DNA from: Asanoa ferruginea
GTDB lineage: Bacteria > Actinomycetota > Actinomycetes > Mycobacteriales > Micromonosporaceae
Length of the DNA stretch: 64,000 nucleotides
Assembly (NCBI RefSeq): GCF_003387075.1
Contig: NZ_QUMQ01000001.1
Span: 8,246,001-8,310,000 of the forward strand
Direction: 5' to 3'
Below the pieces are notes generated by a model, which was not told the origin of the DNA, made no database searches, and worked only from the letters and a program-made list of their open reading frames with translations. Made by a program: the position numbers and the translations under genes. Positions within the stretch are counted from its first letter, which is position 1. Each line of letters starts with the position of its first letter. Below, piece by piece: positions 1 to 64,000 of this stretch.

Positions 1-141
1 GCCATGCTGACGCGGCACGGCTGGCAGGTGCTCGCCCAGCCGGACACCCGCACTGCGGTCCCGGCCGCGATGTGGACCCGCTCTGACGCGTTGCGCCCGC
101 TGGGGCTCGCGTCCCTCACCCACGCCCGCCTCGAGAACTGA
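1..141 (+). CDS. C-terminal end of an unidentified protein
   Basis: An open frame enters from the left edge and ends at a TGA at 139-141, giving the last 46 residues of a protein. The visible part begins AMLTRHGWQVLAQPDT and ends LTHARLEN. The 'HGW-x-V' stretch resembles the tail of some class I SAM-dependent methyltransferases, but that is only a resemblance and I do not assign a function. It could also be a chance open frame. The next gene (HxlR regulator) lies on the opposite strand and converges on it. Confidence 0.4.
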   Translation, partial: AMLTRHGWQVLAQPDTRTAVPAAMWTRSDALRPLGLASLTHARLEN

Positions 142-201
142 CTCCGGCGCGGGCTCGACTGTGAGCGCTCGGGCTCCGGAAGGGGTAGGTCTCTCGGCGC
201 C

Positions 202-239
202 TACATGTTTTGGCATGTAGCTACATGCCAAAACATGTA
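202..239. repeat. Perfect 38-bp palindrome between convergent genes
   Basis: Bases 202-220 (TACATGTTTTGGCATGTAG) are exactly reverse-complementary to 221-239 with no spacer. Each half is itself an interrupted palindrome (TACATG, six bases, CATGTA), so the site could form one long hairpin or two small ones. It is AT-rich compared with its surroundings. It lies in the 282-base gap between the end of the first gene and the end of the HxlR gene, where a bidirectional terminator would be expected, but there is no clear T-run on either side. An operator or a dispersed palindromic element is the alternative. Confidence 0.75.
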
Positions 240-423
240 CGGCCGGAACACCACACCCTGGCCGGGCGCGACACGCCCGGAAGCCAGCCGCCGGGCCGGC
301 GTGCGGCGCTAGGCCAAGGTGTGTCGGGCGCTAAGGCGTGGGCCGGCGTCGGGCGCTGGGCCAGAGGCGGCGGCGGGCGCTAGGCCGGCGGCGGCGCCGG
401 GACCGACGCCGGCGTCGGAGGAG

Positions 424-783
424 CTAGGCCACCCGCTCGTCGCGCTGGCGGAGGACCTCGGGGAGGTGGGCGGCGCTCCAGGCGCAGATGGCGGCCAGCG
501 GTTCGAGGAGGGTGCGGCCGAGTGGGGTCAGGGCGTACTCGACGCGGGGTGGGATTTCCGGGTAGGCGGTCCGGGTGATGAGGCCGTCGCGTTCCATTGA
601 GCGCAGCGACTCGGTCAGCACCTTGGCGGTGATGCCGCGCAGCGGGATCGCGAGTTCGCCGAAGCGGCGGGGGCCGTCGCGGAGGCACACAATGATCTTC
701 ATCGTCCACTTGTCACCGATGCGGATCAGCGGGCGGTCGGTGCCGCAGCCGGCGAACAGGTCCGGGTCGAGTGCGATGGTCAC
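424..783 (-). CDS. HxlR family transcriptional regulator
   Basis: A 119-residue winged-helix DNA-binding protein, the usual size for the HxlR family of small dimeric regulators that often respond to redox or electrophile stress. The core runs IGDKWTMKIIVCLRDGPRRF, then the recognition-helix region GITAKVLTESLRSMERDGLI and the wing ending RVEYALTPLGRTLLEPL. I start at GTG 783 because upstream codons carry no family sequence. The gene is divergent from the short-chain oxidoreductase at 844, 60 bp away, so it probably regulates that gene. GTTGCGGTAAC, an imperfect inverted repeat in the gap, is a weak operator candidate. The effector is unknown. Confidence 0.9.
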   Translation of the reverse strand: MTIALDPDLFAGCGTDRPLIRIGDKWTMKIIVCLRDGPRRFGELAIPLRGITAKVLTESLRSMERDGLITRTAYPEIPPRVEYALTPLGRTLLEPLAAICAWSAAHLPEVLRQRDERVA

Positions 784-843
784 CCACCAACCGTAGTCAG
801 TTTCGTTGCGGTAACCGATACATCGGGGGCTACCGTCCGCCGC

Positions 844-1524
844 ATGAGCAGCATCATCGTTTTCGGTGCCGGCGGACGGGCCGGCCGGCGGGTGGTCACC
901 GAGGCACTGCGCCGGGGCCATCGGGTCACGGCGGTCGTCCGCGACCCCGCCAAGCACGGCGACCTGGGCGGGACCGTGGTGTCCGGCGACGTGACCGACA
1001 CCGCGACCATCGCGGCCCTCGCCGCCGGGCACGACGCGGCGGTCAACGCGGCGGCGCGCCTCGACGTGCCGGCCGCCGAGTTCTTCCCGGCAGCGGCCCG
1101 CGCCCTCTCCGACGGCCTGGCCAAGGCCGACGTGCCCCGCCTGGTGGCGATCGGCATCGGCACGACGCTGGAGGTGACACCGGGGGTGGCCGTTCACGAC
1201 GCGGCCGATTTCCCGGCGGAGTACCGCGCGTTCTCGCTGGGCCACGCCGCCCAGATCGACGTCCTGCGGGCGGGCGGCCTCGACTGGGTGCTGCTGGTGC
1301 CGCCGCCCACGCTGCTCGACGACACGACCGGCGGCACGGGCAGCTACCGGACGGGCGCGGAAACGGTCCTGCCGGCCGGCGCGGCGCTCTTCCCGTATGC
1401 GGATCTGGCCGTCGCCGTGGTCGACGAGATCGACCGCCCGCGCCACCACCGCGCGATCATCGCCGTCGGCCCGCTAGCCGAACCCGGCAACGCTGAAGGC
1501 GGCGAAGCCGACCACGGCCAGTAG
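844..1524 (+). CDS. NAD(P)-binding oxidoreductase (NmrA/SDR-like)
   Basis: A 226-residue cytoplasmic protein with an N-terminal Rossmann fold. The nucleotide-binding motif GAGGRAGRR is at about residues 8-16, followed by a second strand VTAVVRDP whose arginine suits NADP(H). The length and the absence of a YxxxK motif fit atypical short-chain dehydrogenases of the NmrA/NAD(P)H-binding group, which reduce small electrophiles or only sense NADP. It is divergent from an HxlR regulator, a common pairing for stress-induced reductases. No clear ribosome-binding site precedes ATG 844, so it may be leaderless. Its last 51 bases overlap the convergent gene that ends at 1474. The substrate is unknown. 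Confidence 0.85.
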   Translation: MSSIIVFGAGGRAGRRVVTEALRRGHRVTAVVRDPAKHGDLGGTVVSGDVTDTATIAALAAGHDAAVNAAARLDVPAAEFFPAAARALSDGLAKADVPRLVAIGIGTTLEVTPGVAVHDAADFPAEYRAFSLGHAAQIDVLRAGGLDWVLLVPPPTLLDDTTGGTGSYRTGAETVLPAGAALFPYADLAVAVVDEIDRPRHHRAIIAVGPLAEPGNAEGGEADHGQ

Positions 1525-2085
1525 CAACGCGACGCCCAGGACGATCGCGCGTTGCCTGGTCGATCGGACGGTCAGGAGGATGACCAGCAGGCCGAGCGCG
1601 GCGCGCAGGACGACGAGCCAGAGCGGGTTGTCGTAGTTCGGGTCGCCGATCCGGCGGGCCTGCACCGCGGCCTCGGCGAACAGCACCGCGCTGGGTAGCG
1701 CCACACCCACCCGCTGTCGCCAGCCCGACATCCGGGCCCAGACGCCGGCGGCGCCGAAGAGCGCCCCGGCGATGATCCCGAAGAACATCCACAGCAGCGA
1801 CGACGGTGCCCACAGGACCGCGACGGCGTCGTGCTGGATGAGGGCGGCGGCGAGGTAGTAGCTGGGCACCGCGACCACCAGCAGCACCGCGGCTCCCAGG
1901 GCGGCGCGGGCCTGGCCCGAGCGCACCCGGTAGCCGAACGCGAACGCGGCCACCGCCCAGACCGCGCTGGAGTTGCCCAGGTCCGCGAACGGGTAGGGCA
2001 GGAACTTGATCCACACGAAGTCGAGGAAACCCAGCGCGATGCCGCACACGACGGCGGCGGGGATCAGTCGACGGTCAACCTGCAC
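1474..2085 (-). CDS. DUF6518-type integral membrane protein
   Basis: A protein of about 203 residues built mostly of hydrophobic segments, with roughly six predicted membrane helices (for example residues 8-25 AAVVCGIALGFLDFVWI and 65-90). It resembles actinobacterial DUF6518 membrane proteins, whose role is unknown. I chose GTG 2085 because it puts the start directly before the first helix; the frame stays open well upstream but there it encodes only arginine-rich shadow sequence. The gene lies downstream of YibE/F on the same strand with a 32-bp gap. Its 3' end overlaps the convergent oxidoreductase gene by 51 bp. Confidence 0.7.
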   Translation of the reverse strand: MQVDRRLIPAAVVCGIALGFLDFVWIKFLPYPFADLGNSSAVWAVAAFAFGYRVRSGQARAALGAAVLLVVAVPSYYLAAALIQHDAVAVLWAPSSLLWMFFGIIAGALFGAAGVWARMSGWRQRVGVALPSAVLFAEAAVQARRIGDPNYDNPLWLVVLRAALGLLVILLTVRSTRQRAIVLGVALLLAVVGFAAFSVAGFG

Positions 2086-2117
2086 AGCGCGCGAGTGTAC
2101 AGATACGATATTTCCTC

Positions 2118-3353
2118 TTATCGAGGGTTGGGGTCGGCCAGTGCTTCCAGCACCTCGGAGCGGTCGGCGCGGGGCCTCGGTGGGCGCGGTGGGCGGGGTG
2201 GCCGGTGTGCGGCGGTTGCGACGAACGCGGCCAGTGCGGTGGTGACCGGCACGGCGGCGACCAGGCCGAGCGTGCCGACCACGCTGCGGACGATCTCCTG
2301 GGCGATGAACTCCGCGGTGAGCACCTCGCTGACGCCCCGGCCGCCGGCGATCACCAGCAGGAGCACGGGCAGGGAGGCACCGGCGTACGCCAGGACGATG
2401 GTGTTGACCGTCGAGGCGATGTGCGCGCGCCCGACGCGGGCGCCACCCCGGTAGAGCTCCCGCCGGGTCAGCGCGGGGTTGGCGCGGGCCAACTCGCCGA
2501 CGGTGGCGGCCTGGGTCACCGTCACGTCGTCGAGCACGCCGAGCGAGCCGATGATGATGCCGGCCAGCAGCAGGCCGTGCAGGTCGACGTCGGCGTGCAG
2601 CAGGGAGAGGGTGATCGCGTTCTCGTCGCCATACCCGGTCAGGTGGGTCATGGCGATCGCCAGTGAGCCGATGGCTCCCGCGAGCACCAGGCTGACCAAA
2701 GTGCCGAGCACCGCGACCGAGGTCTGCGCGCTGATGCCGTGGGTCAGGTAGAGGACCACGAACATGATCAGGGCCGAGCCGGTGACCGCGATCAGCAACG
2801 GTGGACCGCCGCCCAGGATCGCCGGGAGCACGAAGAGCAGCAGCACCGCGAAGCTGACCGCGAGACCGGCCAGGGCCGCGAGGCCCCGCCAGCGGCCGAA
2901 CGCGACGATCGCCGCCGCGAACGCCGCGACCAGCCAGAGCAGGGATGAGCCGCGCTGGTGGTCGGCGATCGTGTAGACGGTCAGGGTCGGGTCCTCGGCA
3001 TCGGTCAGCGGGGTGACGAGCACCTTGTCGCCGACCTCGACGTGTGGTGCGCCGGGGCCGGTCGGGAGATCCGTGTCCTGCGTCTGCCCCGATTCGAGCC
3101 TCACCGTCGCCGTGCCGCACGGGCCGGGGTCGGGTGGGCCCTCCACGGTTGGCGGGCAGGCCTCCGTCACGACCTTGGTGACCGTGGCGTGGAAGCGCGG
3201 TACCGGGTCGACCTCCTTGACCTTGGCCACCGGGCCGGGCCAGAGCAGGACGGTGGCGATGCCGGTCGCCAGGAACGCCGGGATCAGGACGGCGGCGAGG
3301 ATGACCCGCAGGCGGCGGGGCGCCCGCGGTGCGGGCGGATGGTCGTGCCCCAA
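2118..3353 (-). CDS. YibE/F family membrane protein
   Basis: A protein of about 411 residues with an N-terminal membrane helix (RVILAAVLIPAFLATGIATV), a roughly 100-residue extracytoplasmic domain, then about seven more helices. The segment GIIIGSLGVLDDVTVTQAATV with following residues ELARANPALTRRELYRGG is characteristic of the YibE/F family; function is unknown, possibly transport. The start is inferred to be TTG 3353, one base after the stop of the NrfD-like gene, implying translational coupling; no ATG or GTG lies nearby in frame. The C-terminus is a proline/arginine-rich tail. It is the fourth gene of the formate dehydrogenase operon, but nothing in it ties it to formate oxidation. Confidence 0.85.
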   Translation of the reverse strand: MGHDHPPAPRAPRRLRVILAAVLIPAFLATGIATVLLWPGPVAKVKEVDPVPRFHATVTKVVTEACPPTVEGPPDPGPCGTATVRLESGQTQDTDLPTGPGAPHVEVGDKVLVTPLTDAEDPTLTVYTIADHQRGSSLLWLVAAFAAAIVAFGRWRGLAALAGLAVSFAVLLLFVLPAILGGGPPLLIAVTGSALIMFVVLYLTHGISAQTSVAVLGTLVSLVLAGAIGSLAIAMTHLTGYGDENAITLSLLHADVDLHGLLLAGIIIGSLGVLDDVTVTQAATVGELARANPALTRRELYRGGARVGRAHIASTVNTIVLAYAGASLPVLLLVIAGGRGVSEVLTAEFIAQEIVRSVVGTLGLVAAVPVTTALAAFVATAAHRPPRPPRPPRPRADRSEVLEALADPNPR

Positions 3354-3354
3354 C

Positions 3355-4350
3355 TCAGCTGTCCTGGCGGGCGGCGATGCGTTCGCGCTGCGGCAGCACC
3401 GTGTATTTCGGGTCGGCGGCCGACGCCTTGCCGGCCTCGAAAACGCCGTAGCGGGTGGCCACCGAGCCGGCCAGCAGCGCCGCACCGGCCAGCGCCGACA
3501 CCACCCGGCTGCGGGCACCGAGCAGCGCGCCGGCGGCACCGGCCGCGGTCAGCAGCCGGGCCGCGCGGAGCAGCTTTCCGGCCTTGCCCTGCCGGAACGG
3601 CTCGCTGAGTAGGCCCAGCTTGTGTTCGACGCCGTGCGTGGCGGTCAGTTCGAGCGCCGCGCCGGCCACCGCGAGCGTGCGCGCCGGGCCGGCCTGCGCG
3701 ACCGGGGCGCCGATCAGGCCGGCCGCTCCGCCGCTGGCCAGCGCGCTGCCGGCGAAGACGAAGGGCAGCCGGGGGTAGGCCTCGTGCCAGGACGGCGTCG
3801 CCGTGTCGGACAGCAGCACGGCCGTGTAGGTGGCCAACGCCGGTGCGGTGGCCGCGGCGGCCAGCCCGCCGACCCGGCCGGCGACCGGCAGCGCGCGGGC
3901 GGCGAGCCCGACCACGCCGTCGCGCGGCAGCCAGGGCGCGGCCTCGGCGACCGCCGCCACGCCCGCCGCCGCGCCGAACGCGCTGAGGATCCAGGTGCCG
4001 ACCGACATCGGGGAGGTCGGCTTGGCGACCCGGAGCATGTGGTGGAAGCGGGCGGGCCGGCCGAGGTCGTTGACCAGGAAGTAGGCGCTCGCGCCGAGGG
4101 CGGCCAGCGCGGTGACCCGGCCGGTGGTGCGCAGCGCCGGTCGGCCGGTCAGGTCGGCGCCGGCGGCGATCAGCGCGGAGCCGGCCGCCAGCCCGCCGGT
4201 GAACAGGTAGGCGGCGATGTCGTGCCGCCAGACCGGGGTCTTGACCACCTGCTGGCCGTAGTAGGACCGGAAGTCGGCCGGCGGCACCATCACCCGGTCG
4301 CCCTTGCCGCCCTTGCCCTTGCCGCCTTTGCGCCGCTCGCCTTCGCTCAC
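3355..4350 (-). CDS. NrfD/PsrC-like membrane subunit of formate dehydrogenase
   Basis: A 331-residue polytopic membrane protein with about eight to nine helices, of the NrfD/polysulfide-reductase type. It is expected to anchor the FdhA-FdhB module in the membrane and pass electrons to the quinone pool. The conserved start region YYGQQVVKTPVWRHDIAAYL leads into helix 1, and LVNDLGRPARFHHMLRVAKP is the typical loop near the quinone site. Start GTG 4350 overlaps the FdhB stop in a GTGA junction, and the 5' end has a lysine/glycine-rich cytoplasmic tail. It is third in the operon. There are no haem-ligand features of the cytochrome b556 type of anchor, so the NrfD type is preferred. Confidence 0.88.
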   Translation of the reverse strand: MSEGERRKGGKGKGGKGDRVMVPPADFRSYYGQQVVKTPVWRHDIAAYLFTGGLAAGSALIAAGADLTGRPALRTTGRVTALAALGASAYFLVNDLGRPARFHHMLRVAKPTSPMSVGTWILSAFGAAAGVAAVAEAAPWLPRDGVVGLAARALPVAGRVGGLAAAATAPALATYTAVLLSDTATPSWHEAYPRLPFVFAGSALASGGAAGLIGAPVAQAGPARTLAVAGAALELTATHGVEHKLGLLSEPFRQGKAGKLLRAARLLTAAGAAGALLGARSRVVSALAGAALLAGSVATRYGVFEAGKASAADPKYTVLPQRERIAARQDS

Positions 4351-5279
4351 GGCCGCCGGCCCAGGAAGGCCACGACCGCCGCGGCGGCCATCGTCAACGC
4401 TGCCACGCCCGCATGCTTCCACATGGATGGCAGGTCACGGGTGGTGACCACCGGATCCGGGGGCAGGCCGTAGACCTCGGGCTCGTCGAGCAGCAGGAAG
4501 AACGCGCCGTCGCCGCCGACGCCGTCGGACGGGTCGTGGCCGTAGAGCTTGGCCTCGGATACGCCCCGCTCGTGCAGCACCTCGACCCGCTTGGCGGCCC
4601 GGTCGCGGAGTTCGTCGAGCTCGCCGTATTGGATCGACTGGGTCGGGCAGGCCTGCGCGCAGGCGGGCGTCATGCCCTCGCCGATCCGGTCGTAGCAGAG
4701 CGTGCACTTCCACGCCCGGCCGTCGTCCTTGCGCTGGTCGATGACGCCGTAGGGACAGGCCGGGATGCAGTAGCCACAGCCGTTGCAGATGTCTTCCTGG
4801 ACCACGACGGTGCCGAACTCGGTGCGGAACAGCGAGCCGGTCGGGCAGACGTCGAGGCAGGCGGCGTGCGTGCAGTGCTTGCACACGTTCGACATCATCA
4901 ACCAGCGCAGGTCGCGGTCGTCGCGGCCGGTCGAGCCCGGCAGCGTCGACGACGGCATGCCGAGGAACTGGGTCGACACGGTCGCCTCGGCCTCGCGGAG
5001 CACGTCCATCGACGCCTCGCTGGGCGACTCCTGCTCGATGAACGCGACGTGCCGCCAGGTGTTGGCGGACAGGCCGCCGCTGTTGTCGTAGGACCGGCCG
5101 AGCAGATTCAAACCGTCTTCGGGGATGGCGTTCCACTCCTTGCAGGCCACCTCGCACGCCTTGCAGCCGATGCAGACGCTGGTGTCGGTGAAGAAGCCCA
5201 TCCGGGGCGGCGCGTCGACGTAGCCCGCGTCCGGTGCCGGGTCGATCGGCCCGAAGAAACTGTTGGGACCGGCCATCAT
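4347..5279 (-). CDS. fdhB: Formate dehydrogenase iron-sulfur (beta) subunit
   Basis: A 310-residue electron-transfer subunit with four cysteine clusters for [4Fe-4S] centres: CIGCKACEVAC near residue 36, CKHCTHAACLDVCP near 135, CNGCGYCIPACP near 165, and CTLC...CAQACP near 192-213. This is the four-cluster layout of FdoH/HybA-type subunits. A C-terminal hydrophobic helix (HAGVAALTMAAAAVVAFLG) may anchor it to the membrane. ATG 5279 overlaps the stop of fdhA in an ATGATG junction, so translation is probably coupled. The subunit carries electrons from the molybdopterin subunit FdhA to the NrfD-like protein encoded next. Confidence 0.93.
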   Translation of the reverse strand: MMAGPNSFFGPIDPAPDAGYVDAPPRMGFFTDTSVCIGCKACEVACKEWNAIPEDGLNLLGRSYDNSGGLSANTWRHVAFIEQESPSEASMDVLREAEATVSTQFLGMPSSTLPGSTGRDDRDLRWLMMSNVCKHCTHAACLDVCPTGSLFRTEFGTVVVQEDICNGCGYCIPACPYGVIDQRKDDGRAWKCTLCYDRIGEGMTPACAQACPTQSIQYGELDELRDRAAKRVEVLHERGVSEAKLYGHDPSDGVGGDGAFFLLLDEPEVYGLPPDPVVTTRDLPSMWKHAGVAALTMAAAAVVAFLGRRP

Positions 5280-8200
5280 TCCCCCGTCTCGGGTGTCTCC
5301 AGCGGCGCGTAGTGCGAGGCGTCGAGCCCGGCCCGGCGCAGGTAGTCGGCGATGTAGTCGAGCAGGGCCGGGCCGGTCGGGCGGCGGCCGGGGCGGATGT
5401 CGCAGGTGCCGACCTTACTTTCCTGGATGAGCACGTTGGGGTCGAGCGTGATGCCGAAAAGGTCGTTGGCCGAGTCGCCGGTGGTCAGGCCGGAGCCACC
5501 CCAGTGGTAGGGCAGCCAGATCTGGTGGATCACCCGGCCGTCGATCCGCAGCGGGCGCAGCCGGGCGGTGACCATCACCCGGGCCTCGACGGCCGCCCGA
5601 CCGGTGACCACGTGTGCCCAGCCCATGTGCTCGAGCCCGCGCTCCTCGGCCAGGGCCGGCGAGACCTCGACGAACATGGCCGGCTGGAGTTCGGAGAGGT
5701 AGGCGAGCTGGCGGCTCATCCCGCCCGCGGTGTGGTGCTCGGTGAGCCGGCTGGTGGTGAAGATGAACGGGAACACGTCGGAGTGCGCGTCCGGCGGCGA
5801 CGGGTTGAGCAGGTTGTCGGGGCGGTCGTACACCTTGCGGGTGGGGTTGGCCTGTTGGGTGTAGAGCGGGTTGCGCAGCGGCGACTCGGCCGGCTCGTAG
5901 TGCGTCGGCAGCGGCCCGTCGATCAGGCCGGCCGGCGCGAACAGCCAGCCCTTGCCGTCGCCCTGCATGATGAACGCGTCGTCGCCGGCCAGACCGGCGA
6001 TGCCACCGGTGCCGCGCTTCGGCCGGTGGGACGGGTCCTTGGTCTTCTCGAAGTCGGGCACGTCGTGGCCGGTCCACTCCCCCTTGTCCGGGTCCCACCA
6101 GACGTAGGCCTTCTTCTCGCTCCACGGCACGCCCTGCGGGTCGGCCGACGCGCGGTTGTAGAGGATGCGCCGGTTGGCCGGCCAGGCCCAGCCCCACTCC
6201 GGCGCGACCCAGCTCTGCTCCGAGCCGGGCTTGCGGCGCGCGGCCTGGTTGACCCCGTCGGCGAACACCCCGCTGTAGATCCAGCAGCCGCAGGCCGTGG
6301 AGCCGTCGTCCTTGAGCGCGGTGAAGCCGGGGACGGGTTTGCCGTTGGCGACCTCGTACCCGTTGATCTCCTTGAGCACCGCCTCGGCGCTGGGCTCGTC
6401 GTGCTGCCCGCTGATCGGGTAGTTCCAGGCCAGGTCGAGGACCGCGCGATCGCGCTCCAGTGTGGACGTGGCCAGCCGCTCCCGGACCAGCCGGCCCAGG
6501 TGGTAGAAGAACCACAGCTCCGAGCGGCAGTCCTGCGGCGGGTCGACGGCCTTCTCCCGCCACTGGAGCATCCGCTGGGTCTGCGTGAAGGTGCCTTCCT
6601 TCTCCACGTGCGACGCCGCCGGCATGAAGAACACCTCGGTGCGGCAGTCTTCGGTGACGATCTCGCCGGTCTCGATCTCGGGCGAGTCCTTCCAGAAGGT
6701 GGCGCTCTCGATCATGTAGAGGTCGCGGACCACCAGCCAGTCGAGGTTGGCCATGCCGAGCCGCTGGGCGCGGCCGTGCGCCGAGCCGACCGCCGGGTTC
6801 TGGCCGAGCAGGAAGTAGCCCTTCACCTTCCCGTCGATCATGTTCAGCACCTGCTGGTAGGTGCCGTGGTCGCCGGTCAGCCGGGGCAGGTAGCCGTACC
6901 CCCAGTTGTTCTCCGGTGTGGCGTTGTCGCCGAAATAGGCCTTGAGCAGGCTGACCGCGTAACTGCGGGCCTGCGACCAGAAACCCTTCTGACCCGGGTG
7001 CCTTATCGAGTCGACCCAGAGGCTGAACGTCTCGTGCTGCTTGTAGTGCGGCATCGGCAGGTAGCCCGGCAACAGGTTGAACAGCGTCGGGATGTCGGTG
7101 GAGCCCTGGATGCTGGCGTGCCCGCGCAGCGCCATGACGCCGCCACCGGGCCGGCCCATGTTGCCGAGCAGGAGCTGGATGATCGCGCCGGCCCGGATGT
7201 ATTGCACCCCGACGCTGTGCTGGGTCCAGCCGACCGAGTAGACCAACGCCGTGGTGCGCTCGCGCCCCGAGTTGCGGGTCCACGCCTCACAGACCTTCTG
7301 AAACTGCTCCGGGGGTACGCCGCAGACGCGCTCGACCACCTCCGGGGTGTAGCGGGCGTAGTGCCGCTTGAGGATCTGGTAGACGCAATGCGGATCCTGG
7401 AGCGTCTCGTCGCGCTCGGAGATGTTGCTGACCGGGGCACCGTGCGACTCGTGCCGCAGCGCCGCACCGGTCTCCCGCTGGGTGTGCATCTCACCGTGGG
7501 TCGGCACGCGCGTGTCGTGGCCCTGGTATTGCCAGCTCTTCGGGTCGTAGGTGCCGGTCTCCTCGTGGTAGCCGGAGAACAGCCCGTCGAGGTCCTCGGT
7601 GTCCAGGTAGTCGTCGCGGATGATGGTGGCCGCGTTGGTGTAGGCGAGCACGTACTCCCGGAACTCGAGCTCGTTCTGCAGGATGTAGTTGATCACCCCG
7701 CCGAGGAACGCGATGTCGGAGCCGACGCGCAGCGGCACGAACTGATCCGCCAGCGCGCTGGTCCGGGTGAACCGCGGGTCGACATGGATCACCGTCGCAC
7801 CGCGCTTCTTCGCCTCCATCACCCACTGGAACCCGACCGGGTGTGCCTCGGCCATGTTGGACCCTTGGATGACGATGCAGTCGGCGTTAGCCAGGTCCTG
7901 CTGGAACCCGGTGGCCCCGCCACGGCCGAAGCTGGTCCCCAGACCGGGGACGGTGGAGGAGTGTCAAATACGCGCCTGGTTCTCGATCTGGATAGCGCCC
8001 ATCGCGGTGAACAACTTCTTGATCAGATAGTTCTCTTCGTTGTCCAGCGTGGCGCCACCCAGGCTCGAGATGCCCAGGGTCCGGTTGAGCGGCCGGCCGT
8101 CGTCGGCCTTGTCTTCCCACGTGTCGGCGCGGGCCTTGACCACCCGGTCGGCGATCATCTCCATCGCCGTGTCGAGGTCGAGCTCTTCCCAGTCTTTCGC

Positions 8201-8533
8201 GTAGGGCCGGCGGTAGAGCACCGTGCGGATCCGCCGGTCGCTGGTCACCAGGCTCTTGCTGGCCGACCCTTTGGGGCAGAGCCGGCCGCGCGAGATCGGG
8301 CTGTCCGGATCACCCTCGATCTGGGTGACCTCGCCATCCTTGACGAACACCCGCTGCCCACACCCGACGGCGCAGTAGGGACACACGGATTTCGCGACGG
8401 AGTCGGCCTCTTTGGTGCGCGGGGTGAGGCTCTCGGTGCGCGCGGAACGGGCGGCATGCCCCCGCCCAAGCGGGTCAGTGCCCGTGAGCTGCCGGTAAAC
8501 CGGCCACCCCTCGATCCACGTCCGGACCCCCAC
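5276..8533 (-). CDS. fdhA: Formate dehydrogenase catalytic subunit, selenocysteine-containing
   Basis: A molybdopterin oxidoreductase of about 1085 residues that oxidises formate to CO2. An N-terminal [4Fe-4S] site is seen as CPYCAVGCGQRV with the fourth cysteine in RLCPKG. Codon 190 is an in-frame TGA (7966-7964) in the context ENQARI-U-HSSTVPGLGTSF, the position of the selenocysteine ligand to molybdenum in this family. The frame continues uninterrupted after it to 5276 with conserved sequence (SNMAEAHPVGFQWVMEAKKRG). A SECIS hairpin follows the TGA. Start GTG 8533 gives MGVRTWIEGWPVYRQLTG, the usual actinobacterial N-terminus. Automated calling will probably split the gene into 7964-8533 and 5276-7855. 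No sel genes or fdhD lie within the window. Confidence 0.95.
7935..7966 (-). promoter_or_regulatory. Bacterial SECIS element with its UGA codon
   Basis: On the minus strand the UGA codon (7966-7964) is followed, after an 18-nt offset, by a hairpin whose stem GUCCCC/GGGGAC (7951-7946 and 7940-7935) closes a GGUCU loop (7945-7941). From memory, the E. coli fdhF SECIS also carries GGUCU in its apical loop 18 nt after its UGA, so both loop and spacing match. The loop is the site that SelB recognises to insert selenocysteine. The hairpin lies inside the coding sequence, as is usual in bacteria. Confidence 0.92.
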
Positions 8534-8539
8534 GCACTC

Positions 8540-8554
8540 ACCCTAGATCAGGGT
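8540..8554. promoter_or_regulatory. Palindrome just upstream of fdhA start
   Basis: ACCCTAGATCAGGGT is a 5-5-5 inverted repeat lying 7-21 bp upstream of the GTG start of fdhA. It covers the expected ribosome-binding region (AGGGTGAGT), so it could be a repressor operator or a small hairpin that limits initiation. No regulator is encoded nearby. This is suggestive only. Confidence 0.3.
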
Positions 8555-8577
8555 CGCTCGGCACGCACGGGTTGCGC

Positions 8578-9114
8578 CTACCGCCAACCTGCGGGCAACC
8601 ACGGGCGCCCGGGCGCTTCGGCCACCGGCCACTGCGATGGCTCATCGGCCGCCAGATCCTCCGCCTCCGCCACCCTGAGCTGGACCCGACAGGCGCGGAT
8701 GAACTCCTGCTCGGCCTCTCGCATCCGCTCCCCGGGCGGCGCCCCACCGAACTCGGCCGCACGGGGATCCTCATGCCCCTCGGCAACCCGCAGCACCGCC
8801 CACGCGTGCCGGATCATCATCCGCGCCGCCCGCTGCACCCGCACGTTGCCAACCAAGCGCAACTGCACGAGCAGTGCGCCCATTGCTTCCCGCTCCGTCT
8901 CGATGGTGACCCGGTGCGCATCACCATCCACTGCGGAGCCCAGGCGCCCGACCAGGCGTTGGTATCGCTGACACGCCGATACGAAGTCGATGCTCAGCGA
9001 AGCATCCCACCGGGTCCGCAGAATGTGGCGCTCCTTGCGCCGCTCAACGAGCTGACCCGGAACGAACCCAGCGATCAAACCGGACACCAGGGCGACAACC
9101 GGCAGCCAAGACAT
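8578..9114 (-). CDS. Hypothetical membrane-anchored protein
   Basis: A 178-residue protein with one N-terminal hydrophobic segment (SWLPVVALVSGLIAGFVPG) followed by a charged, mostly helical cytoplasmic domain rich in Arg and Glu, for example VERRKERHILRTRW and GERMREAEQEFIRACRVQL. I do not recognise a family. ATG 9114 is the only sensible start because it places the membrane helix at the terminus. It is 44 bp upstream of fdhA on the same strand, but the spacing and its own different composition give no evidence of a shared function. A long palindrome separates it from the upstream DUF559-like gene. Confidence 0.65.
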   Translation of the reverse strand: MSWLPVVALVSGLIAGFVPGQLVERRKERHILRTRWDASLSIDFVSACQRYQRLVGRLGSAVDGDAHRVTIETEREAMGALLVQLRLVGNVRVQRAARMMIRHAWAVLRVAEGHEDPRAAEFGGAPPGERMREAEQEFIRACRVQLRVAEAEDLAADEPSQWPVAEAPGRPWLPAGWR

Positions 9115-9147
9115 CGACCCATCCTGCCGGAGTGCGCGCGTCTCTTC

Positions 9148-9199
9148 GAGATCTAGGAAAAGCGATGTAGCTATAGCTACATCGGTTTTCCTAGATCTC
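9148..9199. repeat. 52-bp near-perfect palindrome overlapping a gene end
   Basis: Bases 9148-9173 and 9174-9199 are reverse complements except for one G:G mismatch (9162/9185). The outer arms are GAGATCTAGGAAAA and its complement; the centre is CGATGTAGCTATAGCTACATCG. On the minus strand it begins inside the stop region of the DUF559-like gene and lies upstream of the 178-residue protein gene. It may act as an intrinsic terminator, with TTTTCC on the descending arm, or as a protein-binding site. The TGTAGC/GCTACA core is shared with the palindrome at 202-239. Confidence 0.7.
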
Positions 9200-9982
9200 A
9201 GGGAAGCCGCGCGAGCGGAGCGCGCGCATCAGCTGGGCTGCCACTTCCTGGGGGTTTTGTCGGATTTGGGTTGCTGGGAAGCGGAGGACTATGTCGCCGG
9301 CTATCCAGAGGTCGTTCTGGCGGCGCATGTCTGACGCCCACTGGCCGACGTCCGTGTGGTGGCCGCCGTCTACCTCGACGTGGATGCCGAAGTGCTCCCA
9401 GTACGCGTCCAGGTAACGAACGCGGCCGGCGGCGTCGGTGCGTTTGCGTTGGAGGTCCGGCCTGGGTAGGCCGAATGCGCGGCAGAGCCGGACGAAGTCG
9501 ATCTCCGCGAGGGAACTGGCGCCGCCGGCGGCGTCGGTCGCCGTAGTGAGCACCAACTGGCGACGCCGTGCGCGCGGCATTCTGGCGGCGACCGCGAGGA
9601 TCTCCGCCGGGGTCGCTCGGCCCTGCTGACACGCGGCGGCGATGACCGCCCGGGCCTCGTCGTCGTTCGGCGCCCACTGTGCCGCATCGACCACCGACCG
9701 CGCCATGGTCGTGCGGTCCGGGCGGGCCGGTTGCCGATCCTCGTCCGGCAGACTCGTCGTGCGGCGCACCTTGACAGCGGGAAGGTCGGCGGGCAGCCGC
9801 CGCAGGAGGTTCGGCGGCCTTCGATCGCCCGGAACGAGAACGTCCAGGGCAGTGCGCTGCCACCGTCCACGCAGGCCGCCGGCGGTGGCGGCGGCGATGC
9901 CCGCGAGCAACGCACCGGGGCCCGCCGCGAGAACGGCCGCCCAGGCATGTTGTTCCGGTCCGAGCGGGCCCGGCCGCGTCAC
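9191..9982 (-). CDS. DUF559-like nuclease-fold protein (3' part of a frameshifted gene)
   Basis: 263 residues from GTG 9982. The C-terminal 100 residues look like a restriction-endonuclease-like (DUF559/Vsr-like) fold: RVRYLDAYWEHFGIHVEVDGGHH, with the Asp of YLDAYW and the E-x-D of VEVDGG as candidate metal ligands, then VLRFPATQIRQNP. The central region (AWAAVLAAGPGALLAGIAAA) is typical of AbiEi-antitoxin-like DUF559 proteins, which normally carry an N-terminal winged helix. That domain is present immediately upstream but in another frame (9979-10140). The substrate is unknown; a defence or DNA-repair role is only a guess. The 3' end runs into a large palindrome. Confidence 0.75.
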   Translation of the reverse strand: MTRPGPLGPEQHAWAAVLAAGPGALLAGIAAATAGGLRGRWQRTALDVLVPGDRRPPNLLRRLPADLPAVKVRRTTSLPDEDRQPARPDRTTMARSVVDAAQWAPNDDEARAVIAAACQQGRATPAEILAVAARMPRARRRQLVLTTATDAAGGASSLAEIDFVRLCRAFGLPRPDLQRKRTDAAGRVRYLDAYWEHFGIHVEVDGGHHTDVGQWASDMRRQNDLWIAGDIVLRFPATQIRQNPQEVAAQLMRALRSRGFPEI

Positions 9983-10140
9983 GAGTAGACCGACCGAGGG
10001 CGGCGCCAGCGATTCGTCGCCACCCGATGGCGCACCGCACCCACCCCCAGGTGGGCAACCGCCTGCCGAAACGTGAGGACGCCGGCCTGTTCGAAGAGCA
10101 GCCAGTCCAAGGGCGTGGCGTCGTCGGTGGGGATGGGCAT
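9979..10140 (-). pseudogene. Detached N-terminal winged-helix segment of the DUF559-like gene
   Basis: ATG 10140 opens a 53-codon frame reading MPIPTDDATPLDWLLFEQAG then VLTFRQAVAHLGVGAVRHRVATNRWRR, the usual N-terminal helix-turn-helix of AbiEi-like/DUF559 proteins. It then goes out of frame and stops at 9979. Adding one base to the short C-run just after RWRR would join it to SVGLLVTRPGPLGPEQHAW and give one continuous protein of about 316 residues. As it stands the stop overlaps GTG 9982 in a GTGA junction, so coupled translation of two pieces remains possible. It is either a real frameshift or a homopolymer sequencing error. Confidence 0.6.
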
Positions 10141-10211
10141 CGGATCAGTAGAGCCACGCGGCCCGTTGGGCGCTGTCCCGGTGCGGCGAGGTGTTGTGAC
10201 AGAACCATGAC

Positions 10212-11252
10212 ATGTCGCGGACGGGATACGGATGGGGGCGGCCCAGGATGGGCAGGGTGCAGACCTCCGCTGACGCCAGACGCCGACTGTTCGCGGCCGC
10301 CGCTGTTTGTGCTGTCGGGTTTGGGGCTACCTGGTTGCTGTTCGTGCGGACCTCGGCCGGGCAGTGGCTCGACGGTGCGCTGCTCCCCCGCGCCGAGCGG
10401 GGTGGTGGCTATGCCTCGCCGACCATGCTCGCCGGGCCGGCCGACCTGGTGCTGGGGCGGTTCGGCAACCCGCTGCTGATCGGGCTGCTCGTCATCGTGA
10501 TCGTCATGGTGGGCGTGCTCGCCGGGCGGATTCGGGCGGCGGTCGTCGCCTTCCTGCTGTTCGTGTGTGCCGCGGGCGGTGCCGGGCTGGCCAAGCAGGT
10601 GATCAGCCGGCCGGAGCTCGGCGTCGTCGGCTCGTCGACGCACAACAGCTTCCCCAGCGGACACGCGGCCGTCGCCGCCGCGCTGCTGCTGAGTGTCCTG
10701 TTGGTGGTGCCGCCCCGGGCGCGGGTGTGGGTAGCGGTGCCCGGTGCCATGGGGGCATCGGGCATCGCCGCGGCCACGATGGTCGCGGGCTGGCACCGGT
10801 TCAGCGACGTGGTCGGCAGCCTGCTGCTGGTCGCCACGCTGTACTTCCTGGCGGCCGCGGTCCTGAACCGCTGGCTGGCCGCACCCGCGCCCGGCGCCGC
10901 GCCACCAGCCGGGGTCGCACCACCACTACCCCGAGCCGTGCCACCGACCGGGGCCGCGCCACCACCAGTCCGAGCCGCGCCCGCCGCCGGAGCCGCGCCG
11001 GCAGCCGACACCGAGCGACTGTCCGCCGGCAACGGGGTCGCGCTGGTGTCCGGCGGGACGTTGCTGATGGTGCCGCTGCTCGCCGTCGCCCCCGACGCGG
11101 GTGTGCCGCTGGTCGCCGCCATCGCGGCCATCATCGGCCTGACCATGGCGGTCGTCTGGGTCGCCCTGCGGCTCACCCGGCCGACGGCCAACGCACCAGA
11201 GGCGGACAAGACGAAGCCGCCCAGGGCGTACGTACACCCTGGGCGGCTTTGA
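10212..11252 (+). CDS. PAP2 superfamily phosphatase, membrane-bound
   Basis: A 346-residue polytopic membrane protein with a type 2 phosphatidic acid phosphatase core, expected to dephosphorylate a lipid phosphate at the membrane face. The signature is present: the first motif region around KQVISRPELG, SFPSGHAAV (motif 2) at about residues 149-157, and the third motif at GWHRFSDVVGS (HRxxD) at about 195-205. A proline/alanine-rich linker (residues about 225-270, degenerate APPx repeats) joins it to two further helices. ATG 10248 (codon 13) is an alternative start. The stop codon sits in the descending arm of the terminator shared with lon. Confidence 0.85.
   Translation: MSRTGYGWGRPRMGRVQTSADARRRLFAAAAVCAVGFGATWLLFVRTSAGQWLDGALLPRAERGGGYASPTMLAGPADLVLGRFGNPLLIGLLVIVIVMVGVLAGRIRAAVVAFLLFVCAAGGAGLAKQVISRPELGVVGSSTHNSFPSGHAAVAAALLLSVLLVVPPRARVWVAVPGAMGASGIAAATMVAGWHRFSDVVGSLLLVATLYFLAAAVLNRWLAAPAPGAAPPAGVAPPLPRAVPPTGAAPPPVRAAPAAGAAPAADTERLSAGNGVALVSGGTLLMVPLLAVAPDAGVPLVAAIAAIIGLTMAVVWVALRLTRPTANAPEADKTKPPRAYVHPGRL
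11214..11250. terminator. Bidirectional terminator between PAP2 gene and lon
   Basis: A perfect 13-bp inverted repeat (AAGCCGCCCAGGG, 11214-11226, and its complement 11237-11249) encloses a 10-base loop. It is followed on the plus strand by TTTGATCTTCTT and on the minus strand by CGTCTT. It serves the convergent PAP2 and lon genes. Unusually, the hairpin is also the coding sequence for the last residues of the PAP2 protein. Confidence 0.85.
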
Positions 11253-11263
11253 TCTTCTTGCGG

Positions 11264-13582
11264 TTAGGCGGCCGTGAGGAGCTCGCGCTCGTCGGCGGGG
11301 CGCAGGGCCAGGGCCAGCACGTCGCTCACATCACCGAGCACGTGGATGGTCAGGGCGTCGCGCACCTCCTGCGGCAGGTCGTCGAGGTCCGGCTCGTTGC
11401 GGGCCGGGACGATGACCTCGGTCAGGCCCGCCCGGTGTGCGGCCAGCAGCTTCTGCTTGACGCCACCGATGGGCAGGACCCGGCCGGAGAGGGTGACCTC
11501 GCCGGTCATGCCGAACTCCGGACGCACCGGGCGACCGGTTGCCAGCGACGCCAGGGCGGTGACCATCGTGATGCCCGCGGACGGGCCGTCCTTCGGCACC
11601 GCACCCGCCGGCACGTGCAGGTGGATCCGCTTCGCGGCGAGCTGGTTGGGGTCGATGCCCAGCCGCTTGCCGTTGGAGCGCAGGTAGGACAGCGCGATGT
11701 GCGCCGACTCCTTCATGACGTCGCCGAGCTGACCGGTCAGGGTCAGGCCGGGCTCGCCCTCCATCGAGGTCGCCTCGATGAACAGCACGTCACCACCCGC
11801 ACCGGTGACCGCCAGGCCCGTTGCCACGCCCGGGGTCGCCGTGCGCTCCGCCGACTCCGGCGTGAACCGGGGACGGCCGAGGTAGGTCTTCAGCTCCTCG
11901 ACGTCGATGTCGACCTTGTCCGACGACGCCGCCAGCGAGACCGCCACCTTGCGCAGGATCTTGGCGAACGCCCGCTCGAGCTGCCGGACGCCGGCCTCGC
12001 GGGTGTGCTCGGCGGCGATCGCACCGATGGCGGCGTCGGTGATCGACACCTCCTCGGCGGTCAGGCCGGCGCGCTCCACCTGGCGCGGCCACAAGTGGTC
12101 GCGGCCGATGGCCACCTTCTCCTCCTCGGTGTAGCCGTCGAGCGTCACGAGCTCCATCCGGTCCAGCAGCGGGCCAGGGATGTTCTCGACGACGTTGGCG
12201 GTCGCGAGGAACAGCACGTCCGAGAGGTCGAGGTCGACCTCCAGGTAGTGGTCGCGGAAGGTGTGGTTCTGCGCGGGGTCGAGGACCTCGAGCAGCGCCG
12301 CGGCCGGGTCACCGGAGTAGCCCACGGCGATCTTGTCGACCTCGTCGAGCAGGACGACCGGGTTCATCGAACCGGCCTCCTTCAGCGCCCGGACGATCCG
12401 GCCCGGAGCCGCGCCGACGTAGGTGCGCCGGTGGCCACGGATCTCGGCCTCGTCACGGATGCCGCCGAGGCTGACCCGGACGAACTTGCGGCCCAGGGCC
12501 CGCGCCACGGACTCACCGAGGCTGGTCTTGCCGACGCCGGGAGGCCCACCGAGGGCGAGCACCGCGCCGGAGCCACGACCGCCGACGACCTGGAGGTTGC
12601 GCTCCGCGCGACGGTTGCGGACCGCCAGGTATTCGAGGATTCGGTCCTTCACGTCGGACAGCCCGGCGTGGTCGGTGTCGAGCACCTCGCGCGCCGCGAT
12701 CAGGTCGGTGTTGTCGTCGGTCGTCGTTGACCAGGGCATTTCGAGTACGGTGTCGAGCCAGGTGCGGATCCAACCGCTCTCGGGCGACTGGTCACTGGCC
12801 CGCTCGAGCCGGCCGACCTCGCGCATCGCGGCCTCGCGGACCTTCTCGGGAAGGTCGGCGGCCTCGACGCGGGACCGGTAGTCGGCCGAGCCGTCGGGCT
12901 CGTCTTCGCCCAGCTCCTTGCGGATCGCGGCCAGCTGCTGGCGGAGCAGGAACTCGCGCTGCGACTTCTCCAGGCCCTCGCGGACGTCGTTGGCGATGCC
13001 CTCGTTGACCTCCTGCTCGGCGAGGTAGTCGCGCACCCAGCCGACGAGGAGCTCGAGGCGGGCGGTGACGTCCTGCGCGTTCAGCAGTTCGATCTTCTGC
13101 TCGAGCGTGAGCCACGGCGCGTAACCGGCGGAGTCGGCCAGCTCGGACAGGTCGGTCATCCGCTCGACGGCGTCGATGACCTGCCAGGCGCCGCGCTCCT
13201 GGAGCAGCGACTTGACCAGGGCCTTGTATTCGGTGGCGAGCTCGCGGGCCTTGCCGGCCGGCGGGGTCTCGTCCAGCTCGGTGGCCTCGACCCAGAGGGC
13301 GGCGCCGGGACCGGAGACGCCGGAACCGACCTTCGCCCGGGAAAGGCCACGGATGACGGCGGCGGGCTCGCCACTGGGCAGGCGGCCCACCTTCTCGATC
13401 AGCGCCATGACGCCGACCGACCCGTACTCGCCGTCGACACGGGGCACGGCAAGCACGCGGTTGTCGCCGGAGGCGCGTGCGGCGTCGACGGCGGCCTGAG
13501 TGTTGTTATCGAGGGTGACCGGGATGGTCATGCCAGGCAGCAAGACGGCATCGGTCAACGGCAGGACGGGAAGAGTTGCCAT
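11264..13582 (-). CDS. lon: ATP-dependent protease Lon
   Basis: A 772-residue cytoplasmic AAA+ serine protease that degrades misfolded and regulatory proteins. It contains the N-terminal substrate-binding LonN domain (LPVLPLTDAVLLPGMTIPV), a central Walker A GGPPGVGKTSLGE and Walker B VVLLDEVDK, and a C-terminal protease domain with PKDGPSAGITM (catalytic Ser about residue 668) and GGVKQK (catalytic Lys about 709). Length is normal for Lon. I use ATG 13582 (MATLPVLPL) because the family begins there; an upstream in-frame ATG at 13606 adds eight non-conserved residues. CTTGAGT just upstream of the start is a perfect half of the HspR (HAIR) operator, but the second half is missing. Confidence 0.97.
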   Translation of the reverse strand: MATLPVLPLTDAVLLPGMTIPVTLDNNTQAAVDAARASGDNRVLAVPRVDGEYGSVGVMALIEKVGRLPSGEPAAVIRGLSRAKVGSGVSGPGAALWVEATELDETPPAGKARELATEYKALVKSLLQERGAWQVIDAVERMTDLSELADSAGYAPWLTLEQKIELLNAQDVTARLELLVGWVRDYLAEQEVNEGIANDVREGLEKSQREFLLRQQLAAIRKELGEDEPDGSADYRSRVEAADLPEKVREAAMREVGRLERASDQSPESGWIRTWLDTVLEMPWSTTTDDNTDLIAAREVLDTDHAGLSDVKDRILEYLAVRNRRAERNLQVVGGRGSGAVLALGGPPGVGKTSLGESVARALGRKFVRVSLGGIRDEAEIRGHRRTYVGAAPGRIVRALKEAGSMNPVVLLDEVDKIAVGYSGDPAAALLEVLDPAQNHTFRDHYLEVDLDLSDVLFLATANVVENIPGPLLDRMELVTLDGYTEEEKVAIGRDHLWPRQVERAGLTAEEVSITDAAIGAIAAEHTREAGVRQLERAFAKILRKVAVSLAASSDKVDIDVEELKTYLGRPRFTPESAERTATPGVATGLAVTGAGGDVLFIEATSMEGEPGLTLTGQLGDVMKESAHIALSYLRSNGKRLGIDPNQLAAKRIHLHVPAGAVPKDGPSAGITMVTALASLATGRPVRPEFGMTGEVTLSGRVLPIGGVKQKLLAAHRAGLTEVIVPARNEPDLDDLPQEVRDALTIHVLGDVSDVLALALRPADERELLTAA

Positions 13583-13660
13583 GTACGTACTCAAGTTACA
13601 AAGCATGCACTCTGTTCCCGGGCCGCGATGTGACCCAGGCCACTCGTTATTTGGGGGCGT

Positions 13661-14551
13661 TCATCCCATTTTCTCCACGGGTACGCCGGTGAATAGCTGA
13701 AGGACCACCCGGTCGCCGAGCGGCCGGCGGAGCGGGATCGTCAGCTGTTGGACACCGGCGGGGCAGTCATCGGGGCCTTCTTTCTCGTAGTAGCGGATCG
13801 TGGCGAGCAGCACCACGACCGCGCGCGCCGACTCGACCGCCTCGCCCGTGTAGTCGGCACCGCAGGGCTTGTCCGCGCCGTAGGGCGCGGCCGGGAAGAC
13901 GACAGCGAGGGCGGGACCGTCGACCGGGTCGGCGCGCTCGATCCAGCTTCCGGCGTTTTGCCCCTCGGGCCGGCCGAACGCCTCGAGCTCGGTGACGGCG
14001 CTGTCGGGAACCGCGACGGCGACGAGCCGGACCGCGCTGCCTTCGAGGCGGAGCTCCCAGGCGGGCGCGGTGGCCCGGCCGCCGACCGTGCCGAGAGCGG
14101 CGCTGACTAGGCGGGCGCCGGCCACCCGCAAGGGGCTGCAGGTCGGGCAGGCGCTCGGTGCGTCCCGCATCGCGAGGCGCTTCGCGCGGTCGAGGGTCTC
14201 GGCGGCGGACAGCGGCCGCACCGGCCGGGTGCGGCCGTCGTGGAGCCGGACGTCGCGGCGGTCGGGCGCGGCGGGCAGCGCGCCGGCCGCCTCGACCAGG
14301 CCGGCGAGCAGCGCCGCCTTGCTGTCGCCGAGGGCGGGCTCCCAGTCGCCCACCTGGCGGAAAGCGCCGAGGGGTTGGTAGACCGTGATCTCGTTGCTGG
14401 TGGCCGCGCGGTCCCAGCGGGCGAGGACGTTGTCGGCGGTCGGCCGCACCGTCGCCAGCGTCGCCTCGGGATCGAGCTCGCGTGGGCCGGCCGTGGCACA
14501 GCCCGCCGCCACCACCAGGGCGAGCACGGGCACGATGCGTAGCCACCGCAT
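13661..14551 (-). CDS. Hypothetical lipoprotein
   Basis: A 296-residue protein with a lipoprotein signal peptide: MRWLRIVPVLALVVAAGC, with the lipobox cysteine at residue 18. It should be exported and anchored to the outer face of the membrane. The mature part has four further cysteines (ACPTCSP, KPCGADY, DDCPAG) that could form disulfides. No family is recognised. ATG 14551 follows a GGGTGG-type ribosome-binding site. Long open frames also run on the other strand here because of high GC, but only this frame has a signal peptide. Role unknown. Confidence 0.75.
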   Translation of the reverse strand: MRWLRIVPVLALVVAAGCATAGPRELDPEATLATVRPTADNVLARWDRAATSNEITVYQPLGAFRQVGDWEPALGDSKAALLAGLVEAAGALPAAPDRRDVRLHDGRTRPVRPLSAAETLDRAKRLAMRDAPSACPTCSPLRVAGARLVSAALGTVGGRATAPAWELRLEGSAVRLVAVAVPDSAVTELEAFGRPEGQNAGSWIERADPVDGPALAVVFPAAPYGADKPCGADYTGEAVESARAVVVLLATIRYYEKEGPDDCPAGVQQLTIPLRRPLGDRVVLQLFTGVPVEKMG

Positions 14552-14592
14552 CCACCCAGGATGGCAGTCGTGCGATGAGGACGCTGCCCCGG

Positions 14593-15096
14593 CTACCGCT
14601 CCGCCGGCACCGCCCGCGGGCTGGCCTCCACCCGGTGGATGGCGCGGAGGGCGAGCAGCAGCGGGATGACGCCGACCACGCCGAACGAGATGTCGATCAG
14701 GCGCCATTCCCACGGGATGCCGCGCAGCGGGCCCGCGATCAGCGCAAGCGGCACGATCGCGAGGCAGGCGATGACTCCGAAGTGGATGACCCAGATGTTG
14801 CGTACGGGATCCCGCAGCGGCCCCCAGAACGCGACCGCGATGACGAGGTGGGCGAACGCCAGCCAGTCTGTGCCGTACGCGATGAAGGGGTAACGATCGT
14901 TGGTCTCCCGCAGGCCGGCGTGAACCCGGTCGACCCAGAGCACCACGCCGTCGGGTGTCACGGTGCCCAGCCAGCCATCGAGCAGCCGGCTCGCGAGGCG
15001 CAACTCGGTCTCCAGCGGGAAGGCGGTCAGCCCGCTCACGACCAGACCCGCGATGAAGAGGACGAGCCAGAAGCGGGCCGTTCTGATGTCGCGCAC
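14593..15096 (-). CDS. Hypothetical integral membrane protein
   Basis: A 167-residue protein with about four membrane helices: residues 8-26, 79-95, 100-122 and 133-150. A 45-residue extracytoplasmic loop lies after the first helix (ELRLASRLLDGWLGTVTPDG). Start GTG 15096 gives MRDIRTARFWLVLFIAGLVV. I do not recognise a named family. It is 41 bp upstream of the lipoprotein gene on the same strand, so the two may be co-transcribed, but nothing shows a shared role. Confidence 0.7.
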   Translation of the reverse strand: MRDIRTARFWLVLFIAGLVVSGLTAFPLETELRLASRLLDGWLGTVTPDGVVLWVDRVHAGLRETNDRYPFIAYGTDWLAFAHLVIAVAFWGPLRDPVRNIWVIHFGVIACLAIVPLALIAGPLRGIPWEWRLIDISFGVVGVIPLLLALRAIHRVEASPRAVPAER

Positions 15097-15179
15097 GTCG
15101 GCGAGCGTAGCTACGGGTGCGGGCCCCGCCGGGTCTCCTTACCGAACCCGCTCGGAACGTTCACGGCATCCGCACATGA

Positions 15180-15584
15180 TCAGGCCGCCGACCAGCCGGT
15201 CCAGCGGGCGACATCGACCGCCAGCACGTCGCCGCGCAGGGCGAAGGACGGGTAGCGATCTCCCAGCAGGGCTGCCGCCCGCCCGGCCGACGCTGACGAA
15301 CCCGGCAGGATCCGGGCGACGCCATCGGCGCGGACCCACCACAGCTGGGACCAGTCGTCGTCGTAGTGGTCGACCAGCAACGACACCCGCGGGTTGGCCG
15401 CCACGTTGGCCAACCGGCGCAGGGCCGTCGTGCGTTTGGGCTTGGCGTCGACGGCGGTGTAGACCACGTCGCCAGCGATGGCGAACGTCACCGGGACCTG
15501 GTGCGGTTGGCCTTCCGCGGAGACGGTCGCGAGATAGGCGACCCGGGCCGCCGTGAAGCGGCCGCGGGCCTCGGCGGGTGTCAC
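15180..15584 (-). CDS. PPOX-class F420-dependent oxidoreductase (TIGR03668-like)
   Basis: A 134-residue split-barrel flavin/deazaflavin-binding protein. The N-terminus FTAARVAYLATVSAEGQPHQ and then VPVTFAIAGDVVYTAVDAKPK, followed by LRRLANVAANPRVSLLVDHYDDDW, is the pattern of F420-dependent PPOX-class enzymes of actinomycetes; the substrate is generally unknown. GTG 15584 overlaps the stop of the upstream luciferase-like gene in a GTGA junction, so the two F420-type genes form one translationally coupled unit. The size is normal for the subfamily. Confidence 0.85.
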   Translation of the reverse strand: MTPAEARGRFTAARVAYLATVSAEGQPHQVPVTFAIAGDVVYTAVDAKPKRTTALRRLANVAANPRVSLLVDHYDDDWSQLWWVRADGVARILPGSSASAGRAAALLGDRYPSFALRGDVLAVDVARWTGWSAA

Positions 15585-16405
15585 TCCGGGTTGTATTCCG
15601 CGATCGCCGTCTCCCACTCGTCGAACGCCCGCTCGACCCGGCTGCGCGGCCCCGACGGGAACCAGCGCGCCACCCGGCGTACGCCGGCGTCGCGGAGTTG
15701 GGCGAAGATCTTGGGGTCGGCGGGGACGCTCATCACCTGGACCTCGATCGGCCGCTCGGCGCGGGCCTGGAGTTCGGCGATCCGGTCGAGGATGCCGTCG
15801 TGGTAGTTGGGGAACCACGCGTCGCCGAATGCCAGCACGCGGTCGAGGACCGTGGGGCCGGTGCCGCCGACCAGGATCGGCGGGTGGGGCTTCTGGGCCG
15901 GCTTCGGCCACGACCAGATGTTCTCGAAGGTGACGTAACGGCCGGCGTAGCTGGCCTCCTCGTTGGTCCAGATCTCCTTCATCGCCTCGACGCGCTCCTT
16001 CAGCACCCGCATCCGCACTCGCGGGTCGGTGCCGTGGTTGCGCATCTCGGTGCGGTTCCAGCCCGCTCCGACGCCGAACTCGAGGCGGCCGCCGGAGAGG
16101 TGGTCGACGCTCGCGACCGCCTTCGCCGTGGTGATCGGGTCGCGCTCGATGACCAGGCAGATGCCGCTGGCGACGCGCAGCCGGCTGGTCGCGGCGGCCG
16201 CGGCGGTCAGGGCGACGAACAGGTCGTAGGTCTTCCAGTATTTGTTGGGCAGCGGCTGGCCGGGGTAGCGATCCGTCTCGGCCGCCGGGATGTGCGTGTG
16301 CTCGGCGAAGTAGATCGCGTCAGCGCCGCGCTCCTCGGCCAGGCGGGCGACCTCGCCGGGCTTCATGCCGTCGTACGTGGGGAAGTAACCGATTCCGAAC
16401 TCCAT
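15581..16405 (-). CDS. LLM-class F420-dependent oxidoreductase (TIGR03619-like)
   Basis: A 274-residue luciferase-like TIM-barrel protein of the F420-dependent type. Diagnostic segments are MEFGIGYFPTYDGMKPGEVA, YFAEHTHIPA, LRVASGICLVIERDPITTAK, GGRLEFGVGAGWNRTEM and PPILVGGTGPTVLDRVL. Such enzymes use reduced F420 for hydride transfer to varied substrates; the substrate here cannot be told. Start ATG 16405 gives the canonical N-terminus. The upstream gap contains AAGATATCTT, a 10-bp palindrome at about 16430, which could be an operator. It is coupled to the next gene, a second F420-type oxidoreductase. Confidence 0.88.
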   Translation of the reverse strand: MEFGIGYFPTYDGMKPGEVARLAEERGADAIYFAEHTHIPAAETDRYPGQPLPNKYWKTYDLFVALTAAAAATSRLRVASGICLVIERDPITTAKAVASVDHLSGGRLEFGVGAGWNRTEMRNHGTDPRVRMRVLKERVEAMKEIWTNEEASYAGRYVTFENIWSWPKPAQKPHPPILVGGTGPTVLDRVLAFGDAWFPNYHDGILDRIAELQARAERPIEVQVMSVPADPKIFAQLRDAGVRRVARWFPSGPRSRVERAFDEWETAIAEYNPE

Positions 16406-16539
16406 ATGAATGGTCTACCACGACGCCATTGAAGATATCTTTCAGCATCCACCAAGAGATCGGCAACTATCGACATAGACAGTCTTCACGGTATAGCGTG
16501 CGCCTCACCTGCCTCACCCGCGCCGATTGAAGGAGCGTC

Positions 16540-16728
16540 GTGACCGAAAACCCACCCCACCGGCTGCGCCGACGGGCGCTGCTCGGCGTGCCGGCTCTGG
16601 CCGCCGCAGCGGTGACCATCGCCGCCCGCCCGGCCGCCGCCGCGGCCGCACCCACCGCCCGCGCGGCCGCACCCGAGTGCGTCGCCGACCTGATCACCGC
16701 CGAGCCCAGCCTGGCCAGGGGTGCCTGA
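16540..16728 (+). CDS. Tat signal peptide ORF, probably the detached N-terminus of the amidase
   Basis: 62 residues beginning at GTG 16540, after a strong ribosome-binding site (GAAGGAG). The sequence is a textbook twin-arginine signal: MTENPPHRLRRRALLGVPAL, an alanine-rich hydrophobic stretch and an AAA cleavage region, followed by only about 25 residues ending EPSLARGA. The stop (16726-16728) overlaps the ATG of the amidase gene by one base. One extra C in GTGCCTGATG would read through as ...LARGALMPNVPWLL. I therefore think this is the export signal of the amidase, separated by a single-base frameshift or by sequencing error. A tiny secreted peptide is the alternative. Confidence 0.7.
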   Translation: MTENPPHRLRRRALLGVPALAAAAVTIAARPAAAAAAPTARAAAPECVADLITAEPSLARGA

Positions 16729-17693
16729 TGCCCAACGTTCCCTGGCTCCTGGACGTGTTGCGCGGCGCCGGCGTGTCCGTCGTGACCGAGGGCGACTGGG
16801 TCAACCGCTACCGGCCCGGCTCGTTCGACCCGATCGGGGTGCTCTGGCACCACACCGCGGCGACGTCGAGCGCGAGCAACCCGCACCCGGCGCTCAACGT
16901 CTGCATCAACGGCCGGCCCGACCTGACCGGGCCGCTGTGCCAGGCGCTGGTCGACTACAACGGCGTCTTCCACCTGATCTCCGCCGGCCGGGCCAACCAC
17001 GCCGGCGCGAGCCGCGGCAGCGGGCCGATCCCCGCCGGTGACGGCAACACGCTGATGATCGGCTGGGAGATCGACTACAACGGCGTCAACCAGGAGATGA
17101 CGGCGGCGCAATACAACGCGTCGATCGCCGCCACCGCCGCGGTGCTGACCCGGCTCGGCCGCAACTCCAGCTATGCCCGGGGCCACCGGGAGACCAGCAC
17201 GACCGGCAAGATCGACCCGTCGTTCATCGACCTCGACGTGATGCGCGCCGACGTGGCCGCCAAGATGTCCGGCGGTGGCGGCACCTGGTCGTCCATCGTG
17301 GACAACACGACCGCCGGCCGGTTCACGGCGAGCGCCAACTGGGGCACGTCGTCCTACTCGACCCAGCGCTACGGCAGCGACTACCGGTTCGCCGACCCGG
17401 TGGCCGCCAGCGACCCGGCCTGGTTCAAGTTCGCCGTCCCGACGGCCGGCTCCTACCGGGTCGACGTCTGGTATGCCGCCAATGCCGGCTACAACACCGC
17501 GGCGCCCTACATCGTCGCCACGAGCAACGGCAATCAGACGGTCAACGTCGATCAGCGTACGGGCGGCGGCGCCTGGCGTTCGATCGGCACGTTCAGCCTC
17601 CCGGCGGGCGACGCCAACCGGGTCGCGGTCAGCCGCTGGACCTCCGGGACCGGCCTGGTGATCGCCGACGCGGTTCGGCTCACCCGGCTCTGA
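16728..17693 (+). CDS. N-acetylmuramoyl-L-alanine amidase with golvesin-like C-terminal domain
   Basis: 321 residues from ATG 16728. Residues about 1-170 are a type 2 amidase/PGRP domain that cleaves the amide bond between MurNAc and L-Ala in peptidoglycan: LWHHTAA carries zinc-ligand histidines, then NHAGAS, and GHRETSTTGKIDPSFIDLD carries the later His and Lys. Residues about 180-321 form a beta-rich domain (WSSIVDNTTAGRFTASANWG to the end VIADAVRLTRL) typical of golvesin C-terminal-like modules, probably for glycan binding. Read alone it has no export signal; the Tat signal is in the overlapping upstream frame. Such an enzyme would be useless in the cytoplasm, which supports the frameshift view. 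Confidence 0.88.
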   Translation: MPNVPWLLDVLRGAGVSVVTEGDWVNRYRPGSFDPIGVLWHHTAATSSASNPHPALNVCINGRPDLTGPLCQALVDYNGVFHLISAGRANHAGASRGSGPIPAGDGNTLMIGWEIDYNGVNQEMTAAQYNASIAATAAVLTRLGRNSSYARGHRETSTTGKIDPSFIDLDVMRADVAAKMSGGGGTWSSIVDNTTAGRFTASANWGTSSYSTQRYGSDYRFADPVAASDPAWFKFAVPTAGSYRVDVWYAANAGYNTAAPYIVATSNGNQTVNVDQRTGGGAWRSIGTFSLPAGDANRVAVSRWTSGTGLVIADAVRLTRL

Positions 17694-17710
17694 CCCGCTA
17701 TCTTTGATCG

Positions 17711-18196
17711 GTGAGCGACCGGATCGAGTCCCTCATCGACGCGCGGATCCGTGCGGCCCGGGAGAACGGCGAGTTCGACGATCTCCCGGGCGCCGGCAAG
17801 CCGCTGCCCGGCCACGCCGAGCCCTATGACGAGCAGTGGTGGCTCAAGGAGTTCGCCCGCCGCGAGGGCATCTCCGCCGCGGCCCTGCTGCCGCTGTCGG
17901 TGCAACTGGCCCGGCTGGTCGAGCAGTTGCCCGACGAGGTGCGCCGGCTCCCCTCCGAGCAGCGGGTCCGCGAGACGGTGGCCGACCTCAACCGCGAGAT
18001 CCTCGACTACCAGATCCACCCGTCGCAGCCGTTCCTCCCGATCAAGCGGGTCGACGTCGAAGCGATGGTGACGCTCTGGCGCGAGGCCCTGGAGGCCCGC
18101 TTCGAGGCGGCCCGCCAACAGCCGCCGCCCGCCGCCGACCGTAGGAAACGGCGGTGGCTGCGACGCGGCCGGTCAGAGACCCCAGACCACCCGTAG
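17711..18196 (+). CDS. DUF1992 (DnaJC28-like) domain protein
   Basis: A 161-residue soluble protein. The DUF1992 signature is clear at the N-terminus: SDRIESLIDARIRAARENGE, then FDDLPGAGKPLPGH (residues about 22-35) and DEQWWLKEFARREGIS. The family is named after the DnaJ homologue subfamily C member 28 but lacks a J domain here; its function is not known. The C-terminus is a basic tail (DRRKRRWLRRGR). GTG 17711 is close behind the amidase gene (17 bp). The last 24 bases overlap the convergent membrane protein gene. Confidence 0.85.
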   Translation: MSDRIESLIDARIRAARENGEFDDLPGAGKPLPGHAEPYDEQWWLKEFARREGISAAALLPLSVQLARLVEQLPDEVRRLPSEQRVRETVADLNREILDYQIHPSQPFLPIKRVDVEAMVTLWREALEARFEAARQQPPPAADRRKRRWLRRGRSETPDHP

Positions 18197-19186
18197 CCAG
18201 TCCTCGTAGGCCGCGCTGGTCGGCGGCCACGACAGGGCCAGCGCCCACTGCGCCAGCGCCACCGCGCCGAGGAACGTCGCGAGCCGGCGGCTCGGCGACC
18301 TCGGCACCGCGACCAGGGCGACGACCGTCAGCAGCAGGTAGGCCGTGACCCCGGACGACGGCAGGCCGGCCAGCAGGCCCACGAGGATTCCGAGCACGGG
18401 CACGACGTAGCCGGCCAGGGCGCGTGGGCGGCGTACCGCGAAGAGAACCCCGACCGCCACGTAGAGCGGGGTGTGCGCGACAGCCAGCAACGTACCCTCG
18501 AAGGCCGGCCCGAAGGCCGGGTCGAGGCCGAGGTCGCCGACGCCCGTGAAGATCCAGTCCAGGAACGCCCAGCCCGCCAGCGCCGCCAGCGCCGGGAAGC
18601 TCAGCACCAGCCAGGTCGCCGGCTCGGCGCGGCCGCGTTCGGCGGCCACGAACGGCGCCACCACGCCCAGCGCGACCGCGAAGACGACGGCCAGCGGGGT
18701 GCACAGCGCCGCGGCGGCGAGCAGCAGGCCGGCGTGGAACGCGCCCTCGGTCTGGCCGGCCACCGCGAACTGGACGAACGCCTCCAGCGCGAACGCGAGG
18801 AACGCCACGGTGAGGATCGCGGTCAGGTCCTGCGAGCCGGCGAACCCCATGGCCGGCACCAGCAGCGGCACCGCGATCCGGACCGGCACGTTCCAGCCGA
18901 TCAGCCGCTCCCCCAGCGCCGCCAGCACGATCCCGGTGACCAGGCAGGTGGCGAGGCTGACGCCGACGGCACCACCGGGCACCAGGCCCGCGATCAGCGC
19001 GGGCAGCGGCGCAAGCCCGTCGGTCCGGGTGTCGAACCCCGTGGCGAACAGCGTCAGGCCCGCGAAGGGCAGGGCCAGCCCGAGGCGCAGCAGCCACCGC
19101 GTACCCGCGGTGTGCGGCCAGCGCTGCTCAGCCCAGGTCTGCCGTTGCCACCGACCGGTCACCACTGTGGACTGTGCGACTGCCAT
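18173..19186 (-). CDS. Polytopic membrane protein, unknown function
   Basis: A 337-residue protein with about nine or ten hydrophobic helices and few polar loops. It has an N-terminal basic tail, a first helix at LRLGLALPFAGLTLFATGF and a last helix near RRLATFLGAVALAQWALALS. I recognise no family. ATG 19186 follows GGGGAGAAG, a good ribosome-binding site, although it lies 59 bp inside the end of the upstream glycosyltransferase gene in another frame. That overlap suggests coupled expression, and therefore a possible accessory role in the same polysaccharide-related process; this is inference. Confidence 0.7.
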   Translation of the reverse strand: MAVAQSTVVTGRWQRQTWAEQRWPHTAGTRWLLRLGLALPFAGLTLFATGFDTRTDGLAPLPALIAGLVPGGAVGVSLATCLVTGIVLAALGERLIGWNVPVRIAVPLLVPAMGFAGSQDLTAILTVAFLAFALEAFVQFAVAGQTEGAFHAGLLLAAAALCTPLAVVFAVALGVVAPFVAAERGRAEPATWLVLSFPALAALAGWAFLDWIFTGVGDLGLDPAFGPAFEGTLLAVAHTPLYVAVGVLFAVRRPRALAGYVVPVLGILVGLLAGLPSSGVTAYLLLTVVALVAVPRSPSRRLATFLGAVALAQWALALSWPPTSAAYEDWLRVVWGL

Positions 19187-20745
19187 GGGTGCTCTTCTCC
19201 CCGTCGGATCTGCGGACGAGCGACTGCCAGAGCGCCCGGTAGGTGTCGGCGGTGCGGCGCGACGAGTGGAGCGGGCTCAGCAACGCCCGCGCCACCAGCC
19301 GGTAGTGGCGCCGGTGGAACGCGGCCATCATGGAGGTGTAGATCGTCAGGGCGACGCCGCCGAGCAGGCTGGCCAGCGCGGTGCCGAGCACCCACCCCGG
19401 GAGCACCCCGTCGAGCAGATGAACCGGCAGCAGGAGGGCCGCGACGAACACGAGGTAGAGGACGGGGCTCAGCAGCACCGCCGCCGATGGACCGCCGGTC
19501 AGCAGGAGGAAGCCGAGCGCGCGCCGCGCGCCGAGTGCCCGGAACGGGGCGCGCGGGCGAGGCACCGACGCCGGCTGGAAGGTGGTGCTGTCGAGCGCGC
19601 CGACCCGCAGGCCCGCCGCGGCGACGCGGACACCCAGATCGGCGTCCCACCCACCGAGCCGGCGCAGCGCGTCGGTGCGGAAGTGGCTCGAGGTCGCGCG
19701 CACCGGGACGTCGTCGAGGCCGGGCAGCAACTGGTCGAGCGCCGCCTGCACACCGACCGTGCCCGCGCCGGCGTGGTGCAACGCCGCGGCCGCCTTGCGG
19801 AGTTGGTCGGGCTCGGGCCGGTCGGCCGCACCGTAGGACACCACGTGCGAACCACGCGCGAACGACAGCCCGACCCCGGTCGCCGCCGCACCGGCCGGCA
19901 CGAGCACGAAACTTCGTCGTCGCCGGCGGCTCGGCGGCGTGCGCGGCGTCGATGGTCTCGTGGTCGTCTTCCGCGAGCAGCAGGATGATCTCCAGCTTCG
20001 CGGCCGGATAGTCGATCGCGCCGAGGTTGGCGATCAGGTCGGGCACCGCGTCGGCGTCGTCGAGAAGCGGAACCACCACGGTGTACGCCGGCAGGTCGCG
20101 CTCGTCGAGTGCCGCCGTCACCGGCCGCCCGGCCCGCGCACCACGCAGGCAGACCGCGAACGTGAACCCGGCATAGAGCAGATAGCCCGCGCTGGCCAGC
20201 AGCACGAGCGCGGCGATCGCCGGCCCAGTCGCGAAAATCAGGGCCAGCACCGCCACCGCGATGACCAGCCAGGCCCGGTTGAACCCACCCGAGGTGGAGA
20301 GCGCCGGCGTTGGCGACGGGCGATAGGCCCGCTGGATGGCCTCGTCGAGGTCCCAGTCGGTGGTCACGCCGACGCAGACCGGCACGCCGACCGCCGCCTC
20401 GATCATCGCCACCCGTTCCGGCGTGGGCTCCTGGGAGGTGGCCACCAGCACGTAGCCCTCGTCGTCGTGGTGCAGCGGCAGCCAGGCGTCGCGGAACAGC
20501 ATCGCCGGGTCGTGCCGCGGCAGGTCGGGGTCGAGCCACTCGGTGCTGACGTCGAGATAGCCGCAGTTCCAGGCGGCCGCCAAGGTCCGGAACAGGTCGC
20601 GCCGCGCCAGCACGCCGTTGGCCACCAGCACCGAACCAAGCGGTGCACCACAACGGTCGGCTGAGGTTTCGGCTTCGGCGAGTTGCTCCGGGGTGACCAG
20701 CCCGGCGTCGAGCAGCAGCGGCCCCAGCGACTCCGGATGCACCAT
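19128..20745 (-). pseudogene. MshEN-domain family 2 glycosyltransferase, frameshifted and degenerate
   Basis: From ATG 20745 (GGGAG upstream) the frame encodes an MshEN/T2SSE N-terminal-like domain (LGPLLLDAGLVTPEQLAEAE ... GVLARRDLFRTLAAAWNCGY), two helices, and the start of a GT2 domain (YTVVVPLLDDADAVPDLIANL). An AAA run at 19909-19911 then shifts frame; removing one A joins it to VLVPAGAAATGVGLSFARGS and gives about 538 residues. The second half keeps GT2 landmarks (DRPEPDQLRKAAAAL, TSSHFRTDALRRLGGW, LDSTTF) but the DxD site reads YGAAD, the ED of the EDADLG motif is missing, and the Q-x-x-RW motif is gone. So it is probably inactive as a transferase even if the frameshift is an error. 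Confidence 0.75.
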
Positions 20746-20838
20746 GGCCCGATGCTCCCGCATAGCCGCCCGTTTTGTCCGGTTGGCGCGCCCCGGCGTG
20801 TCTAGATCGCCCGGGCGGTCGCCTGCGAGACTGCATTC

Positions 20839-21522
20839 GTGAGCAGCATGTCAAAGTGGTCAGACCGCCCGCCCATGCTGGGTTGGAGCGCGCCGGCGAT
20901 CCGGCGGGCCGTCGCGGTGCTCGCGCTGTGGGTGATCGTGGCCGGCGGCCTGGCGGCGGCGACCGTCAACTGGGAGCTCGCGGTGATCGCCGGCTGGGAT
21001 GCCGCGGCGGTGGTCTTCCTCGGCTCGGTGTGGCCGCTCTTCCTGCGCGCCGACGGCGAGAAGACCGAGCGGGTGGCCTCCCGCGAAGACCAGAGCCACG
21101 GCTCGGCCACCGCCCTGCTGGCCGCCGCGTGCCTGGTCAGCCTGCTCGGCGTGGCGTTCGCGCTGGGTCGGGCCGCCAAGGAGCACGGCACCGCCCGCGG
21201 CGTGCTGATCGGCGTCGCGGTGCTCACGGTGACCAGCGCGTGGGTCACCATGAACACCGTCTACACGTTGCACTACGCGAAGCTCGACTACCTGAGCAAG
21301 GGCGGCCGCATCGACTTCGGCGAGCCGAAGCACAGACCGACCTACCGCGACTTCGCCTATCTGGCGTTCACGATCGGCATGACCTACCAGGTCTCCGACA
21401 CCACGCTGCGCAGCTCACCGATCCGCCGCAGCGTCCTCGGCCACGCCCTGCTGTCCTACGTCTTCGGCGTCGCGATCGTGGCGGGCGCGATCAACCTGCT
21501 CGCCGGCCTGGTCAACAACTAG
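20839..21522 (+). CDS. DUF1345 family membrane protein
   Basis: A 227-residue protein with about five membrane helices. The family pattern is visible in VVFLGSVWPLFLRADGEKTE, then TVYTLHYAKLDYL and FAYLAFTIGMTYQVSDTTL, which are the most conserved parts of DUF1345. Function is unknown. GTG 20839 or ATG 20848 could be the start. It is divergent from the glycosyltransferase gene, with about 90 bp between, and converges with an 11-bp overlap on the Gfo/Idh gene. Confidence 0.85.
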   Translation: MSSMSKWSDRPPMLGWSAPAIRRAVAVLALWVIVAGGLAAATVNWELAVIAGWDAAAVVFLGSVWPLFLRADGEKTERVASREDQSHGSATALLAAACLVSLLGVAFALGRAAKEHGTARGVLIGVAVLTVTSAWVTMNTVYTLHYAKLDYLSKGGRIDFGEPKHRPTYRDFAYLAFTIGMTYQVSDTTLRSSPIRRSVLGHALLSYVFGVAIVAGAINLLAGLVNN

Positions 21523-22384
21523 CAAGAAGATGCTGCAGGTGTACGCCGTGCTCGACGTCGAGCTGGTGCGGCGTGCCGGTGCGCACCGCCCGAGCGAACT
21601 CGGCGCGCAGCACCGGCCAGCATTCGGCGTGGTCCACCGTGCCGAAATCGATCTCGAGGACGCCCGCAGGACCGTAGAGCTCGACCCCTGCCCGCGACCG
21701 GGGCAGCCCGACCGCGCCGGAGAGCGATAGCTGGCTGACCGCGCCGCCGCGGTGCGTGCAGGTCAGCTCCAGCCAGCCGGTCGGGTCGCCGTGCCGGTCG
21801 ATTGACTCGATCGGGCCCAGCGCCGCCTCGACCAGGTCGAGCAGGTGCGGGCCGAGGTCGAGCAGGGCGCCGTGGTCGAGCCGCCAGCCGGTGGCGAACG
21901 GGCCGTCGAGGAAGCCGCCGTGCAGGTAGCGGGCCCGGCCACCAACCGCCGCGAACCCGGCGGCGGCGGCCAGGAAGGCCCGGGTCGCCGGGTGGTAGCG
22001 CTTGGTCAGCACGATCTGGCTGACCACGCCGTGCTTGCGGACGGCCGCCGCCACCCGTTCGGCGCCGTCGACGGTGAGCGCTACCGGCTTGTCGAGCAGC
22101 AACGCGCGCCCGGCCGCCGCCGCCCGCACCGCGAGGTCGGCCTGGATGTCGGGCGGCACCGCGAACGCGACCGCCTCGCAGCGGTCCAGCAGGTCGTCGA
22201 AGGAGGACGCGGCGGTGGTGCCGAGACGGGTGGCCAGCTCGGTGGCCGCCGCAGATCGCCGGGCCCAGACGCCGACCAATGTGGTCTCCGGCCCAGCGGC
22301 GAACGTGGGCCCGTGCATGACCGATGCCCAGTGTCCGGCGCCGACGAGACCGACCCGGACCGGCGATTCCCCCACAGTCGACAT
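21512..22384 (-). CDS. Gfo/Idh/MocA family oxidoreductase
   Basis: A 290-residue NAD(P)-dependent dehydrogenase. The Rossmann motif VGLVGAGHWASVMH is at about residues 11-24. Next come the family's AVPPDIQADLAVRAAAAGRA and DKPVALTVDGAE (the EKP motif as DKP), then a C-terminal beta domain with DHGALLDLGPHLLDLVEAALG, in which D and H are the probable catalytic pair. Such enzymes act on sugar or inositol hydroxyls. It is shorter than the usual 330-380 residues. It is followed by an AlkA-type gene 16 bp upstream on the same strand. Substrate unknown; a glycoside 3-dehydrogenase role linked to the sugar locus 4 kb away is only speculation. Confidence 0.88.
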   Translation of the reverse strand: MSTVGESPVRVGLVGAGHWASVMHGPTFAAGPETTLVGVWARRSAAATELATRLGTTAASSFDDLLDRCEAVAFAVPPDIQADLAVRAAAAGRALLLDKPVALTVDGAERVAAAVRKHGVVSQIVLTKRYHPATRAFLAAAAGFAAVGGRARYLHGGFLDGPFATGWRLDHGALLDLGPHLLDLVEAALGPIESIDRHGDPTGWLELTCTHRGGAVSQLSLSGAVGLPRSRAGVELYGPAGVLEIDFGTVDHAECWPVLRAEFARAVRTGTPHQLDVEHGVHLQHLLASC

Positions 22385-22399
22385 TGCACCACGCCGTGG

Positions 22400-23083
22400 T
22401 CACACGACCTTGTGGGCGCGCAGGATCGGGTCGTCGGCGATCGGCAGGGTCGGGGTGCGGCCCGCGAACACGGCCTCGGCCATCCAGCAGTACCAGGCCG
22501 CGGTGGTGCGGTAGGGGCGGAACTGGTCGCCGAGCGGTTCCAACTCCTTCTCGGTCGGCGTCGGGATGCCGTAGGCCACCCCGTAGCCGCGGCGGATGCC
22601 GAGGTCGCCGACTGGCCACACGTCGGGGCGGCGGAGTTGGAACATGATGAAGAGCTGCGACGACCACGGGCCGATGCCCTTGACCGTCGACAGCCGGCGG
22701 ATGATCTCGTCGTCGTTGAGGTGGCCGAGGCGCCGGTTGTCGAGCACGACGGTGCCGTCGCGGACGCTGGTGGCCAGGTCGCGCAGGGAGATCACCTTCC
22801 GCGCGGACAGCCCGACCTTGCGCAGCACCGCGTCCGACAACGGCAGCACGCTCTCCGGCGTCAGTTCACCGCCGGCGGCGTCGATCAACCGGCCCAGGAT
22901 GGCCACCGCCGCGGGCCGGGCCAACTGCTGGAAGACGATCCCGCGTACGAGCGACTCGAAGTTGCTCTCCTTCCACAACGGAATCCGCGGCGCCGGCGCG
23001 TTCTCGACGAGTCGCGCCATCACCGGGTCGCGCTCGGCCAGCAGCGCCGCGGCCTGGCGGAAGGTGACCTTGCTCGTGCCCAC
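22400..23083 (-). CDS. DNA-3-methyladenine glycosylase (AlkA-type HhH-GPD)
   Basis: A 227-residue base-excision repair glycosylase. The helix-hairpin-helix and catalytic loop are seen at LSTVKGIGPWSSQLFIMFQL followed by RRPDVWPVGDLGIRRGYG, in which the Asp of VGDLG is the catalytic acid. Upstream is the conserved SLVRGIVFQQLARPAAVAIL. Length fits the short AlkA-like enzymes of actinomycetes that lack the N-terminal AlkA domain. Expected to remove alkylated purines. ATG 23083 gives MGTSKVTFRQA. It sits between the Gfo/Idh gene and a LysR regulator, all on the minus strand. Confidence 0.88.
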   Translation of the reverse strand: MGTSKVTFRQAAALLAERDPVMARLVENAPAPRIPLWKESNFESLVRGIVFQQLARPAAVAILGRLIDAAGGELTPESVLPLSDAVLRKVGLSARKVISLRDLATSVRDGTVVLDNRRLGHLNDDEIIRRLSTVKGIGPWSSQLFIMFQLRRPDVWPVGDLGIRRGYGVAYGIPTPTEKELEPLGDQFRPYRTTAAWYCWMAEAVFAGRTPTLPIADDPILRAHKVV

Positions 23084-23087
23084 GCCC

Positions 23088-23966
23088 TTACCTTGCCCGC
23101 CCCGACCCCTCCCGGACCACCAAACGGGCGAGGGCGACCAGGTCGGGCACGGCCGGATGGCTGGGCGGCAGCCGCCAGGCGAGGTGGACGGTGACGGCCG
23201 GGGCGCCGGCCAGGGGCACGTAGGCCACGGCCGGCTGCGGGTGCATGATCGCGGTCGCCTCGGTGGTCACGCCGACCGCGCGCCCGGCGGTGATGGCGGC
23301 CAGCCAGTCGTCGGTGTTGGCCACCTCGATCACCTCGGCCGGGCCCTGCTCCGGCGGCCAGAGGTCGAGCGTGGTGGTGCCGCTCAGGGAGTTGACGGCG
23401 ATCGGGTGGGCGGCGAGGTCGGCGAGGCTGAGCGCGGCCCGCCCGGCGAGCTGGCTGTCGGCCGGAACCGCGGCGACGCGGGCCTCGCTGAGCAGGGGTT
23501 CGGCGTGTACGCCGGGCAGGTCGACCGGCCCGCGCAGGATGGCGACATCGACGGCACCGCGGGCCAGGCCGCCGGAGCGCTCGTCGATGCGCAACAGTTC
23601 GAGCGGGATCCGTGGGTGCTCCCGCTGCCAGCCGCGCAGCAGCGGCGTGGTGTGCGCGCCCAGCGCCGACCAGGCGTGGCCGAGCCGCAGCGGCCAGGTG
23701 CCGGCCCGCGCGGGATCGAGAACATCGTCGACGGCGGCGGCGGCGGCCGCGGCCCGGTCACGGAAGGCGTCGCCGGCTGCCGTCAGCCGCAGATGGTGGG
23801 TCGACCGTTCGATGAGGCGCAGGCCGAGATGGCTTTCCAACTGGCGCAGCGTGCGGGACAGGGCCGGCTGGGTCAGGTGCAGCCTGGCGGCGGCCCGGGT
23901 GATCGTGCCTTCCTCGGCGATCGCCAGGAACGCCCGCAGATGCCGCACCTCGACGGTCATAACCAT
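23088..23966 (-). CDS. LysR family transcriptional regulator
   Basis: A 292-residue regulator. The N-terminal winged helix is canonical: VRHLRAFLAIAEEGTITRAA then ARLHLTQPALSRTLRQLE and GLRLIERSTHHLRLTAAG. The C-terminal half is a periplasmic-binding-like effector domain. Start is ATG 23966 or ATG 23960; the long upstream open frame is low-complexity shadow of the neighbouring gene. It is divergent from the EamA exporter at 24029, so it most likely controls that gene; the effector may be an exported metabolite. Confidence 0.92.
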   Translation of the reverse strand: MVMTVEVRHLRAFLAIAEEGTITRAAARLHLTQPALSRTLRQLESHLGLRLIERSTHHLRLTAAGDAFRDRAAAAAAAVDDVLDPARAGTWPLRLGHAWSALGAHTTPLLRGWQREHPRIPLELLRIDERSGGLARGAVDVAILRGPVDLPGVHAEPLLSEARVAAVPADSQLAGRAALSLADLAAHPIAVNSLSGTTTLDLWPPEQGPAEVIEVANTDDWLAAITAGRAVGVTTEATAIMHPQPAVAYVPLAGAPAVTVHLAWRLPPSHPAVPDLVALARLVVREGSGRAR

Positions 23967-23981
23967 GGAGCATAACCGCAG

Positions 23982-23998
23982 CGGAAGCGGCATTTCCG
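23982..23998. promoter_or_regulatory. Candidate LysR operator
   Basis: CGGAAGCGGCATTTCCG has 5-bp inverted arms (CGGAA/TTCCG) around a 7-base centre in the 62-bp gap between the divergent LysR and EamA genes. LysR boxes are short interrupted dyads in this position, so this is the best candidate. Confidence 0.4.
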
Positions 23999-24028
23999 TG
24001 GCGGTCGCGGCGCTCCTAACGTCGAGCC

Positions 24029-25207
24029 GTGAGCGCCGCGCTGAGCCCGACCCCGACTCCGACCGCGGCCACCACCGCACCCGCCGCCGGCCCCGGCCAG
24101 ACCGCCGCCGGTCCCAGCCAGGCCACCACCGCGCCCGCAGCCGGCCCCGGCCAGACCGCCGCCGGTCCCAGCCAGGCCACCACCGCGCCCGCAGCCAGTC
24201 CCAGCCAGGCCACCACCGCACCCGCCGCCGGCCCCGGCCAGCCCGCCGCCGCGCCCGCTGACCCCGGCCAGGCCGCCGCCACGCCCGCCGGCCCCGGACA
24301 GGCCGCCGCCAGGTCGGGCCGGCGCGCCGGGGTCGGCCTCGTGCTCGGCGGCGCGCTGTCGGTGCAGTTCGGCGGCGCGCTGGCGACGTCGCTGTTCCCA
24401 CGCGCGGGTGTGGCCGGCGTCGTGACGCTGCGGTTGGGGATCGCCGCCGCGGTGCTGCTGGTGGTGTGCCGGCCCCGCCTGCGCGGCCACGCCCGCGCGG
24501 ACTGGGCCGCGGTCGGCGCCTTCGGCCTGGCCCTGGCCGGTATGAACACCCTCTTCTACCAGGCGATCGACCGCATCCCGCTCGGCCTGGCCGTGACCCT
24601 GGAGGTGCTGGGACCGCTGGTGCTGTCGGTGGTGACCGCCCGCCGGGCGGCGAACTGGCTATGGGCCGGCCTGGCGCTCGCCGGCGTCGCGCTGCTGGGC
24701 CGCAGCGGCGCGGGCCGGCTCGATCCGGCCGGGATCGGGTTCGCCCTGGGCGCCGGCGTCATGTGGGCGGCCTACATCGTGCTCAGCGCCCGGGTCGGTG
24801 GTCGGTTCCCGAAGGTCGACGGCCTGGCGCTCGCCATGGCGGCCGCCGCGCTGCTGACCCTGCCGCTGGGCATCGCCGGTTCGGGACGGGCGCTGCTTGG
24901 CCCGCCGGTCCTCGCGATAGGCGCGGCGGTGGCGGTGCTGTCGTCGATCGTGCCCTACACGCTCGAGCTGCTGGCCCTGCGCCGGCTGCCCACCGAAACC
25001 TTCGCGGTGCTGATGAGCCTCGGCCCAGCCGTGGCCGCGCTCGCCGGCTTTGTCGTCCTGGGCCAGCACCTCACCGGGACCGAGGTGCTGGCCGGCACGC
25101 TCGTCATCGCGGCCAGCATCGGCGCGGTGCGGGCGGGTCAGCGGCCCCGGGACAGGTCGGCCGTGGGGACGGCGGCGAGTTCGGCGTCGACGGCGCTCGG
25201 CGAGTAG
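24029..25207 (+). CDS. EamA family transporter with repetitive N-terminal tail
   Basis: A 392-residue drug/metabolite exporter with ten expected helices from about residue 98, arranged as two EamA repeats: GVGLVLGGALSVQFGGALAT, GMNTLFYQAIDRIPLGLAVT, ALGAGVMWAAYIVLSARVGG-like, and LPTETFAVLMSLGPAVAALAG. This resembles RhtA-type threonine/homoserine exporters. The first 95 residues are an unusual Ala/Pro/Gly/Gln tail made of 18-residue repeats, absent from most relatives. The last 70 bases overlap the convergent ROK gene. The divergent LysR gene is the likely regulator. The true start may be downstream of the repeats, but no good start codon with a ribosome site is visible there. Confidence 0.82.
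   Translation: MSAALSPTPTPTAATTAPAAGPGQTAAGPSQATTAPAAGPGQTAAGPSQATTAPAASPSQATTAPAAGPGQPAAAPADPGQAAATPAGPGQAAARSGRRAGVGLVLGGALSVQFGGALATSLFPRAGVAGVVTLRLGIAAAVLLVVCRPRLRGHARADWAAVGAFGLALAGMNTLFYQAIDRIPLGLAVTLEVLGPLVLSVVTARRAANWLWAGLALAGVALLGRSGAGRLDPAGIGFALGAGVMWAAYIVLSARVGGRFPKVDGLALAMAAAALLTLPLGIAGSGRALLGPPVLAIGAAVAVLSSIVPYTLELLALRRLPTETFAVLMSLGPAVAALAGFVVLGQHLTGTEVLAGTLVIAASIGAVRAGQRPRDRSAVGTAASSASTALGE
24071..24310 (+). repeat. 54-bp tandem repeat in the 5' end of the EamA gene
   Basis: Two full 54-bp units (24071-24124 and 24125-24178) encode TTAPAAGPGQTAAGPSQA. A shortened 33-bp unit (24179-24211) and degenerate copies up to about 24310 follow. The period is a multiple of three and keeps the reading frame. 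The encoded tail should be disordered and cytoplasmic. Confidence 0.75.
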
Positions 25208-26397
25208 ATCTCGTCGATCACCATCGCGTGTGCGCCGGTCACCGCCGACTGTGGGCCGAGCCGACTCGTGGTGACCTCCAGGTGCCGGGTCGCCCGCGGT
25301 AGGGCATAGCGGTAGAGCATCTCGCGTACCCCGGTGACGAAGTGGGTCTCGGCCAGGTCGCCGGCGATCACCAGGACGCCCGGGTTGACCAGGCAGACCA
25401 CCGTGGCCAGCACCTCACCGACCAGGCGGCCGGCCTCCCGGGCCAGGTGCACCGCCTCGCCGTGGCCCTCGCGGATCCGTTCGATCAGCTCCGGCCCCGA
25501 CTGGGTGGGCGTGCCGCCGCTGGTCAGCCGCTGCGCCAGGGCCAGGCCGCTGGCCACCGCCGACAGGCAGCCGTAGAGGCCGCACTCGCAGCGGGCGTCC
25601 GGGAACGACGCGAGCCGGATGTGGCCGATGTCGCCGGCGCCGCCGTCGATGCCCCGGTAGACCCGGCCGTCGATCACGATGCCGGCGCCGATCCCGGTCG
25701 CGACCTTGACCAGCAGCAGCGCCGGGCAGTCGGGGAAGAACGCCACCTGCTCGCCGAGGGCCATCAGGTTGGCGTCGTTGTCGACGAAGACCGGGCAGCC
25801 CCAGGTCGCCCGGAGGCGGTCGGCGATCGGCACCCCGTCCCAGCCCGGCATGATCGGCGGCTCGGTGACCACGCCGGCGTCGTATTCGACGGGGCCCGGC
25901 ACGCCGACGCCCATCCCCCGGACCCGCTCGCGCGACTCGCCGGCCGCGGCCAGCAGGCGGCCGAAGGCGGCGTCGACCCAGTCCAGCACGTACGCCGGAC
26001 CCTCTCCGATCTTGATGTGTTCGTGTTCCTCGTGCAGCAGCGTGCCGCCGACGTCGAGGACCGCCGCCCGGGCGTGGTTGGCGCCCAGGTCGGCGACCAG
26101 CACGACGCCGTGGTCGGTGTCGAACTCGAGCAACTCCGCCGGCCGGCCCCCGGTGGACTCCTCCACCCCGGAGCTGCGCAGGTAGCCGGCGGCCCGCAGG
26201 GCGTCGATCCGGGCGACCAGCGTCGAGCGGGACAACCCCGTGTAGGCCTGTAGCTCCGACCGGGTCCGCGCCCGGCCCGTGCGGACCAGCCAGAGCAGGT
26301 GCCCGGCGGAGTTCTGGTTGCCGGAGGCGCCGCCACGGACAGCGACCGGCGAGCCCGGCGGGCCGGCCTGGGCGGGTGGCCTATCCCTTGTCGGCAC
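25138..26397 (-). CDS. ROK family transcriptional regulator
   Basis: A 419-residue repressor-type ROK protein. An N-terminal winged helix (HLLWLVRTGRARTRSELQAY then TGLSRSTLVARIDALRAAGY) precedes a sugar-kinase-like domain with the phosphate motif VLVADLGANHARAAVLD, VFVDNDANLMALGEQ, GTGIGAGI-like VATGIGAGIVIDG, and the zinc-binding CECGLYGCL (residues about 265-273). It probably binds a sugar and controls the adjoining transporter and divergent catabolic genes. GTG 26397 overlaps the permease stop by 17 bp and has GGAGGG 12 bases upstream. The 3' end overlaps the EamA gene by 70 bp. Confidence 0.93.
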   Translation of the reverse strand: MPTRDRPPAQAGPPGSPVAVRGGASGNQNSAGHLLWLVRTGRARTRSELQAYTGLSRSTLVARIDALRAAGYLRSSGVEESTGGRPAELLEFDTDHGVVLVADLGANHARAAVLDVGGTLLHEEHEHIKIGEGPAYVLDWVDAAFGRLLAAAGESRERVRGMGVGVPGPVEYDAGVVTEPPIMPGWDGVPIADRLRATWGCPVFVDNDANLMALGEQVAFFPDCPALLLVKVATGIGAGIVIDGRVYRGIDGGAGDIGHIRLASFPDARCECGLYGCLSAVASGLALAQRLTSGGTPTQSGPELIERIREGHGEAVHLAREAGRLVGEVLATVVCLVNPGVLVIAGDLAETHFVTGVREMLYRYALPRATRHLEVTTSRLGPQSAVTGAHAMVIDEIYSPSAVDAELAAVPTADLSRGR

Positions 26398-27250
26398 CGG
26401 CGGTCAGTCCCTCCGTCAGCAGGCGTTCGGTGGCGAAGAAGATGATCACGATGGGCAGGGTAAGCACCACCGACCCGGCCATCAAAACCGTCTTACTCAC
26501 TTCGATGCCTCCGGCGAGCTGGGCGAGGCCGAGGGAGACCGTCCAGTTGGGGCGGTTCTCGACCAGGAACAGGAGGGCGAACAGATACTCGTTCCAGGCG
26601 ATCATGAAAACGTAGAGTGCGTTCGCCATCACGGCCGGTGCCGCGAGCGGCAAGATTACCTTACGCAGGGTTTGTAACCGTGTGTAACCGTCGACAGCCG
26701 CGGCCTCTTCGAGGCTGACCGGAATCGTGCTCAGGTAGTTGCGCAGCATGTAGACCGAGACCGGGATGGTCTGTGCGATGTAGACGATCACCAGGCCGCC
26801 CAGCGAGCCGCGCAGGCCGAGCCGGGTGAACACGGTGAACAGCGGGATGGCCAGCAGGATCGCCGGGAACAGGTAGACCGCCAGGAACAGGAAGTGCACC
26901 TGGCGGCGGCCGACGAACTGCAACCTGCTCACGGCGTACGAGCCGGGGAGCGCGACCAGCAGCGTCAGCAGCGTGGCCGAGACCGCCACCAGGGCCGTGT
27001 TGCCGAGCAGCCGCAGGAAGCCCTGCCCGCCGTCGTCGACCGAGGTGAGCACCTCGCGGTAGGTCGAGAAGGTCCACTCCGCCGGACCGGCCCAGATGCC
27101 GCCGGGGTCCTGGAGCACCTGCTCGATCGGCCGGATGGACAGCAGCACCATGTAGTAGAACGGGAACAGCGTGACCACGACCAGCACCGCGATCACGACC
27201 CAGCGCAGCACGCCGAAGAGGCGGGTCTCGAAGGTCGCCCGGTCCGTCAC
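26381..27250 (-). CDS. Carbohydrate ABC transporter permease (MalG-type)
   Basis: A 289-residue inner-membrane permease with six helices. The EAA loop that docks the ATPase reads EEAAAVDGYTRLQTLRKVILP at about residues 190-210 (key residues EEAAAVDG and the final LP). It opens with helix 1 VVIAVLVVVTLFPFYYMVLL. It pairs with the upstream permease; the genes overlap by four bases. No ATP-binding subunit is encoded in the locus, which is usual in actinomycetes where a shared MsiK-type ATPase serves many sugar importers. Confidence 0.94.
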   Translation of the reverse strand: MTDRATFETRLFGVLRWVVIAVLVVVTLFPFYYMVLLSIRPIEQVLQDPGGIWAGPAEWTFSTYREVLTSVDDGGQGFLRLLGNTALVAVSATLLTLLVALPGSYAVSRLQFVGRRQVHFLFLAVYLFPAILLAIPLFTVFTRLGLRGSLGGLVIVYIAQTIPVSVYMLRNYLSTIPVSLEEAAAVDGYTRLQTLRKVILPLAAPAVMANALYVFMIAWNEYLFALLFLVENRPNWTVSLGLAQLAGGIEVSKTVLMAGSVVLTLPIVIIFFATERLLTEGLTAGADKG

Positions 27251-28230
27251 GACTCACCGTCCAGCTTCGGCGCGAAGAAGCGCAGGTAGACCAGCAGCAG
27301 GATGACCAGCCCGGCGGCGAGCACCAGGCCCTGCGCGGCCGCGGCGCCGATGTCGAGCCGCGAGGTGAGGAAGTCGTAGACCCGGACGCTGACCACCTGG
27401 GTGCCCGCGCCGCCGCCGGTGAGCAGCCAGACGTCGTCGAACTTGTTGAAGGTCATGATGAACCGCAACACGCTGAGCAGGGCAATCACGGCGCCGAGTT
27501 GCGGCAGCAGGATGTGCCGGAAGAGCTGCGTCGGCGCGGCGCCATCGACAGTCGCGGCCTCCTCCAGGTCCTTGGGCACCGCCTGGAGCCGGGCCAGGAT
27601 GAACAGGAACGCGAACGGGAAATAGCGCCACGCCTCGAACGCGATCACGGTGAACAGCGCGAGCGGGATGTCGACGCCCCAGACGTGGTATTCGCGCTGG
27701 CTGAGGAACGCGATCGGCCGGTCCCAGCCGAGGAACCGCCCGCCCCAGTCGTTGGCCACGCCGAACTGGGGGCTGAGCATGATCTCCCAGACGAAGGTGA
27801 CCGCGACGACCGGCGCGACGTAGGGCAGCAGCACGCTGGCCCGCACGAGCGTCCGGCCCGGGAACCGCTTGCGCAGCGCGAGGGCGGCGATCAGGCCGAA
27901 GATGATCGACAGCGCGGTGCCGCCGACCGTGTAGACCAGCGTGGTCCACAGCGAGCTCCAGAAGCCCGGCGACGAGAACACGTATTCGAAGTTGCGCAGC
28001 GTGTATTCGCCGAACAGGCCGGCCCGGCGGATGTTGATCAGCCGGATCCGCTGGAATGCCAGCATGATCGTCCAGAGGATCGGGACAACGACCACGACCA
28101 GGACCACGATGAACGTCGGCGACAGGTAGGCCAGTCCGGCGCGGTTCTCCCGCTGGCGGCGGGTGAGCGGCCGGGCCGGCCGGCGGCGCTGTTCGGGCGC
28201 CGCCGGCCGCTTGTCGCGGGTGGCGACCAT
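27247..28230 (-). CDS. Sugar ABC transporter permease (MalF/UgpA-type)
   Basis: A 327-residue permease with an N-terminal basic tail, then six helices starting at AGLAYLSPTFIVVLVVVVVP. The ATPase-docking loop reads DLEEAATVDGAAPTQLFRHI, ending ILLPQ, at about residues 232-255. It forms the membrane channel with the downstream MalG-type partner and takes substrate from the lipoprotein encoded immediately upstream, whose stop overlaps this ATG by one base (TGATG). The gene order binding protein, MalF-type, MalG-type is the standard one. Confidence 0.94.
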   Translation of the reverse strand: MVATRDKRPAAPEQRRRPARPLTRRQRENRAGLAYLSPTFIVVLVVVVVPILWTIMLAFQRIRLINIRRAGLFGEYTLRNFEYVFSSPGFWSSLWTTLVYTVGGTALSIIFGLIAALALRKRFPGRTLVRASVLLPYVAPVVAVTFVWEIMLSPQFGVANDWGGRFLGWDRPIAFLSQREYHVWGVDIPLALFTVIAFEAWRYFPFAFLFILARLQAVPKDLEEAATVDGAAPTQLFRHILLPQLGAVIALLSVLRFIMTFNKFDDVWLLTGGGAGTQVVSVRVYDFLTSRLDIGAAAAQGLVLAAGLVILLLVYLRFFAPKLDGES

Positions 28231-29621
28231 CAGTTCAACGACTTCTGGATCGCCCGCACGTCGTCCGCGGCGCGTTTCGCCGCGCCGGCGGGATCGAGCT
28301 CACCGCCGGTCATCGCGTTCACCGCCTTGGGTACGGGCAGCTCGCCCAACGTGGCACCGAGCAACGCGCCCTGCTTCTGTGGCAACGCCCAGCGCTGGAA
28401 CGTGTCCGGGCTCTTGCGCAACGCGTCGAGCACGTCGGCCGGGTAGCTGTCGGACAGCGGCTTGCGGGTGTCGACGCCGGCCGGCAGCGTGTTCCAGGCC
28501 GTGGTGAACTTCGCCGGATCGGTCGCGTCGCCCTTGCGCACCGGGAACTTGCCCTCGGGTGCGATGCCGAGCCAGCCCGGGTAGCCCTCGTTCATCATGT
28601 AGGCAACGAACTTGCGGGCCTGGTCGGTGTTGGGGCCGTCCCTGGTGATCGTCCAACTGGTGATCTCACCGAACTGCGCGGGCTGCCCGCTCGGCCCGGC
28701 CACCGCGGTCACGATGCCGCTGTTCTTGGCCAGGAACGCCGGGTCGGCCTTGCACTCGGGGCAGGTCGGCAGCGCGTCGTTGCGGAGCCCGGCCATCTCG
28801 TCGAGCAGGAACGACGACCAGACCACCATCGCCGCCTTGCCGGCGAAGTAGGTCGCCCGGGTGGTGTCGACGTCCTGGGCACCGGGCACCGAATAGTTCT
28901 TGATCAGGTCGTTGTAGAGCTCGAAGGTCGCGACGCAGGCCGGCGAGTCGAGCGTGATGTTCTTCTGGTCGTCGACCAGCTCGCAGCCGTTGCCGAGGGC
29001 GAAGTTCTCAAACGTCTGTTCGGTGAAGGCGTCGTTGGGGACGGTCGCCATCGTGATGCCGGCGACCCCGCCGGTGTTGAGCTTCTGCGCGGCGGCGCGG
29101 ATCTTGTCGAACGTGTCGGGCGCGGCCAGGCCGGCCTTGTCGAACAGGTCCTTGCGGTAGAAGAGGAGCTGGGCCCAGCCGTCGCTGGGCACCCCGAGCT
29201 GCTTGCCGTCCTGCGTGGTCAGCTCCAGCGCGCGCGGCGAGAAGGTGCCGGTGCCGAGCTCGTCGACGACGGCCTTGGCGGCGTCGGTGTCGACCAGGTC
29301 GTTGGTCGCCATCTGGGAGACGGCGGCCAGCGGCAGCGCGCCGACCACGTCGGGCATCTTGCCGGCCGCGGCGGCCGAGGTGATCAGGCTGGTGAACTGG
29401 TTCTCGTCGGTTCCGACGATCTTGACGACGATGCCCGTCTTGGCGGTGAACTCGTCGGCGATCTTCTGGGTCGCCTGGACCCGGTCGGTCTGGTTCTCCA
29501 GGCTCCACACGGTGATGGATCCGGTGGCGTCGTCGTCCGGGTCGTCGCTGCCGCACGCACTCAGCGCGGTGGTCACCAGCGTCGCCGCGAATGCGGCGGT
29601 GAGCAGTCTTCTCGCGTTCAC
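28230..29621 (-). CDS. Extracellular sugar-binding lipoprotein of the ABC importer
   Basis: A 463-residue solute-binding protein with a lipoprotein signal peptide (LLTAAFAATLVTTALSACGS; lipobox LSAC). The mature part fits family 1 sugar-binding proteins: SITVWSLENQTDRVQATQKI, FTAKTGIVVKIVGTDENQF, AAMVVWSSFLLDEMAG and AQLLFYRKDLFDKAGL. It delivers the substrate to the two permeases. GTG 29621 is preceded by GAAGGAG. The ligand cannot be read from sequence, but the divergent genes suggest a glycoside or oligosaccharide. Confidence 0.93.
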   Translation of the reverse strand: MNARRLLTAAFAATLVTTALSACGSDDPDDDATGSITVWSLENQTDRVQATQKIADEFTAKTGIVVKIVGTDENQFTSLITSAAAAGKMPDVVGALPLAAVSQMATNDLVDTDAAKAVVDELGTGTFSPRALELTTQDGKQLGVPSDGWAQLLFYRKDLFDKAGLAAPDTFDKIRAAAQKLNTGGVAGITMATVPNDAFTEQTFENFALGNGCELVDDQKNITLDSPACVATFELYNDLIKNYSVPGAQDVDTTRATYFAGKAAMVVWSSFLLDEMAGLRNDALPTCPECKADPAFLAKNSGIVTAVAGPSGQPAQFGEITSWTITRDGPNTDQARKFVAYMMNEGYPGWLGIAPEGKFPVRKGDATDPAKFTTAWNTLPAGVDTRKPLSDSYPADVLDALRKSPDTFQRWALPQKQGALLGATLGELPVPKAVNAMTGGELDPAGAAKRAADDVRAIQKSLN

Positions 29622-29690
29622 GCGGATGGCTCCTTCGTCCGATATATCGATCTCTCCCTTTGTTAACCGATCTCGGACGAATCACACCAA

Positions 29691-29874
29691 GGTCTTATAC
29701 GTGAAGGCAAGACATAACTACGTAACGTTCGGCCTCTCGGGTGGGTAACGGACGATCTTGAACAGGCTCGCGCGTCTTTTGTCCACATATGACGGACAGA
29801 TGCGGATCCGGACTTATACTTGATTGCCAGACATAAGTGCGTAACATCTCGGCCGAACATCGGGTCGTTATGTC
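29691..29874. promoter_or_regulatory. Divergent promoter with 36-bp direct repeats (candidate ROK operators)
   Basis: Two 36-bp copies, 29691-29726 and 29810-29845, agree at most positions: CTTATAC, then TGA, GC, AGACATAA and CGTAAC in fixed spacing. Each contains an end-to-end dyad (CTTAT...ATAAG, complete in the second copy). GTTATGTC at 29867-29874 is a reversed partial third copy. TTGATT-N16-TAACAT in copy two could be a -35/-10 pair for the rightward operon. An 8-bp inverted repeat TCGTCCGA/TCGGACGA flanks the leftward promoter near 29635-29680. The 290-base gap serves both operons of the sugar locus. Confidence 0.65.
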
Positions 29875-29911
29875 GCGCACTTCTCTCTTCGATCATGGGC
29901 GGAAGGCCGTC

Positions 29912-30958
29912 GTGCCGCAGATAGTGCAGTTCACCTCCCCACGCCACGTGGAGGTCGTCGACCAACCGCACGTCGACCTGCGCCCCGGGCAGGTGCGCAT
30001 CCGGACCAGCTACTCCGGGATATCGGCGGGCACCGAACTGACCGCGTACCGCGGCACCAACCCCTACCTCAACCGCGACTGGGACGCCGACCTGCGGCTG
30101 TTCGTCGCCGGCACGAGCGGGCTGCGCTATCCGATCGCCGGCCTCGGCTACTCCGAGGTCGGCGAGGTCGTCGAGGTGCTGGCCGACGAGCCCGCTCCCG
30201 GCGACCCCGAGGTCGGCCAGCAGGTCTGGGGGATCTGGGGGCACCGCGGCGAAGCCGTACTCCCGCTTGAAAAGGTCCGGGGTTGTGTCCTGCCCGAGGG
30301 TCTTGACCCGGTCGCGGCGACGTTCGCCCGGGTCGGCGCCGTCGCGCTCAACGGGGTGCTGGCGGCCGACATCCACCTCTCCGAGGTCGTGGCTATCTTC
30401 GGCCAGGGCGTCCTCGGGCTGCTCGCCACCCGGTTGGCCCAGCTCTCCGGCGCCACCGTCGTCGCGGTCGACACGCTGCCGTCCCGGCTGGCGAAGGCCA
30501 AGGAGTATGGCGCGGCGCACACCATCGACGCGGCCGCCGACGACGTCGCCCTGGCGTTGCGCGGGCTGACCGACGGGCGCGGCGCCGACGTGGCGATCGA
30601 GATCAGCGGCCACTACCCGGCCCTGCACGACGCGATCCGCGCGGTCGCGGTCGACGGCCGGGTGGTGGCCTCCGGCTTCTACCAGGGTGACGGCGCCGGG
30701 CTGCGGCTCGGCGACGAGTTCCATCACAACCGGGTCCGGATCGTCTCCTCCCAGATCGGGGGCGTGCCGCCGGAGCTCGCCGGGCGCTGGAACCAGGCCC
30801 GCCTCAACCAGGCGTTCCTCGGTCTGGCCCAGCAGGGCGCGGTCGACCCCGTCGGCCTCGTCACGCACGTCATCGCGGTGGAAGAAGCGGCGGCGGCCTT
30901 CGCCATGCTCGACCACCGTCCTCAGGAAGCACTCCAGGTGGTGTTGAAGTTCTCATGA
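29912..30958 (+). CDS. Medium-chain dehydrogenase, YcjQ-like (sugar 3-dehydrogenase candidate)
   Basis: 348 residues from GTG 29912, which has GGCGGAAGG upstream; upstream in-frame codons lie in the promoter. It has an N-terminal GroES-like domain (SGISAGTELTAYRGTNPYL) and a Rossmann domain with FGQGVLGLLATRLAQLSGA and VVAVDTLPSR, whose aspartate favours NAD+. The catalytic-zinc Cys of classical alcohol dehydrogenases is missing. The tail HHNRVRIVSSQIGG, GRWNQARLN resembles what I recall of E. coli YcjQ, which oxidises guloside C3. It is the first gene of a four-gene operon with an isomerase and two glycosidases; the next gene overlaps by four bases. Confidence 0.85.
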   Translation: MPQIVQFTSPRHVEVVDQPHVDLRPGQVRIRTSYSGISAGTELTAYRGTNPYLNRDWDADLRLFVAGTSGLRYPIAGLGYSEVGEVVEVLADEPAPGDPEVGQQVWGIWGHRGEAVLPLEKVRGCVLPEGLDPVAATFARVGAVALNGVLAADIHLSEVVAIFGQGVLGLLATRLAQLSGATVVAVDTLPSRLAKAKEYGAAHTIDAAADDVALALRGLTDGRGADVAIEISGHYPALHDAIRAVAVDGRVVASGFYQGDGAGLRLGDEFHHNRVRIVSSQIGGVPPELAGRWNQARLNQAFLGLAQQGAVDPVGLVTHVIAVEEAAAAFAMLDHRPQEALQVVLKFS

Positions 30959-31752
30959 TCAAGATCTCCTGCCAGGAGCAGTTGCTCCCCGGCGAGAGCC
31001 TCCAGGCGAAGTGGGACTTCGCGGCGCGGGCCGGCTACGACGGCATCGAGCTGCGGGCCAAGGGCGACTTCGCGTTCCGCGACCGGCTGCCCGAACTGCG
31101 CCAGGCCGCCCGCGACGGCGTGCCGATGCCGTCGGTCTGCGTCGACATGCTGCACTTCATCGGCGCGTTCGACGCCGAGCTGCGCCGCGACGCAGTGGCC
31201 CAACTCCGCTCGCAGCTGTCCGTGATCGCCGAGATCGGCGGTTCGGTGGCGTGCACACCCGCGTCCTACGGGATGTTCTCCCGGCGGCTGCCGCCGTTCG
31301 AGCCGCCGCGCTCCCCCGACGCCGACCGGGCCGTGCTGCTCGCGGCGCTCGCCGAGCTGGGCGCCCACGCCGCGTCGCTGGGCGTGACGCTGGTGCTCGA
31401 GCCGCTCAACCGCTACGAGGACCACATGGTCAACCGGCTCGACGAGGCGGTCTCGCTGGTCGACGAGGTCGGGCTGCGCTCGGTGCGGGTGCTGGCCGAC
31501 ACCTACCACATGAACATCGAAGAGGACGAGCCCACCAGCGCGCTGGTCAAGGCGGCCGACCACCTCGGACACGTGCAGGTCAGTGACTCCAACCGGTTTC
31601 AACCCGGCGCCGGTCACATCGACTGGGGTGCGCTGCTCGGCACGCTGGACGCGGTCGGCTACGACGGCTTCCTGGCGGTCGAGTGCCGGCTGCGCGGCGA
31701 GCCGTCGGCGGCCGTGGCGGCGATCCCCGGATTCCTGCGGCGGTGGTCGTGA
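30955..31752 (+). CDS. Sugar phosphate isomerase/epimerase, YcjR-like
   Basis: A 265-residue TIM-barrel (AP-endonuclease 2-like) protein. Metal-binding and active-site stretches are PASYGMFSRRLPP, LEPLNRYEDHMVN (metal Glu), ADTYHMNIEED (metal Asp and His), GHVQVSDSNRFQPGAGHIDW and AVECRL (metal Glu). These stretches match, from memory, those of E. coli YcjR, an epimerase of 3-keto-gulosides, more closely than hydroxypyruvate isomerase. ATG 30955 overlaps the dehydrogenase stop (ATGA). Together the two could oxidise and epimerise a glycoside at C3/C4. The exact substrate is unproven. Confidence 0.87.
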   Translation: MIKISCQEQLLPGESLQAKWDFAARAGYDGIELRAKGDFAFRDRLPELRQAARDGVPMPSVCVDMLHFIGAFDAELRRDAVAQLRSQLSVIAEIGGSVACTPASYGMFSRRLPPFEPPRSPDADRAVLLAALAELGAHAASLGVTLVLEPLNRYEDHMVNRLDEAVSLVDEVGLRSVRVLADTYHMNIEEDEPTSALVKAADHLGHVQVSDSNRFQPGAGHIDWGALLGTLDAVGYDGFLAVECRLRGEPSAAVAAIPGFLRRWS

Positions 31753-33101
31753 CCACTGTGATCGCGCCTTCGGTGGCGTCGGTTGTCGCGCCCCCGGTCT
31801 TCGCTCCCTCGGTGATCGCTCCTTCGGCGTCGCTCGACCGGGCGGCGCGCCGGGTGCTGGCCGCCAACTGGCGGCGCGGCGCGACCGTGCCCGCCGGTGG
31901 GCTCTACCCCCATCAGTGGAGCTGGGACTCCGCGTTCATCGCGCTCGGGCTGCGGCACTTCTCGCCGGTGCGGGCACAGCGCGAACTCGAGTCGCTGTTC
32001 GGCGCCCAGTGGACCGACGGCCGGGTGCCGCACATCGTGTTCGACCCGCTGGTGCCGGCGGACGCCTACTTCCCCGGCCCGTCGTTCTGGCGCTCGTCCG
32101 ACCTGACGGGCACACCGGGCGTGCCGACCTCCGGGATCGTGCAGCCGCCGGTGCACGCGCTGGCGGCGTGGGAGACCTTCAAGGCCGCGCCGGCGGTGGC
32201 CCGGTCCCGGCGGTTCCTGCCGCGGCTCTACCCGCGCCTGGTTGCCTGGCACGACTGGCTGCTGACGGCGCGTGACCTGCGCGGGCGGGGGCTCGTGTCG
32301 GTGGTGCACCCGTGGGAGTCCGGGATGGACAACAGCCCGGCCTGGGACGAGCCGCTGTCCCGGGTGGTCCCGTTGCCGCCGTCCGCGCTGGCCCGGCGCG
32401 ACCTGGCCCACGCGGCGGCCACCGAGCGACCTACCGACACCGACTATGGGCGTTACATCCGGATCGCCCGCGACTACCGCGACTCGCGCTATGTGTCGAC
32501 GCCCGGGTTCGCGGTCGAGGATCCGCTGTGCAACGCGCTGCTGGCGGCCGGGGAGCACGCGCTCGCCTCGATCGCCGCGGAGCTCGGGCTCGACCCGGCG
32601 CGGCACATCTCGCGGGCGCAGCAGGTCGCCGACGCGCTGATGGCGGAACTGTGGGACGGCACCGCCGGGACCTTCTTCGCGTACGACGTTGTCGGTTCCG
32701 CTTCGCTCCGGTCGTACTCCATCGCGGGCCTGTTGCCGTTGATCGTGCCGGACCTGCCGGTGGCGACGGACCTGGTGAAGACGGCGCTCGGCGACCGGTT
32801 CCGGCTGGCCGACGCGTGCCCGGTGCCGAGCTACGACCTGACGGCCGCCGACCACGAGCCCGGCCGCTACTGGCGCGGCCCCGGGTGGATCAACACCAGC
32901 TGGCTCTTCTGGTACGGCCTGCGCCTGCACGGTGAGACCGGCCTGGCCGACGACCTGCGCGACCGGTTGCTGGCCCGGGTGCGCGCGGCCGGTTTCCGCG
33001 AATACGTCGACCCGTTGACCGGCGCCGGCTACGGCACCGACGACTTCAGCTGGACGGCCGCATTGACCCTCGACCTCATCCGCACCGGGCCGCGCCGTTG
33101 A
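31749..33101 (+). CDS. Glycoside hydrolase, MGH1-like/trehalase fold
   Basis: 450 residues from GTG 31749, which overlaps the upstream stop (GTGA). An (alpha/alpha)6-barrel glycosidase of the mannosylglycerate-hydrolase (GH63-like) type: HQWSWDSAFIALGLRHF, GRVPHIVFDPLVPADAYFP, HPWESGMDNSPAWDEPLS and RYWRGPGWINTSWLFWYGL are the conserved active-site stretches. There is no signal peptide, so it acts inside the cell on an imported glycoside. A Val/Ala/Pro-rich N-terminal 25 residues precede the domain. It probably releases a monosaccharide after or before the dehydrogenase/epimerase step. Confidence 0.88.
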   Translation: MTTVIAPSVASVVAPPVFAPSVIAPSASLDRAARRVLAANWRRGATVPAGGLYPHQWSWDSAFIALGLRHFSPVRAQRELESLFGAQWTDGRVPHIVFDPLVPADAYFPGPSFWRSSDLTGTPGVPTSGIVQPPVHALAAWETFKAAPAVARSRRFLPRLYPRLVAWHDWLLTARDLRGRGLVSVVHPWESGMDNSPAWDEPLSRVVPLPPSALARRDLAHAAATERPTDTDYGRYIRIARDYRDSRYVSTPGFAVEDPLCNALLAAGEHALASIAAELGLDPARHISRAQQVADALMAELWDGTAGTFFAYDVVGSASLRSYSIAGLLPLIVPDLPVATDLVKTALGDRFRLADACPVPSYDLTAADHEPGRYWRGPGWINTSWLFWYGLRLHGETGLADDLRDRLLARVRAAGFREYVDPLTGAGYGTDDFSWTAALTLDLIRTGPRR

Positions 33102-33162
33102 GTCGTTGAGCCCAGCAAGCGGCGGGTGCCGTGCCCTCCCCGCAGGCCCGTGAGGTGGCGAG

Positions 33163-35013
33163 ATGACCCTGCGCACCGTGGTGTCCGGACAGACCTGCCT
33201 GTTGACCGACGCCGGTGGCAACGTGACCGACACCGGCGGGTTCTTCGTCGCGGACACTCGACACCTGTCCCGGTGGGTGCTGACCGTGCACGGCCGCGCC
33301 CTGCGCGCCCTCTCGTCGTCGACCGACGAGGTGGTGTTGGCGCCGCCGACCGTACGCAACGAGAATCCGCCGTTCGTCCTCCGCCGCGGGCAGTTGCTCG
33401 GGTCCGGGGTGCTGGTCGAGGAGCTGACCCTGACCAGCTTCGTGTCGGCGCCGCAGACGGTGCGGGTGGCGCTGTCGGTCGAGGCCGACTTCAGCGACCA
33501 GTTCGAGCTGCGGTCGTCGCGGTTGTTCGACAAGTCGGACGCTGACCGCTCGGTGTCGGCGACCGACTCGGCGGTCGTTTTCTCCTACTCGCGCCGGGGC
33601 TTCAGCCGCTCGACGCAGCTCACCACATCGCCGCCGGCGCGGTTGTCGGCCGACGGGGCGCAGTGGACGGTGACCTTGCCGCCACAGGGCTCGGTGACCC
33701 TGCGGGCGACGGTGTCGGCCTCGTCGGCGGGGACGGTCGCGTTGGCTCCGGTGCCGGCGTCGGCGCGGGGCGACGACCTCGACCGGTGCGTGGCACAGGG
33801 GCTCGCCGACCTCGACAGTTTGCGGATCGCGGCCGCCGACCTGGTTGCCGATCTACCCTCGGGCACGGTGGTGCCGGCCGCGGGCGCACCGTGGTTCCTG
33901 ACCTTGTTCGGCCGCGACAGCCTGCTGACGTCGCTGTTCGCCCTGCCCTACCGGCCGGAGCTGGCCGAAGGCACGCTGCGCGTGCTGGCGGCGACCCAGG
34001 GCCGGAATCATGATCCGGCGCATCTGGAGGAGCCGGGCAAGATCCTGCACGAGATGCGCCAGGGTGAGCTGGCCACGCTCGGCGAGGTCCCCTATGGCCG
34101 CTACTACGGCACCGTCGACGCGACACCGCTGTTTCTCGTGCTGCTGGCCGCACACTTCGACCTCACCGGCGACGAGCTCCTGGCCAAGGACCTCGAACCG
34201 GCCGCCCGGGCGGCGATCGGATGGATGCTCGACGACGGCGGGATGCTGGCCACCGGCTACCTGCGCTACCGCACCGACGGCGCCGGCCTGGTGCACCAGT
34301 GCTGGAAGGACTCGGCCGACTCGATCGTCTTCGCCGACGGCACGGCCGCGTCCGGGCCGATCGCGGTGAGCGAGGCGCAGGCCTACGCCTACCGGGCCCT
34401 GCGCGGCACGGCCGAGCTGGCCCGGCGGGCCTGGGGTGACCCGGATTGGGCCGCGTCGCTCGACCAGCGGGCCGACCTTCTCCAGCAGGTGTTCTCGGCC
34501 GACTTCCGGTTGCCGAACGCCTTCGTCGCGCTGGCCCTCGACGGCGGGGACCGGCAGGTCGACGCGCTCGCCTCGAACGCCGGCCACGTCCTCTGGTCGG
34601 GCATCCTCGACGACTCCTGGGCGGCCCTGGTCGCGGACCGGCTCGTGGCCGACGACTTCTTCTCCGGGTGGGGAATCCGGACGCTGGCGGCGGGGCAGCC
34701 GCCCTACCACCCGCTCTCCTACCACCGCGGCGGCGTCTGGCCGCACGACACCGCGCTGGCGGTGGCCGGGCTGGCGCGGGTCGGGCACACCGACGCCGCG
34801 GCGCGGGTGGCGTCGGGTCTGGTCGCGGCCGCCGCGGCGGCGGGTGGGCGGCTACCCGAGGTGCTGACCGGGCTCGATCGCAAGCCCGGGCAGCCACCGG
34901 TCCCCTATCCGCACTCGTGCTCCCCGCAGGCCTGGGCGGCGGCCGCGCCCCTGCTGCTGCGCACGGTCTTGACCTATTCGGACGGATCCCACGCGGCGAG
35001 CCGGTCGAAGTGA
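33163..35013 (+). CDS. Glycogen-debranching-like glycosidase (GDE N-terminal domain)
   Basis: A 616-residue cytoplasmic protein. The N-terminal beta domain (about 1-200) carries the GDE_N_bis signature TDTGGFFVADTRHLSRWVLT. The C-terminal (alpha/alpha)6 barrel (about 235-600) contains PWFLTLFGRDSLLTSLFALP, GKILHEMRQGELA, YYGTVDATPLFLVLLAAHF and HQCWKDSADSIVF, typical of amylo-alpha-1,6-glucosidase relatives. These proteins act on alpha-glucosides or plant glycosides rather than on glycogen itself in many bacteria. Fourth gene of the operon, 61 bp after the previous one. The 3' end overlaps a convergent gene by 40 bp. Confidence 0.9.
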   Translation: MTLRTVVSGQTCLLTDAGGNVTDTGGFFVADTRHLSRWVLTVHGRALRALSSSTDEVVLAPPTVRNENPPFVLRRGQLLGSGVLVEELTLTSFVSAPQTVRVALSVEADFSDQFELRSSRLFDKSDADRSVSATDSAVVFSYSRRGFSRSTQLTTSPPARLSADGAQWTVTLPPQGSVTLRATVSASSAGTVALAPVPASARGDDLDRCVAQGLADLDSLRIAAADLVADLPSGTVVPAAGAPWFLTLFGRDSLLTSLFALPYRPELAEGTLRVLAATQGRNHDPAHLEEPGKILHEMRQGELATLGEVPYGRYYGTVDATPLFLVLLAAHFDLTGDELLAKDLEPAARAAIGWMLDDGGMLATGYLRYRTDGAGLVHQCWKDSADSIVFADGTAASGPIAVSEAQAYAYRALRGTAELARRAWGDPDWAASLDQRADLLQQVFSADFRLPNAFVALALDGGDRQVDALASNAGHVLWSGILDDSWAALVADRLVADDFFSGWGIRTLAAGQPPYHPLSYHRGGVWPHDTALAVAGLARVGHTDAAARVASGLVAAAAAAGGRLPEVLTGLDRKPGQPPVPYPHSCSPQAWAAAAPLLLRTVLTYSDGSHAASRSK

Positions 35014-35753
35014 CGCCGGTCGCCGTCGAGCTTGAGAGAGTCCAGCGGAATCCGGTCATAGAGGGCTAGAACCAGCTCACCGGCGGTGCCCCGGATGGCA
35101 GTGCCGGCCGCGTCCGGGTCATCGCCGGCAGCAGTGGCGATGCGGGTGGTCCGTGCGCCGGCGGGGGTGAGCGAGAGCCGCCAGGATCGGCCCTCGACGG
35201 CGTGAAACTCGATGTCGGCGGGCTCGTGCGGCCAGGCCACGGTCGTCGCGACGCAGGTGAAGAGGAACTCCTCGACGCCGTCGAGTGCCACCTCCGCCGG
35301 CAGCGGCTCCGCCGCGTCCACGGTGACCTGGGCGTCGTAGGTGTGCACCGCCATCTGCTGAAGCTGGTGCCGCGCGACGGCACCACAGGTCGACGGCGAC
35401 TGCGAATCATCCCACCAGCTCCAGCAGCCACGATCCGGGCCGGCCTCGCGCAGCGCGCTCACCAGCTCCTGGGTGGACTCGGCCAACCAGGCGAGCAGGG
35501 CCTCGCGCTCGCGAGGCGCGGCCGGAGCGCCCTCTGCGGCGGCCTTGGTCGTGGCGGTCGGCCCAGCGGCGATGGTGGCCGCCCAGGCACGCCGCCCCTC
35601 CCCGATGTGCTCCGCCAGATCGAAGAGCGTCCACTCGGGGCAGGTCGGCACCTGCACGTCGAGACTGGGCGCGGCGGCGATCGCGGCCCGGAAGGCGGTC
35701 GATCGGTCGTCGATCAGCCGCAGCAGATCGGGGAACTCCAAGGTCTCTCGCAC
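34974..35753 (-). CDS. Maleylpyruvate isomerase family mycothiol-dependent-type enzyme
   Basis: A 259-residue DinB-like four-helix protein of the TIGR03083 type. The N-terminal helix bundle contains VPTCPEWTLFDLAEHIGEGR, whose His is a metal ligand, and later VARHQLQQMAVHTYDAQVT with two more His. The C-terminal part (FTCVATTVAWPHEPADIEFH and the following domain) is SCP2-like. The family transfers or uses mycothiol; the substrate is not predictable. GTG/ATG choice: ATG 35737 or GTG 35753; the latter is used. The 3' end overlaps the debranching-enzyme gene by 40 bp tail to tail. Confidence 0.85.
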   Translation of the reverse strand: MRETLEFPDLLRLIDDRSTAFRAAIAAAPSLDVQVPTCPEWTLFDLAEHIGEGRRAWAATIAAGPTATTKAAAEGAPAAPREREALLAWLAESTQELVSALREAGPDRGCWSWWDDSQSPSTCGAVARHQLQQMAVHTYDAQVTVDAAEPLPAEVALDGVEEFLFTCVATTVAWPHEPADIEFHAVEGRSWRLSLTPAGARTTRIATAAGDDPDAAGTAIRGTAGELVLALYDRIPLDSLKLDGDRRHFDRLAAWDPSE

Positions 35754-35796
35754 GCCGGCTTTCTACCACCGCGCTCCGACAAGCGCATTCTGATTT

Positions 35797-36462
35797 TCAG
35801 GCCTGGAAGTAGTCGGGACCCCAACAGGTCGCGTCCGCCGGCAATTCCCACCAGTGCGGCATCAGCGTCGGCTGCCATGCCGGGTCCGGCTGGAAATCCA
35901 TCCACCGGCCGTCGAACGGCGCGGCACCGGCGCGGGCCAGGGCAAGCAGCCGCTCACCCTCGGCCCTGACCCCGGCGGCCTCGACCTCATCCCAGAACGC
36001 CGGTTCGCCCGTGTATTCGGCGAACGCGTCCTCGTCCTTCCACGACCACCTGCCGTCTGGGTAGACGAGCAGGTCGAGCTCCTGGTCGTAGACGTCGACC
36101 CCGCCGGCCCAACGGCTGACCGGACGCTCCAGGTTGACGTACCAACGCTCGAAACCGCTGCCAGGCAGCCAGCCCCACCAGATCGAATGCGCCGCGCCGG
36201 GCGGCATCAGCATCAGCGTCCGGAAGGGCTGCCAGGTGGTCAGATCGAGCAGCGTCGTCATCCGCAGCGACGTGAGCAGCGACAGCTCCCGCGTCGGCCG
36301 GCCGGCGGTGTCGACCCGGCGGAGGGCCTGCGAGCCAGCCTCGATCCAGATCGCCAGCCCGCGCTCGTCGTCGCTGACCACCCGTCCGCACAGCACCGAA
36401 CTGACCCGGCCGTCCGGGAGAAGATGCCGGCGGACGATCGTCCGCCCGTGCTCAAAAATCAT
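35797..36462 (-). CDS. DUF402 domain protein
   Basis: A 221-residue protein of the DUF402 fold, related to FomD and to nucleoside di/triphosphate phosphatases. The signature is WYVNLERPVSRWAGGVDVYD then QELDLLVYPDGRWSWKDEDAF (key residues D-x-E-L-D and W-x-W-K-D-E-D), with acidic residues that bind divalent metal. The C-terminus has a conserved-looking PDPAWQPTLMPHWWELP. ATG 36462 is chosen because upstream codons belong to a minisatellite. The physiological role is unknown; nucleotide phosphatase is the family expectation. Confidence 0.85.
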   Translation of the reverse strand: MIFEHGRTIVRRHLLPDGRVSSVLCGRVVSDDERGLAIWIEAGSQALRRVDTAGRPTRELSLLTSLRMTTLLDLTTWQPFRTLMLMPPGAAHSIWWGWLPGSGFERWYVNLERPVSRWAGGVDVYDQELDLLVYPDGRWSWKDEDAFAEYTGEPAFWDEVEAAGVRAEGERLLALARAGAAPFDGRWMDFQPDPAWQPTLMPHWWELPADATCWGPDYFQA

Positions 36463-36497
36463 CCGGGAACGATATCCACCCCGGCTGCCGTTTGTCG

Positions 36498-36803
36498 GTC
36501 GGCGGCCCGTTGCCGGTCGGCGGCCCGTTGCCGGTCGGCGGCCCGTTGCCGGTCGGCGGCCCGTTGCCCGTCGGCGGCCCGTTGCCCGTCGGCGGCCCGT
36601 TGCCCGTCGGCGGCCCGTTGCCCGTCGGCGGCCCGTTGCCCGTCGGCGGCCCGTTGCCCGTCGGCGGCCCGTTGCCCGTCGGCGGCCCGTTGCCCGTCGG
36701 CGGCCCCTTATCGGTCGGCGGCCCCTTATCGGTCGGCGGCCCCTTATCGGTCGGCGGCCCCTTATCGGTCGGCGGCCCGTTGCCGGTCGGCGGCCCGTTG
36801 CCG
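36498..36803. repeat. 18-bp minisatellite, 17 tandem copies
   Basis: Seventeen uninterrupted copies of an 18-bp unit (GTCGGCGGCCCGTTGCCG). There are four blocks: 3 copies with GTTGCCG, 8 with GTTGCCC, 4 with CTTATCG, then 2 with GTTGCCG. The blocks show successive duplication of variants. On the minus strand it begins as the 3' coding end of the membrane-protein gene (repeat ADRQRA) and that gene's TAA lies in the last CTTATCG copy at 36762-36764. The rest fills the gap before the DUF402 gene. There are no spacers, so it is not a CRISPR. Confidence 0.97.
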
Positions 36804-37811
36804 GTCGGCGGCGCGACCGAGTTCGGCCAGCCGGGTTGCCTGTTCGTGCCATTGGACCAGGGCGGCGGCGAGGCCGAGCGCGGCCAACGGCAGGATGACC
36901 AGCAGCGCCCACTGGATCGGCACCAGATAGATCGGGCGTCCCAGGTCCATGTTGGAGTAGGCCCAGCCGGACAGCGCCAGCTTGACCGTTGCCGCGAGAG
37001 CCAGCGCTGGCACGGCGAGCGTGGCGACCCGCCAGCGAAGGGCCGCGGGCATGGTCAGCACGGCGAGGGCCGCACCCAGGACGCTGACCGCGATCGCCGA
37101 GATCCAGACGTACAGGACCAGCTCCGACGAGGTGTAAAGCTCGTGGAAGGCGTACACGGTGCGGCCGCCGGTCAATCGCAAGTGTCGCGCCTGGTGATGG
37201 CTGACCAGCGCGATGATCTGCGGCACGGCGATGCCGCCGACGAAGACGAGCACGCGCACCGGCCGCACCACCGTGGTGACCGGCGGGCCCGACACGCTGA
37301 GCGCCGCGGCGGCGAGCAGGCCCAGTGCCAGCGGCCACAACAGGTTGACGGCGGCGAGCGGGTCGGTGTCGTAGCGCTGGGCCACCAGGACCGCCTCACC
37401 CAGCACTGTCACCCACGCCAGGGCGGCCGCGGAACGGCGAAGCCCGAACAGGACCGCGAGCACCACCGCGCCCCAGCCGATCGCGCGCAGGTAGGTGGCG
37501 GGATTGGCCGGAGGGACGTCGAACAACCGGGCGACCCGCTGAGACAGCAGCAGGATCGAGGCGAGCAAGCCGAACGCGGTGGCGGCGGTGCGCCAGTCCG
37601 GACCGGCTACGGCAGGCACGGCCGCGCCGGCGCGGGCCCGCAGGCCCGACGCGATGAGGTCGGCGGCTTCGCCGAGGCTCGGCCACCGCTGGCCGGGTCG
37701 TGCGCCGGTGACGAGGACGGCGAGCATCTCGTCCTCGTAGACCCGGCGGTGCGACCACGGATACCAGGCGAGCAGCCGTCGGTAGCGCTTCTCCAGGTCC
37801 GCCTCGCTCAC
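36762..37811 (-). CDS. Integral membrane protein, paired with PadR
   Basis: A 349-residue protein. A short cytoplasmic N-terminal region, MSEADLEKRYRRLLAWYPWS then HRRVYEDEMLAVLV, is the kind seen in membrane proteins encoded next to PadR regulators. About eight helices follow (from about residue 75), ending LLVILPLAALGLAAALVQW. The last 20 residues are ADRQRA repeats because the gene runs into a minisatellite. Start GTG 37811 has GGGAGGGTG upstream. The preceding PadR gene ends 47 bp before it, with a 50-bp duplication at the junction. Function unknown; presumably under PadR control. Confidence 0.8.
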   Translation of the reverse strand: MSEADLEKRYRRLLAWYPWSHRRVYEDEMLAVLVTGARPGQRWPSLGEAADLIASGLRARAGAAVPAVAGPDWRTAATAFGLLASILLLSQRVARLFDVPPANPATYLRAIGWGAVVLAVLFGLRRSAAALAWVTVLGEAVLVAQRYDTDPLAAVNLLWPLALGLLAAAALSVSGPPVTTVVRPVRVLVFVGGIAVPQIIALVSHHQARHLRLTGGRTVYAFHELYTSSELVLYVWISAIAVSVLGAALAVLTMPAALRWRVATLAVPALALAATVKLALSGWAYSNMDLGRPIYLVPIQWALLVILPLAALGLAAALVQWHEQATRLAELGRAADRQRAADRQRAADR

Positions 37812-37883
37812 GCCACACCCTCCCGGGGCCGAAAGCGCTTTTCCAGGTCGACTTCGCTCACGCCACACCCTCCTGGGGCCGAA
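37785..37883. repeat. 50-bp direct duplication across the PadR/membrane gene junction
   Basis: 37785-37833 and 37835-37883 are two 49-base copies with five differences. Each copy carries, on the minus strand, a gene end (...EGVA stop) and the start of the membrane gene (MSE-x-DLEKR). As a result the copy next to PadR encodes a 17-residue remnant, MSEVDLEKRFRPREGVA, that starts at the PadR stop and ends just at the real start of the membrane gene. Confidence 0.85.
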
Positions 37884-38205
37884 GGTCCGTGCGCCGCAGC
37901 CGCGCGGCGGCGGCGCTGGCGTTGCGGCGCAGTCGCGCCGTCTGCTCCGTCAGGCTGCGCTCGCCCAGGGCGGTCAGCCGGTAGTAGCGGCGCAGCCGGG
38001 ACTGCACCACCTCCTCGCGGTCGACCTCGATGAGCCCGTCGGCGCGGAGCCGGTCGAGCACCGCGTAAAGCGTGCCGGCCCGCAGCCGCACCTGCCCATC
38101 GGAGATCTGCCGAACGTCTTCGATCACGCCATAGCCGTGCTGCGGCGTCGCCGCCAGGGCGGTGAGGATCAGGAACGTGGGCTCGGACATGGGACGGTCG
38201 CTCAT
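37858..38205 (-). CDS. PadR family transcriptional regulator
   Basis: A 115-residue PadR-type winged-helix repressor. Diagnostic residues: LTALAATPQHGYGVIEDVRQ, SDGQVRLRAGTLYAVLDRLR and ADGLIEVDREEVVQSRLRRYY with YRLTALG. It is the short class without a long C-terminal domain. ATG 38205 or ATG 38190 could start it. A perfect dyad operator lies 10 bp upstream, consistent with autoregulation, and the membrane protein gene follows in the same operon. The inducing ligand is unknown. Confidence 0.93.
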   Translation of the reverse strand: MSDRPMSEPTFLILTALAATPQHGYGVIEDVRQISDGQVRLRAGTLYAVLDRLRADGLIEVDREEVVQSRLRRYYRLTALGERSLTEQTARLRRNASAAAARLRRTDLRPQEGVA

Positions 38206-38214
38206 GGACGATGA

Positions 38215-38235
38215 ATATACCGCGTCGCGGTATAT
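38215..38235. promoter_or_regulatory. PadR operator
   Basis: ATATACCGC-GTC-GCGGTATAT is a perfect 9-3-9 inverted repeat, 10 bp upstream of the PadR start codon. Position and symmetry fit the autoregulatory site of a dimeric PadR repressor. Confidence 0.8.
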
Positions 38236-38269
38236 GCCGACAGACGGCCTTCAGTCAGCCAAGGCAAAC

Positions 38270-38302
38270 AAGCGGAGCGGCGTCATCGACGCCGCTCCGC
38301 TT
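38270..38302 (-). terminator. Intrinsic terminator of the HTH/DUF397 operon
   Basis: A perfect 14-bp stem (AAGCGGAGCGGCGT with its complement) and a 5-base loop lie 49 bp after the DUF397 stop. On the minus strand it is followed by TTGTTTGCCTT. Confidence 0.85.
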
Positions 38303-38350
38303 GTGTCAGGCCCGCTGGCCCACGCGGCGAGGCACCGCCGCGGTTGCCGC

Positions 38351-38566
38351 CTATTTCACGAGGTCGTCGAACTCGCCGTCCTTGGCGCCGTCGATGAAGG
38401 CCTGGAACTCCGCCCTGGTGTAAACGATCATCTCGGCGTCAGGTCTGCGGGAGTGCCGTATGGCGATCATGTCGGCAGCGGGAGCAACCTGGACACAGTT
38501 TCCGCCCGCACTCCGAGTGGCGACACGCCAGGCGAGTGCGTCGCGGTCGAGCTTTACATAGGTCAT
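38351..38566 (-). CDS. DUF397 domain protein
   Basis: A 71-residue DUF397 protein. The family pattern W-x-x-S/T..SGG..NCV.VA is seen as LAWRVATRSAGGNCVQVAPA, then MIAIRHSRRPDAEMIVYTRA ending EFQAFIDGAKDGEFDDL. DUF397 genes of actinomycetes almost always follow a Scr1-type helix-turn-helix gene; here the regulator is 23 bp upstream. The pair is thought to behave like a regulator/antitoxin module in development, but the biochemical role is not established. A terminator follows. Confidence 0.93.
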   Translation of the reverse strand: MTYVKLDRDALAWRVATRSAGGNCVQVAPAADMIAIRHSRRPDAEMIVYTRAEFQAFIDGAKDGEFDDLVK

Positions 38567-38589
38567 TTGGCACCTGTCCTCGATGACAG

Positions 38590-39447
38590 TCAGGAGAGAG
38601 CGCTGACGCGCTTCTTGATGATCTCTAGGGTTCGCCTGGGGTCTTCCGCTAGATCAGCCAAGCGATCGAAAGCCTGCTGGCAGCGTATAACTTCGTCCGT
38701 TTTGTCGGTGAAGTTCTGGCCGAGCTGGCCTTCCGTATAGGCGGTGTCGGGGATCAAGTGCTCGGCGAAGGTAAACACCGAGAACGTTCCCTGCATGCCC
38801 GGATGGGAGCCAGCAGCGAAGGACAACACCTGCAACGTCACGTTGGACAGCTCTCCGAACTCGACGAGCTTGGCCAGCTGCGCCAACATGACGTCTGGGC
38901 CACCGACGATCCGATGGAGCACACCCTCGTCCAGGATCGCGTGAACATCCACATCGGGCTCGTCCGTCAGGATCCGCCGCCGAGCGAGCCGGGCCGCGAC
39001 CGCCTGGGCGAGCTGATCCGCGGTGAAGTCCGACCGCACGCGAACGATGACCGCCTTCGCATAGGCCTCCGTCTGGAACAGCCCCGGCACGACCATGGCC
39101 TCGAAGTTGGAGATCGTTCTGGCGGCACTTTCATAGCTCAGGTAGTTAGCGGTTGGCCCCTCGATCTTGAATCGCTGCCACCAGTCTGTCTGCCGCCCTT
39201 CGACGGCGATGGCCAGCAGTTCGTCGGTCGTTGCCTTGTCCAGCTGGTAAAGCAGGCACAACTCACGCACGTAAGGGACGACGGGCGCCCGCCCACCGGT
39301 TTCCAGCCGACTGAGCTGGGCTGGATCGATGTTGGTCCGCTGGGCAACCTCGCTCGCCGTGAGACCGCGTTCGTCGCGGTAGCGGCGAAGACGGTTCCCT
39401 AATTCCTTGCGGCGCACGGTGGGACTGCTGCGCGCAGTAGTCGCCAT
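38590..39447 (-). CDS. Scr1-family helix-turn-helix regulator (DUF5753)
   Basis: A 285-residue regulator. Residues about 14-70 are an XRE helix-turn-helix (LGNRLRRYRDERGLTASEVA then QRTNIDPAQLSRLETGGRAP). The rest is DUF5753/Scr1-like (FEAMVVPGLFQTEAYAKAVI, DVHAILDEGVLHRIVGGPDV and LQVLSFAAGSHPGMQGTFSV). It heads an operon with the DUF397 gene. GGAGGGG precedes ATG 39447 closely, and TTGACA boxes lie upstream. It is divergent from a second Scr1-type module at 39.7-41.2 kb; cross-regulation is possible. Confidence 0.93.
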   Translation of the reverse strand: MATTARSSPTVRRKELGNRLRRYRDERGLTASEVAQRTNIDPAQLSRLETGGRAPVVPYVRELCLLYQLDKATTDELLAIAVEGRQTDWWQRFKIEGPTANYLSYESAARTISNFEAMVVPGLFQTEAYAKAVIVRVRSDFTADQLAQAVAARLARRRILTDEPDVDVHAILDEGVLHRIVGGPDVMLAQLAKLVEFGELSNVTLQVLSFAAGSHPGMQGTFSVFTFAEHLIPDTAYTEGQLGQNFTDKTDEVIRCQQAFDRLADLAEDPRRTLEIIKKRVSALS

Positions 39448-39467
39448 GTCCCCTCCGTTATCTGATC

Positions 39468-39526
39468 AAACACAGGGTGTCAAGTGCTCGATGGCAAGAC
39501 CGGCGTCGACAAACATAGTGTGTCAA
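39468..39526. promoter_or_regulatory. Promoter with 16-bp direct repeats for the Scr1/DUF397 operon
   Basis: AAACACAGGGTGTCAA (39468-39483) and AAACATAGTGTGTCAA (39511-39526) match at 14 of 16 positions with a 43-bp period, about four helical turns. On the minus strand each begins TTGACAC, a good -35 hexamer; for the nearer copy a weak -10 (around GATAAC) falls at suitable distance just before the start codon. The repeats may be both promoter and regulator-binding sites. Confidence 0.55.
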
Positions 39527-39611
39527 CCGGGGGCTTGGCAATTGCCACGCGGCGCGGCACGCCGCACACTCTAAATTGGCGGCCGCCACTGTCGCTGTAG
39601 GACGGAATGAA

Positions 39612-39643
39612 GAAGCCCTTCCGGCGGACACCAGAAGGGCTTC
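39612..39643 (+). terminator. Hairpin upstream of the small membrane protein gene
   Basis: GAAGCCCTTC and its exact complement GAAGGGCTTC enclose a 12-base loop. It lies 48 bp before ATG 39691 and has no T-run after it on the plus strand, so an mRNA leader hairpin or attenuator is as likely as a terminator. Confidence 0.45.
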
Positions 39644-39690
39644 CAAGGCAACCGAACTCCAGACGGATCCCACCATCGAGAGGAACGGTC

Positions 39691-39936
39691 ATGTCCAGCT
39701 TAATGCTGAGCCCACTCGCCGCACAGACCGAAGCCACCGCGAACGCAACGCGCGGCGTCCTGATCGTCGTCGCGTCCCTTCTGCTGGTGCTGGCCCTGCG
39801 CTCGGCACGGCTCATGTTCCAGCCCCTGAACGAACTCCTGCGAACGGTCGCTACCGCGCTCGTCGTGGTGCTGCTGATCGTCGCCGTCCTCACCGTCGTG
39901 GTCGGTGCGCTGATCTTGAGCCTGGCCGACACATAG
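39691..39936 (+). CDS. Small two-helix membrane protein
   Basis: 81 residues from ATG 39691, preceded by GAGAGGAAC. It has two hydrophobic helices, VLIVVASLLLVLALRSA at about residues 24-40 and VATALVVVLLIVAVLTVVVG at about 54-73, joined by RLMFQPLNELLRT. It has no recognised family. It lies 52 bp upstream of a Scr1-type regulator on the same strand, so it takes the place that a DUF397 gene has in the opposite operon. That suggests a membrane partner for the regulator, but this is inference. Confidence 0.7.
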   Translation: MSSLMLSPLAAQTEATANATRGVLIVVASLLLVLALRSARLMFQPLNELLRTVATALVVVLLIVAVLTVVVGALILSLADT

Positions 39937-39988
39937 GTCGCGGAGGCCCGACTGACCGCACGGCGCCGCCCTAGGAGGAGGAATCGCA

Positions 39989-40873
39989 ATGCTCGACGAT
40001 CTGGATCCCGTGGTGCAGCGACTCGCGCTCCGAATGCGACTGCGCCGGCTTCGCATCGGAGCCGGCATGACGCAGCAGGTCGCCGCATCGAAAGTCGGCT
40101 GGCCCGTTTCGAAGCTTCTCAAGATCGAAGCTGGCGAACAGGCCATCGGGCTGCGCGACCTGCGCGCGCTGCTCCGCGTATACGACGTGAGAGATGGTCC
40201 CGAGCGTGACCACCTGGTGCGCGTCGCCGAGATCAGCCGGCAACCGGGTGGGGGCCCCTACGACGCTGTCCTGAGCCGAGAAGTCCAAATGCTCCGGAGG
40301 TACGAACGCTCGACGTCCGTCATCAGGCAGTTCGAGAACATGGTCGTCCCCGGCCTGCTGCAAACGGAGGAGTACGCCAGCGCGATCCTGAGACAGTTCG
40401 CCGCACCCACCGACTCGGCAAGAACGATCCAGCGACGCGTCGCGGCCCGGATGGCTCGCCAGACTCTGCTGGAACGCCGTGATCCGCCCAAGATGTTCTT
40501 CATTCTCGACGAGGCCGTCATCCAGAGATGGGTTGGCGCAGAAGGCGGCGATGGTCCGGGCGTGATGTGCCGGCAGCTCGCGCACCTCAAGGTTGTGGCC
40601 GCCCGTCCCGGGGTGACGGTGCAGGTCCTGCGATTCACCGCCGGCTCGCACGAGGGGATGAAGGGGCCCTTCACGATCCTCGAGTTCGCCGAGGCCGACA
40701 TCGGAGAGCTGCTGTATCTGGAGGGCGCCAAGGGCGACTACATCAGCCGGGAAGATCCCGCCGAGATCCGGCCGTACCTGGAGGCTTTCTGGGATCTTGA
40801 ACAGGCCGCAACCGGTGAGGATCAGCTCGACCTTGTCCTTGATCGAATAATCGACGAGATGCGGGCTTCATGA
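39989..40873 (+). CDS. Scr1-family helix-turn-helix regulator (second copy)
   Basis: A 294-residue protein with the same layout as the divergent regulator at 38590: a helix-turn-helix at about residues 17-70 (LRRLRIGAGMTQQVAASKVG) and a DUF5753/Scr1 region (FENMVVPGLLQTEEYASAIL, MFFILDEAVIQRWVGAEGGD, VLRFTAGSHEGMKGPFTILE). AGGAGGAGG stands 8 bases before ATG 39989, an unusually strong ribosome-binding site. It is flanked by two small membrane-protein genes on the same strand. The divergence from its neighbour shows an old duplication, not a recent one. Confidence 0.92.
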   Translation: MLDDLDPVVQRLALRMRLRRLRIGAGMTQQVAASKVGWPVSKLLKIEAGEQAIGLRDLRALLRVYDVRDGPERDHLVRVAEISRQPGGGPYDAVLSREVQMLRRYERSTSVIRQFENMVVPGLLQTEEYASAILRQFAAPTDSARTIQRRVAARMARQTLLERRDPPKMFFILDEAVIQRWVGAEGGDGPGVMCRQLAHLKVVAARPGVTVQVLRFTAGSHEGMKGPFTILEFAEADIGELLYLEGAKGDYISREDPAEIRPYLEAFWDLEQAATGEDQLDLVLDRIIDEMRAS

Positions 40874-40945
40874 GACGGGGACCGCGCACGGCATCGAGCC
40901 CGATCTTCGTCTGATCGACCGACGGACCCGATCTGGGAGGAGCCA

Positions 40946-41185
40946 ATGGGCCGCCGAACGCCTACCGCAGGTTCAGGCCGTGCAAGCGGCCATTCCGAAC
41001 GTCGGAGGACCGAGGCACTGCTGAGCTTGCGCGCGCTGGTACTTCTGTCCGTGTCTTCCGGCACCGGCCTGCTGGCCGGAGGGCTCTCGTACGCGGGCGG
41101 CCTCGAACCCGCCAGCGCGGCAGTCGCGGGCCTGAGCGCCTTTCTGGCCGCGTTGACCGCGCTGCACAAGCTCGTCGGCAGGTAG
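40946..41185 (+). CDS. Small membrane protein downstream of the Scr1 regulator
   Basis: 79 residues from ATG 40946, preceded by GGGAGGAG. A basic N-terminus (GRRTPTAGSGRASGHSERRR) is followed by two moderately hydrophobic segments, LLSLRALVLLSVSSGTGLLA and ASAAVAGLSAFLAALTALHK. No family is recognised. It lies 72 bp behind the regulator and converges on the methyltransferase gene with a 9-bp gap. It may belong to the same regulator module as the membrane protein at 39691. Confidence 0.65.
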   Translation: MGRRTPTAGSGRASGHSERRRTEALLSLRALVLLSVSSGTGLLAGGLSYAGGLEPASAAVAGLSAFLAALTALHKLVGR

Positions 41186-41194
41186 CCGATCGCG

Positions 41195-42025
41195 TCAGCG
41201 ACGGACGCCGGCAGCCACCCAGATCGTGAGCACGGCCAGGAACTCGCCCCGCTCCCCTGCGGCGGCGATCGCGGTGAACCACTGTTCCCGCAGGTCGTCG
41301 GGGATCATGCCGGCTTCCGGCGGGATGGCCGGGTCCATGACCGGCAGCACCACGGCGGCCGAGGCCGGGTCGAGGAACAGACAGGTCACCGGCGTAGCCG
41401 TCACGTCGTCGAGGCTGGCCCGCAGGAGGCGCCGCCGCAGGGTGCGGCCCATGTCGTTGTGGTGACCGGGCGCCACGTTGAGCATCCGCTCGCGCACGGC
41501 GGTCGCGAGGTTGGCCGGGACGCCGTCGAGCGCCGCCGATTCCCAGTCGGTGTCGACGAGACAGACCCGGCCGCCGCGGCGGGTGACCCGGGCGAGTTCG
41601 CGCACGGCGCGGTCCGGGTCGGGAACATGCTGGAGGACGCGCTCGCTGCGTACACCATCGAAGGTCTCCGCCGGGAACTCGAGATCCGTGACGCTGCCCT
41701 GCACAAAACGAATCGGCAGCTCCGGGGGCGTCAACGCACGCGCGGCCTGGAGCGTGCGGGCCGACGAGTCCATTGCCACGACCTCGCCCTGCTCACCGAC
41801 CGCGGCGGCAAGGGCGCGGGCCACCTCACCTGCGCCGGCACCGGCGTCGAGCAGCCGCTGGCCCGGCATGGGCTGAAGGGCGTCCCAGGCGGTGCGGCGT
41901 ACACGTTGGATCTCCGGGTGTTCGGCCATCCCGCGCAGCACGCCGAAGAGCAGTTCGAAGACGGGCTCCGGCAGCGCGTCGATGTCGCTGAACGCGCCGG
42001 CGTCGGGCGGTTCGGGCTCGGTCAT
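41195..42025 (-). CDS. Class I SAM-dependent methyltransferase
   Basis: A 276-residue methyltransferase of the methyltransf_11/25 type. SAM-binding motif I is LLDAGAGAGEVARALAAAVG at about residues 57-76, motif II VVAMDSSARTLQAAR, and the later motif FDGVRSERVLQHVPDPDRAV then LARVTRRGGRVCLVDTDWES. ATG 42025 follows GAGGGGGAT. The substrate cannot be assigned; the fold covers small-molecule O-, N- and C-methylation. It stands alone between the Scr1 module and the amylase gene. Confidence 0.9.
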   Translation of the reverse strand: MTEPEPPDAGAFSDIDALPEPVFELLFGVLRGMAEHPEIQRVRRTAWDALQPMPGQRLLDAGAGAGEVARALAAAVGEQGEVVAMDSSARTLQAARALTPPELPIRFVQGSVTDLEFPAETFDGVRSERVLQHVPDPDRAVRELARVTRRGGRVCLVDTDWESAALDGVPANLATAVRERMLNVAPGHHNDMGRTLRRRLLRASLDDVTATPVTCLFLDPASAAVVLPVMDPAIPPEAGMIPDDLREQWFTAIAAAGERGEFLAVLTIWVAAGVRR

Positions 42026-42361
42026 CGGTGCGATCCCCCTCGATCCGGGCACATTCGTGTCGGTTCGAGCAAACCACGCTCGCGTCGCCTCGTGGTGGCG
42101 GGACGCGGCAGCGGGCCGATGCGCTCCGGGCCCACGCGCCCGACACGGTGCGCTGGACCGTTTCCAGGAGGGACACCCTTCGTGGTGGCCCGATCTGGGG
42201 CGGCAGATCTGTCGAGTTGATCTCTGATCCAACAGATCCACCACCCCGGATCGCGCAGCTACCCGCGCTCCTGGCCCGCGAAGTCCCGGCTCGCCAGGCA
42301 TCGGCGCGTCAATGGGCGCAGACGGCCCGCGCTGCTTCGCGGTCTCGTTGGTCGCTTGCGT

Positions 42362-42399
42362 CACCCGGTCCTGGCGCGATGGCGCGCCGGGACCGGGTG
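42362..42399 (-). terminator. Terminator of the amylase gene
   Basis: Arms CACCCGGTCCTGGCGC and GCGCCGGGACCGGGTG pair over 16 bp with one G:U and a 6-base loop, starting 12 bp after the amylase stop. A T-run is lacking. The rest of the 385-base stretch 42026-42410 holds the methyltransferase ribosome-binding region and no gene that I can support. Confidence 0.65.
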
Positions 42400-42410
42400 G
42401 CGCGAGGTGA

Positions 42411-45206
42411 TCAGACGGCCGGCTTGCTGGTGTAGATGGTCGGGTCGCCCGCTATGAGCCAGATCTCGGGCGCGTTGATGGGCAGGAACGATCGGTCGCC
42501 ACCGGGCTCGCGGCTCGTCGGGACCGTGTCGCCGCTGGGCAGGTGCATGATGAAGTTGACCGGCTTGGTGTCGTCGACCAGCGGGATCGGGTAGTCGGCC
42601 CAGCCGTCGGTCACACCCGCACGCGGCCAGGGCTTGTCCCACGCGATCTGGGCCAGCACGTCAGGCGCGACCGCGTCGCCCCACATGTGCAGGCCCCAAC
42701 CCGCTGCCGCCGGGTCGCCGTAGTCGCCCGCCGGCCGGTAGTAGTGGACCGTCGCCGATGTCGCCGGTGGGCCGGCCGCACGCACGTTGCGCGCTGCGGA
42801 CGTGGCGCCCGGGCCGGCGAGGCCGCCGGGCAGCAGGACCGCCCGGTATTCGACCGGGGTGTTCGCCGCCAAGTTGAGCGGGGTCAGGTCGTCGAACACC
42901 GTGTAGGCCGGGGACGAGGAGTCGGTGCCGACCCGGGTCCACGCGCCGCCGGCGACGCGCCGCTCGATCGCGACCACGTTGGTCGCCCGCTCCGGGTCGA
43001 CGACCGCGCGCACCTCGACGGTGCCGCGGACGCCGCTGCCCTCGGTCGGTGCCTCGATGGTCACCAGCGGGGCCGGCACCGTCGCCGACCGCGCCGCCGA
43101 CTCGCGGGTGTGGCCCTTGTTGTCGAGCACGACCGCGCGGTAGCGGACCGAGGAGCCCGCGCGCTGGTCGCTCACGTCGTCGAAGACCTGGTAGGGCGCG
43201 TTGTCGTCAGTGCCGACCGGGCGCCACGGCCCACCGTTGTCGGACGCGTAGAAGGTGACCTCGTAGAACGACGAGCCGCCGACGTTGGCCGTCACCTGGA
43301 GCCGGCCGCGGGCGCCGGGCGCCGGGGCCGGCTGCGCGAGGGATACCGACGGCGCCGAGCGGGACCCGGCCACCTTGCCGTTGGCCTCGTAGACCACCGC
43401 GGACAGCGGCGGAACCGTCACCGTCAACCGGCCGTCGTTGCCCGCGCGCAGCGTTCGCGGACCGTCGCCGTAGACGCTCTTGAAGGTGTCGCGGCCGGAC
43501 GCGTAGGTCGGGACGGCGGCCGTCTGCGCGGTCTCGCTGTTGTTCAGCGCGACCAGGTATTCGCGCTGGTCGCGCCGGTCGATGCGGGAGAACGCGTAGA
43601 TGCCCGGGCCCTCACTCGCGTAGCGGTGCTGCTGGGCACCGTCGCGCAGCGCCGGGTTGCGCTTGGTCAGCGCCGCCAGCCCCTCGATCGACTCGTAGAG
43701 CGGGTGCGTCGTGACGTAGTTGTCCGTCGCGTGCGTCGCGTCGGTGCCGAGCAGGTCGTCGTCGAGGTAGTCGGGCACCCGGCTGGCGAACAGCGTCTGC
43801 CGGGCGTCCTGGTCGCCGCCGGGCCCGGTGAAGCCCTGCTCGTCGCCGTAGTAGATGACCGGGTTGCCGCGCGAGAGATACATCAGTTCGTGGGCGAGGC
43901 GGTCGCGGGACACCCACTCGGCGTCGGTCGCACCAGGGTTGTCGCCGCGAACGAAACCGCCGATGCGCCCCATGTCGTGGTTGCCGAGGAACGTCGGCAG
44001 CTCGTAGACGTTGGAGTCGGCGTCGGTATACCAGTCGTCGCCCGCGAAGAAGGTCTGCAGCGCGGCCGCCGGCTGCCCGCGCGAGGCGAAGTTGCGGGCC
44101 GCGTCCTGGAACGGGAAGTCGAGCACCGACTGCATCCGGTCGCGGGTGGTGAACTGCGACGTGAAGCTCTTCGTGGTGTCGAAGACCTCGCCGAACATGA
44201 AGAACTCGGGCTTGCCCTGGCGGTGGGCGTAGTCGAGGATCTCCGGACCGAACGTCTGCCAGAACTCGTCGTTGACGTGCTTCATCGTGTCGATCCGGAA
44301 ACCGTCGACACCGAAGTCACGGATCCAGGTCTTGTAGATGTCGATCATCCCGCGCACCACCCGCGGGTTCTCGGTGAACAGGTCGTCGAGGCCGAAGAAG
44401 TCGCCGTAGTAGGAGTTTTCTCCGACGAACGTCGTGTCGCCCCGGTTGTGGTAGAGCGTGACGTCGTTGAGCCACGCCGGCACCTTGAGGTTTTGCTCCG
44501 CGGGGTCGAGCACCGGCTTGTAGGGGAACGAGGTCGCCGGGTCGAGCGCCGGGAACGACGGCTGGCCGGCGAAATCGCGGTCGTCGAAAGTCGCGCCGGA
44601 CGCCGTCTTGTAGGGCGCCACGTCCTTGCTGACGTAGCCCTTGCGCGCGCCCTCCTCGTATCCGATGACGTCTGCGGTGTGGTTCGTGATGATGTCGAAG
44701 TAGACCTTCATGCCCTTGCTGTGTGCGGTGTCGATCAGGGCGCGCAGGTCGGCGTTGGTGCCGAGGTGGGGGTCGATCTGGGTGAAGTCGGTGATCCAGT
44801 AGCCGTGGTAGCCCGCCGACGGGCCGTCTTCGAGCTGGACCGCCTTGTTCTTGAAGCTGGGCGTCAGCCAGATCGAGGTGGTGCCCAGGCCCTTGATGTA
44901 GTCGATCTTCGAGCGCAGGCCCTTGAGGTCGCCGCCGTTGTAGAAACCCTTGCGGGTCGGGTCGAAGCCGGAGACCAGCGGATCTGAGCCGAGACCGCCC
45001 TGGTCATTTGCGGTGTCACCGTTGGCGAACCGGTCGGCCATCACGAAGTAGAAGTTTTCGTCGGTCACCGGCTCGCGCAGCGAGTGGCGCGCGGACAGAT
45101 CGTCGCCGCGGCCGCCGGCGATCGCGGGACTGGCTGGCAGGGCGGCCACGAGCACCAGCGCGGCGACCATGCCGAGCCCTCGCCGGATAGATCCAGATAT
45201 GGACAT
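42411..45206 (-). CDS. Secreted alpha-amylase/pullulanase-type GH13 enzyme
   Basis: A 931-residue exported glycoside hydrolase. Signal peptide: RRGLGMVAALVLVAALPASP then AIAGG. The GH13 barrel (about 45-490) shows region I DIITNHTADV, region II GFRIDTMKHV (nucleophile Asp), region III FGEVFD (acid Glu) and region IV FLGNHDMGR (Asp). An amylase C-terminal beta domain, two Ig-like/bacterial modules (about 600-790) and a C-terminal starch-binding pullulanase-type module (VHYYRPAGDYGDPAAAGWGL) follow. It should degrade extracellular starch or pullulan. ATG 45206 follows GAGGGGGGAAG. A LacI/MalR-like operator lies upstream. Confidence 0.95.
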   Translation of the reverse strand: MSISGSIRRGLGMVAALVLVAALPASPAIAGGRGDDLSARHSLREPVTDENFYFVMADRFANGDTANDQGGLGSDPLVSGFDPTRKGFYNGGDLKGLRSKIDYIKGLGTTSIWLTPSFKNKAVQLEDGPSAGYHGYWITDFTQIDPHLGTNADLRALIDTAHSKGMKVYFDIITNHTADVIGYEEGARKGYVSKDVAPYKTASGATFDDRDFAGQPSFPALDPATSFPYKPVLDPAEQNLKVPAWLNDVTLYHNRGDTTFVGENSYYGDFFGLDDLFTENPRVVRGMIDIYKTWIRDFGVDGFRIDTMKHVNDEFWQTFGPEILDYAHRQGKPEFFMFGEVFDTTKSFTSQFTTRDRMQSVLDFPFQDAARNFASRGQPAAALQTFFAGDDWYTDADSNVYELPTFLGNHDMGRIGGFVRGDNPGATDAEWVSRDRLAHELMYLSRGNPVIYYGDEQGFTGPGGDQDARQTLFASRVPDYLDDDLLGTDATHATDNYVTTHPLYESIEGLAALTKRNPALRDGAQQHRYASEGPGIYAFSRIDRRDQREYLVALNNSETAQTAAVPTYASGRDTFKSVYGDGPRTLRAGNDGRLTVTVPPLSAVVYEANGKVAGSRSAPSVSLAQPAPAPGARGRLQVTANVGGSSFYEVTFYASDNGGPWRPVGTDDNAPYQVFDDVSDQRAGSSVRYRAVVLDNKGHTRESAARSATVPAPLVTIEAPTEGSGVRGTVEVRAVVDPERATNVVAIERRVAGGAWTRVGTDSSSPAYTVFDDLTPLNLAANTPVEYRAVLLPGGLAGPGATSAARNVRAAGPPATSATVHYYRPAGDYGDPAAAGWGLHMWGDAVAPDVLAQIAWDKPWPRAGVTDGWADYPIPLVDDTKPVNFIMHLPSGDTVPTSREPGGDRSFLPINAPEIWLIAGDPTIYTSKPAV

Positions 45207-45257
45207 CTTCCCCCCTCGGACATCGACCGACGGGGACGTTACCGAAGGGCTACGACA

Positions 45258-45272
45258 TTGCAAGCGCGTGAA
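45258..45272. promoter_or_regulatory. LacI/MalR-like operator upstream of the amylase gene
   Basis: TTGCAAGCGCGTGAA is close to the perfect dyad TTGCAAGCGCTTGCAA used by LacI-family maltose and starch regulators. It is 52 bp upstream of the amylase start. No LacI gene is in the window, so the regulator would be encoded elsewhere. Confidence 0.5.
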
Positions 45273-45371
45273 TCAGAAGGACAATTCAGGGGTACGCGGG
45301 CACAAACGTCCTCAACAGACAACCGTTGGCAACGATTACACGGAAACGGTGGGGTCTCCTTCACAGGATCG

Positions 45372-45773
45372 TTACCTGACGGCCGGCCCGTGATGCCACG
45401 GCAACGCGACCGGCGACACCGGACGGCGCCCGGCCGCCAGATCCGCGAGCAGCCCGGCCAGCCCCAACGGGATGACGGTCTCCGCCGGCTCCCGCAACTC
45501 CGCCACCGTCCACCATCGATGCCCGGCGTGTGCCGCCACCTCGTGGTCCAGCATGCCGGCAGTGTCGGGCTCGAACGCGTCGACCCGCAGCGCGAAGAAG
45601 TGGTCGCGGAAGAAGCCCGCGGCGAAGCCGAGATCGGCAAATCCGCCGACCTGCGCGACCGGAGCGCCCAGGTCGGCCGGCGCGACCACGAGCCCGACCT
45701 CCTCGCGCACCTCACGCGCCGCCGCCTCGGCCAGCGACTCGCCGGCCTCGACGCCACCGCCGGGCTCGGTCAC
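45372..45773 (-). CDS. NUDIX hydrolase, probably 5'-truncated
   Basis: 133 residues from GTG 45773. The Nudix box is intact: GGGVEAGESLAEAAAREVRE then EVG (GX5EX7REUXEEXGU) at residues 6-27. It is followed by a normal C-terminal part (HFFALRVDAFE, HRWWTVAELREPAETVIPLG). However, family members have about 30-45 residues before this box. In-frame codons upstream read NFGEAPISWQP, a typical strand before the box, but a TAA stops the frame 14 codons upstream of them and no start codon precedes. The beginning of the gene therefore seems lost against the dinB promoter. It may be inactive. Confidence 0.7.
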   Translation of the reverse strand: MTEPGGGVEAGESLAEAAAREVREEVGLVVAPADLGAPVAQVGGFADLGFAAGFFRDHFFALRVDAFEPDTAGMLDHEVAAHAGHRWWTVAELREPAETVIPLGLAGLLADLAAGRRPVSPVALPWHHGPAVR

Positions 45774-45855
45774 CGGTTGCCAGGATATCGGCGCCTCGCC
45801 AAAATTCTGACCGCGTTATCGCCGCACGCTCTGGACAGGGCCTGAGCTGCCCATG

Positions 45856-45869
45856 CGAACATATGTTCG
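45856..45869. promoter_or_regulatory. SOS box (LexA site) at dinB
   Basis: CGAAC-ATAT-GTTCG is a perfect match to the actinobacterial LexA box pattern CGAAC-N4-GTTCG. It includes the ATG at 45863-45865, so LexA would cover the start codon; if the alternative GTG 45869 is used, the box ends on it. It implies DNA-damage induction of the polymerase. Confidence 0.88.
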
Positions 45870-47053
45870 TGTCAGAAGGGACCATCCTCCACGCCGACCT
45901 CGACGCGTTCTACGCGTCGGTCGAGCAACGCGACGATCCCAGCCTGCGGGGCCGTCCGGTGATCGTGGGCGGCGGCGTGGTCCTGGCGGCGAGCTATGAG
46001 GCAAAGGCTGCTGGCGTACGCACGGCGATGGGCGGCCACGCCGCGCGGCGGTTGTGCCCCGAGGCGATCGTGGTCGAGCCGCGGATGTCCGCCTACACGA
46101 GGGCGAGCCGGGCGGTCTTCGAGGTATTCCGGCAGACCACCCCGATGGTCGAGGGCCTCTCGATCGACGAAGCGTTCCTCGACGTCAGCGGGTTGCGGCG
46201 GATCGCCGGGCCACCGTCGGAGATCGCGGCCGGCCTGCGGCGGGCGGTGCGCGACCAGGTCGGGCTGCCGATCACGGTGGGCGTGGCGCGCACCAAGTTC
46301 CTGGCCAAGGTGGCGAGCGCTGTCGCCAAGCCCGACGGCCTGCTGGTCGTGCCGACCGACAAGGAGTTGCAGTTCCTGCATCCGTTGCCGGTCGAGCGGT
46401 TGTGGGGCGTCGGCCAGGTGACCGCCGCGAAGCTCCGCGACCGACGGATCTTCACGGTCGGCCAACTCGCCGGCCTCGGCGAGGCGACGCTGGTGTCGCT
46501 GCTCGGCCAGGGCGCCGGCCGGCACCTCGACGCGCTGGCGCACAACCGCGACCCACGCGCGGTGCAGACCGGCAAGCGGCGTGGCTCGATGGGCGCCCAG
46601 CGGGCCCTCGGCCGCGGGCCACGCACCCCAGCGGCGCTCGACGGCATGCTGGCCGGTTTGGTCGACCGGGTGGCTCGACGTATGCGCGGCGCCGGCCGCA
46701 CGGGCCGCACGGTTGTGCTGCGCCTGCGTTTCACCGATTTCACCCGGGCGACAAGGTCGCACACCCTGGCCCGCGCGACCTCACACACCCAGACGATCCT
46801 CGACGCCACGCGCCGGCTGCTGGCAGGCGCGCTGCCGATGATCGAGGAGCGCGGCATCACCCTGATCGGCATCTCGGTCGGCAACCTCGACGACCACTAC
46901 CTCCAACTCCCGCTTCCCTTCGTGGAGCAGGACGGGGTGGCCCTCGACGCGGCACTGGACGCGGTCCGCGACCGCTTCGGCTCCGCCGCGATCACCCGCG
47001 GGGTCCTGGTGGGGCACAACCCCGGTTTGGAGATGCCTATGCTCCCCGACTGA
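45863..47053 (+). CDS. dinB: DNA polymerase IV (Y family)
   Basis: A 396-residue translesion polymerase. Catalytic signatures: ILHADLDAFYASVEQRDDP (metal-binding Asp), RPVIVGGG, SYEAKAAGVRTAMGGHAARR, and SIDEAFLDVSG (Asp-Glu pair) at about residues 103-113. KFLAKVASAVAKPDGLLVV and the HhH region PVERLWGVGQVTAAKLR follow, then the little-finger domain. A C-terminal beta-clamp motif may be the QLPLPF stretch. ATG 45863 or GTG 45869 is the start, both inside or at the edge of an SOS box, which suggests a leaderless transcript. Performs error-prone bypass synthesis after DNA damage. Confidence 0.93.
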   Translation: MFVSEGTILHADLDAFYASVEQRDDPSLRGRPVIVGGGVVLAASYEAKAAGVRTAMGGHAARRLCPEAIVVEPRMSAYTRASRAVFEVFRQTTPMVEGLSIDEAFLDVSGLRRIAGPPSEIAAGLRRAVRDQVGLPITVGVARTKFLAKVASAVAKPDGLLVVPTDKELQFLHPLPVERLWGVGQVTAAKLRDRRIFTVGQLAGLGEATLVSLLGQGAGRHLDALAHNRDPRAVQTGKRRGSMGAQRALGRGPRTPAALDGMLAGLVDRVARRMRGAGRTGRTVVLRLRFTDFTRATRSHTLARATSHTQTILDATRRLLAGALPMIEERGITLIGISVGNLDDHYLQLPLPFVEQDGVALDAALDAVRDRFGSAAITRGVLVGHNPGLEMPMLPD

Positions 47054-47251
47054 CACCACGCCGCACCTGATTAGTGGCCGTCACCACTAGCTCAAAATTG
47101 TCCCATTTATGGCGAGCTGAAGGCGCGACAGCGTAGCGTTCCGTAAGTGCTCGGTGACGAGTTGGTGATCGTGCGGGGCGGAGACGGCCGCCACCACGGC
47201 GGACGGCGGGTCGGCACAGACCCGAGCCGCGAGCAGGGCTCCGCGGCAGAC

Positions 47252-47500
47252 CGCGACCACCGCGAACCGGAACAAACGGCCAGCCGCGACCGCCACGAAC
47301 CCGAATCAACGGCCAGCCGCGACCACCGCGAACCGGAACCAACCGCCACCCGCGACCGCCACGAACCCGAATCAACGGCCAGCCGCGACCACCGCGAACC
47401 GGAACCAACCGCCACCCGCGACCGCCACGAACCCGAATCAACGGCCAGCCGCGACCACCGTCAACCGGAAACAACGGCCAGCCGCGACCGCCACGACCCG
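47252..47500 (+). repeat. 33-bp minisatellite (seven and a half copies) before the PEP-mutase-family gene
   Basis: Units of 33 bp start at 47252, 47285, 47318, 47351, 47384, 47417 and 47450, with a partial unit at 47483. Two variants alternate, encoding RDHREPEPTAT and RDRHEPESTAS, so there is a 66-bp higher-order period. The frame is open from GTG 47147 through the repeats into the downstream enzyme, but other frames are open as well. The 522-base stretch 47054-47575 between dinB and the conserved enzyme start otherwise holds no gene that I can support. Confidence 0.9.
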
Positions 47501-47575
47501 ACCCCGCCGGCGCATCGCCAGCACCAGCACCCCAGCGGGGGCGAGGCCGCCCCGGAGCATGGGCATCCCAGTGCC

Positions 47576-48451
47576 GTGGATGGGGTGGACGTGGCTCCGG
47601 TGCCGCGGGCCATGTTGCGGGATGCGTTGGCTTCCGGGGATCTTGTGGTGGCGCCTGGGTGTTACGACGTGGTCGGGGCTCGGGTGTTGGAATCGGCGGG
47701 GATTGACGCCGCCTACCTGACGCCGTTCGGGTTTCAGGCTGCCGACGCGCCCTCGCCGCACGCCTCGCAGGATCCCTGGGAGCGTTACCTCGATCGGGCG
47801 CGGGAACTCGTCGACGCCGCCGGCCTCGCGATGATCGTCGACGGGCAGACGGGCCTGGAAGGTGACCGCAGCGCCGAGGAGCGGGCGGCCGATGCGTTCT
47901 CGGCGGGGGCGGCCGCGTTCGTGGTCGAGGATCGGCTCGGGTTCGGCAAGGATCGGCCGCTGCGGACGATGGTCGAGATGGGGCGGGAGATCGCCGTGGT
48001 CCGGCGGGAGCTCGGGCGCGAAACCACCGTGATCGTGCGGACCGACGCCGTGCGTGACTCGGTCGACGACGCGCGCAACCGGTGTGAGTCCTATCTGGAC
48101 GCTGGGGCCGATCTCGTGTTGCCGTTGATGACGCGCTACCTCAGCTATCCCGACTCGCCGGCCGATCGGGAGCGGCGGATGTCCGCTTATCAGTTTCTGG
48201 TCGACCGGGTTCCGGCCGGCCGGATCGTGGTGCACTCCCCTACCGGGCGGCACCTTCCGGTCGACGAGGCGCGGCGGATGGGGTTCGGGCTCTACCTGAT
48301 GTCGCAGTTGCTGATCGCCGCCTCGGTGACCGGGATGGCCCGCGAACTGGCCGCCGCGCTCACCGACGAACCCGGGCCGCTGCCGCTGCTCACACCCGTC
48401 GACCTGGCGACGCTCACCGGCGTCGACCGATGGCTCGAGAACCGATGGTGA
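47576..48451 (+). CDS. Isocitrate lyase/PEP mutase family protein
   Basis: 291 residues from GTG 47576, a TIM-barrel lyase or mutase of the ICL/PEP-mutase superfamily. Motifs: LRDALASGDLVVAPGCYDVV, AAYLTPFGFQAADAPS, AMIVDGQTGLEGD (Asp for Mg), AAAFVVEDRLGFGKDRPL and VIVRTDAVRDSVDDARNRCE. The KKCGH cysteine motif of true isocitrate lyases is absent, so a C-C or P-C lyase on another 2-oxo acid is more likely. The frame is open back to GTG 47147 and would add a repeat-rich 143-residue tail; I prefer the shorter form because the family starts here. It is followed 10 bp later by a DHDPS-family gene. Confidence 0.82.
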   Translation: MDGVDVAPVPRAMLRDALASGDLVVAPGCYDVVGARVLESAGIDAAYLTPFGFQAADAPSPHASQDPWERYLDRARELVDAAGLAMIVDGQTGLEGDRSAEERAADAFSAGAAAFVVEDRLGFGKDRPLRTMVEMGREIAVVRRELGRETTVIVRTDAVRDSVDDARNRCESYLDAGADLVLPLMTRYLSYPDSPADRERRMSAYQFLVDRVPAGRIVVHSPTGRHLPVDEARRMGFGLYLMSQLLIAASVTGMARELAAALTDEPGPLPLLTPVDLATLTGVDRWLENRW

Positions 48452-48461
48452 GAAGAGAGAC

Positions 48462-49424
48462 ATGACCGACGCTAAGACGTGGGCCCGCACGAATCTGTCG
48501 GGCTACATCCCGGTGACGTTCACGCCCTACACGGAGAGCGGCACCATCGACGAGGCCGCGCTGCGCAGAGACGTCGACTACACGCTGAGCCTGCCCGGAG
48601 TCGGCGGCCTCTACGTCGGCTCGGTCTGGGCGGAGTTCTGGCTGCTGACCGTTCCGGAACGCAAGCGGCTCGCCGCGATCGTGCTCGACGCCGTCGCCGG
48701 GCGGGTGCCGGTCGCCGTTTCGGCGACGCACACGGCGCCTGACGACGCGGTGGATATCGCCACGCACGCGGCCGAGTCCGGGGCCGGTCTGATCATGCTC
48801 TGGCCGCCGTTCTTCGGGCCGCGTGGTGAGAACGGCGTGCTGGCCTTCTTCGACTACGTGCTCGGCCGGGTGCCGGCGCCGTTCGGGATCTACAACACGG
48901 CCATCACCGAGGTCGGCTACGAGATCAGTCTGCCGGTGATCCGCGAGCTCGCCGAGCGGCCGCAGATGGCGCTGCTGCTCAGCGGCGCGATCCGGCTCGA
49001 CGTGTTCCTGGAGACACTGGCGGCGGTCGGCAAGGACATCATGGTGACCAGCCCGGTCGAGGAATACTTCCTGGTCGCCCGGATGATCTATCCCGAGGTG
49101 GCGCCCGATGTGGTGATGGGGTCGAGCCGGGCGTTGTTCCTCCAAACGCCGCGCCAGCCCTACCTGCACGAGTTCTTCGTCGCCGTCGAGAAGGGACAGT
49201 GGCACGACGCGCAGAAGCGGCTCGGCTGGATCATGCAGGCGGGCGAGTTCGCCCACGGTGCCGCGTTGCGTGAGGGCAAGACGCCGCTCGGGCTGATCAA
49301 AGCGCTGCGCGGCGCGTACGGGCAATCCGGCGGCACGCCACGGGTGCCCATCCCGGCACCGGGCCCCGACGAGGTGGGCCAGGCCGTCTCGAACCTGCGG
49401 GCCGCCGGCCTCGACCCCTTGTAA
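48462..49424 (+). CDS. Dihydrodipicolinate synthase family protein without the Schiff-base lysine
   Basis: A 320-residue DHDPS/NAL-fold protein from ATG 48462 (GAAGAGAG upstream). The fold is recognisable: SGYIPVTFTPYTESGTIDEA, LRRDVDYTLSLPGVGGLYVG, VPVAVSATHTAPDDAVDIAT, FGIYNTAITEVGYEISLPVI. But the lysine that forms the Schiff base in this superfamily (usually in a GIKDSSG-like stretch) aligns with MALLLSGA, so it is missing, and the GTTGE substrate loop reads VGSVWAEF. It may be a non-aldolase member or an inactive paralogue. It shares an operon with the PEP-mutase-family gene. Confidence 0.83.
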   Translation: MTDAKTWARTNLSGYIPVTFTPYTESGTIDEAALRRDVDYTLSLPGVGGLYVGSVWAEFWLLTVPERKRLAAIVLDAVAGRVPVAVSATHTAPDDAVDIATHAAESGAGLIMLWPPFFGPRGENGVLAFFDYVLGRVPAPFGIYNTAITEVGYEISLPVIRELAERPQMALLLSGAIRLDVFLETLAAVGKDIMVTSPVEEYFLVARMIYPEVAPDVVMGSSRALFLQTPRQPYLHEFFVAVEKGQWHDAQKRLGWIMQAGEFAHGAALREGKTPLGLIKALRGAYGQSGGTPRVPIPAPGPDEVGQAVSNLRAAGLDPL

Positions 49425-49430
49425 CGAGAG

Positions 49431-49748
49431 CTAGGACTCTTCGTACCGCGTCGGCGGGAATGGGTTGTCCGCGCTCAACGGGCGGGTCTCGCCCTCGTCT
49501 TCCTGCCGCGCGCCGATGCCCTCGATGTCCTGCACGAGCGCCGAGTCACCCAGGTCGCTGGGCGCCGGGTCGTCGGTCGCGGGTGGCACGTCGTCGGGGT
49601 CGTAGTCGCTGGTCCCGGCGTCGACCCGCTCCTCCTCGGTGCGGCGCGCCAGCTCGTCGTCGTCGAGCCGCTGTGGCGCGCCTCCGTGGAAACGCCGGTC
49701 CCGCTGGCCCTCGGCCGCCTCGGTGGTGAAGTCCTCTTCCCTAGCCAT
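49431..49748 (-). CDS. Acidic, probably disordered hypothetical protein
   Basis: 105 residues from ATG 49748, very rich in Asp, Glu, Pro and Arg and without hydrophobic core or cysteine. Recognisable stretches are FTTEAAEGQRDRRFHGGAPQ, RLDDDELARRTEEERVDAGT and DYDPDDVPPATDDPA. Similar short acidic proteins occur widely in actinomycetes, but I know no function. The frame is open 10 codons further upstream; I chose the start by composition. It ends 7 bp from the convergent DHDPS-family gene. Confidence 0.7.
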   Translation of the reverse strand: MAREEDFTTEAAEGQRDRRFHGGAPQRLDDDELARRTEEERVDAGTSDYDPDDVPPATDDPAPSDLGDSALVQDIEGIGARQEDEGETRPLSADNPFPPTRYEES

Positions 49749-49810
49749 CCATCCAGTCTTACCCCGACCGGCGGCCACCCGCCCGCGAACCGGCGGGCCA
49801 AGCGACGAGA

Positions 49811-51583
49811 TCAGGCAGCCAGCGCCGCGTATCGGCCCGCCGAGTCGACGAGCGTCTCGTGCGTACCCGATTCGAGCACCTGGCCGTGGTCGACGACCAC
49901 GATCTGGTCGGCGTCGCGGATGGTCGACAGGCGGTGGGCGATCGTCACGGTCGTGCGTCCCTGAGCCAGCCGGTCGAACGCCTGCTGCACCGCCCGTTCC
50001 GTGGAGGTGTCCAGCGCACTGGTCGCCTCGTCAAGAACGAGAATCTTCGGATCCCGCAGCAGGGTACGAGCGATCGCTATGCGCTGCTTCTCCCCACCGG
50101 AGAACCGGTGGCCGCGCGAGCCGACGGTGGTGTCGTAGCCATCGGGAAGCGAGACGATCACGTCGTGGATCTGGGCCGCCCGCGCCGCCGACTCGATCTC
50201 GGCGTCGCTGGCCGACGGAGCCGCGTAGCGCAGGTTCTCCCGGATCGTGGTGTGCAGCAGGTAGGTCTCCTGGCTGACCACGCCCACGATCGCGGCCAGG
50301 TCGGCCAGCCGCAGGTCGCGCACGTCGACCCCGTCGATCGTCACCCGGCCGGCGGTCGGGTCGTAGAGGCGGGCGATCAGCCCGGCGATCGTGCTCTTCC
50401 CGGACCCGGTCTCGCCGACCAGCGCCAGCGAGGTTCCGGCCGGCACGTCGAGCGTGACACCGGCGACCGCCGGGGTCGGGCTGCCCGGGTAGGTGAAGCT
50501 GACATCCTCCAGGCGCAGGTGCCCGACCGGGTGCTCCAGCGAGACGGGCGACGGCGGGTCGTCGACCTCGACCGGCAGGTCGAGATACTCGAAGATCCGC
50601 CCGAACAGGGCCAGCGAAGCGGTCAGCGTGACACCCACGTTGAGCAGCCCCATCAGCGGCCGGAACAGGCCGGCCTGCAACGCGGTGAACGCGACCAGCG
50701 TGCCGATGCTCAGCGCGCCGGCGGAGAACGGCAGGCCGGCGCTCAGGTAGATCAGCGCGGGGATCGCCGCGAAGATGATGCTCATCGAAGCCATCCGCCA
50801 GCGGCCGGCGAGCTCGGAGCGCAGTTCCAGGTCGATCAGCCGGCGCGACGAGGCGGTGAACCGCTCGACCAGCGCGCTGCCGGTGGACAGCGTCTTGCTG
50901 AGCTGCGCGCCGCTCACCGAGAGGCCCTCTTCGATGGTGACGTTGAGGTCGGCGAGTTCGCGCTGGCGCTGCTCGGTGATGGCCCGGCGCATCCGGGCGA
51001 CCCGGCGGGTCAGGTAGATGGCCGGTGGCAGCACGATCAGCGAGACCAGCGACAGGCGCCAGGACAGCGCGACCATGGCCGCCATGGTGGCGATGGTGGT
51101 GGTGAGGTTCGACGCGACCGACGTGGCCGTCGTGGTGACGACCGCTTCCATGCCGCCGATGTCGTTGGTGATGCGCGACTGCACCTCGCCGGTGCGGGTC
51201 CGGGTGAAGAAGCCGACCGACTGGCGGTGCAGGTGGGCGAAGACCGTCGTACGCAGGCCGTGCATGACCTTCTGCCCGACAGCGGTCGATATCCAGGTCT
51301 GGATGACGCCGAGGGCGGCGGTCGCGGCGGCGACGCCGATCATGCCGATGACCAGCCACACCAGCAGCCGGACGTCCTGCCGCGGCAGGGCCTGGTCGAT
51401 GACCGCGCGGAGCAGGAACGGCGATGCCATCGCGATGATCGACGACGCGATGATGATCAGGGTGACGACCGCGAGGGGCCAGCGGTGGGGGCCGAATAGG
51501 CGCCCGATCCGGCGCAGCGACACCTCGCGGGCCTGGGTCTTCTCGGCCTCGCTGGCGCGACGGCCACGTTCGTAGGAAGGCAA
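49811..51583 (-). CDS. ABC exporter, fused permease and ATPase
   Basis: A 590-residue half-transporter. Residues about 30-330 hold six membrane helices (ABC transmembrane type 1: WPLAVVTLIIIASSIIAMAS). The C-terminal ATPase shows Walker A LVGETGSGKSTIAG, Q-loop VVSQETYLL, signature RFSGGEKQR, Walker B ILVLDEATSALD and the H-loop TIAHRLSTI. It should work as a dimer and export lipids, drugs or peptides. The start is TTG 51583 with AGGAGG upstream. It is divergent from a MarR regulator 81 bp away with paired palindromes between, an arrangement typical of inducible multidrug efflux. Confidence 0.94.
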   Translation of the reverse strand: MPSYERGRRASEAEKTQAREVSLRRIGRLFGPHRWPLAVVTLIIIASSIIAMASPFLLRAVIDQALPRQDVRLLVWLVIGMIGVAAATAALGVIQTWISTAVGQKVMHGLRTTVFAHLHRQSVGFFTRTRTGEVQSRITNDIGGMEAVVTTTATSVASNLTTTIATMAAMVALSWRLSLVSLIVLPPAIYLTRRVARMRRAITEQRQRELADLNVTIEEGLSVSGAQLSKTLSTGSALVERFTASSRRLIDLELRSELAGRWRMASMSIIFAAIPALIYLSAGLPFSAGALSIGTLVAFTALQAGLFRPLMGLLNVGVTLTASLALFGRIFEYLDLPVEVDDPPSPVSLEHPVGHLRLEDVSFTYPGSPTPAVAGVTLDVPAGTSLALVGETGSGKSTIAGLIARLYDPTAGRVTIDGVDVRDLRLADLAAIVGVVSQETYLLHTTIRENLRYAAPSASDAEIESAARAAQIHDVIVSLPDGYDTTVGSRGHRFSGGEKQRIAIARTLLRDPKILVLDEATSALDTSTERAVQQAFDRLAQGRTTVTIAHRLSTIRDADQIVVVDHGQVLESGTHETLVDSAGRYAALAA

Positions 51584-51612
51584 GATCCGGTGGTCCTCCT
51601 GGACGAGATTGC

Positions 51613-51642
51613 TGAGGTTCCCTCAACATGAGGTTACAACCT
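51613..51642. promoter_or_regulatory. Paired MarR operator candidates
   Basis: TGAGG-TTC-CCTCA (51613-51625) is a perfect dyad and AGGTTACAACCT (51631-51642) is a second one with a two-base centre. Both carry the half-site GAGGTT. They lie in the 81-bp gap between the divergent ABC exporter and MarR genes and cover both expected promoters. Confidence 0.6.
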
Positions 51643-51664
51643 GATCCGTTGGTACGGTATTCCC

Positions 51665-52078
51665 GTGGATGACGGCGAGAGCCTTTCCGAAGCCTTCTGG
51701 GGCGTGGCCCGCCGCCTGCGGCACCTCAACCGGCAGACGATGGCGCCCTGGGACGTGACGCCGGGCATGTGGCGCGCGCTGAACGCGCTGGTCGACAACG
51801 GCCCGATCCGCCTCGGCGACCTGGCCGAGAAGCTGCACATCGCACCCCGCTCGACCACCGAGGTGGTCGACGACCTCCAGCAGCGCGGCCTGGTCGAGCG
51901 CCACCCAGACCCGGCCGACCGCCGCGCCATCCTGGTCGGGCTGACCGAGGCGGGGCACGCGGCCGCCACCGCCATCCAGGAAGCCCGCACCGCCGAGGCC
52001 GCCCGCTTCTTCGGCGCCCTCTCGCCCAGCGACCGCGACGACCTCAGCCGCATCCTGCACGGCCTGGCCCGCGACTGA
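51665..52078 (+). CDS. MarR family transcriptional regulator (ABC exporter locus)
   Basis: A 137-residue MarR protein. The winged helix is clear: LGDLAEKLHIAPRSTTEVVD, DLQQRGLVERHPDPADRRAI, then LVGLTEAGHAAATAIQEART. GTG 51665 gives MDDGESLSEAFWGVARRLR. It is divergent from the ABC exporter and probably represses it until a drug-like ligand binds. The stop codon lies in the first unit of a four-copy 20-bp tandem repeat. Confidence 0.93.
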   Translation: MDDGESLSEAFWGVARRLRHLNRQTMAPWDVTPGMWRALNALVDNGPIRLGDLAEKLHIAPRSTTEVVDDLQQRGLVERHPDPADRRAILVGLTEAGHAAATAIQEARTAEAARFFGALSPSDRDDLSRILHGLARD

Positions 52079-52140
52079 GCGGCCTGGCCCGCGACGCAGC
52101 GGCCCCGCCCACGACGCAGCGGCCTGGCCCGCGACTGAGC
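52061..52140. repeat. 20-bp tandem repeat, four copies, at the 3' end of the MarR gene
   Basis: Units at 52061, 52081, 52101 and 52121; the first and fourth are identical (GGCCTGGCCCGCGACTGAGC), the others differ at a few bases. The first unit is the coding end of the MarR gene (GLARD stop), so the array is a run of copies of that gene's terminus. Confidence 0.93.
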
Positions 52141-52186
52141 GTGAGCGGGACACCGCGAATCGTCCGTCCCCGATAGAGTCCCGCCC

Positions 52187-52981
52187 ATGGCATCGCTCCC
52201 ACGCCGCCGTGTCGCGGCCATCGTTTGCTGCGCCATGCTGACGGTCGGCTTCGCGGCCGCCTGCGGAAAAGACGAGCCGCCGCCGGCTCCGCCATCGAGC
52301 GCCGACCAGGCGCCCGAACCCGAGCAGCGGTGCGGGTTCCGGTCCAAGGACACCATCGAGAAGGTCGTGCTGACCACGTCCGACGGTGTCGAGCTGGCCG
52401 CCGCCCGGTTCGGCAGCGGCCCCCGCGGCTTGGTGCTCGTCCACCAACTCGACAGCGACCTCTGCGGCTGGTACCCGCAGGCCGACACGTGGGCCGACGA
52501 GGGCTACCAGGTGCTCGCCTTCGACCAGCGCTGCGACGGCGAGAGCGAGTGCGGCGGGCCCGACCAGGCGACCGACGTGCCGGCCGCCGTGGCCGAGCTG
52601 CGCCGCTCCGGCGCCAAGACCGTGCAGCTCATCGGCGCCTCCCGCGGCGCCGCGATCTCCCTCGTCGCGGCCGCCCACCCGGAGAGCGACGTCGACGCCG
52701 TGGTGTCCCTCTCGGCACACGACCCGCGCTACTCGGCGTCGGCCACCGCGCCGATCACCCCCGAGGAAGCCGCGCCAGCGCTCAAGGTGCCGCTGCTGTT
52801 CGCCTGCGCCGACAACGATCCGTCCGCTTTCTGCGGCGACCAGGCCAAGGAGTTCCTGGCCGCCGTGGCGACGACCGACAAGAAAGAGATCGAGCTCAAG
52901 GACGCCAGCCTGCACGGCTGGGACATGCTCGGCGCCATCAAGTCCGATGTGGACGCCTTCCTCGCGGCGCACGCCGGATAG
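52187..52981 (+). CDS. Alpha/beta hydrolase lipoprotein
   Basis: A 264-residue exported hydrolase. Lipoprotein signal: basic start, hydrophobic core and lipobox FAAAC with Cys 26, followed by a Pro-rich spacer. The fold shows GLVLVHQLDSD (oxyanion strand), the nucleophile elbow GASRGAA with Ser at about residue 151, Asp in LLFACADNDPS and a late His in ASLHGWDML, i.e. a complete catalytic triad. Two CXXXC-like pairs may form disulfides. Substrate is unknown; an esterase or peptidase-like role at the cell surface is expected. Confidence 0.88.
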   Translation: MASLPRRRVAAIVCCAMLTVGFAAACGKDEPPPAPPSSADQAPEPEQRCGFRSKDTIEKVVLTTSDGVELAAARFGSGPRGLVLVHQLDSDLCGWYPQADTWADEGYQVLAFDQRCDGESECGGPDQATDVPAAVAELRRSGAKTVQLIGASRGAAISLVAAAHPESDVDAVVSLSAHDPRYSASATAPITPEEAAPALKVPLLFACADNDPSAFCGDQAKEFLAAVATTDKKEIELKDASLHGWDMLGAIKSDVDAFLAAHAG

Positions 52982-52985
52982 GGCC

Positions 52986-53408
52986 CTAGTCGGTCGCCGC
53001 GAGGACCCGGTGCAGGAGAGCGTTGAGGGTCGCCGCCTCGGCGGCGGTCAGGCCGAGCGCGGCGGGCTGGTTCATCCGCGCGATCACCGGCCAGGCCCGG
53101 CCGAGCAACTCCTCGCCCGCCGACGTGAGGCGCAACGCCAGTGACTGGCCGCGGCGGGGCTCCGGGTGCTCGACGAGACCGTCGGCGACCAGGCTTCGCA
53201 GCAGCGAACCCATGCTCTGCGGCGTGACCCGCACCTGGCGGGCCAGGTCGGCCGAGGAGATGCCGGGGTCGCGGTGCAGCGTGGCCAGGATCCCGAAGAG
53301 GTGTGGCTTCAGCCCGACCTCGGCCAGCTCCGCGGTGAACACGCGACTCAACGCGTGGCTGGCCCGCACCACCGTCCAGGGGACGACGGAGTCGTCGTCG
53401 AAGTCCAT
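52986..53408 (-). CDS. MarR family transcriptional regulator (MMPL locus)
   Basis: 140 residues from ATG 53408 (MDFDDDSVVPWTVVRASHAL). The MarR core is LGILATLHRDPGISSADLAR-like: FGILATLHRDPGISSADLAR, QVRVTPQSMGSLLRSLVADG, LVEHPEPRRGQSLALRLTSA. Codons upstream of 53408 lie in the operator region and are probably untranslated. It is divergent from the MMPL exporter at 53474 with a perfect palindrome between, so it likely represses that gene and itself. Confidence 0.92.
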   Translation of the reverse strand: MDFDDDSVVPWTVVRASHALSRVFTAELAEVGLKPHLFGILATLHRDPGISSADLARQVRVTPQSMGSLLRSLVADGLVEHPEPRRGQSLALRLTSAGEELLGRAWPVIARMNQPAALGLTAAEAATLNALLHRVLAATD

Positions 53409-53436
53409 GTTTAGTAGCGTAGGGTTCCGGCTAACC

Positions 53437-53450
53437 ATAAGGATCCTTAT
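53437..53450. promoter_or_regulatory. MarR operator upstream of the MMPL gene
   Basis: ATAAGGATCCTTAT is a perfect 14-bp palindrome in the 65-bp gap between the divergent MarR and MMPL genes, 23 bp before the MMPL start. It is AT-rich against its surroundings, as MarR sites usually are. Confidence 0.7.
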
Positions 53451-53473
53451 ACCCAATCCCCCGGACGGCGACG

Positions 53474-55522
53474 ATGTGGACCGAGTGGATCCTGCGGCAC
53501 CGACGACTGATCATGCTCGGCTGGCTGGTGCTCGCGGTGATCGGCGGCGCCCTGGCGCCGCGGACGATCGACCGGCTGAGCTACGAGTTCAGCTTCCCTG
53601 GGCAGCCGGCCTACGAGGCCAACCAGCGGATCGAGCGCACCTTCGGCGGTGGCGGCGGCGTTGACCCGCTGGTCGTGACCGTCACGCTGCCGGAAGGGCG
53701 GGCGGTGACCGATCCGGCCATCCGCGAGGAGTTGGGCACCGCACTCGGCGCGCTGAACCAGCCCGGCTGGCGGGTCGCGTCCGTGCTAGACGTGGCCGAC
53801 CCGGCACCGTTCGTCTCGGCCGACGGCCGCACCACGTTCGCGCTGGTCTACCCGCCCTACACGCCGGGCCCCGGGCCCTACGCCGCCGCGCTGCCGCGGA
53901 TCGAGGAAGCGCTGGCCCGCACCAGCGTCGGTGGCGCGCCGCTGCTGGTCACCGGCGTCGACCCGCTCAACGAGAGCGGCGGCGGCTCCGATCGCCCGAT
54001 CATCGTCGAGATCGCGCTGGGCGCCGGTGGCGCGCTGATCGTGCTGGCGCTGGCGTTCGGCTCGCTGCTGGCGTTCGTACCCCTGCTGATGGCCGCCGTC
54101 GCGATCACCACCACGTTTCTGCTGCTCCTCGGGCTCACCGCGGGCGTCGACGTCTCGTTCATCGTGCAATACCTGGTCGGCCTGATCGGCCTCGGCGTCG
54201 CGATCGACTACGCGCTGCTGATCGTTATGCGCTGGCGGGAGGAGCGCGCCAACGGCGCCGAGAACGAGCAGGCCGTGCGCACGGCGATGGCCACCGCCGG
54301 CCGCGCCGTGGTCTTCAGCGGCGTCACCGTCGCCATCTCGCTGCTCGCCCTGGTCGTGCTGCCGCTGCCGTTCCTGCGCAGCATCGGCCTCGGCGGCCTG
54401 CTGATCCCGCTGGTCAGCGTGCTGGTCGCGATGACCCTGCTGCCCGCGCTGCTCGCCTCGGCCGGCCCCCGGCTGGAGTGGCCGCGCCGGCGCCCACCCG
54501 CGACGGAGAGCCGGGCCTGGCTGGCCATCGGCCGGTCGGTCCTGCGGCACCGCTGGGTCGCGATCGTGCTCGCCACCGCCGCGCTGGTGGTCCTCGCGCT
54601 GCCGGTCTTCGGCCTGCGCCTCGGCTCGCCGGAGATCGCGGCGATCGCGGGTGGCGACAGCCCCGCGGCGGTCGGCTACCGCAACCTGGTCGACGCTGGG
54701 ATCAGCCCCGGCGTGCTGCGCCCCGTCCAGGTGCTCACCACCGACGGCGCGGCGGAGGTGGCGCGGGTCGACGGCGTCCTGGCCGTCGTCACCCCGACCG
54801 GCCCGGGCTGGACCGCCGGCGACGAGCGGCTGCTGCCGGTGCTGCTCGACGCCGACCCGGCCACCCCCGCCGGAGCGGCCACGGTCGAGCGGATCCGAGC
54901 GGTCGCGCCCGGCGAGGTCGGCGGCACCGCGGCACAGGACGCCGACTCGGTCAAGGCGATCTACGGCGACAGCTGGTGGGTGCTCGCCCTGGTCGTGCTG
55001 GTCACCTTCGCCCTGCTCGCCCGCGCCCTGCGATCGGTCTGGCTGCCGATCAAGGCGCTCCTGCTCAACGTCGTCTCGATCGCCGCCGCGTACGGCCTGA
55101 CGGTCCTGATCTGGCAACGCGGCTACGGCAGCGAAGCGCTGTTCGGGACCGAGGCGAGCGGCTCGATCACCGTCTGGGTGCCGATCGCCGCGTTCTCGTT
55201 CCTCTTCGGACTGTCGATGGACTACGAGGTCTTCATCCTGTCCCGGATCCGCGAGGGCCACGACGACGGCCTGTCCACCGACGACGCCACGGTGCACGGC
55301 ATCGGCTACACCGGCCGGCTGGTCACCTCGGCCGCCCTGATCCTGGTGCTGGCCTTCGTCGCCCTGTCGACGGTGCCGGTGGTCGACGTCAAGATCTTCG
55401 CGAGCACGCTCGCCCTCGGGATCGCCCTCGACGCGACCATCGTCCGCGGCGTCCTGACACCGGCCCTGGTCGCGGCATTCGGCCGGGTCAACTGGTGGTG
55501 GCCCGCCCGCCGATTGCCGTGA
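53474..55522 (+). CDS. MMPL family RND-type transporter
   Basis: A 682-residue exporter with about eleven or twelve helices in two repeats, each with a large extracytoplasmic loop. It starts WILRHRRLIMLGWLVLAVIG. Conserved parts are GLIGLGVAIDYALLIVMRWREE (key D and Y pairs of the proton relay), FSFLFGLSMDYEVFILSRIR and RGVLTPALVAAFG near the end. MMPL proteins export lipids, siderophores or drugs driven by the proton gradient. No lipid-synthesis gene is adjacent, and the divergent MarR gene suggests drug efflux. Confidence 0.93.
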   Translation: MWTEWILRHRRLIMLGWLVLAVIGGALAPRTIDRLSYEFSFPGQPAYEANQRIERTFGGGGGVDPLVVTVTLPEGRAVTDPAIREELGTALGALNQPGWRVASVLDVADPAPFVSADGRTTFALVYPPYTPGPGPYAAALPRIEEALARTSVGGAPLLVTGVDPLNESGGGSDRPIIVEIALGAGGALIVLALAFGSLLAFVPLLMAAVAITTTFLLLLGLTAGVDVSFIVQYLVGLIGLGVAIDYALLIVMRWREERANGAENEQAVRTAMATAGRAVVFSGVTVAISLLALVVLPLPFLRSIGLGGLLIPLVSVLVAMTLLPALLASAGPRLEWPRRRPPATESRAWLAIGRSVLRHRWVAIVLATAALVVLALPVFGLRLGSPEIAAIAGGDSPAAVGYRNLVDAGISPGVLRPVQVLTTDGAAEVARVDGVLAVVTPTGPGWTAGDERLLPVLLDADPATPAGAATVERIRAVAPGEVGGTAAQDADSVKAIYGDSWWVLALVVLVTFALLARALRSVWLPIKALLLNVVSIAAAYGLTVLIWQRGYGSEALFGTEASGSITVWVPIAAFSFLFGLSMDYEVFILSRIREGHDDGLSTDDATVHGIGYTGRLVTSAALILVLAFVALSTVPVVDVKIFASTLALGIALDATIVRGVLTPALVAAFGRVNWWWPARRLP

Positions 55523-55584
55523 TCGCGGCCCGCGCCCGCTCCCGCTCATCCGGGTTGCGGCGCAAAACGCTCACCGCCGGCACG

Positions 55585-56430
55585 CTACTCAGGAAGCACG
55601 AGCCCGTCCGGCGGCGAGGTGACCAGCGAGGCGAGCAGCCGGAGTCGTTCCGCGGACGCGGAGCCCGGGGCGGCGCCGTTGAAGATGATGCGTTGGCCCG
55701 GGTCGTCGGGGAGCCGCAGGCTCTCCTCGTTGAGGGTCAGGCGGCCGACCAGCGGGTGGTCCCAGTCGCGCACGGCGTGCAGGCACTCGGCGACCGGATG
55801 GGTGGCCCAGATGCGGGCGAACTCCGGGCTGCGGATGCTCAGGTCGCCGACCAACTCGGCCAGCATCGGGTCGTCGAGGGCGTCGCTCGACGCGTTGCGC
55901 AGGTAGGCGACCGTGTTGCGGGCCTCGCGCTCCCAGTCGACGACGAGATCGCGCATCGCCGGCTCGAGGAACATCTGCCGGGCCATGTTGGGGCGTTCGT
56001 CGGTGCGCAGCCCGAGCAGGGCGTAGCCGAGACGGTTGGCGCCGAGCAGGTCGGTGCGCCGGCCGACCACGATCACCGCCTGGTCGGTGGTGCTCTCGGC
56101 CAGCGCGAGCACCGAGTCGCGGATTGTCTCCGGGCCGGCGGGGCGACGCGGGACGGCGGCGGGGCGGGCCAACCGTACGAGATGAAGCCGTTCGGTCTCG
56201 TCCAGACGGAGCGCGTTGGCCAGGGCGTCCAGCACCGAGTCGGACATCTGGTGGCTTTCACCCTGCTCGATCCGGGTGTAGTAGTTCACACTCACGCCCG
56301 CGAGCTGGGCCACCTCCTCGCGGCGCAGGCCGGGGACGCGGCGGGATGCGCCATATGTCCGGATGCCGGTAGCCGCCGGGGTCAAAGCCGCCCGGCGGGA
56401 TCGCAGGAAATCGCCGAGTTCGCTGCTCAT
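55585..56430 (-). CDS. XRE-type regulator with MmyB-like ligand domain
   Basis: A 281-residue regulator. Helix-turn-helix at about residues 30-85: VPGLRREEVAQLAGVSVNYY then TRIEQGESHQMSDSVLDALA. The C-terminal MmyB-like/PAS-fold region contains LLGLRTDERPNMARQMFLEP, VAYLRNASSDALDDPMLAEL and HPLVGRLTLNEESLRLPDDP. This type usually controls one adjacent reductase or oxidoreductase gene; here the divergent luciferase-like gene at 56512. ATG 56430 gives MSSELGDFLRSRRAAL, the canonical start. Confidence 0.93.
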   Translation of the reverse strand: MSSELGDFLRSRRAALTPAATGIRTYGASRRVPGLRREEVAQLAGVSVNYYTRIEQGESHQMSDSVLDALANALRLDETERLHLVRLARPAAVPRRPAGPETIRDSVLALAESTTDQAVIVVGRRTDLLGANRLGYALLGLRTDERPNMARQMFLEPAMRDLVVDWEREARNTVAYLRNASSDALDDPMLAELVGDLSIRSPEFARIWATHPVAECLHAVRDWDHPLVGRLTLNEESLRLPDDPGQRIIFNGAAPGSASAERLRLLASLVTSPPDGLVLPE

Positions 56431-56455
56431 GGGCCGAATTCTTCCTCTCGTCGGC

Positions 56456-56504
56456 GTGGGTACCCACCACAGGGTGTGGTCGCCGCCCTCACCGGGTTGC
56501 AACC
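56456..56504. promoter_or_regulatory. Three palindromes in the XRE/luciferase-like divergent promoter
   Basis: GTGGGTACCCAC (56456-56467, perfect), ACCAC-AGGGT-GTGGT (56466-56480, 5-5-5) and GGTTGCAACC (56495-56504, perfect) lie within an 81-bp gap. They are the probable binding sites of the MmyB-like regulator and overlap the likely promoters of both genes. Confidence 0.6.
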
Positions 56505-56511
56505 TAGTTGC

Positions 56512-57561
56512 GTGAGCAAATATTCGAACCCAGTGACCCTGGGCCTGGACACCTTCGGCGACGTCCTGTCCGACAACGCCGGCAAACCGGTCAGTCACCC
56601 GGAAACCATCCGCGGGCTGGTCGAGCACGCCGTGCTGGCCGACCAGGTCGGCCTGGACTTCTTCGGGATCGGCGAGCACCACACCTTCGACATGCCGCTG
56701 TCGGCGCCCGACCTGGTGCTGGCCGCGATCGCCGCGCGGACCAGCCGGATCCGGCTCGGTTCGGCGGTCACCGTGCTCAGCTCCGACGACCCGGTCCGGG
56801 TCTTCCAGCGCTACTCGACCCTGCACAGCCTCTCCAACGGGCGCGCCGAGGTGATCCTCGGGCGCGGGTCGAGCACCGAGTCGTTCCCACTGTTCGGCTT
56901 TGACCTGGCCGACTACGAGGAGCTGTTCGAGGAGAAGGTCGACCTTTTCGCCCGGCTGCTCACGGAGGAGCCGGTCACCTGGTCCGGCCGGCTGCGGGCG
57001 CCGCTGGTCAACGCCGACGTGGTGCCGCACACGGCGGGCGGCCCGATCCCGACCTGGATCGGCGTCGGGGGCAGCCCGAAATCGGTGATCCGGGCGGCCA
57101 CGTACGGGATGTCGTTGATGCTGGCGATCATCGGTGGGCCGGCCGAGCGCTTCGCGCCGTTCGCCGACCTGTTCCGCGAGGCGCAGCGCCGGCTCGAGCA
57201 GCCGGCGAAGCCGATCGGCGTGCACTCGCCTGGTCACATCGCCGACACCGACCAGGAGGCCTACGAGCAGCTCGTGCCGCACTACCTCGAGGTGCTCACC
57301 CGGATCGGCCGGCAGCGCGGGTGGCGCCCGCCGACCGCCGACCAGCTCCGGCACGAGATCGAGCACGGCTCCTGGTACGTCGGTTCGCCCGAGACCGTGG
57401 CCCCGAAGATCGTCAAGGCCCTGCGGACGCTCGGTACCGAGCGGTTCGACCTCAAGTACGGCCTGGCCGGCGTGCCGCACGACGCGGTCATGCGCAACAT
57501 CGAGCTGTACGGGACGAAGGTCGCGCCGTTGGTCCGCGAGATGCTCGCCGACGAGAGCTGA
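56512..57561 (+). CDS. LLM-class flavin-dependent oxidoreductase
   Basis: A 349-residue luciferase-like monooxygenase-type protein. Motifs: VTLGLDTFGD, GLDFFGIGEHHTFDMPLSAP, LAAIAARTSRIRLGSAVTVL, GRAEVILGRGSSTESFPLFG and PTWIGVGGSPKSVIRAA. This pattern (GEHH, GRGS) marks flavin-binding members that use FMN rather than F420. GTG 56512 is the start; the open frame further upstream is shadow sequence of the regulator and MMPL gene. It is divergent from its probable MmyB-type regulator. The substrate is unknown. Confidence 0.92.
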   Translation: MSKYSNPVTLGLDTFGDVLSDNAGKPVSHPETIRGLVEHAVLADQVGLDFFGIGEHHTFDMPLSAPDLVLAAIAARTSRIRLGSAVTVLSSDDPVRVFQRYSTLHSLSNGRAEVILGRGSSTESFPLFGFDLADYEELFEEKVDLFARLLTEEPVTWSGRLRAPLVNADVVPHTAGGPIPTWIGVGGSPKSVIRAATYGMSLMLAIIGGPAERFAPFADLFREAQRRLEQPAKPIGVHSPGHIADTDQEAYEQLVPHYLEVLTRIGRQRGWRPPTADQLRHEIEHGSWYVGSPETVAPKIVKALRTLGTERFDLKYGLAGVPHDAVMRNIELYGTKVAPLVREMLADES

Positions 57562-57610
57562 GTTCGCGTTCACGACAACCGGGTGCCGGTCACGCCGCGT
57601 CTGAAGGCGC

Positions 57611-59065
57611 GTGAACCTCTCGACGCGCCGATGCGGCGTGGCCGGCCTCGCCCTGGTCGCCCTGCTCGCCGGCTGCACCGCCGAAACACCAGCGGCGAGG
57701 CCGGGCCCGACCGCGCCGATCACCACCCAGACCGAGGAATATGCCGCCGGGCGGTCCACGCCCGTGCTCGACCCGATCTACCCCGAACACGGCACCGACG
57801 CGCTCGACGTGCTGCACTACGGGCTCGCGCTGGACTGGTCACCGACCAAACGGACGCTGACCGGCACGGCGACGCTGCGCATCCGGCCGACCAAAGACGC
57901 CCACTCGCTGACGCTCGACTTCAAGCCGTACACCATCGATGTGTTGACTCTTGACGCGCGACCCGTGACCGGCGCGGTGACCAGGGAGAAGCTGGTCGTG
58001 GAAACCCCGGTGCGGGCCGACGTGCCGGTCACCCTCGTGGTCGGCTACCACGGCAAGCCGTCACAGACACCGATGCCGTCACAGCGCGGCGACACGCACC
58101 CGCTCGGTTTGACCGTCGACAGCCAGGGCGGGGTCTGGACGATGCAGGAGCCGTTCGGCGCGTTCACCTGGTATCCCGCCAATGACCACCCTTCCGACGA
58201 GGCGCTCTACGACATCGCGGTCACCGTGCCGACGGGCTGGTCGGGGGTGGCCAGCGGCACGCCGGTCGGGCAGGACGGCAACACGTTCCGCTATCGCAGC
58301 ACCGTTCCCGTGGCGTCCTACGCGACCACGCTCGCGGTCGGGAAGTTCCGGAAGTCGACCGCCAAGGGGCCGCGCGGGATTCCCGTCACCTACTGGTATC
58401 GCGCCGACGATCCCGCCGTGCTGACCCACCTCAAACGCTCGACCACGCTGCTTTCCTGGCTGGACAAGCGTTTCGGGCCCTATCCGTTCGAGTCGGCCGG
58501 CGTCGTCGTGGTCGAGTCGGGCTCGGCGATGGAGACCCAGCAGATGGTCACGCTCGGCAACTTCTTCTCGATGGTCGACGCGCGGTGGTTCGACCTGACG
58601 ACGCTGCACGAGTTCGCGCACCAGTGGTTCGGCGACGCGGTCACGCTGACCGACTGGCGCGACATTTGGCTCAACGAGGGCTGGGCGCTCTACGCGCAGA
58701 AACTCTACGAAAAAGAGACCTACAACATCAGCGAAGCCGATTTCGTACGGGCCAGCCGGCAGCGCGACGGCGAGCTACGGGAGAAATACGGCCCACCGAG
58801 CCGGCCGGCGCGCAACCAGTTCGGTGCGAGCAACGTCTACTACGGCGGTGCGGCCATGCTCCGGCAACTGCACCAGGCGCTCGGCGACGAGCGGTTCTAC
58901 GCGCTGGCGCGGGGCTGGGTGCGGGAACACCTGAACACCCAACAGAGCCGGGCGAGCTTCACGGCGTACGTGAACAAGACGACCGGCCACGACTTCACCT
59001 CATTGATCGACGCGTGGCTGGACTCGCCGACCACGCCGCCGGAGACCGGGCCGCTGCCGGCGTGA
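57611..59065 (+). CDS. M1 family metallopeptidase, lipoprotein
   Basis: A 484-residue exported zinc aminopeptidase-like protein. Lipobox LLAGC with Cys 22. The M1 N-terminal beta domain (DVLHYGLALDWSPTKRTLTG) precedes the catalytic domain with HEFAHQWFGD (HEXXH zinc site) at about residues 333-342 and the third ligand Glu in WLNEGWALYAQ 18 residues further on. The GXMEN substrate motif reads SGSAMETQ, so the last residue of GAMEN is changed. It lacks the long C-terminal domain of PepN, as short bacterial M1 enzymes do. It probably trims peptides outside the cell. Confidence 0.93.
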   Translation: MNLSTRRCGVAGLALVALLAGCTAETPAARPGPTAPITTQTEEYAAGRSTPVLDPIYPEHGTDALDVLHYGLALDWSPTKRTLTGTATLRIRPTKDAHSLTLDFKPYTIDVLTLDARPVTGAVTREKLVVETPVRADVPVTLVVGYHGKPSQTPMPSQRGDTHPLGLTVDSQGGVWTMQEPFGAFTWYPANDHPSDEALYDIAVTVPTGWSGVASGTPVGQDGNTFRYRSTVPVASYATTLAVGKFRKSTAKGPRGIPVTYWYRADDPAVLTHLKRSTTLLSWLDKRFGPYPFESAGVVVVESGSAMETQQMVTLGNFFSMVDARWFDLTTLHEFAHQWFGDAVTLTDWRDIWLNEGWALYAQKLYEKETYNISEADFVRASRQRDGELREKYGPPSRPARNQFGASNVYYGGAAMLRQLHQALGDERFYALARGWVREHLNTQQSRASFTAYVNKTTGHDFTSLIDAWLDSPTTPPETGPLPA

Positions 59066-59109
59066 TGCGGGGCGGCGGGAGAACCCGGTCATCGGGCACA
59101 ATCTGCGGC

Positions 59110-59814
59110 GTGGCCGCCGATTCGTCGTTCGACGAGACCGTTGTCGACGACCCGGGTGCCCGAATTCTGTTCTGGGTGCTGTTCCCGGTGCTCGGCGCCG
59201 GGCTCGGCTGGGTGCTGCAGTGGGCCGCCGGCTGGATCGCCGACCTGCCGGTCGCGCCGTTGCACGCCGTCTTCAAGGCGATCGACGAGGCACCCGACCC
59301 GCAGGCGACGCTGGTCGCGATCGGCGTCGGCGCGGTCGTCGGCCTGGTCGTGTCGGTGCTGGCCGTCGCCGACATGCTGGTGGTGCGGGTCGGCACCGGC
59401 GAGGTCACGCTGACCCGGGGCGGGTCCAAGGAACGCCGGGTCGCCCGTGGTGACATCACCGCGGTGTTCTTCGATCGCGACTACCTCGTGCTGATCGGCC
59501 GGGAGGCGCGCGAGTTGGCCCGGGAGAAGACCGACCTGTCGAAGACCCGGATCGCGGAAGCGTTCACCAGCAAGGGCTATCCCTGGCGGGCCGACGGCGA
59601 CCCGCACCGCGACGAGTTCCGGATCTGGACCCGGCTCGACGACGACCTCCCGGGTGTCGCACACGGCCTCCTGATCGACCGGGCCGCCGCGCTGGAGAAG
59701 GGCAAGACTGACGACGCCGCCGAACTTCGCGAACAACTGCTGAAACTGGGCATCGTCGTACGCGATGAGAAGAGGAAACAGCAATGGCGGCGCGATCGGC
59801 GGGAGCTGGCGTGA
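59110..59814 (+). CDS. YqeB-like membrane protein
   Basis: A protein of about 234 residues from GTG 59110. Two helices (ILFWVLFPVLGAGLGWVLQW and ATLVAIGVGAVVGLVVSVLA) are followed by a PH-like cytoplasmic region: VTLTRGGSKERRVARGDITA, VFFDRDYLVLIGREARELAR and the C-terminal LREQLLKLGIVVRDEKRKQQ with W. It matches actinobacterial proteins called YqeB family; the function is unknown. ATG 59065, overlapping the stop of the metallopeptidase gene (TGATG), is an alternative start that would add 15 residues. It is followed by an overlapping gene. Confidence 0.8.
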   Translation: MAADSSFDETVVDDPGARILFWVLFPVLGAGLGWVLQWAAGWIADLPVAPLHAVFKAIDEAPDPQATLVAIGVGAVVGLVVSVLAVADMLVVRVGTGEVTLTRGGSKERRVARGDITAVFFDRDYLVLIGREARELAREKTDLSKTRIAEAFTSKGYPWRADGDPHRDEFRIWTRLDDDLPGVAHGLLIDRAAALEKGKTDDAAELREQLLKLGIVVRDEKRKQQWRRDRRELA

Positions 59815-60506
59815 CCCGGATCGCGATGTGGTCGGGGCCGCGCAACGTCTCGACGGCCCTGATGCGCAGCTTCGGCGCCCGCCCCGACTGCGCGGTCGTC
59901 GACGAGCCGCTCTACGCGTCCTACCTGGCAGCGACCGGGCTCGACCATCCCGGCCGGGCCGAGGTGCTGGCCAGCCAGCCGACGCGCTGGTCGTCCGCGG
60001 TCGCCGCGCTGGAGCGGCCTTCCGGGAAAGCGCTGCAATACGAGAAGCACATGGCGCACCACCTGCTGCCCGAGGTCGGCCGCGGCTGGCTCGGGCGGGT
60101 GACCAACGCCTACCTGATCCGCGACCCGGCCCACGTCGTCGCCTCCTACGCCAAGGTGCGCGGCGAACCGACGCTGGAAGACCTCGGCTACCCGCAACAG
60201 GTCGAGATCTTCCGCCGGCACGGCGGCCCGGTGCTCGACTCGGCGGCGCTGCTGCGTGACCCGGCCGGCCAGCTCAGCAAGCTGTGCGCGGCGCTGGGGA
60301 TCCCGTTCGACGAGGCGATGCTGCGCTGGGAGTCGGGCCCGCGGGACACCGACGGCGTGTGGGCGCCGCACTGGTATGCCGCCGTCGAGCAGTCGACCGG
60401 TTTCGCGCCCTATCGCGACTCGCCCGCGCCGGTGCCGGCGCACCTGGCCCCGCTGGTGGTCGCCGCGCAGCCGTTCTACGACGAGTTGGCCGCGCACCGC
60501 CTCTAG
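59811..60506 (+). CDS. Sulfotransferase-like protein
   Basis: A protein of about 231 residues. Start GTG 59811 gives MTRIAMWSGPRNVSTALMRS, a P-loop-like 5'-PSB motif of the sulfotransferase superfamily, and overlaps the upstream stop (GTGA); ATG 59784 with AGAGGAAAC upstream is the alternative. Further motifs are DEPLYASYLAATG, GKALQYEKHMAHHLLPEVGR, YLIRDPAHVVASYAKVR (3'-PB motif) and FDEAMLRWESGPRDTDGVWA. In many bacteria this protein is encoded beside or fused to a branched-chain-type aminotransferase, and here the convergent gene is one. Whether it transfers sulfate is unproven. Confidence 0.85.
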   Translation: MTRIAMWSGPRNVSTALMRSFGARPDCAVVDEPLYASYLAATGLDHPGRAEVLASQPTRWSSAVAALERPSGKALQYEKHMAHHLLPEVGRGWLGRVTNAYLIRDPAHVVASYAKVRGEPTLEDLGYPQQVEIFRRHGGPVLDSAALLRDPAGQLSKLCAALGIPFDEAMLRWESGPRDTDGVWAPHWYAAVEQSTGFAPYRDSPAPVPAHLAPLVVAAQPFYDELAAHRL

Positions 60507-61399
60507 ATCGCGGTGGCGTGGGCCTTCGCGTGCTCCTGGTAGATCGCGGCGAGCTTGCCGGTCACCGGTCCGGCCTGGCCCGAGCCGATCGTCCGGCCGT
60601 CGATCGTGGTGACGGCGGCCAGTTCGCCCATCGTGCCGGTGCAGAACACCTCGTCGGCGGTATACATCTCGACCAGCGAGACGTCGCGGACGGTGACCGG
60701 GATGCCGGCTGCGGGCGCGAGGTGGAGCACCGTGTCGCGGGTGATCCCTTCGGGGCAGGCGACCGTACGCGGGGTGACCAGCTCGCCACCGGTGACGGCG
60801 AACAGGTGGGTGGCGTTGGTCTCGGCGACGAACCCGCGCGGGTCGAGCATCAGCGCGTCGTCGGCGCCGGCCACGTTGGCCTCGATCTTCGCGAGGATCG
60901 AGTTGAGCAGGTTGGCATGGTGGATCTTCGGGTCGAGCACGTCGGCGCCGGGACGGCGGACACTCGCCGTGATCAGGGTGAGGCCGCTCGTGTCGTACAC
61001 CGGTGGCTTGTGCTCGGCAAGCACGATGAGCGTGCAGCCGGCGGTGTTGAGCCGCGGGTCCATGCCGCTGGTGAGCTTGACGCCGCGGGTGAGGGTCAAC
61101 CTGACGTGCACACCGTCACGCATGTCGTTGGCTGTCAGTGTTTCCTGGACGGCGCTTGTTATGTCCGAATCGGACGGAATGTTGGTGAAGGCGAGCGCGA
61201 TGGCGGACCGCCGCAGCCTTGCCAGGTGCGCTTGGAGGGCGAAAATCTTGCCGTCGTAGAGCCGGAGCCCTTCCCAGACCGCGTCGCCACCCTGGACAAC
61301 CGAGTCGAACGGCGACAAACCGGGCTCATCGCGGTGCCGAAGCACGCCGTTGACCCAATAGCGGATCTCAGCGTTCCGCGCGTCGTACCTCTGAAGCAT
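60503..61399 (-). CDS. Class IV aminotransferase (branched-chain type)
   Basis: A 298-residue PLP-dependent fold IV enzyme. Motifs: WVNGVLRHRDEPGLSPFDSV, WEGLRLYDGKIFALQAHLAR, VRLTLTRGVKLTSGMDPR, KIHHANLLNSILAKIEANVA (catalytic Lys near residue 159), ALMLDPRGFVAETNATHLFA (the Glu that binds PLP nitrogen) and EVFCTGTMGELAAVTTIDGR. Similar to IlvE but closer to the shorter branched-chain-aminotransferase-like group found next to sulfotransferase-like genes. ATG 61399. The two genes converge with a 4-bp overlap. The amino donor and acceptor are unknown. Confidence 0.92.
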   Translation of the reverse strand: MLQRYDARNAEIRYWVNGVLRHRDEPGLSPFDSVVQGGDAVWEGLRLYDGKIFALQAHLARLRRSAIALAFTNIPSDSDITSAVQETLTANDMRDGVHVRLTLTRGVKLTSGMDPRLNTAGCTLIVLAEHKPPVYDTSGLTLITASVRRPGADVLDPKIHHANLLNSILAKIEANVAGADDALMLDPRGFVAETNATHLFAVTGGELVTPRTVACPEGITRDTVLHLAPAAGIPVTVRDVSLVEMYTADEVFCTGTMGELAAVTTIDGRTIGSGQAGPVTGKLAAIYQEHAKAHATAI

Positions 61400-61458
61400 T
61401 CACCCAGCAGATCACGGCTGTCCACACGACTAGCGCCGAGGGCGGCCACAAGGGCAGA

Positions 61459-63984
61459 GTGTCCTGCGTGTCGCTGCCCTCCCCGCTCGCCGCCGCGCTG
61501 CGCCAGGCCCACGCGTTACGCGACGCCGGCGACCTGACCACGGCCCGGGCCATGCTGGCCGACGCACTCGACCGCGCCCGCCCGATGCTCGGCGACGACC
61601 ACCCTGAGCTGCTCGGCGGCCAACACGCGCTGGCCACGATGCACCGCGAGGCGGATGACCCCGCTGCGGCTCGGCGGGTGCTAGAGGACGCGATCGCCGC
61701 GGGCGAACTGCACTTGGGCGAGGCCAACCCGCTGATGCTGGCGCTCTCCTTCGACCTGGGCCACGTAGCCGAAGAGCTAGGCAACCGCCACGAGGCCCGC
61801 CGCAACTTCACCCGCGTCGCGACCTACGGCCCATCCGCTTTCGGTGAAGATCATCACATGGTACGCACAGCAGCCGCGTACCTATCCGCCGCCGGCGTCG
61901 AGGTCCCCCCGATCCCGCCGCTCCAGTCGGCCGTGGCCCCGCCGCCTCCGGGTTATCCACAGTCTCCCGGCTACGACCCGTTCGCACCTTCGCCCACGGC
62001 GCCGCCGGCTGCCGGCGGGCCGGGATTCGGGCCTGTCGCCCCCGGACCGATGCCGTCCGGCCCGGGTCCTGCCGGTTCCCAGGGTTTCCCGCCGCCGGTG
62101 GCCACGCCGCCCGGCCAGATGCCGGCCGGTCCACACAGCTTCGGCCCGTCGACACCAGGTCCGATGCCGCCGAGCCCGGGTCCTGCGGGCTCCCAGGGTT
62201 ATCCGCCACAGAACTTCGCACCCTCGGGCCCAGGTCCCGCCGGCCCCGACGCTTTCGCGGGGCCTGGTCCGCAGGATTTCGGGCCGCCCCCGACGGCACC
62301 GCCGGGACCAGCGGTATCCCGCCAGGCACAGGCCGGCGCTCCTGGCGTCGGATCGTCGACCGGCGGGCCGCGGGCTACCGCGTTCTCGCCGGGTGGCGGC
62401 GCTACATCGGCGGCGGGCGGAACGCCATCGGGGCCGCCCACGACCTGGCCGCCACCGGCCGGCGCCAGTGGCGGTGTCCCGCGGCAGCCACAGTCGCCCG
62501 CACCGGTTGCCGCCGCCGGCGGGCCAGGACAGGTGACGCACTCTCCGCGAGTGGTGCCGGCTGGGGGCGACCGAGGACCGGATGGGGCCTCCTTCGGCCC
62601 AGGGTCTGCTCCGCAAAGTGGGATGCCCCCGGGTGGGCCGGGCCGCGAGGTGGCGCCCGGGGTGTTCGTCGTCGCACCCGCCGGTGGCGCGGCAGACGGA
62701 GTTGCGGCGACCCGCGCCGCCGTCAACGCTCCCACCCAGGCTTTGCCTACCCAGCCGCCGCGGACCGGGGCTGCACCGGGGCAACAGGACGGTTGGTCGA
62801 ACCGGAACGAAGCCAGGCGCGGCACGTCTGCCGCGTCGGGCACGCCGCAGGAGGTCGCCGGCGGTTCGATGAACCCGATCGGGTGGAGCGGCCCGGCCAC
62901 CAACCCGAACGACCAGGGCGGCAACACCGCCACGTGGCAGACGACTGGCGGCAACGCCACCGAGCAGGGCGGCAACACCGCCACGTGGCAACCGACTGCC
63001 GGCAACGCCACCGACCAGGGCGGCAACACCGCCACGTGGCAACCAGCTGCCGGCAACGCCACCGACCAGGGCGGCAACACCGGCACATGGCAGCAAACTG
63101 GCGGCAACGCCAGCGATCAGGGCGGGAACGGTGGCACCTGGCCGCCGTCGGGTGGGCAACCCGGCCTTGGCTGGCCGGCCGCCGACGGCCAGCGCGGAGC
63201 CGCCCCCGGCCAACCGCGAATCGACCAGGCCGGCAATGGCCGGCAAGCCGCGAATGGGCAGGCGGGCAACGGTTGGCAGGCCGCCAACGGGCAGGGCGTG
63301 ACCGGATGGGGTGGACAGCCGACGGCCGCTCCTGGCTGGGGACCGCCTGGTGGCGCGCCCAGCGGAAACCCTCCCGGGCCGTGGGGGCGGGAGCTGGAGC
63401 CGGTGCGGCCGCGGATGCCGCAGGGCTTGGGAAACCGCCACGAACCTGGCGCCTCTCCTACCTCGGCGATCGAGGTGGCGCCCGTATCCCTGCATGGTCC
63501 GATGGCAGCCGCCGCGGCGCGGGAGCGGACGCGGGGGCGCAGTGCGACGGTGGCCGCGTTTGTCGCCGCCGCCGCGGCGGTCGTGGCCGCCGTGTTGGTG
63601 ATGTTCGTCGTGCTGCGGGACCACAATGACCCTTCGCGGGTCGATGCGCTGCCGGAGATCAGCGCGGGCGCACCGGTGCCGAGTGGGCCGGCGCTCGGTG
63701 GCGAGCCGCCGACCGACCTGGCCGTGCGGGAAGACGGCGACGGGCTGCTGTTGACCTGGCGCGATCCGACCGCGGGCACGGTGCCGTTCATCGTCGCCGC
63801 GGGGAAGGCCGGGACGCAGTTGCGGGCGATGGGGCCGGTTGAGCCCGGTGTGACCCGGTATCTGGCGAGTGGGTTGGCCACCGAGGCCGACTACTGCTTC
63901 ACCGTCGTAGCCGTCTACTCGACCGACCGCTATGCCACGTCCGGTCAGGTGTGTACCAACCGTTCGGCCCGTTCTCCGGGCTAA
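61459..63984 (+). CDS. Large TPR / Gly-Pro-rich / FN3 membrane protein
   Basis: 841 residues from GTG 61459 (GTG 61468 also possible). Residues about 1-130 are TPR-like helices (AAALRQAHALRDAGDLTTAR, ELLGGQHALATMHREADDPA). About 140-680 is a Pro/Gly-rich disordered region with five 17-residue Gln/Gly/Asn repeats. One membrane helix follows (VAAFVAAAAAVVAAVLVMFVV, about 695-715), then an extracellular fibronectin type III-like domain (PTDLAVREDGDGLLLTWRDP to YCFTVVAVYS). So the TPR side is cytoplasmic and the FN3 side outside. Function unknown; this layout resembles signalling or cell-envelope proteins of Micromonosporaceae. Confidence 0.85.
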   Translation: MSCVSLPSPLAAALRQAHALRDAGDLTTARAMLADALDRARPMLGDDHPELLGGQHALATMHREADDPAAARRVLEDAIAAGELHLGEANPLMLALSFDLGHVAEELGNRHEARRNFTRVATYGPSAFGEDHHMVRTAAAYLSAAGVEVPPIPPLQSAVAPPPPGYPQSPGYDPFAPSPTAPPAAGGPGFGPVAPGPMPSGPGPAGSQGFPPPVATPPGQMPAGPHSFGPSTPGPMPPSPGPAGSQGYPPQNFAPSGPGPAGPDAFAGPGPQDFGPPPTAPPGPAVSRQAQAGAPGVGSSTGGPRATAFSPGGGATSAAGGTPSGPPTTWPPPAGASGGVPRQPQSPAPVAAAGGPGQVTHSPRVVPAGGDRGPDGASFGPGSAPQSGMPPGGPGREVAPGVFVVAPAGGAADGVAATRAAVNAPTQALPTQPPRTGAAPGQQDGWSNRNEARRGTSAASGTPQEVAGGSMNPIGWSGPATNPNDQGGNTATWQTTGGNATEQGGNTATWQPTAGNATDQGGNTATWQPAAGNATDQGGNTGTWQQTGGNASDQGGNGGTWPPSGGQPGLGWPAADGQRGAAPGQPRIDQAGNGRQAANGQAGNGWQAANGQGVTGWGGQPTAAPGWGPPGGAPSGNPPGPWGRELEPVRPRMPQGLGNRHEPGASPTSAIEVAPVSLHGPMAAAAARERTRGRSATVAAFVAAAAAVVAAVLVMFVVLRDHNDPSRVDALPEISAGAPVPSGPALGGEPPTDLAVREDGDGLLLTWRDPTAGTVPFIVAAGKAGTQLRAMGPVEPGVTRYLASGLATEADYCFTVVAVYSTDRYATSGQVCTNRSARSPG
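62914..63168 (+). repeat. 51-bp tandem repeat in the TPR/FN3 gene, five copies
   Basis: Units start at 62914, 62965, 63016, 63067 and 63118. They encode QGGNTATWQPTAGNATD with variation at a few positions; the last is divergent. The period keeps the frame. Low-complexity Gln/Gly/Asn/Thr repeats with a regular Trp suggest a flexible or self-associating segment. Confidence 0.9.
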
Positions 63985-64000
63985 TCCACAATGGGTCGGT

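Follow-up and report, generated by a model that had tools for sequence, protein, structure and literature searches.

A formate dehydrogenase gene of Asanoa ferruginea whose in-frame UGA is very probably read as selenocysteine

The genome of Asanoa ferruginea has the genes (fdhABC) of a membrane-anchored formate dehydrogenase of the molybdopterin type, which is predicted to carry selenocysteine (Sec) at the active site of its alpha subunit; from the sequence data we put the probability of this reading at about 0.97. The UGA codon of fdhA is thus very probably decoded as Sec, a conclusion that rests on an interrupted reading frame, a conserved hairpin, a full set of decoding genes and their co-occurrence with this type of FdhA in relatives. 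The stretch that we analysed, called the window below, comprises 64 kb (8246001-8310000) of a complete one-contig genome of 9.07 Mb. It contains the following features, in window coordinates:

5276..8533, minus strand: fdhA, putative selenocysteine formate dehydrogenase alpha subunit, GTG start, 1085 residues, Sec predicted at codon 190
7964..7966, minus strand: in-frame UGA (codon 190), probably read as selenocysteine, judged by the TGA/TAG/TGC comparison of 76 FdhA copies
7935..7951, minus strand: bacterial SECIS hairpin, 6-bp stem GUCCCC/GGGGAC, GGUCU loop at 7945-7941
4347..5279, minus strand: fdhB, [4Fe-4S] ferredoxin-type beta subunit with Fer4 domains
3355..4422, minus strand: fdhC, NrfD-like membrane anchor subunit (PF03916 NrfD), given as ORF limits with a provisional start codon

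The original prediction placed an in-frame TGA within a single FdhA protein, and this was borne out, as the TGA at 7966-7964 is the sole stop inside the 1085-codon frame (8533-5276). The protein matches the NCBIfam family NF041513 (formate_DH_Act) over its full length (residues 6-1066, 1967.4 bits, cut-off 1400) and carries the Pfam domains Molybdop_Fe4S4, Molybdopterin and Molydop_binding. The fdhA stop codon is overlapped by the ATG of fdhB. The best NCBIfam match of FdhB was FDH-beta, with 184.8 bits, which is under the cut-off of 334.7 for that family, and FdhC matched PF03916 with 60.9 bits (cut-off 25.8). It had also been expected that gene callers would split fdhA. The mechanical ORF list did break it into 8533-7964 and 7855-5276, whereas in the one homologue whose gene table was consulted, on NZ_CP110115, a single CDS runs across the TGA; the plasmid record H1 lists no gene at the match and so says nothing on this point. 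A 1245-residue antisense ORF appears on the same mechanical list at fdhA; long antisense ORFs are common in GC-rich DNA.

For UGA read-through, selenium incorporation, substrate and electron transfer we infer the following. SelA, with selenophosphate from SelD, would produce Sec-tRNA-Sec, and SelB carrying this tRNA would bind the hairpin, which occupies the 13th to 29th nucleotide after the UGA, so that codon 190 would receive Sec and translation would not end there. FdhA would then oxidise formate and, judging by the domains, the electrons would most likely pass through FdhB and FdhC to the quinone pool. The genes for this route, and an fdhD match, were located in the genome as follows, in contig coordinates:

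2103618-2103709: tRNA-Sec (selC), UCA anticodon, 76.7 bits
2103739-2105037: selA, beside tRNA-Sec
8240310-8242097: selB, SelB wing domain PF09107, 51.8 bits
8242134-8243132: selD
2357340-2358026: fdhD match, 149.2 bits (cut-off 140.9)

The genome therefore contains selA, selB, selC and selD, the gene set that defines the Sec-decoding trait, and with selB and selC both found, the view that this actinomycete decodes selenocysteine is strongly supported. The absence of selA, selB, selC, selD and fdhD from the window had been considered noteworthy, and this impression did not hold up. The genes selB and selD are divergent, with 36 bp between their start codons; selD stops 2868 bp before the left edge of the window, and selB has its start 3.9 kb before it, so both are missing simply because the window was cut short of them. 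The fdhD match is elsewhere in the genome. A window edge can in this way create an apparent puzzle of missing machinery.

The selB/selD pair is situated about 8-9 kb from fdhA, and selC and selA are 6.1 Mb away on the contig, or 2.9 Mb if it is circular and the distance is taken in the other direction. The five other genomes of the genus have the same arrangement, with selB on the contig of fdhA at a distance of 9-12 kb, and selA and selC on another contig or megabases away. In several other genera, by comparison, fdhA, selC, selA and selB are found inside about 15 kb (e.g. G008, G013, G040, G049 and G051), and in others selC alone is distant (e.g. G036 and G052). Set against these ~15-kb clusters, the distant position of selC and selA in all the same-genus genomes suggests that the selC-selA pair was relocated in the genus Asanoa.

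In relatives, the decoding genes and this type of FdhA occur together. Of the 121 genomes, 71 have both selA and selC, 47 have neither and 3 have one of the two. Sec-type FdhA is present in 61 genomes; at the thresholds used, 58 of these have selA and selC, two have selA only and one has neither. The three exceptions (G029, G066 and G085) are 80, 77 and 82% complete, so genome incompleteness can explain them. SelB matches were obtained in 121 of 121 genomes at a loose threshold, a tally taken to include other GTPases, and in 67 of 121 at the curated cut-off. A tRNA-Sec-like match in G117 (53.4 bits) was accompanied by no selA at the threshold used, and ARAGORN made no call in that stretch. Thirteen genomes have selA and selC and no Sec-type FdhA of this family (G009, G023, G034, G045, G046, G057, G069, G077, G081, G083, G101, G103 and G113). 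Proteins of the UGSC family were found in 3 of these 13, that of G101 with an internal TGA; the family gave no match in the A. ferruginea genome and none in 14 control genomes.

In four genomes of family f16, which are probably Geodermatophilaceae, the codon in FdhA is TAG (L108, L112, L130 and L131) and the tRNA-Sec has a CUA anticodon (L132-L135), which ARAGORN labels as tRNA-Pyl. Such a paired change is expected if tRNA-Sec decodes that codon, and it agrees with the Geodermatophilaceae UAG-Sec case as described in the available text of PMC5330540. The UGA of fdhA might instead be read as another residue, or by leaky read-through, without any selenium. This seems very unlikely, given the TAG codons matched by CUA anticodons, the presence of selABCD in the genome, the UCA anticodon of the tRNA-Sec and a hairpin at the offset seen in fdhF.

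FdhA was searched for in the 121 genomes, 70 of which matched at E 1e-100, and codon 190 was mapped in 76 copies from 67 genomes. The mapping left out five partial pieces in which the position of the codon is missing, along with five matches at about 40% identity (residues 377-1021), and three matching genomes, G023, G046 and G057, gave no mapped copy. The codon is TGA in 62 copies, TAG in 4 and TGC in 10. When Sec- and Cys-type proteins were aligned, as had been proposed, the TGA fell opposite the TGC of the ten Cys-type copies, and the codon that follows is CAC in 60 of 60 distinct sequences. The A. ferruginea FdhA is 88-89% identical to the five other same-genus proteins, each with one TGA in its gene; among the matches listed, the best named one is that of Asanoa ishikariensis (89% identical), records of the same genome possibly having been left out. 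Extra in-frame stops seen in L040, L041, L042 and L087 (the G007 copy) fall at residues 1059-1077, where the frame reaches its C-terminus, like ordinary stops.

As Cys-type enzymes with TGC at this place do exist in relatives (10 of 76 copies), the TGA could be taken for a sequencing error or a recent nonsense mutation in what is really a Cys codon, or for the mark of a pseudogene. The comparison makes this extremely improbable. The same TGA, with the hairpin equally spaced, is present in 6 of 6 same-genus genomes and, with all six pairs, in every one of 80 named loci, the best of at least 589 relatives found, a set that overlaps the 121 genomes (e.g. L145 is G001). Independent assemblies carry the same codon, the rest of the frame is free of stops, and the Cys-type copies are just 62-65% identical to the A. 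ferruginea protein (72% in one short N-terminal piece), none of them with the full stem.

Several genomes have more than one fdhA. Two TGA-type genes each were seen in G013 (L029/L114), G020 (L037/L115), G026 (L030/L088), G056 (L032/L089) and G068 (L043/L086), and one TGA-type together with one Cys-type gene in G025, G036, G052 and G061.

The hairpin stands just 3' of the UGA within the coding sequence, in the layout UGA CACUCCUCCACC GUCCCC GGUCU GGGGAC, with six Watson-Crick pairs (7951-7946 with 7940-7935) and G and U in the apical loop, as in a bacterial SECIS element. The 6-bp hairpin and its GGUCU loop are as originally predicted; the distance of 18 nt, which had been given for the hairpin, is that from the UGA to the loop, and the spacing to the hairpin is 12 nt. 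The same offsets were inspected for every TGA trinucleotide of the window on either strand, 1141 in all: two had the six Watson-Crick pairs, three had GGTCT in the loop position, and one had stem and loop together. The folding energy by itself is no evidence for a SECIS element: a 42-nt stretch gave a z of 0.59 (145 of 200 shuffles as good), and the 26-nt hairpin was slightly better than shuffles (z -1.40, 18 of 200 as good). Folding of 7900-7966, which had been suggested as a check, did not help, since this 67-nt stretch was worse than shuffles (z 1.88). What makes the hairpin convincing is the comparison with relatives.

In 50 distinct Sec-type 42-mers, six pairs can form in 47 and five in 3, with G-U counted, and the loop is GGUCU in 41, AGUCU in 7 and AGUUU in 2, that is, [GA]GU[CU]U in all 50. 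Ten distinct Cys-type sequences form four pairs in eight cases, three in one and five in one, and the GGUCU loop is kept in 2 and absent in 8. Stem cells of the Sec-type sequences are paired in 99.0% of 300 cases, compared with 95.6% in shuffles (0 of 500 as high), and sliding the structure by 1-3 columns gave at most 69% pairing. The pair of columns 18 and 30 joins the third base of a Val codon to that of a Gly codon, both synonymous. It is C-G in 30 of the 50 sequences, U-A in 11, U-G in 6, G-C in 1, G-U in 1 and unpaired in 1; 13 sequences differ on both sides, whereas shuffles gave 4.2 (sd 1.5) and none of 500 reached 13. Three of the six stem pairs are invariant and only one has two-sided changes, a count reached by 498 of 500 shuffles. 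All these shuffles take no account of kinship among the sequences.

That the hairpin is a mere by-product of GC-rich sequence coding for TVPGLGT seems extremely improbable as well: its folding energy is indeed no better than that of shuffles, and eight of ten Cys-type copies still make four of the six pairs, but the inner four pairs are complete in none of these copies (two of four in 9, three of four in 1), the synonymous pair covaries, and synonymous sites are constrained in Sec-type sequences and not in Cys-type ones. The Pro codon ahead of the loop is CCC in 50 of 50 Sec-type sequences, and the loop-opening codon, where it encodes Gly, is GGT in all 41 Sec-type sequences, compared with 2 of the 8 of Cys type (Fisher p 2e-6, for sequences that are related by descent and not independent).

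A SECIS model (R1) was also run against the A. ferruginea genome. The fdhA hairpin was the top match, with 67.9 bits, and the next had 21.0. As for a second selenoprotein, only five weak matches (15.3-21.0 bits), viewed as raw sequence, were obtained with this search, which scored 150 of 12,202 first-look candidates with a model derived from formate dehydrogenases that could miss unrelated selenoproteins.

At window positions 9148-9199 we noticed, in GC-rich DNA, a 52-bp palindrome (GAGATCTAGGAAAA ... TTTTCCTAGATCTC) that is nearly perfect. In the A. ferruginea genome its half-site was located 24 times, spread over 19 places, and the reversed control not once; five further genomes of the genus each have it once or not at all. 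The inner parts of the copies vary and are often still self-complementary. Three copies (L253 at 6242270, L254 at 6243399 and L255 at 6937065) stop half-way and run on into GGTCAACTGGTGGTTGCAACACC or a variant, and two of the three face each other, 1.1 kb apart; the insertion of a mobile element into the palindrome might leave such a pattern. In a separate observation, the Arthrobacter plasmid NZ_CP110115.1 (L236, typed conjugative) carries fdhA with an in-frame TGA, fdhB, nrfD, selD, selA and selB together at 29536-39409, a whole Sec-formate dehydrogenase cassette on a mobile replicon.

The hairpin had been described as matching that of E. coli fdhF, and this is correct for the loop and its offset: in both E. 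coli K-12 fdhF and A. ferruginea fdhA the UGA is followed by CAC and a GGUCU loop starts 18 nt after the UGA. The match does not extend to the stem. The fdhF element folds with a GGUC tetraloop closed by an A-U pair and, in its 5' arm, a bulged U, which is a SelB contact, whereas the A. ferruginea hairpin has a pentaloop, GGUCU, and a 6-bp stem that has no bulge and whose partners are shifted by one step. When the fdhF register was imposed on the Sec-type sequences, 53.0% of cells paired and the loop-closing pair formed in 0 of 50. The stem register is thus the one documented difference from E. coli. It is possible, although we hold it only tentatively, that the actinobacterial SECIS elements of formate dehydrogenases form a distinct class that keeps the E. 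coli loop and offset with the stem one step out of register and no bulged U, in which the feature read by SelB would be a pentaloop carried by a simple stem. If functional, the difference would show how far SelB-SECIS recognition drifts while loop and spacing stay fixed. A literature search on the apical loop and bulge of bacterial SECIS elements in selenoproteins found no paper, and searches on Asanoa formate dehydrogenase and on selenocysteine and SelB in Micromonospora found no paper and nothing related, respectively.

According to the available portions of the papers, FdhA is one of the two bacterial selenoproteins with the widest distribution (PMC1794560) and tops the table of PMC5029168, and in bacteria the UGA is decoded by SelB holding both the hairpin and Sec-tRNA-Sec (PMC1794560, PMC5029168). 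The available text of PMC7176365 describes selenium-dependent formate removal by Actinomycetospora chiangmaiensis DSM 45062, the detection of SelD, SelA, SelB and formate dehydrogenase subunits in its proteome, and a search by its authors for the SECIS element of FDH1 with bSECISearch. There, a Sec-containing alpha subunit (apparently 1078 residues), FdhB, FdhC, a permease, SelA and SelB are listed in one cluster; the A. ferruginea system, known here from its genes and likened to FDH1 by description, differs in that selC and selA are 6.1 Mb from fdhA along the contig and selB/selD about 8-9 kb from it. The Geodermatophilaceae enzyme of the UAG type, as far as the available text of PMC5330540 describes it, resembles that of A. 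ferruginea in FdhA family and, in the four related genomes above, in the hairpin, and differs in using TAG with a CUA-anticodon tRNA-Sec where A. ferruginea has TGA and UCA. Compared with the NCBIfam family NF041513, no difference was seen. With the A. ferruginea FdhA, a known family that is common among actinomycetes gains an ordinary member, and one more selenoprotein has its annotation settled.
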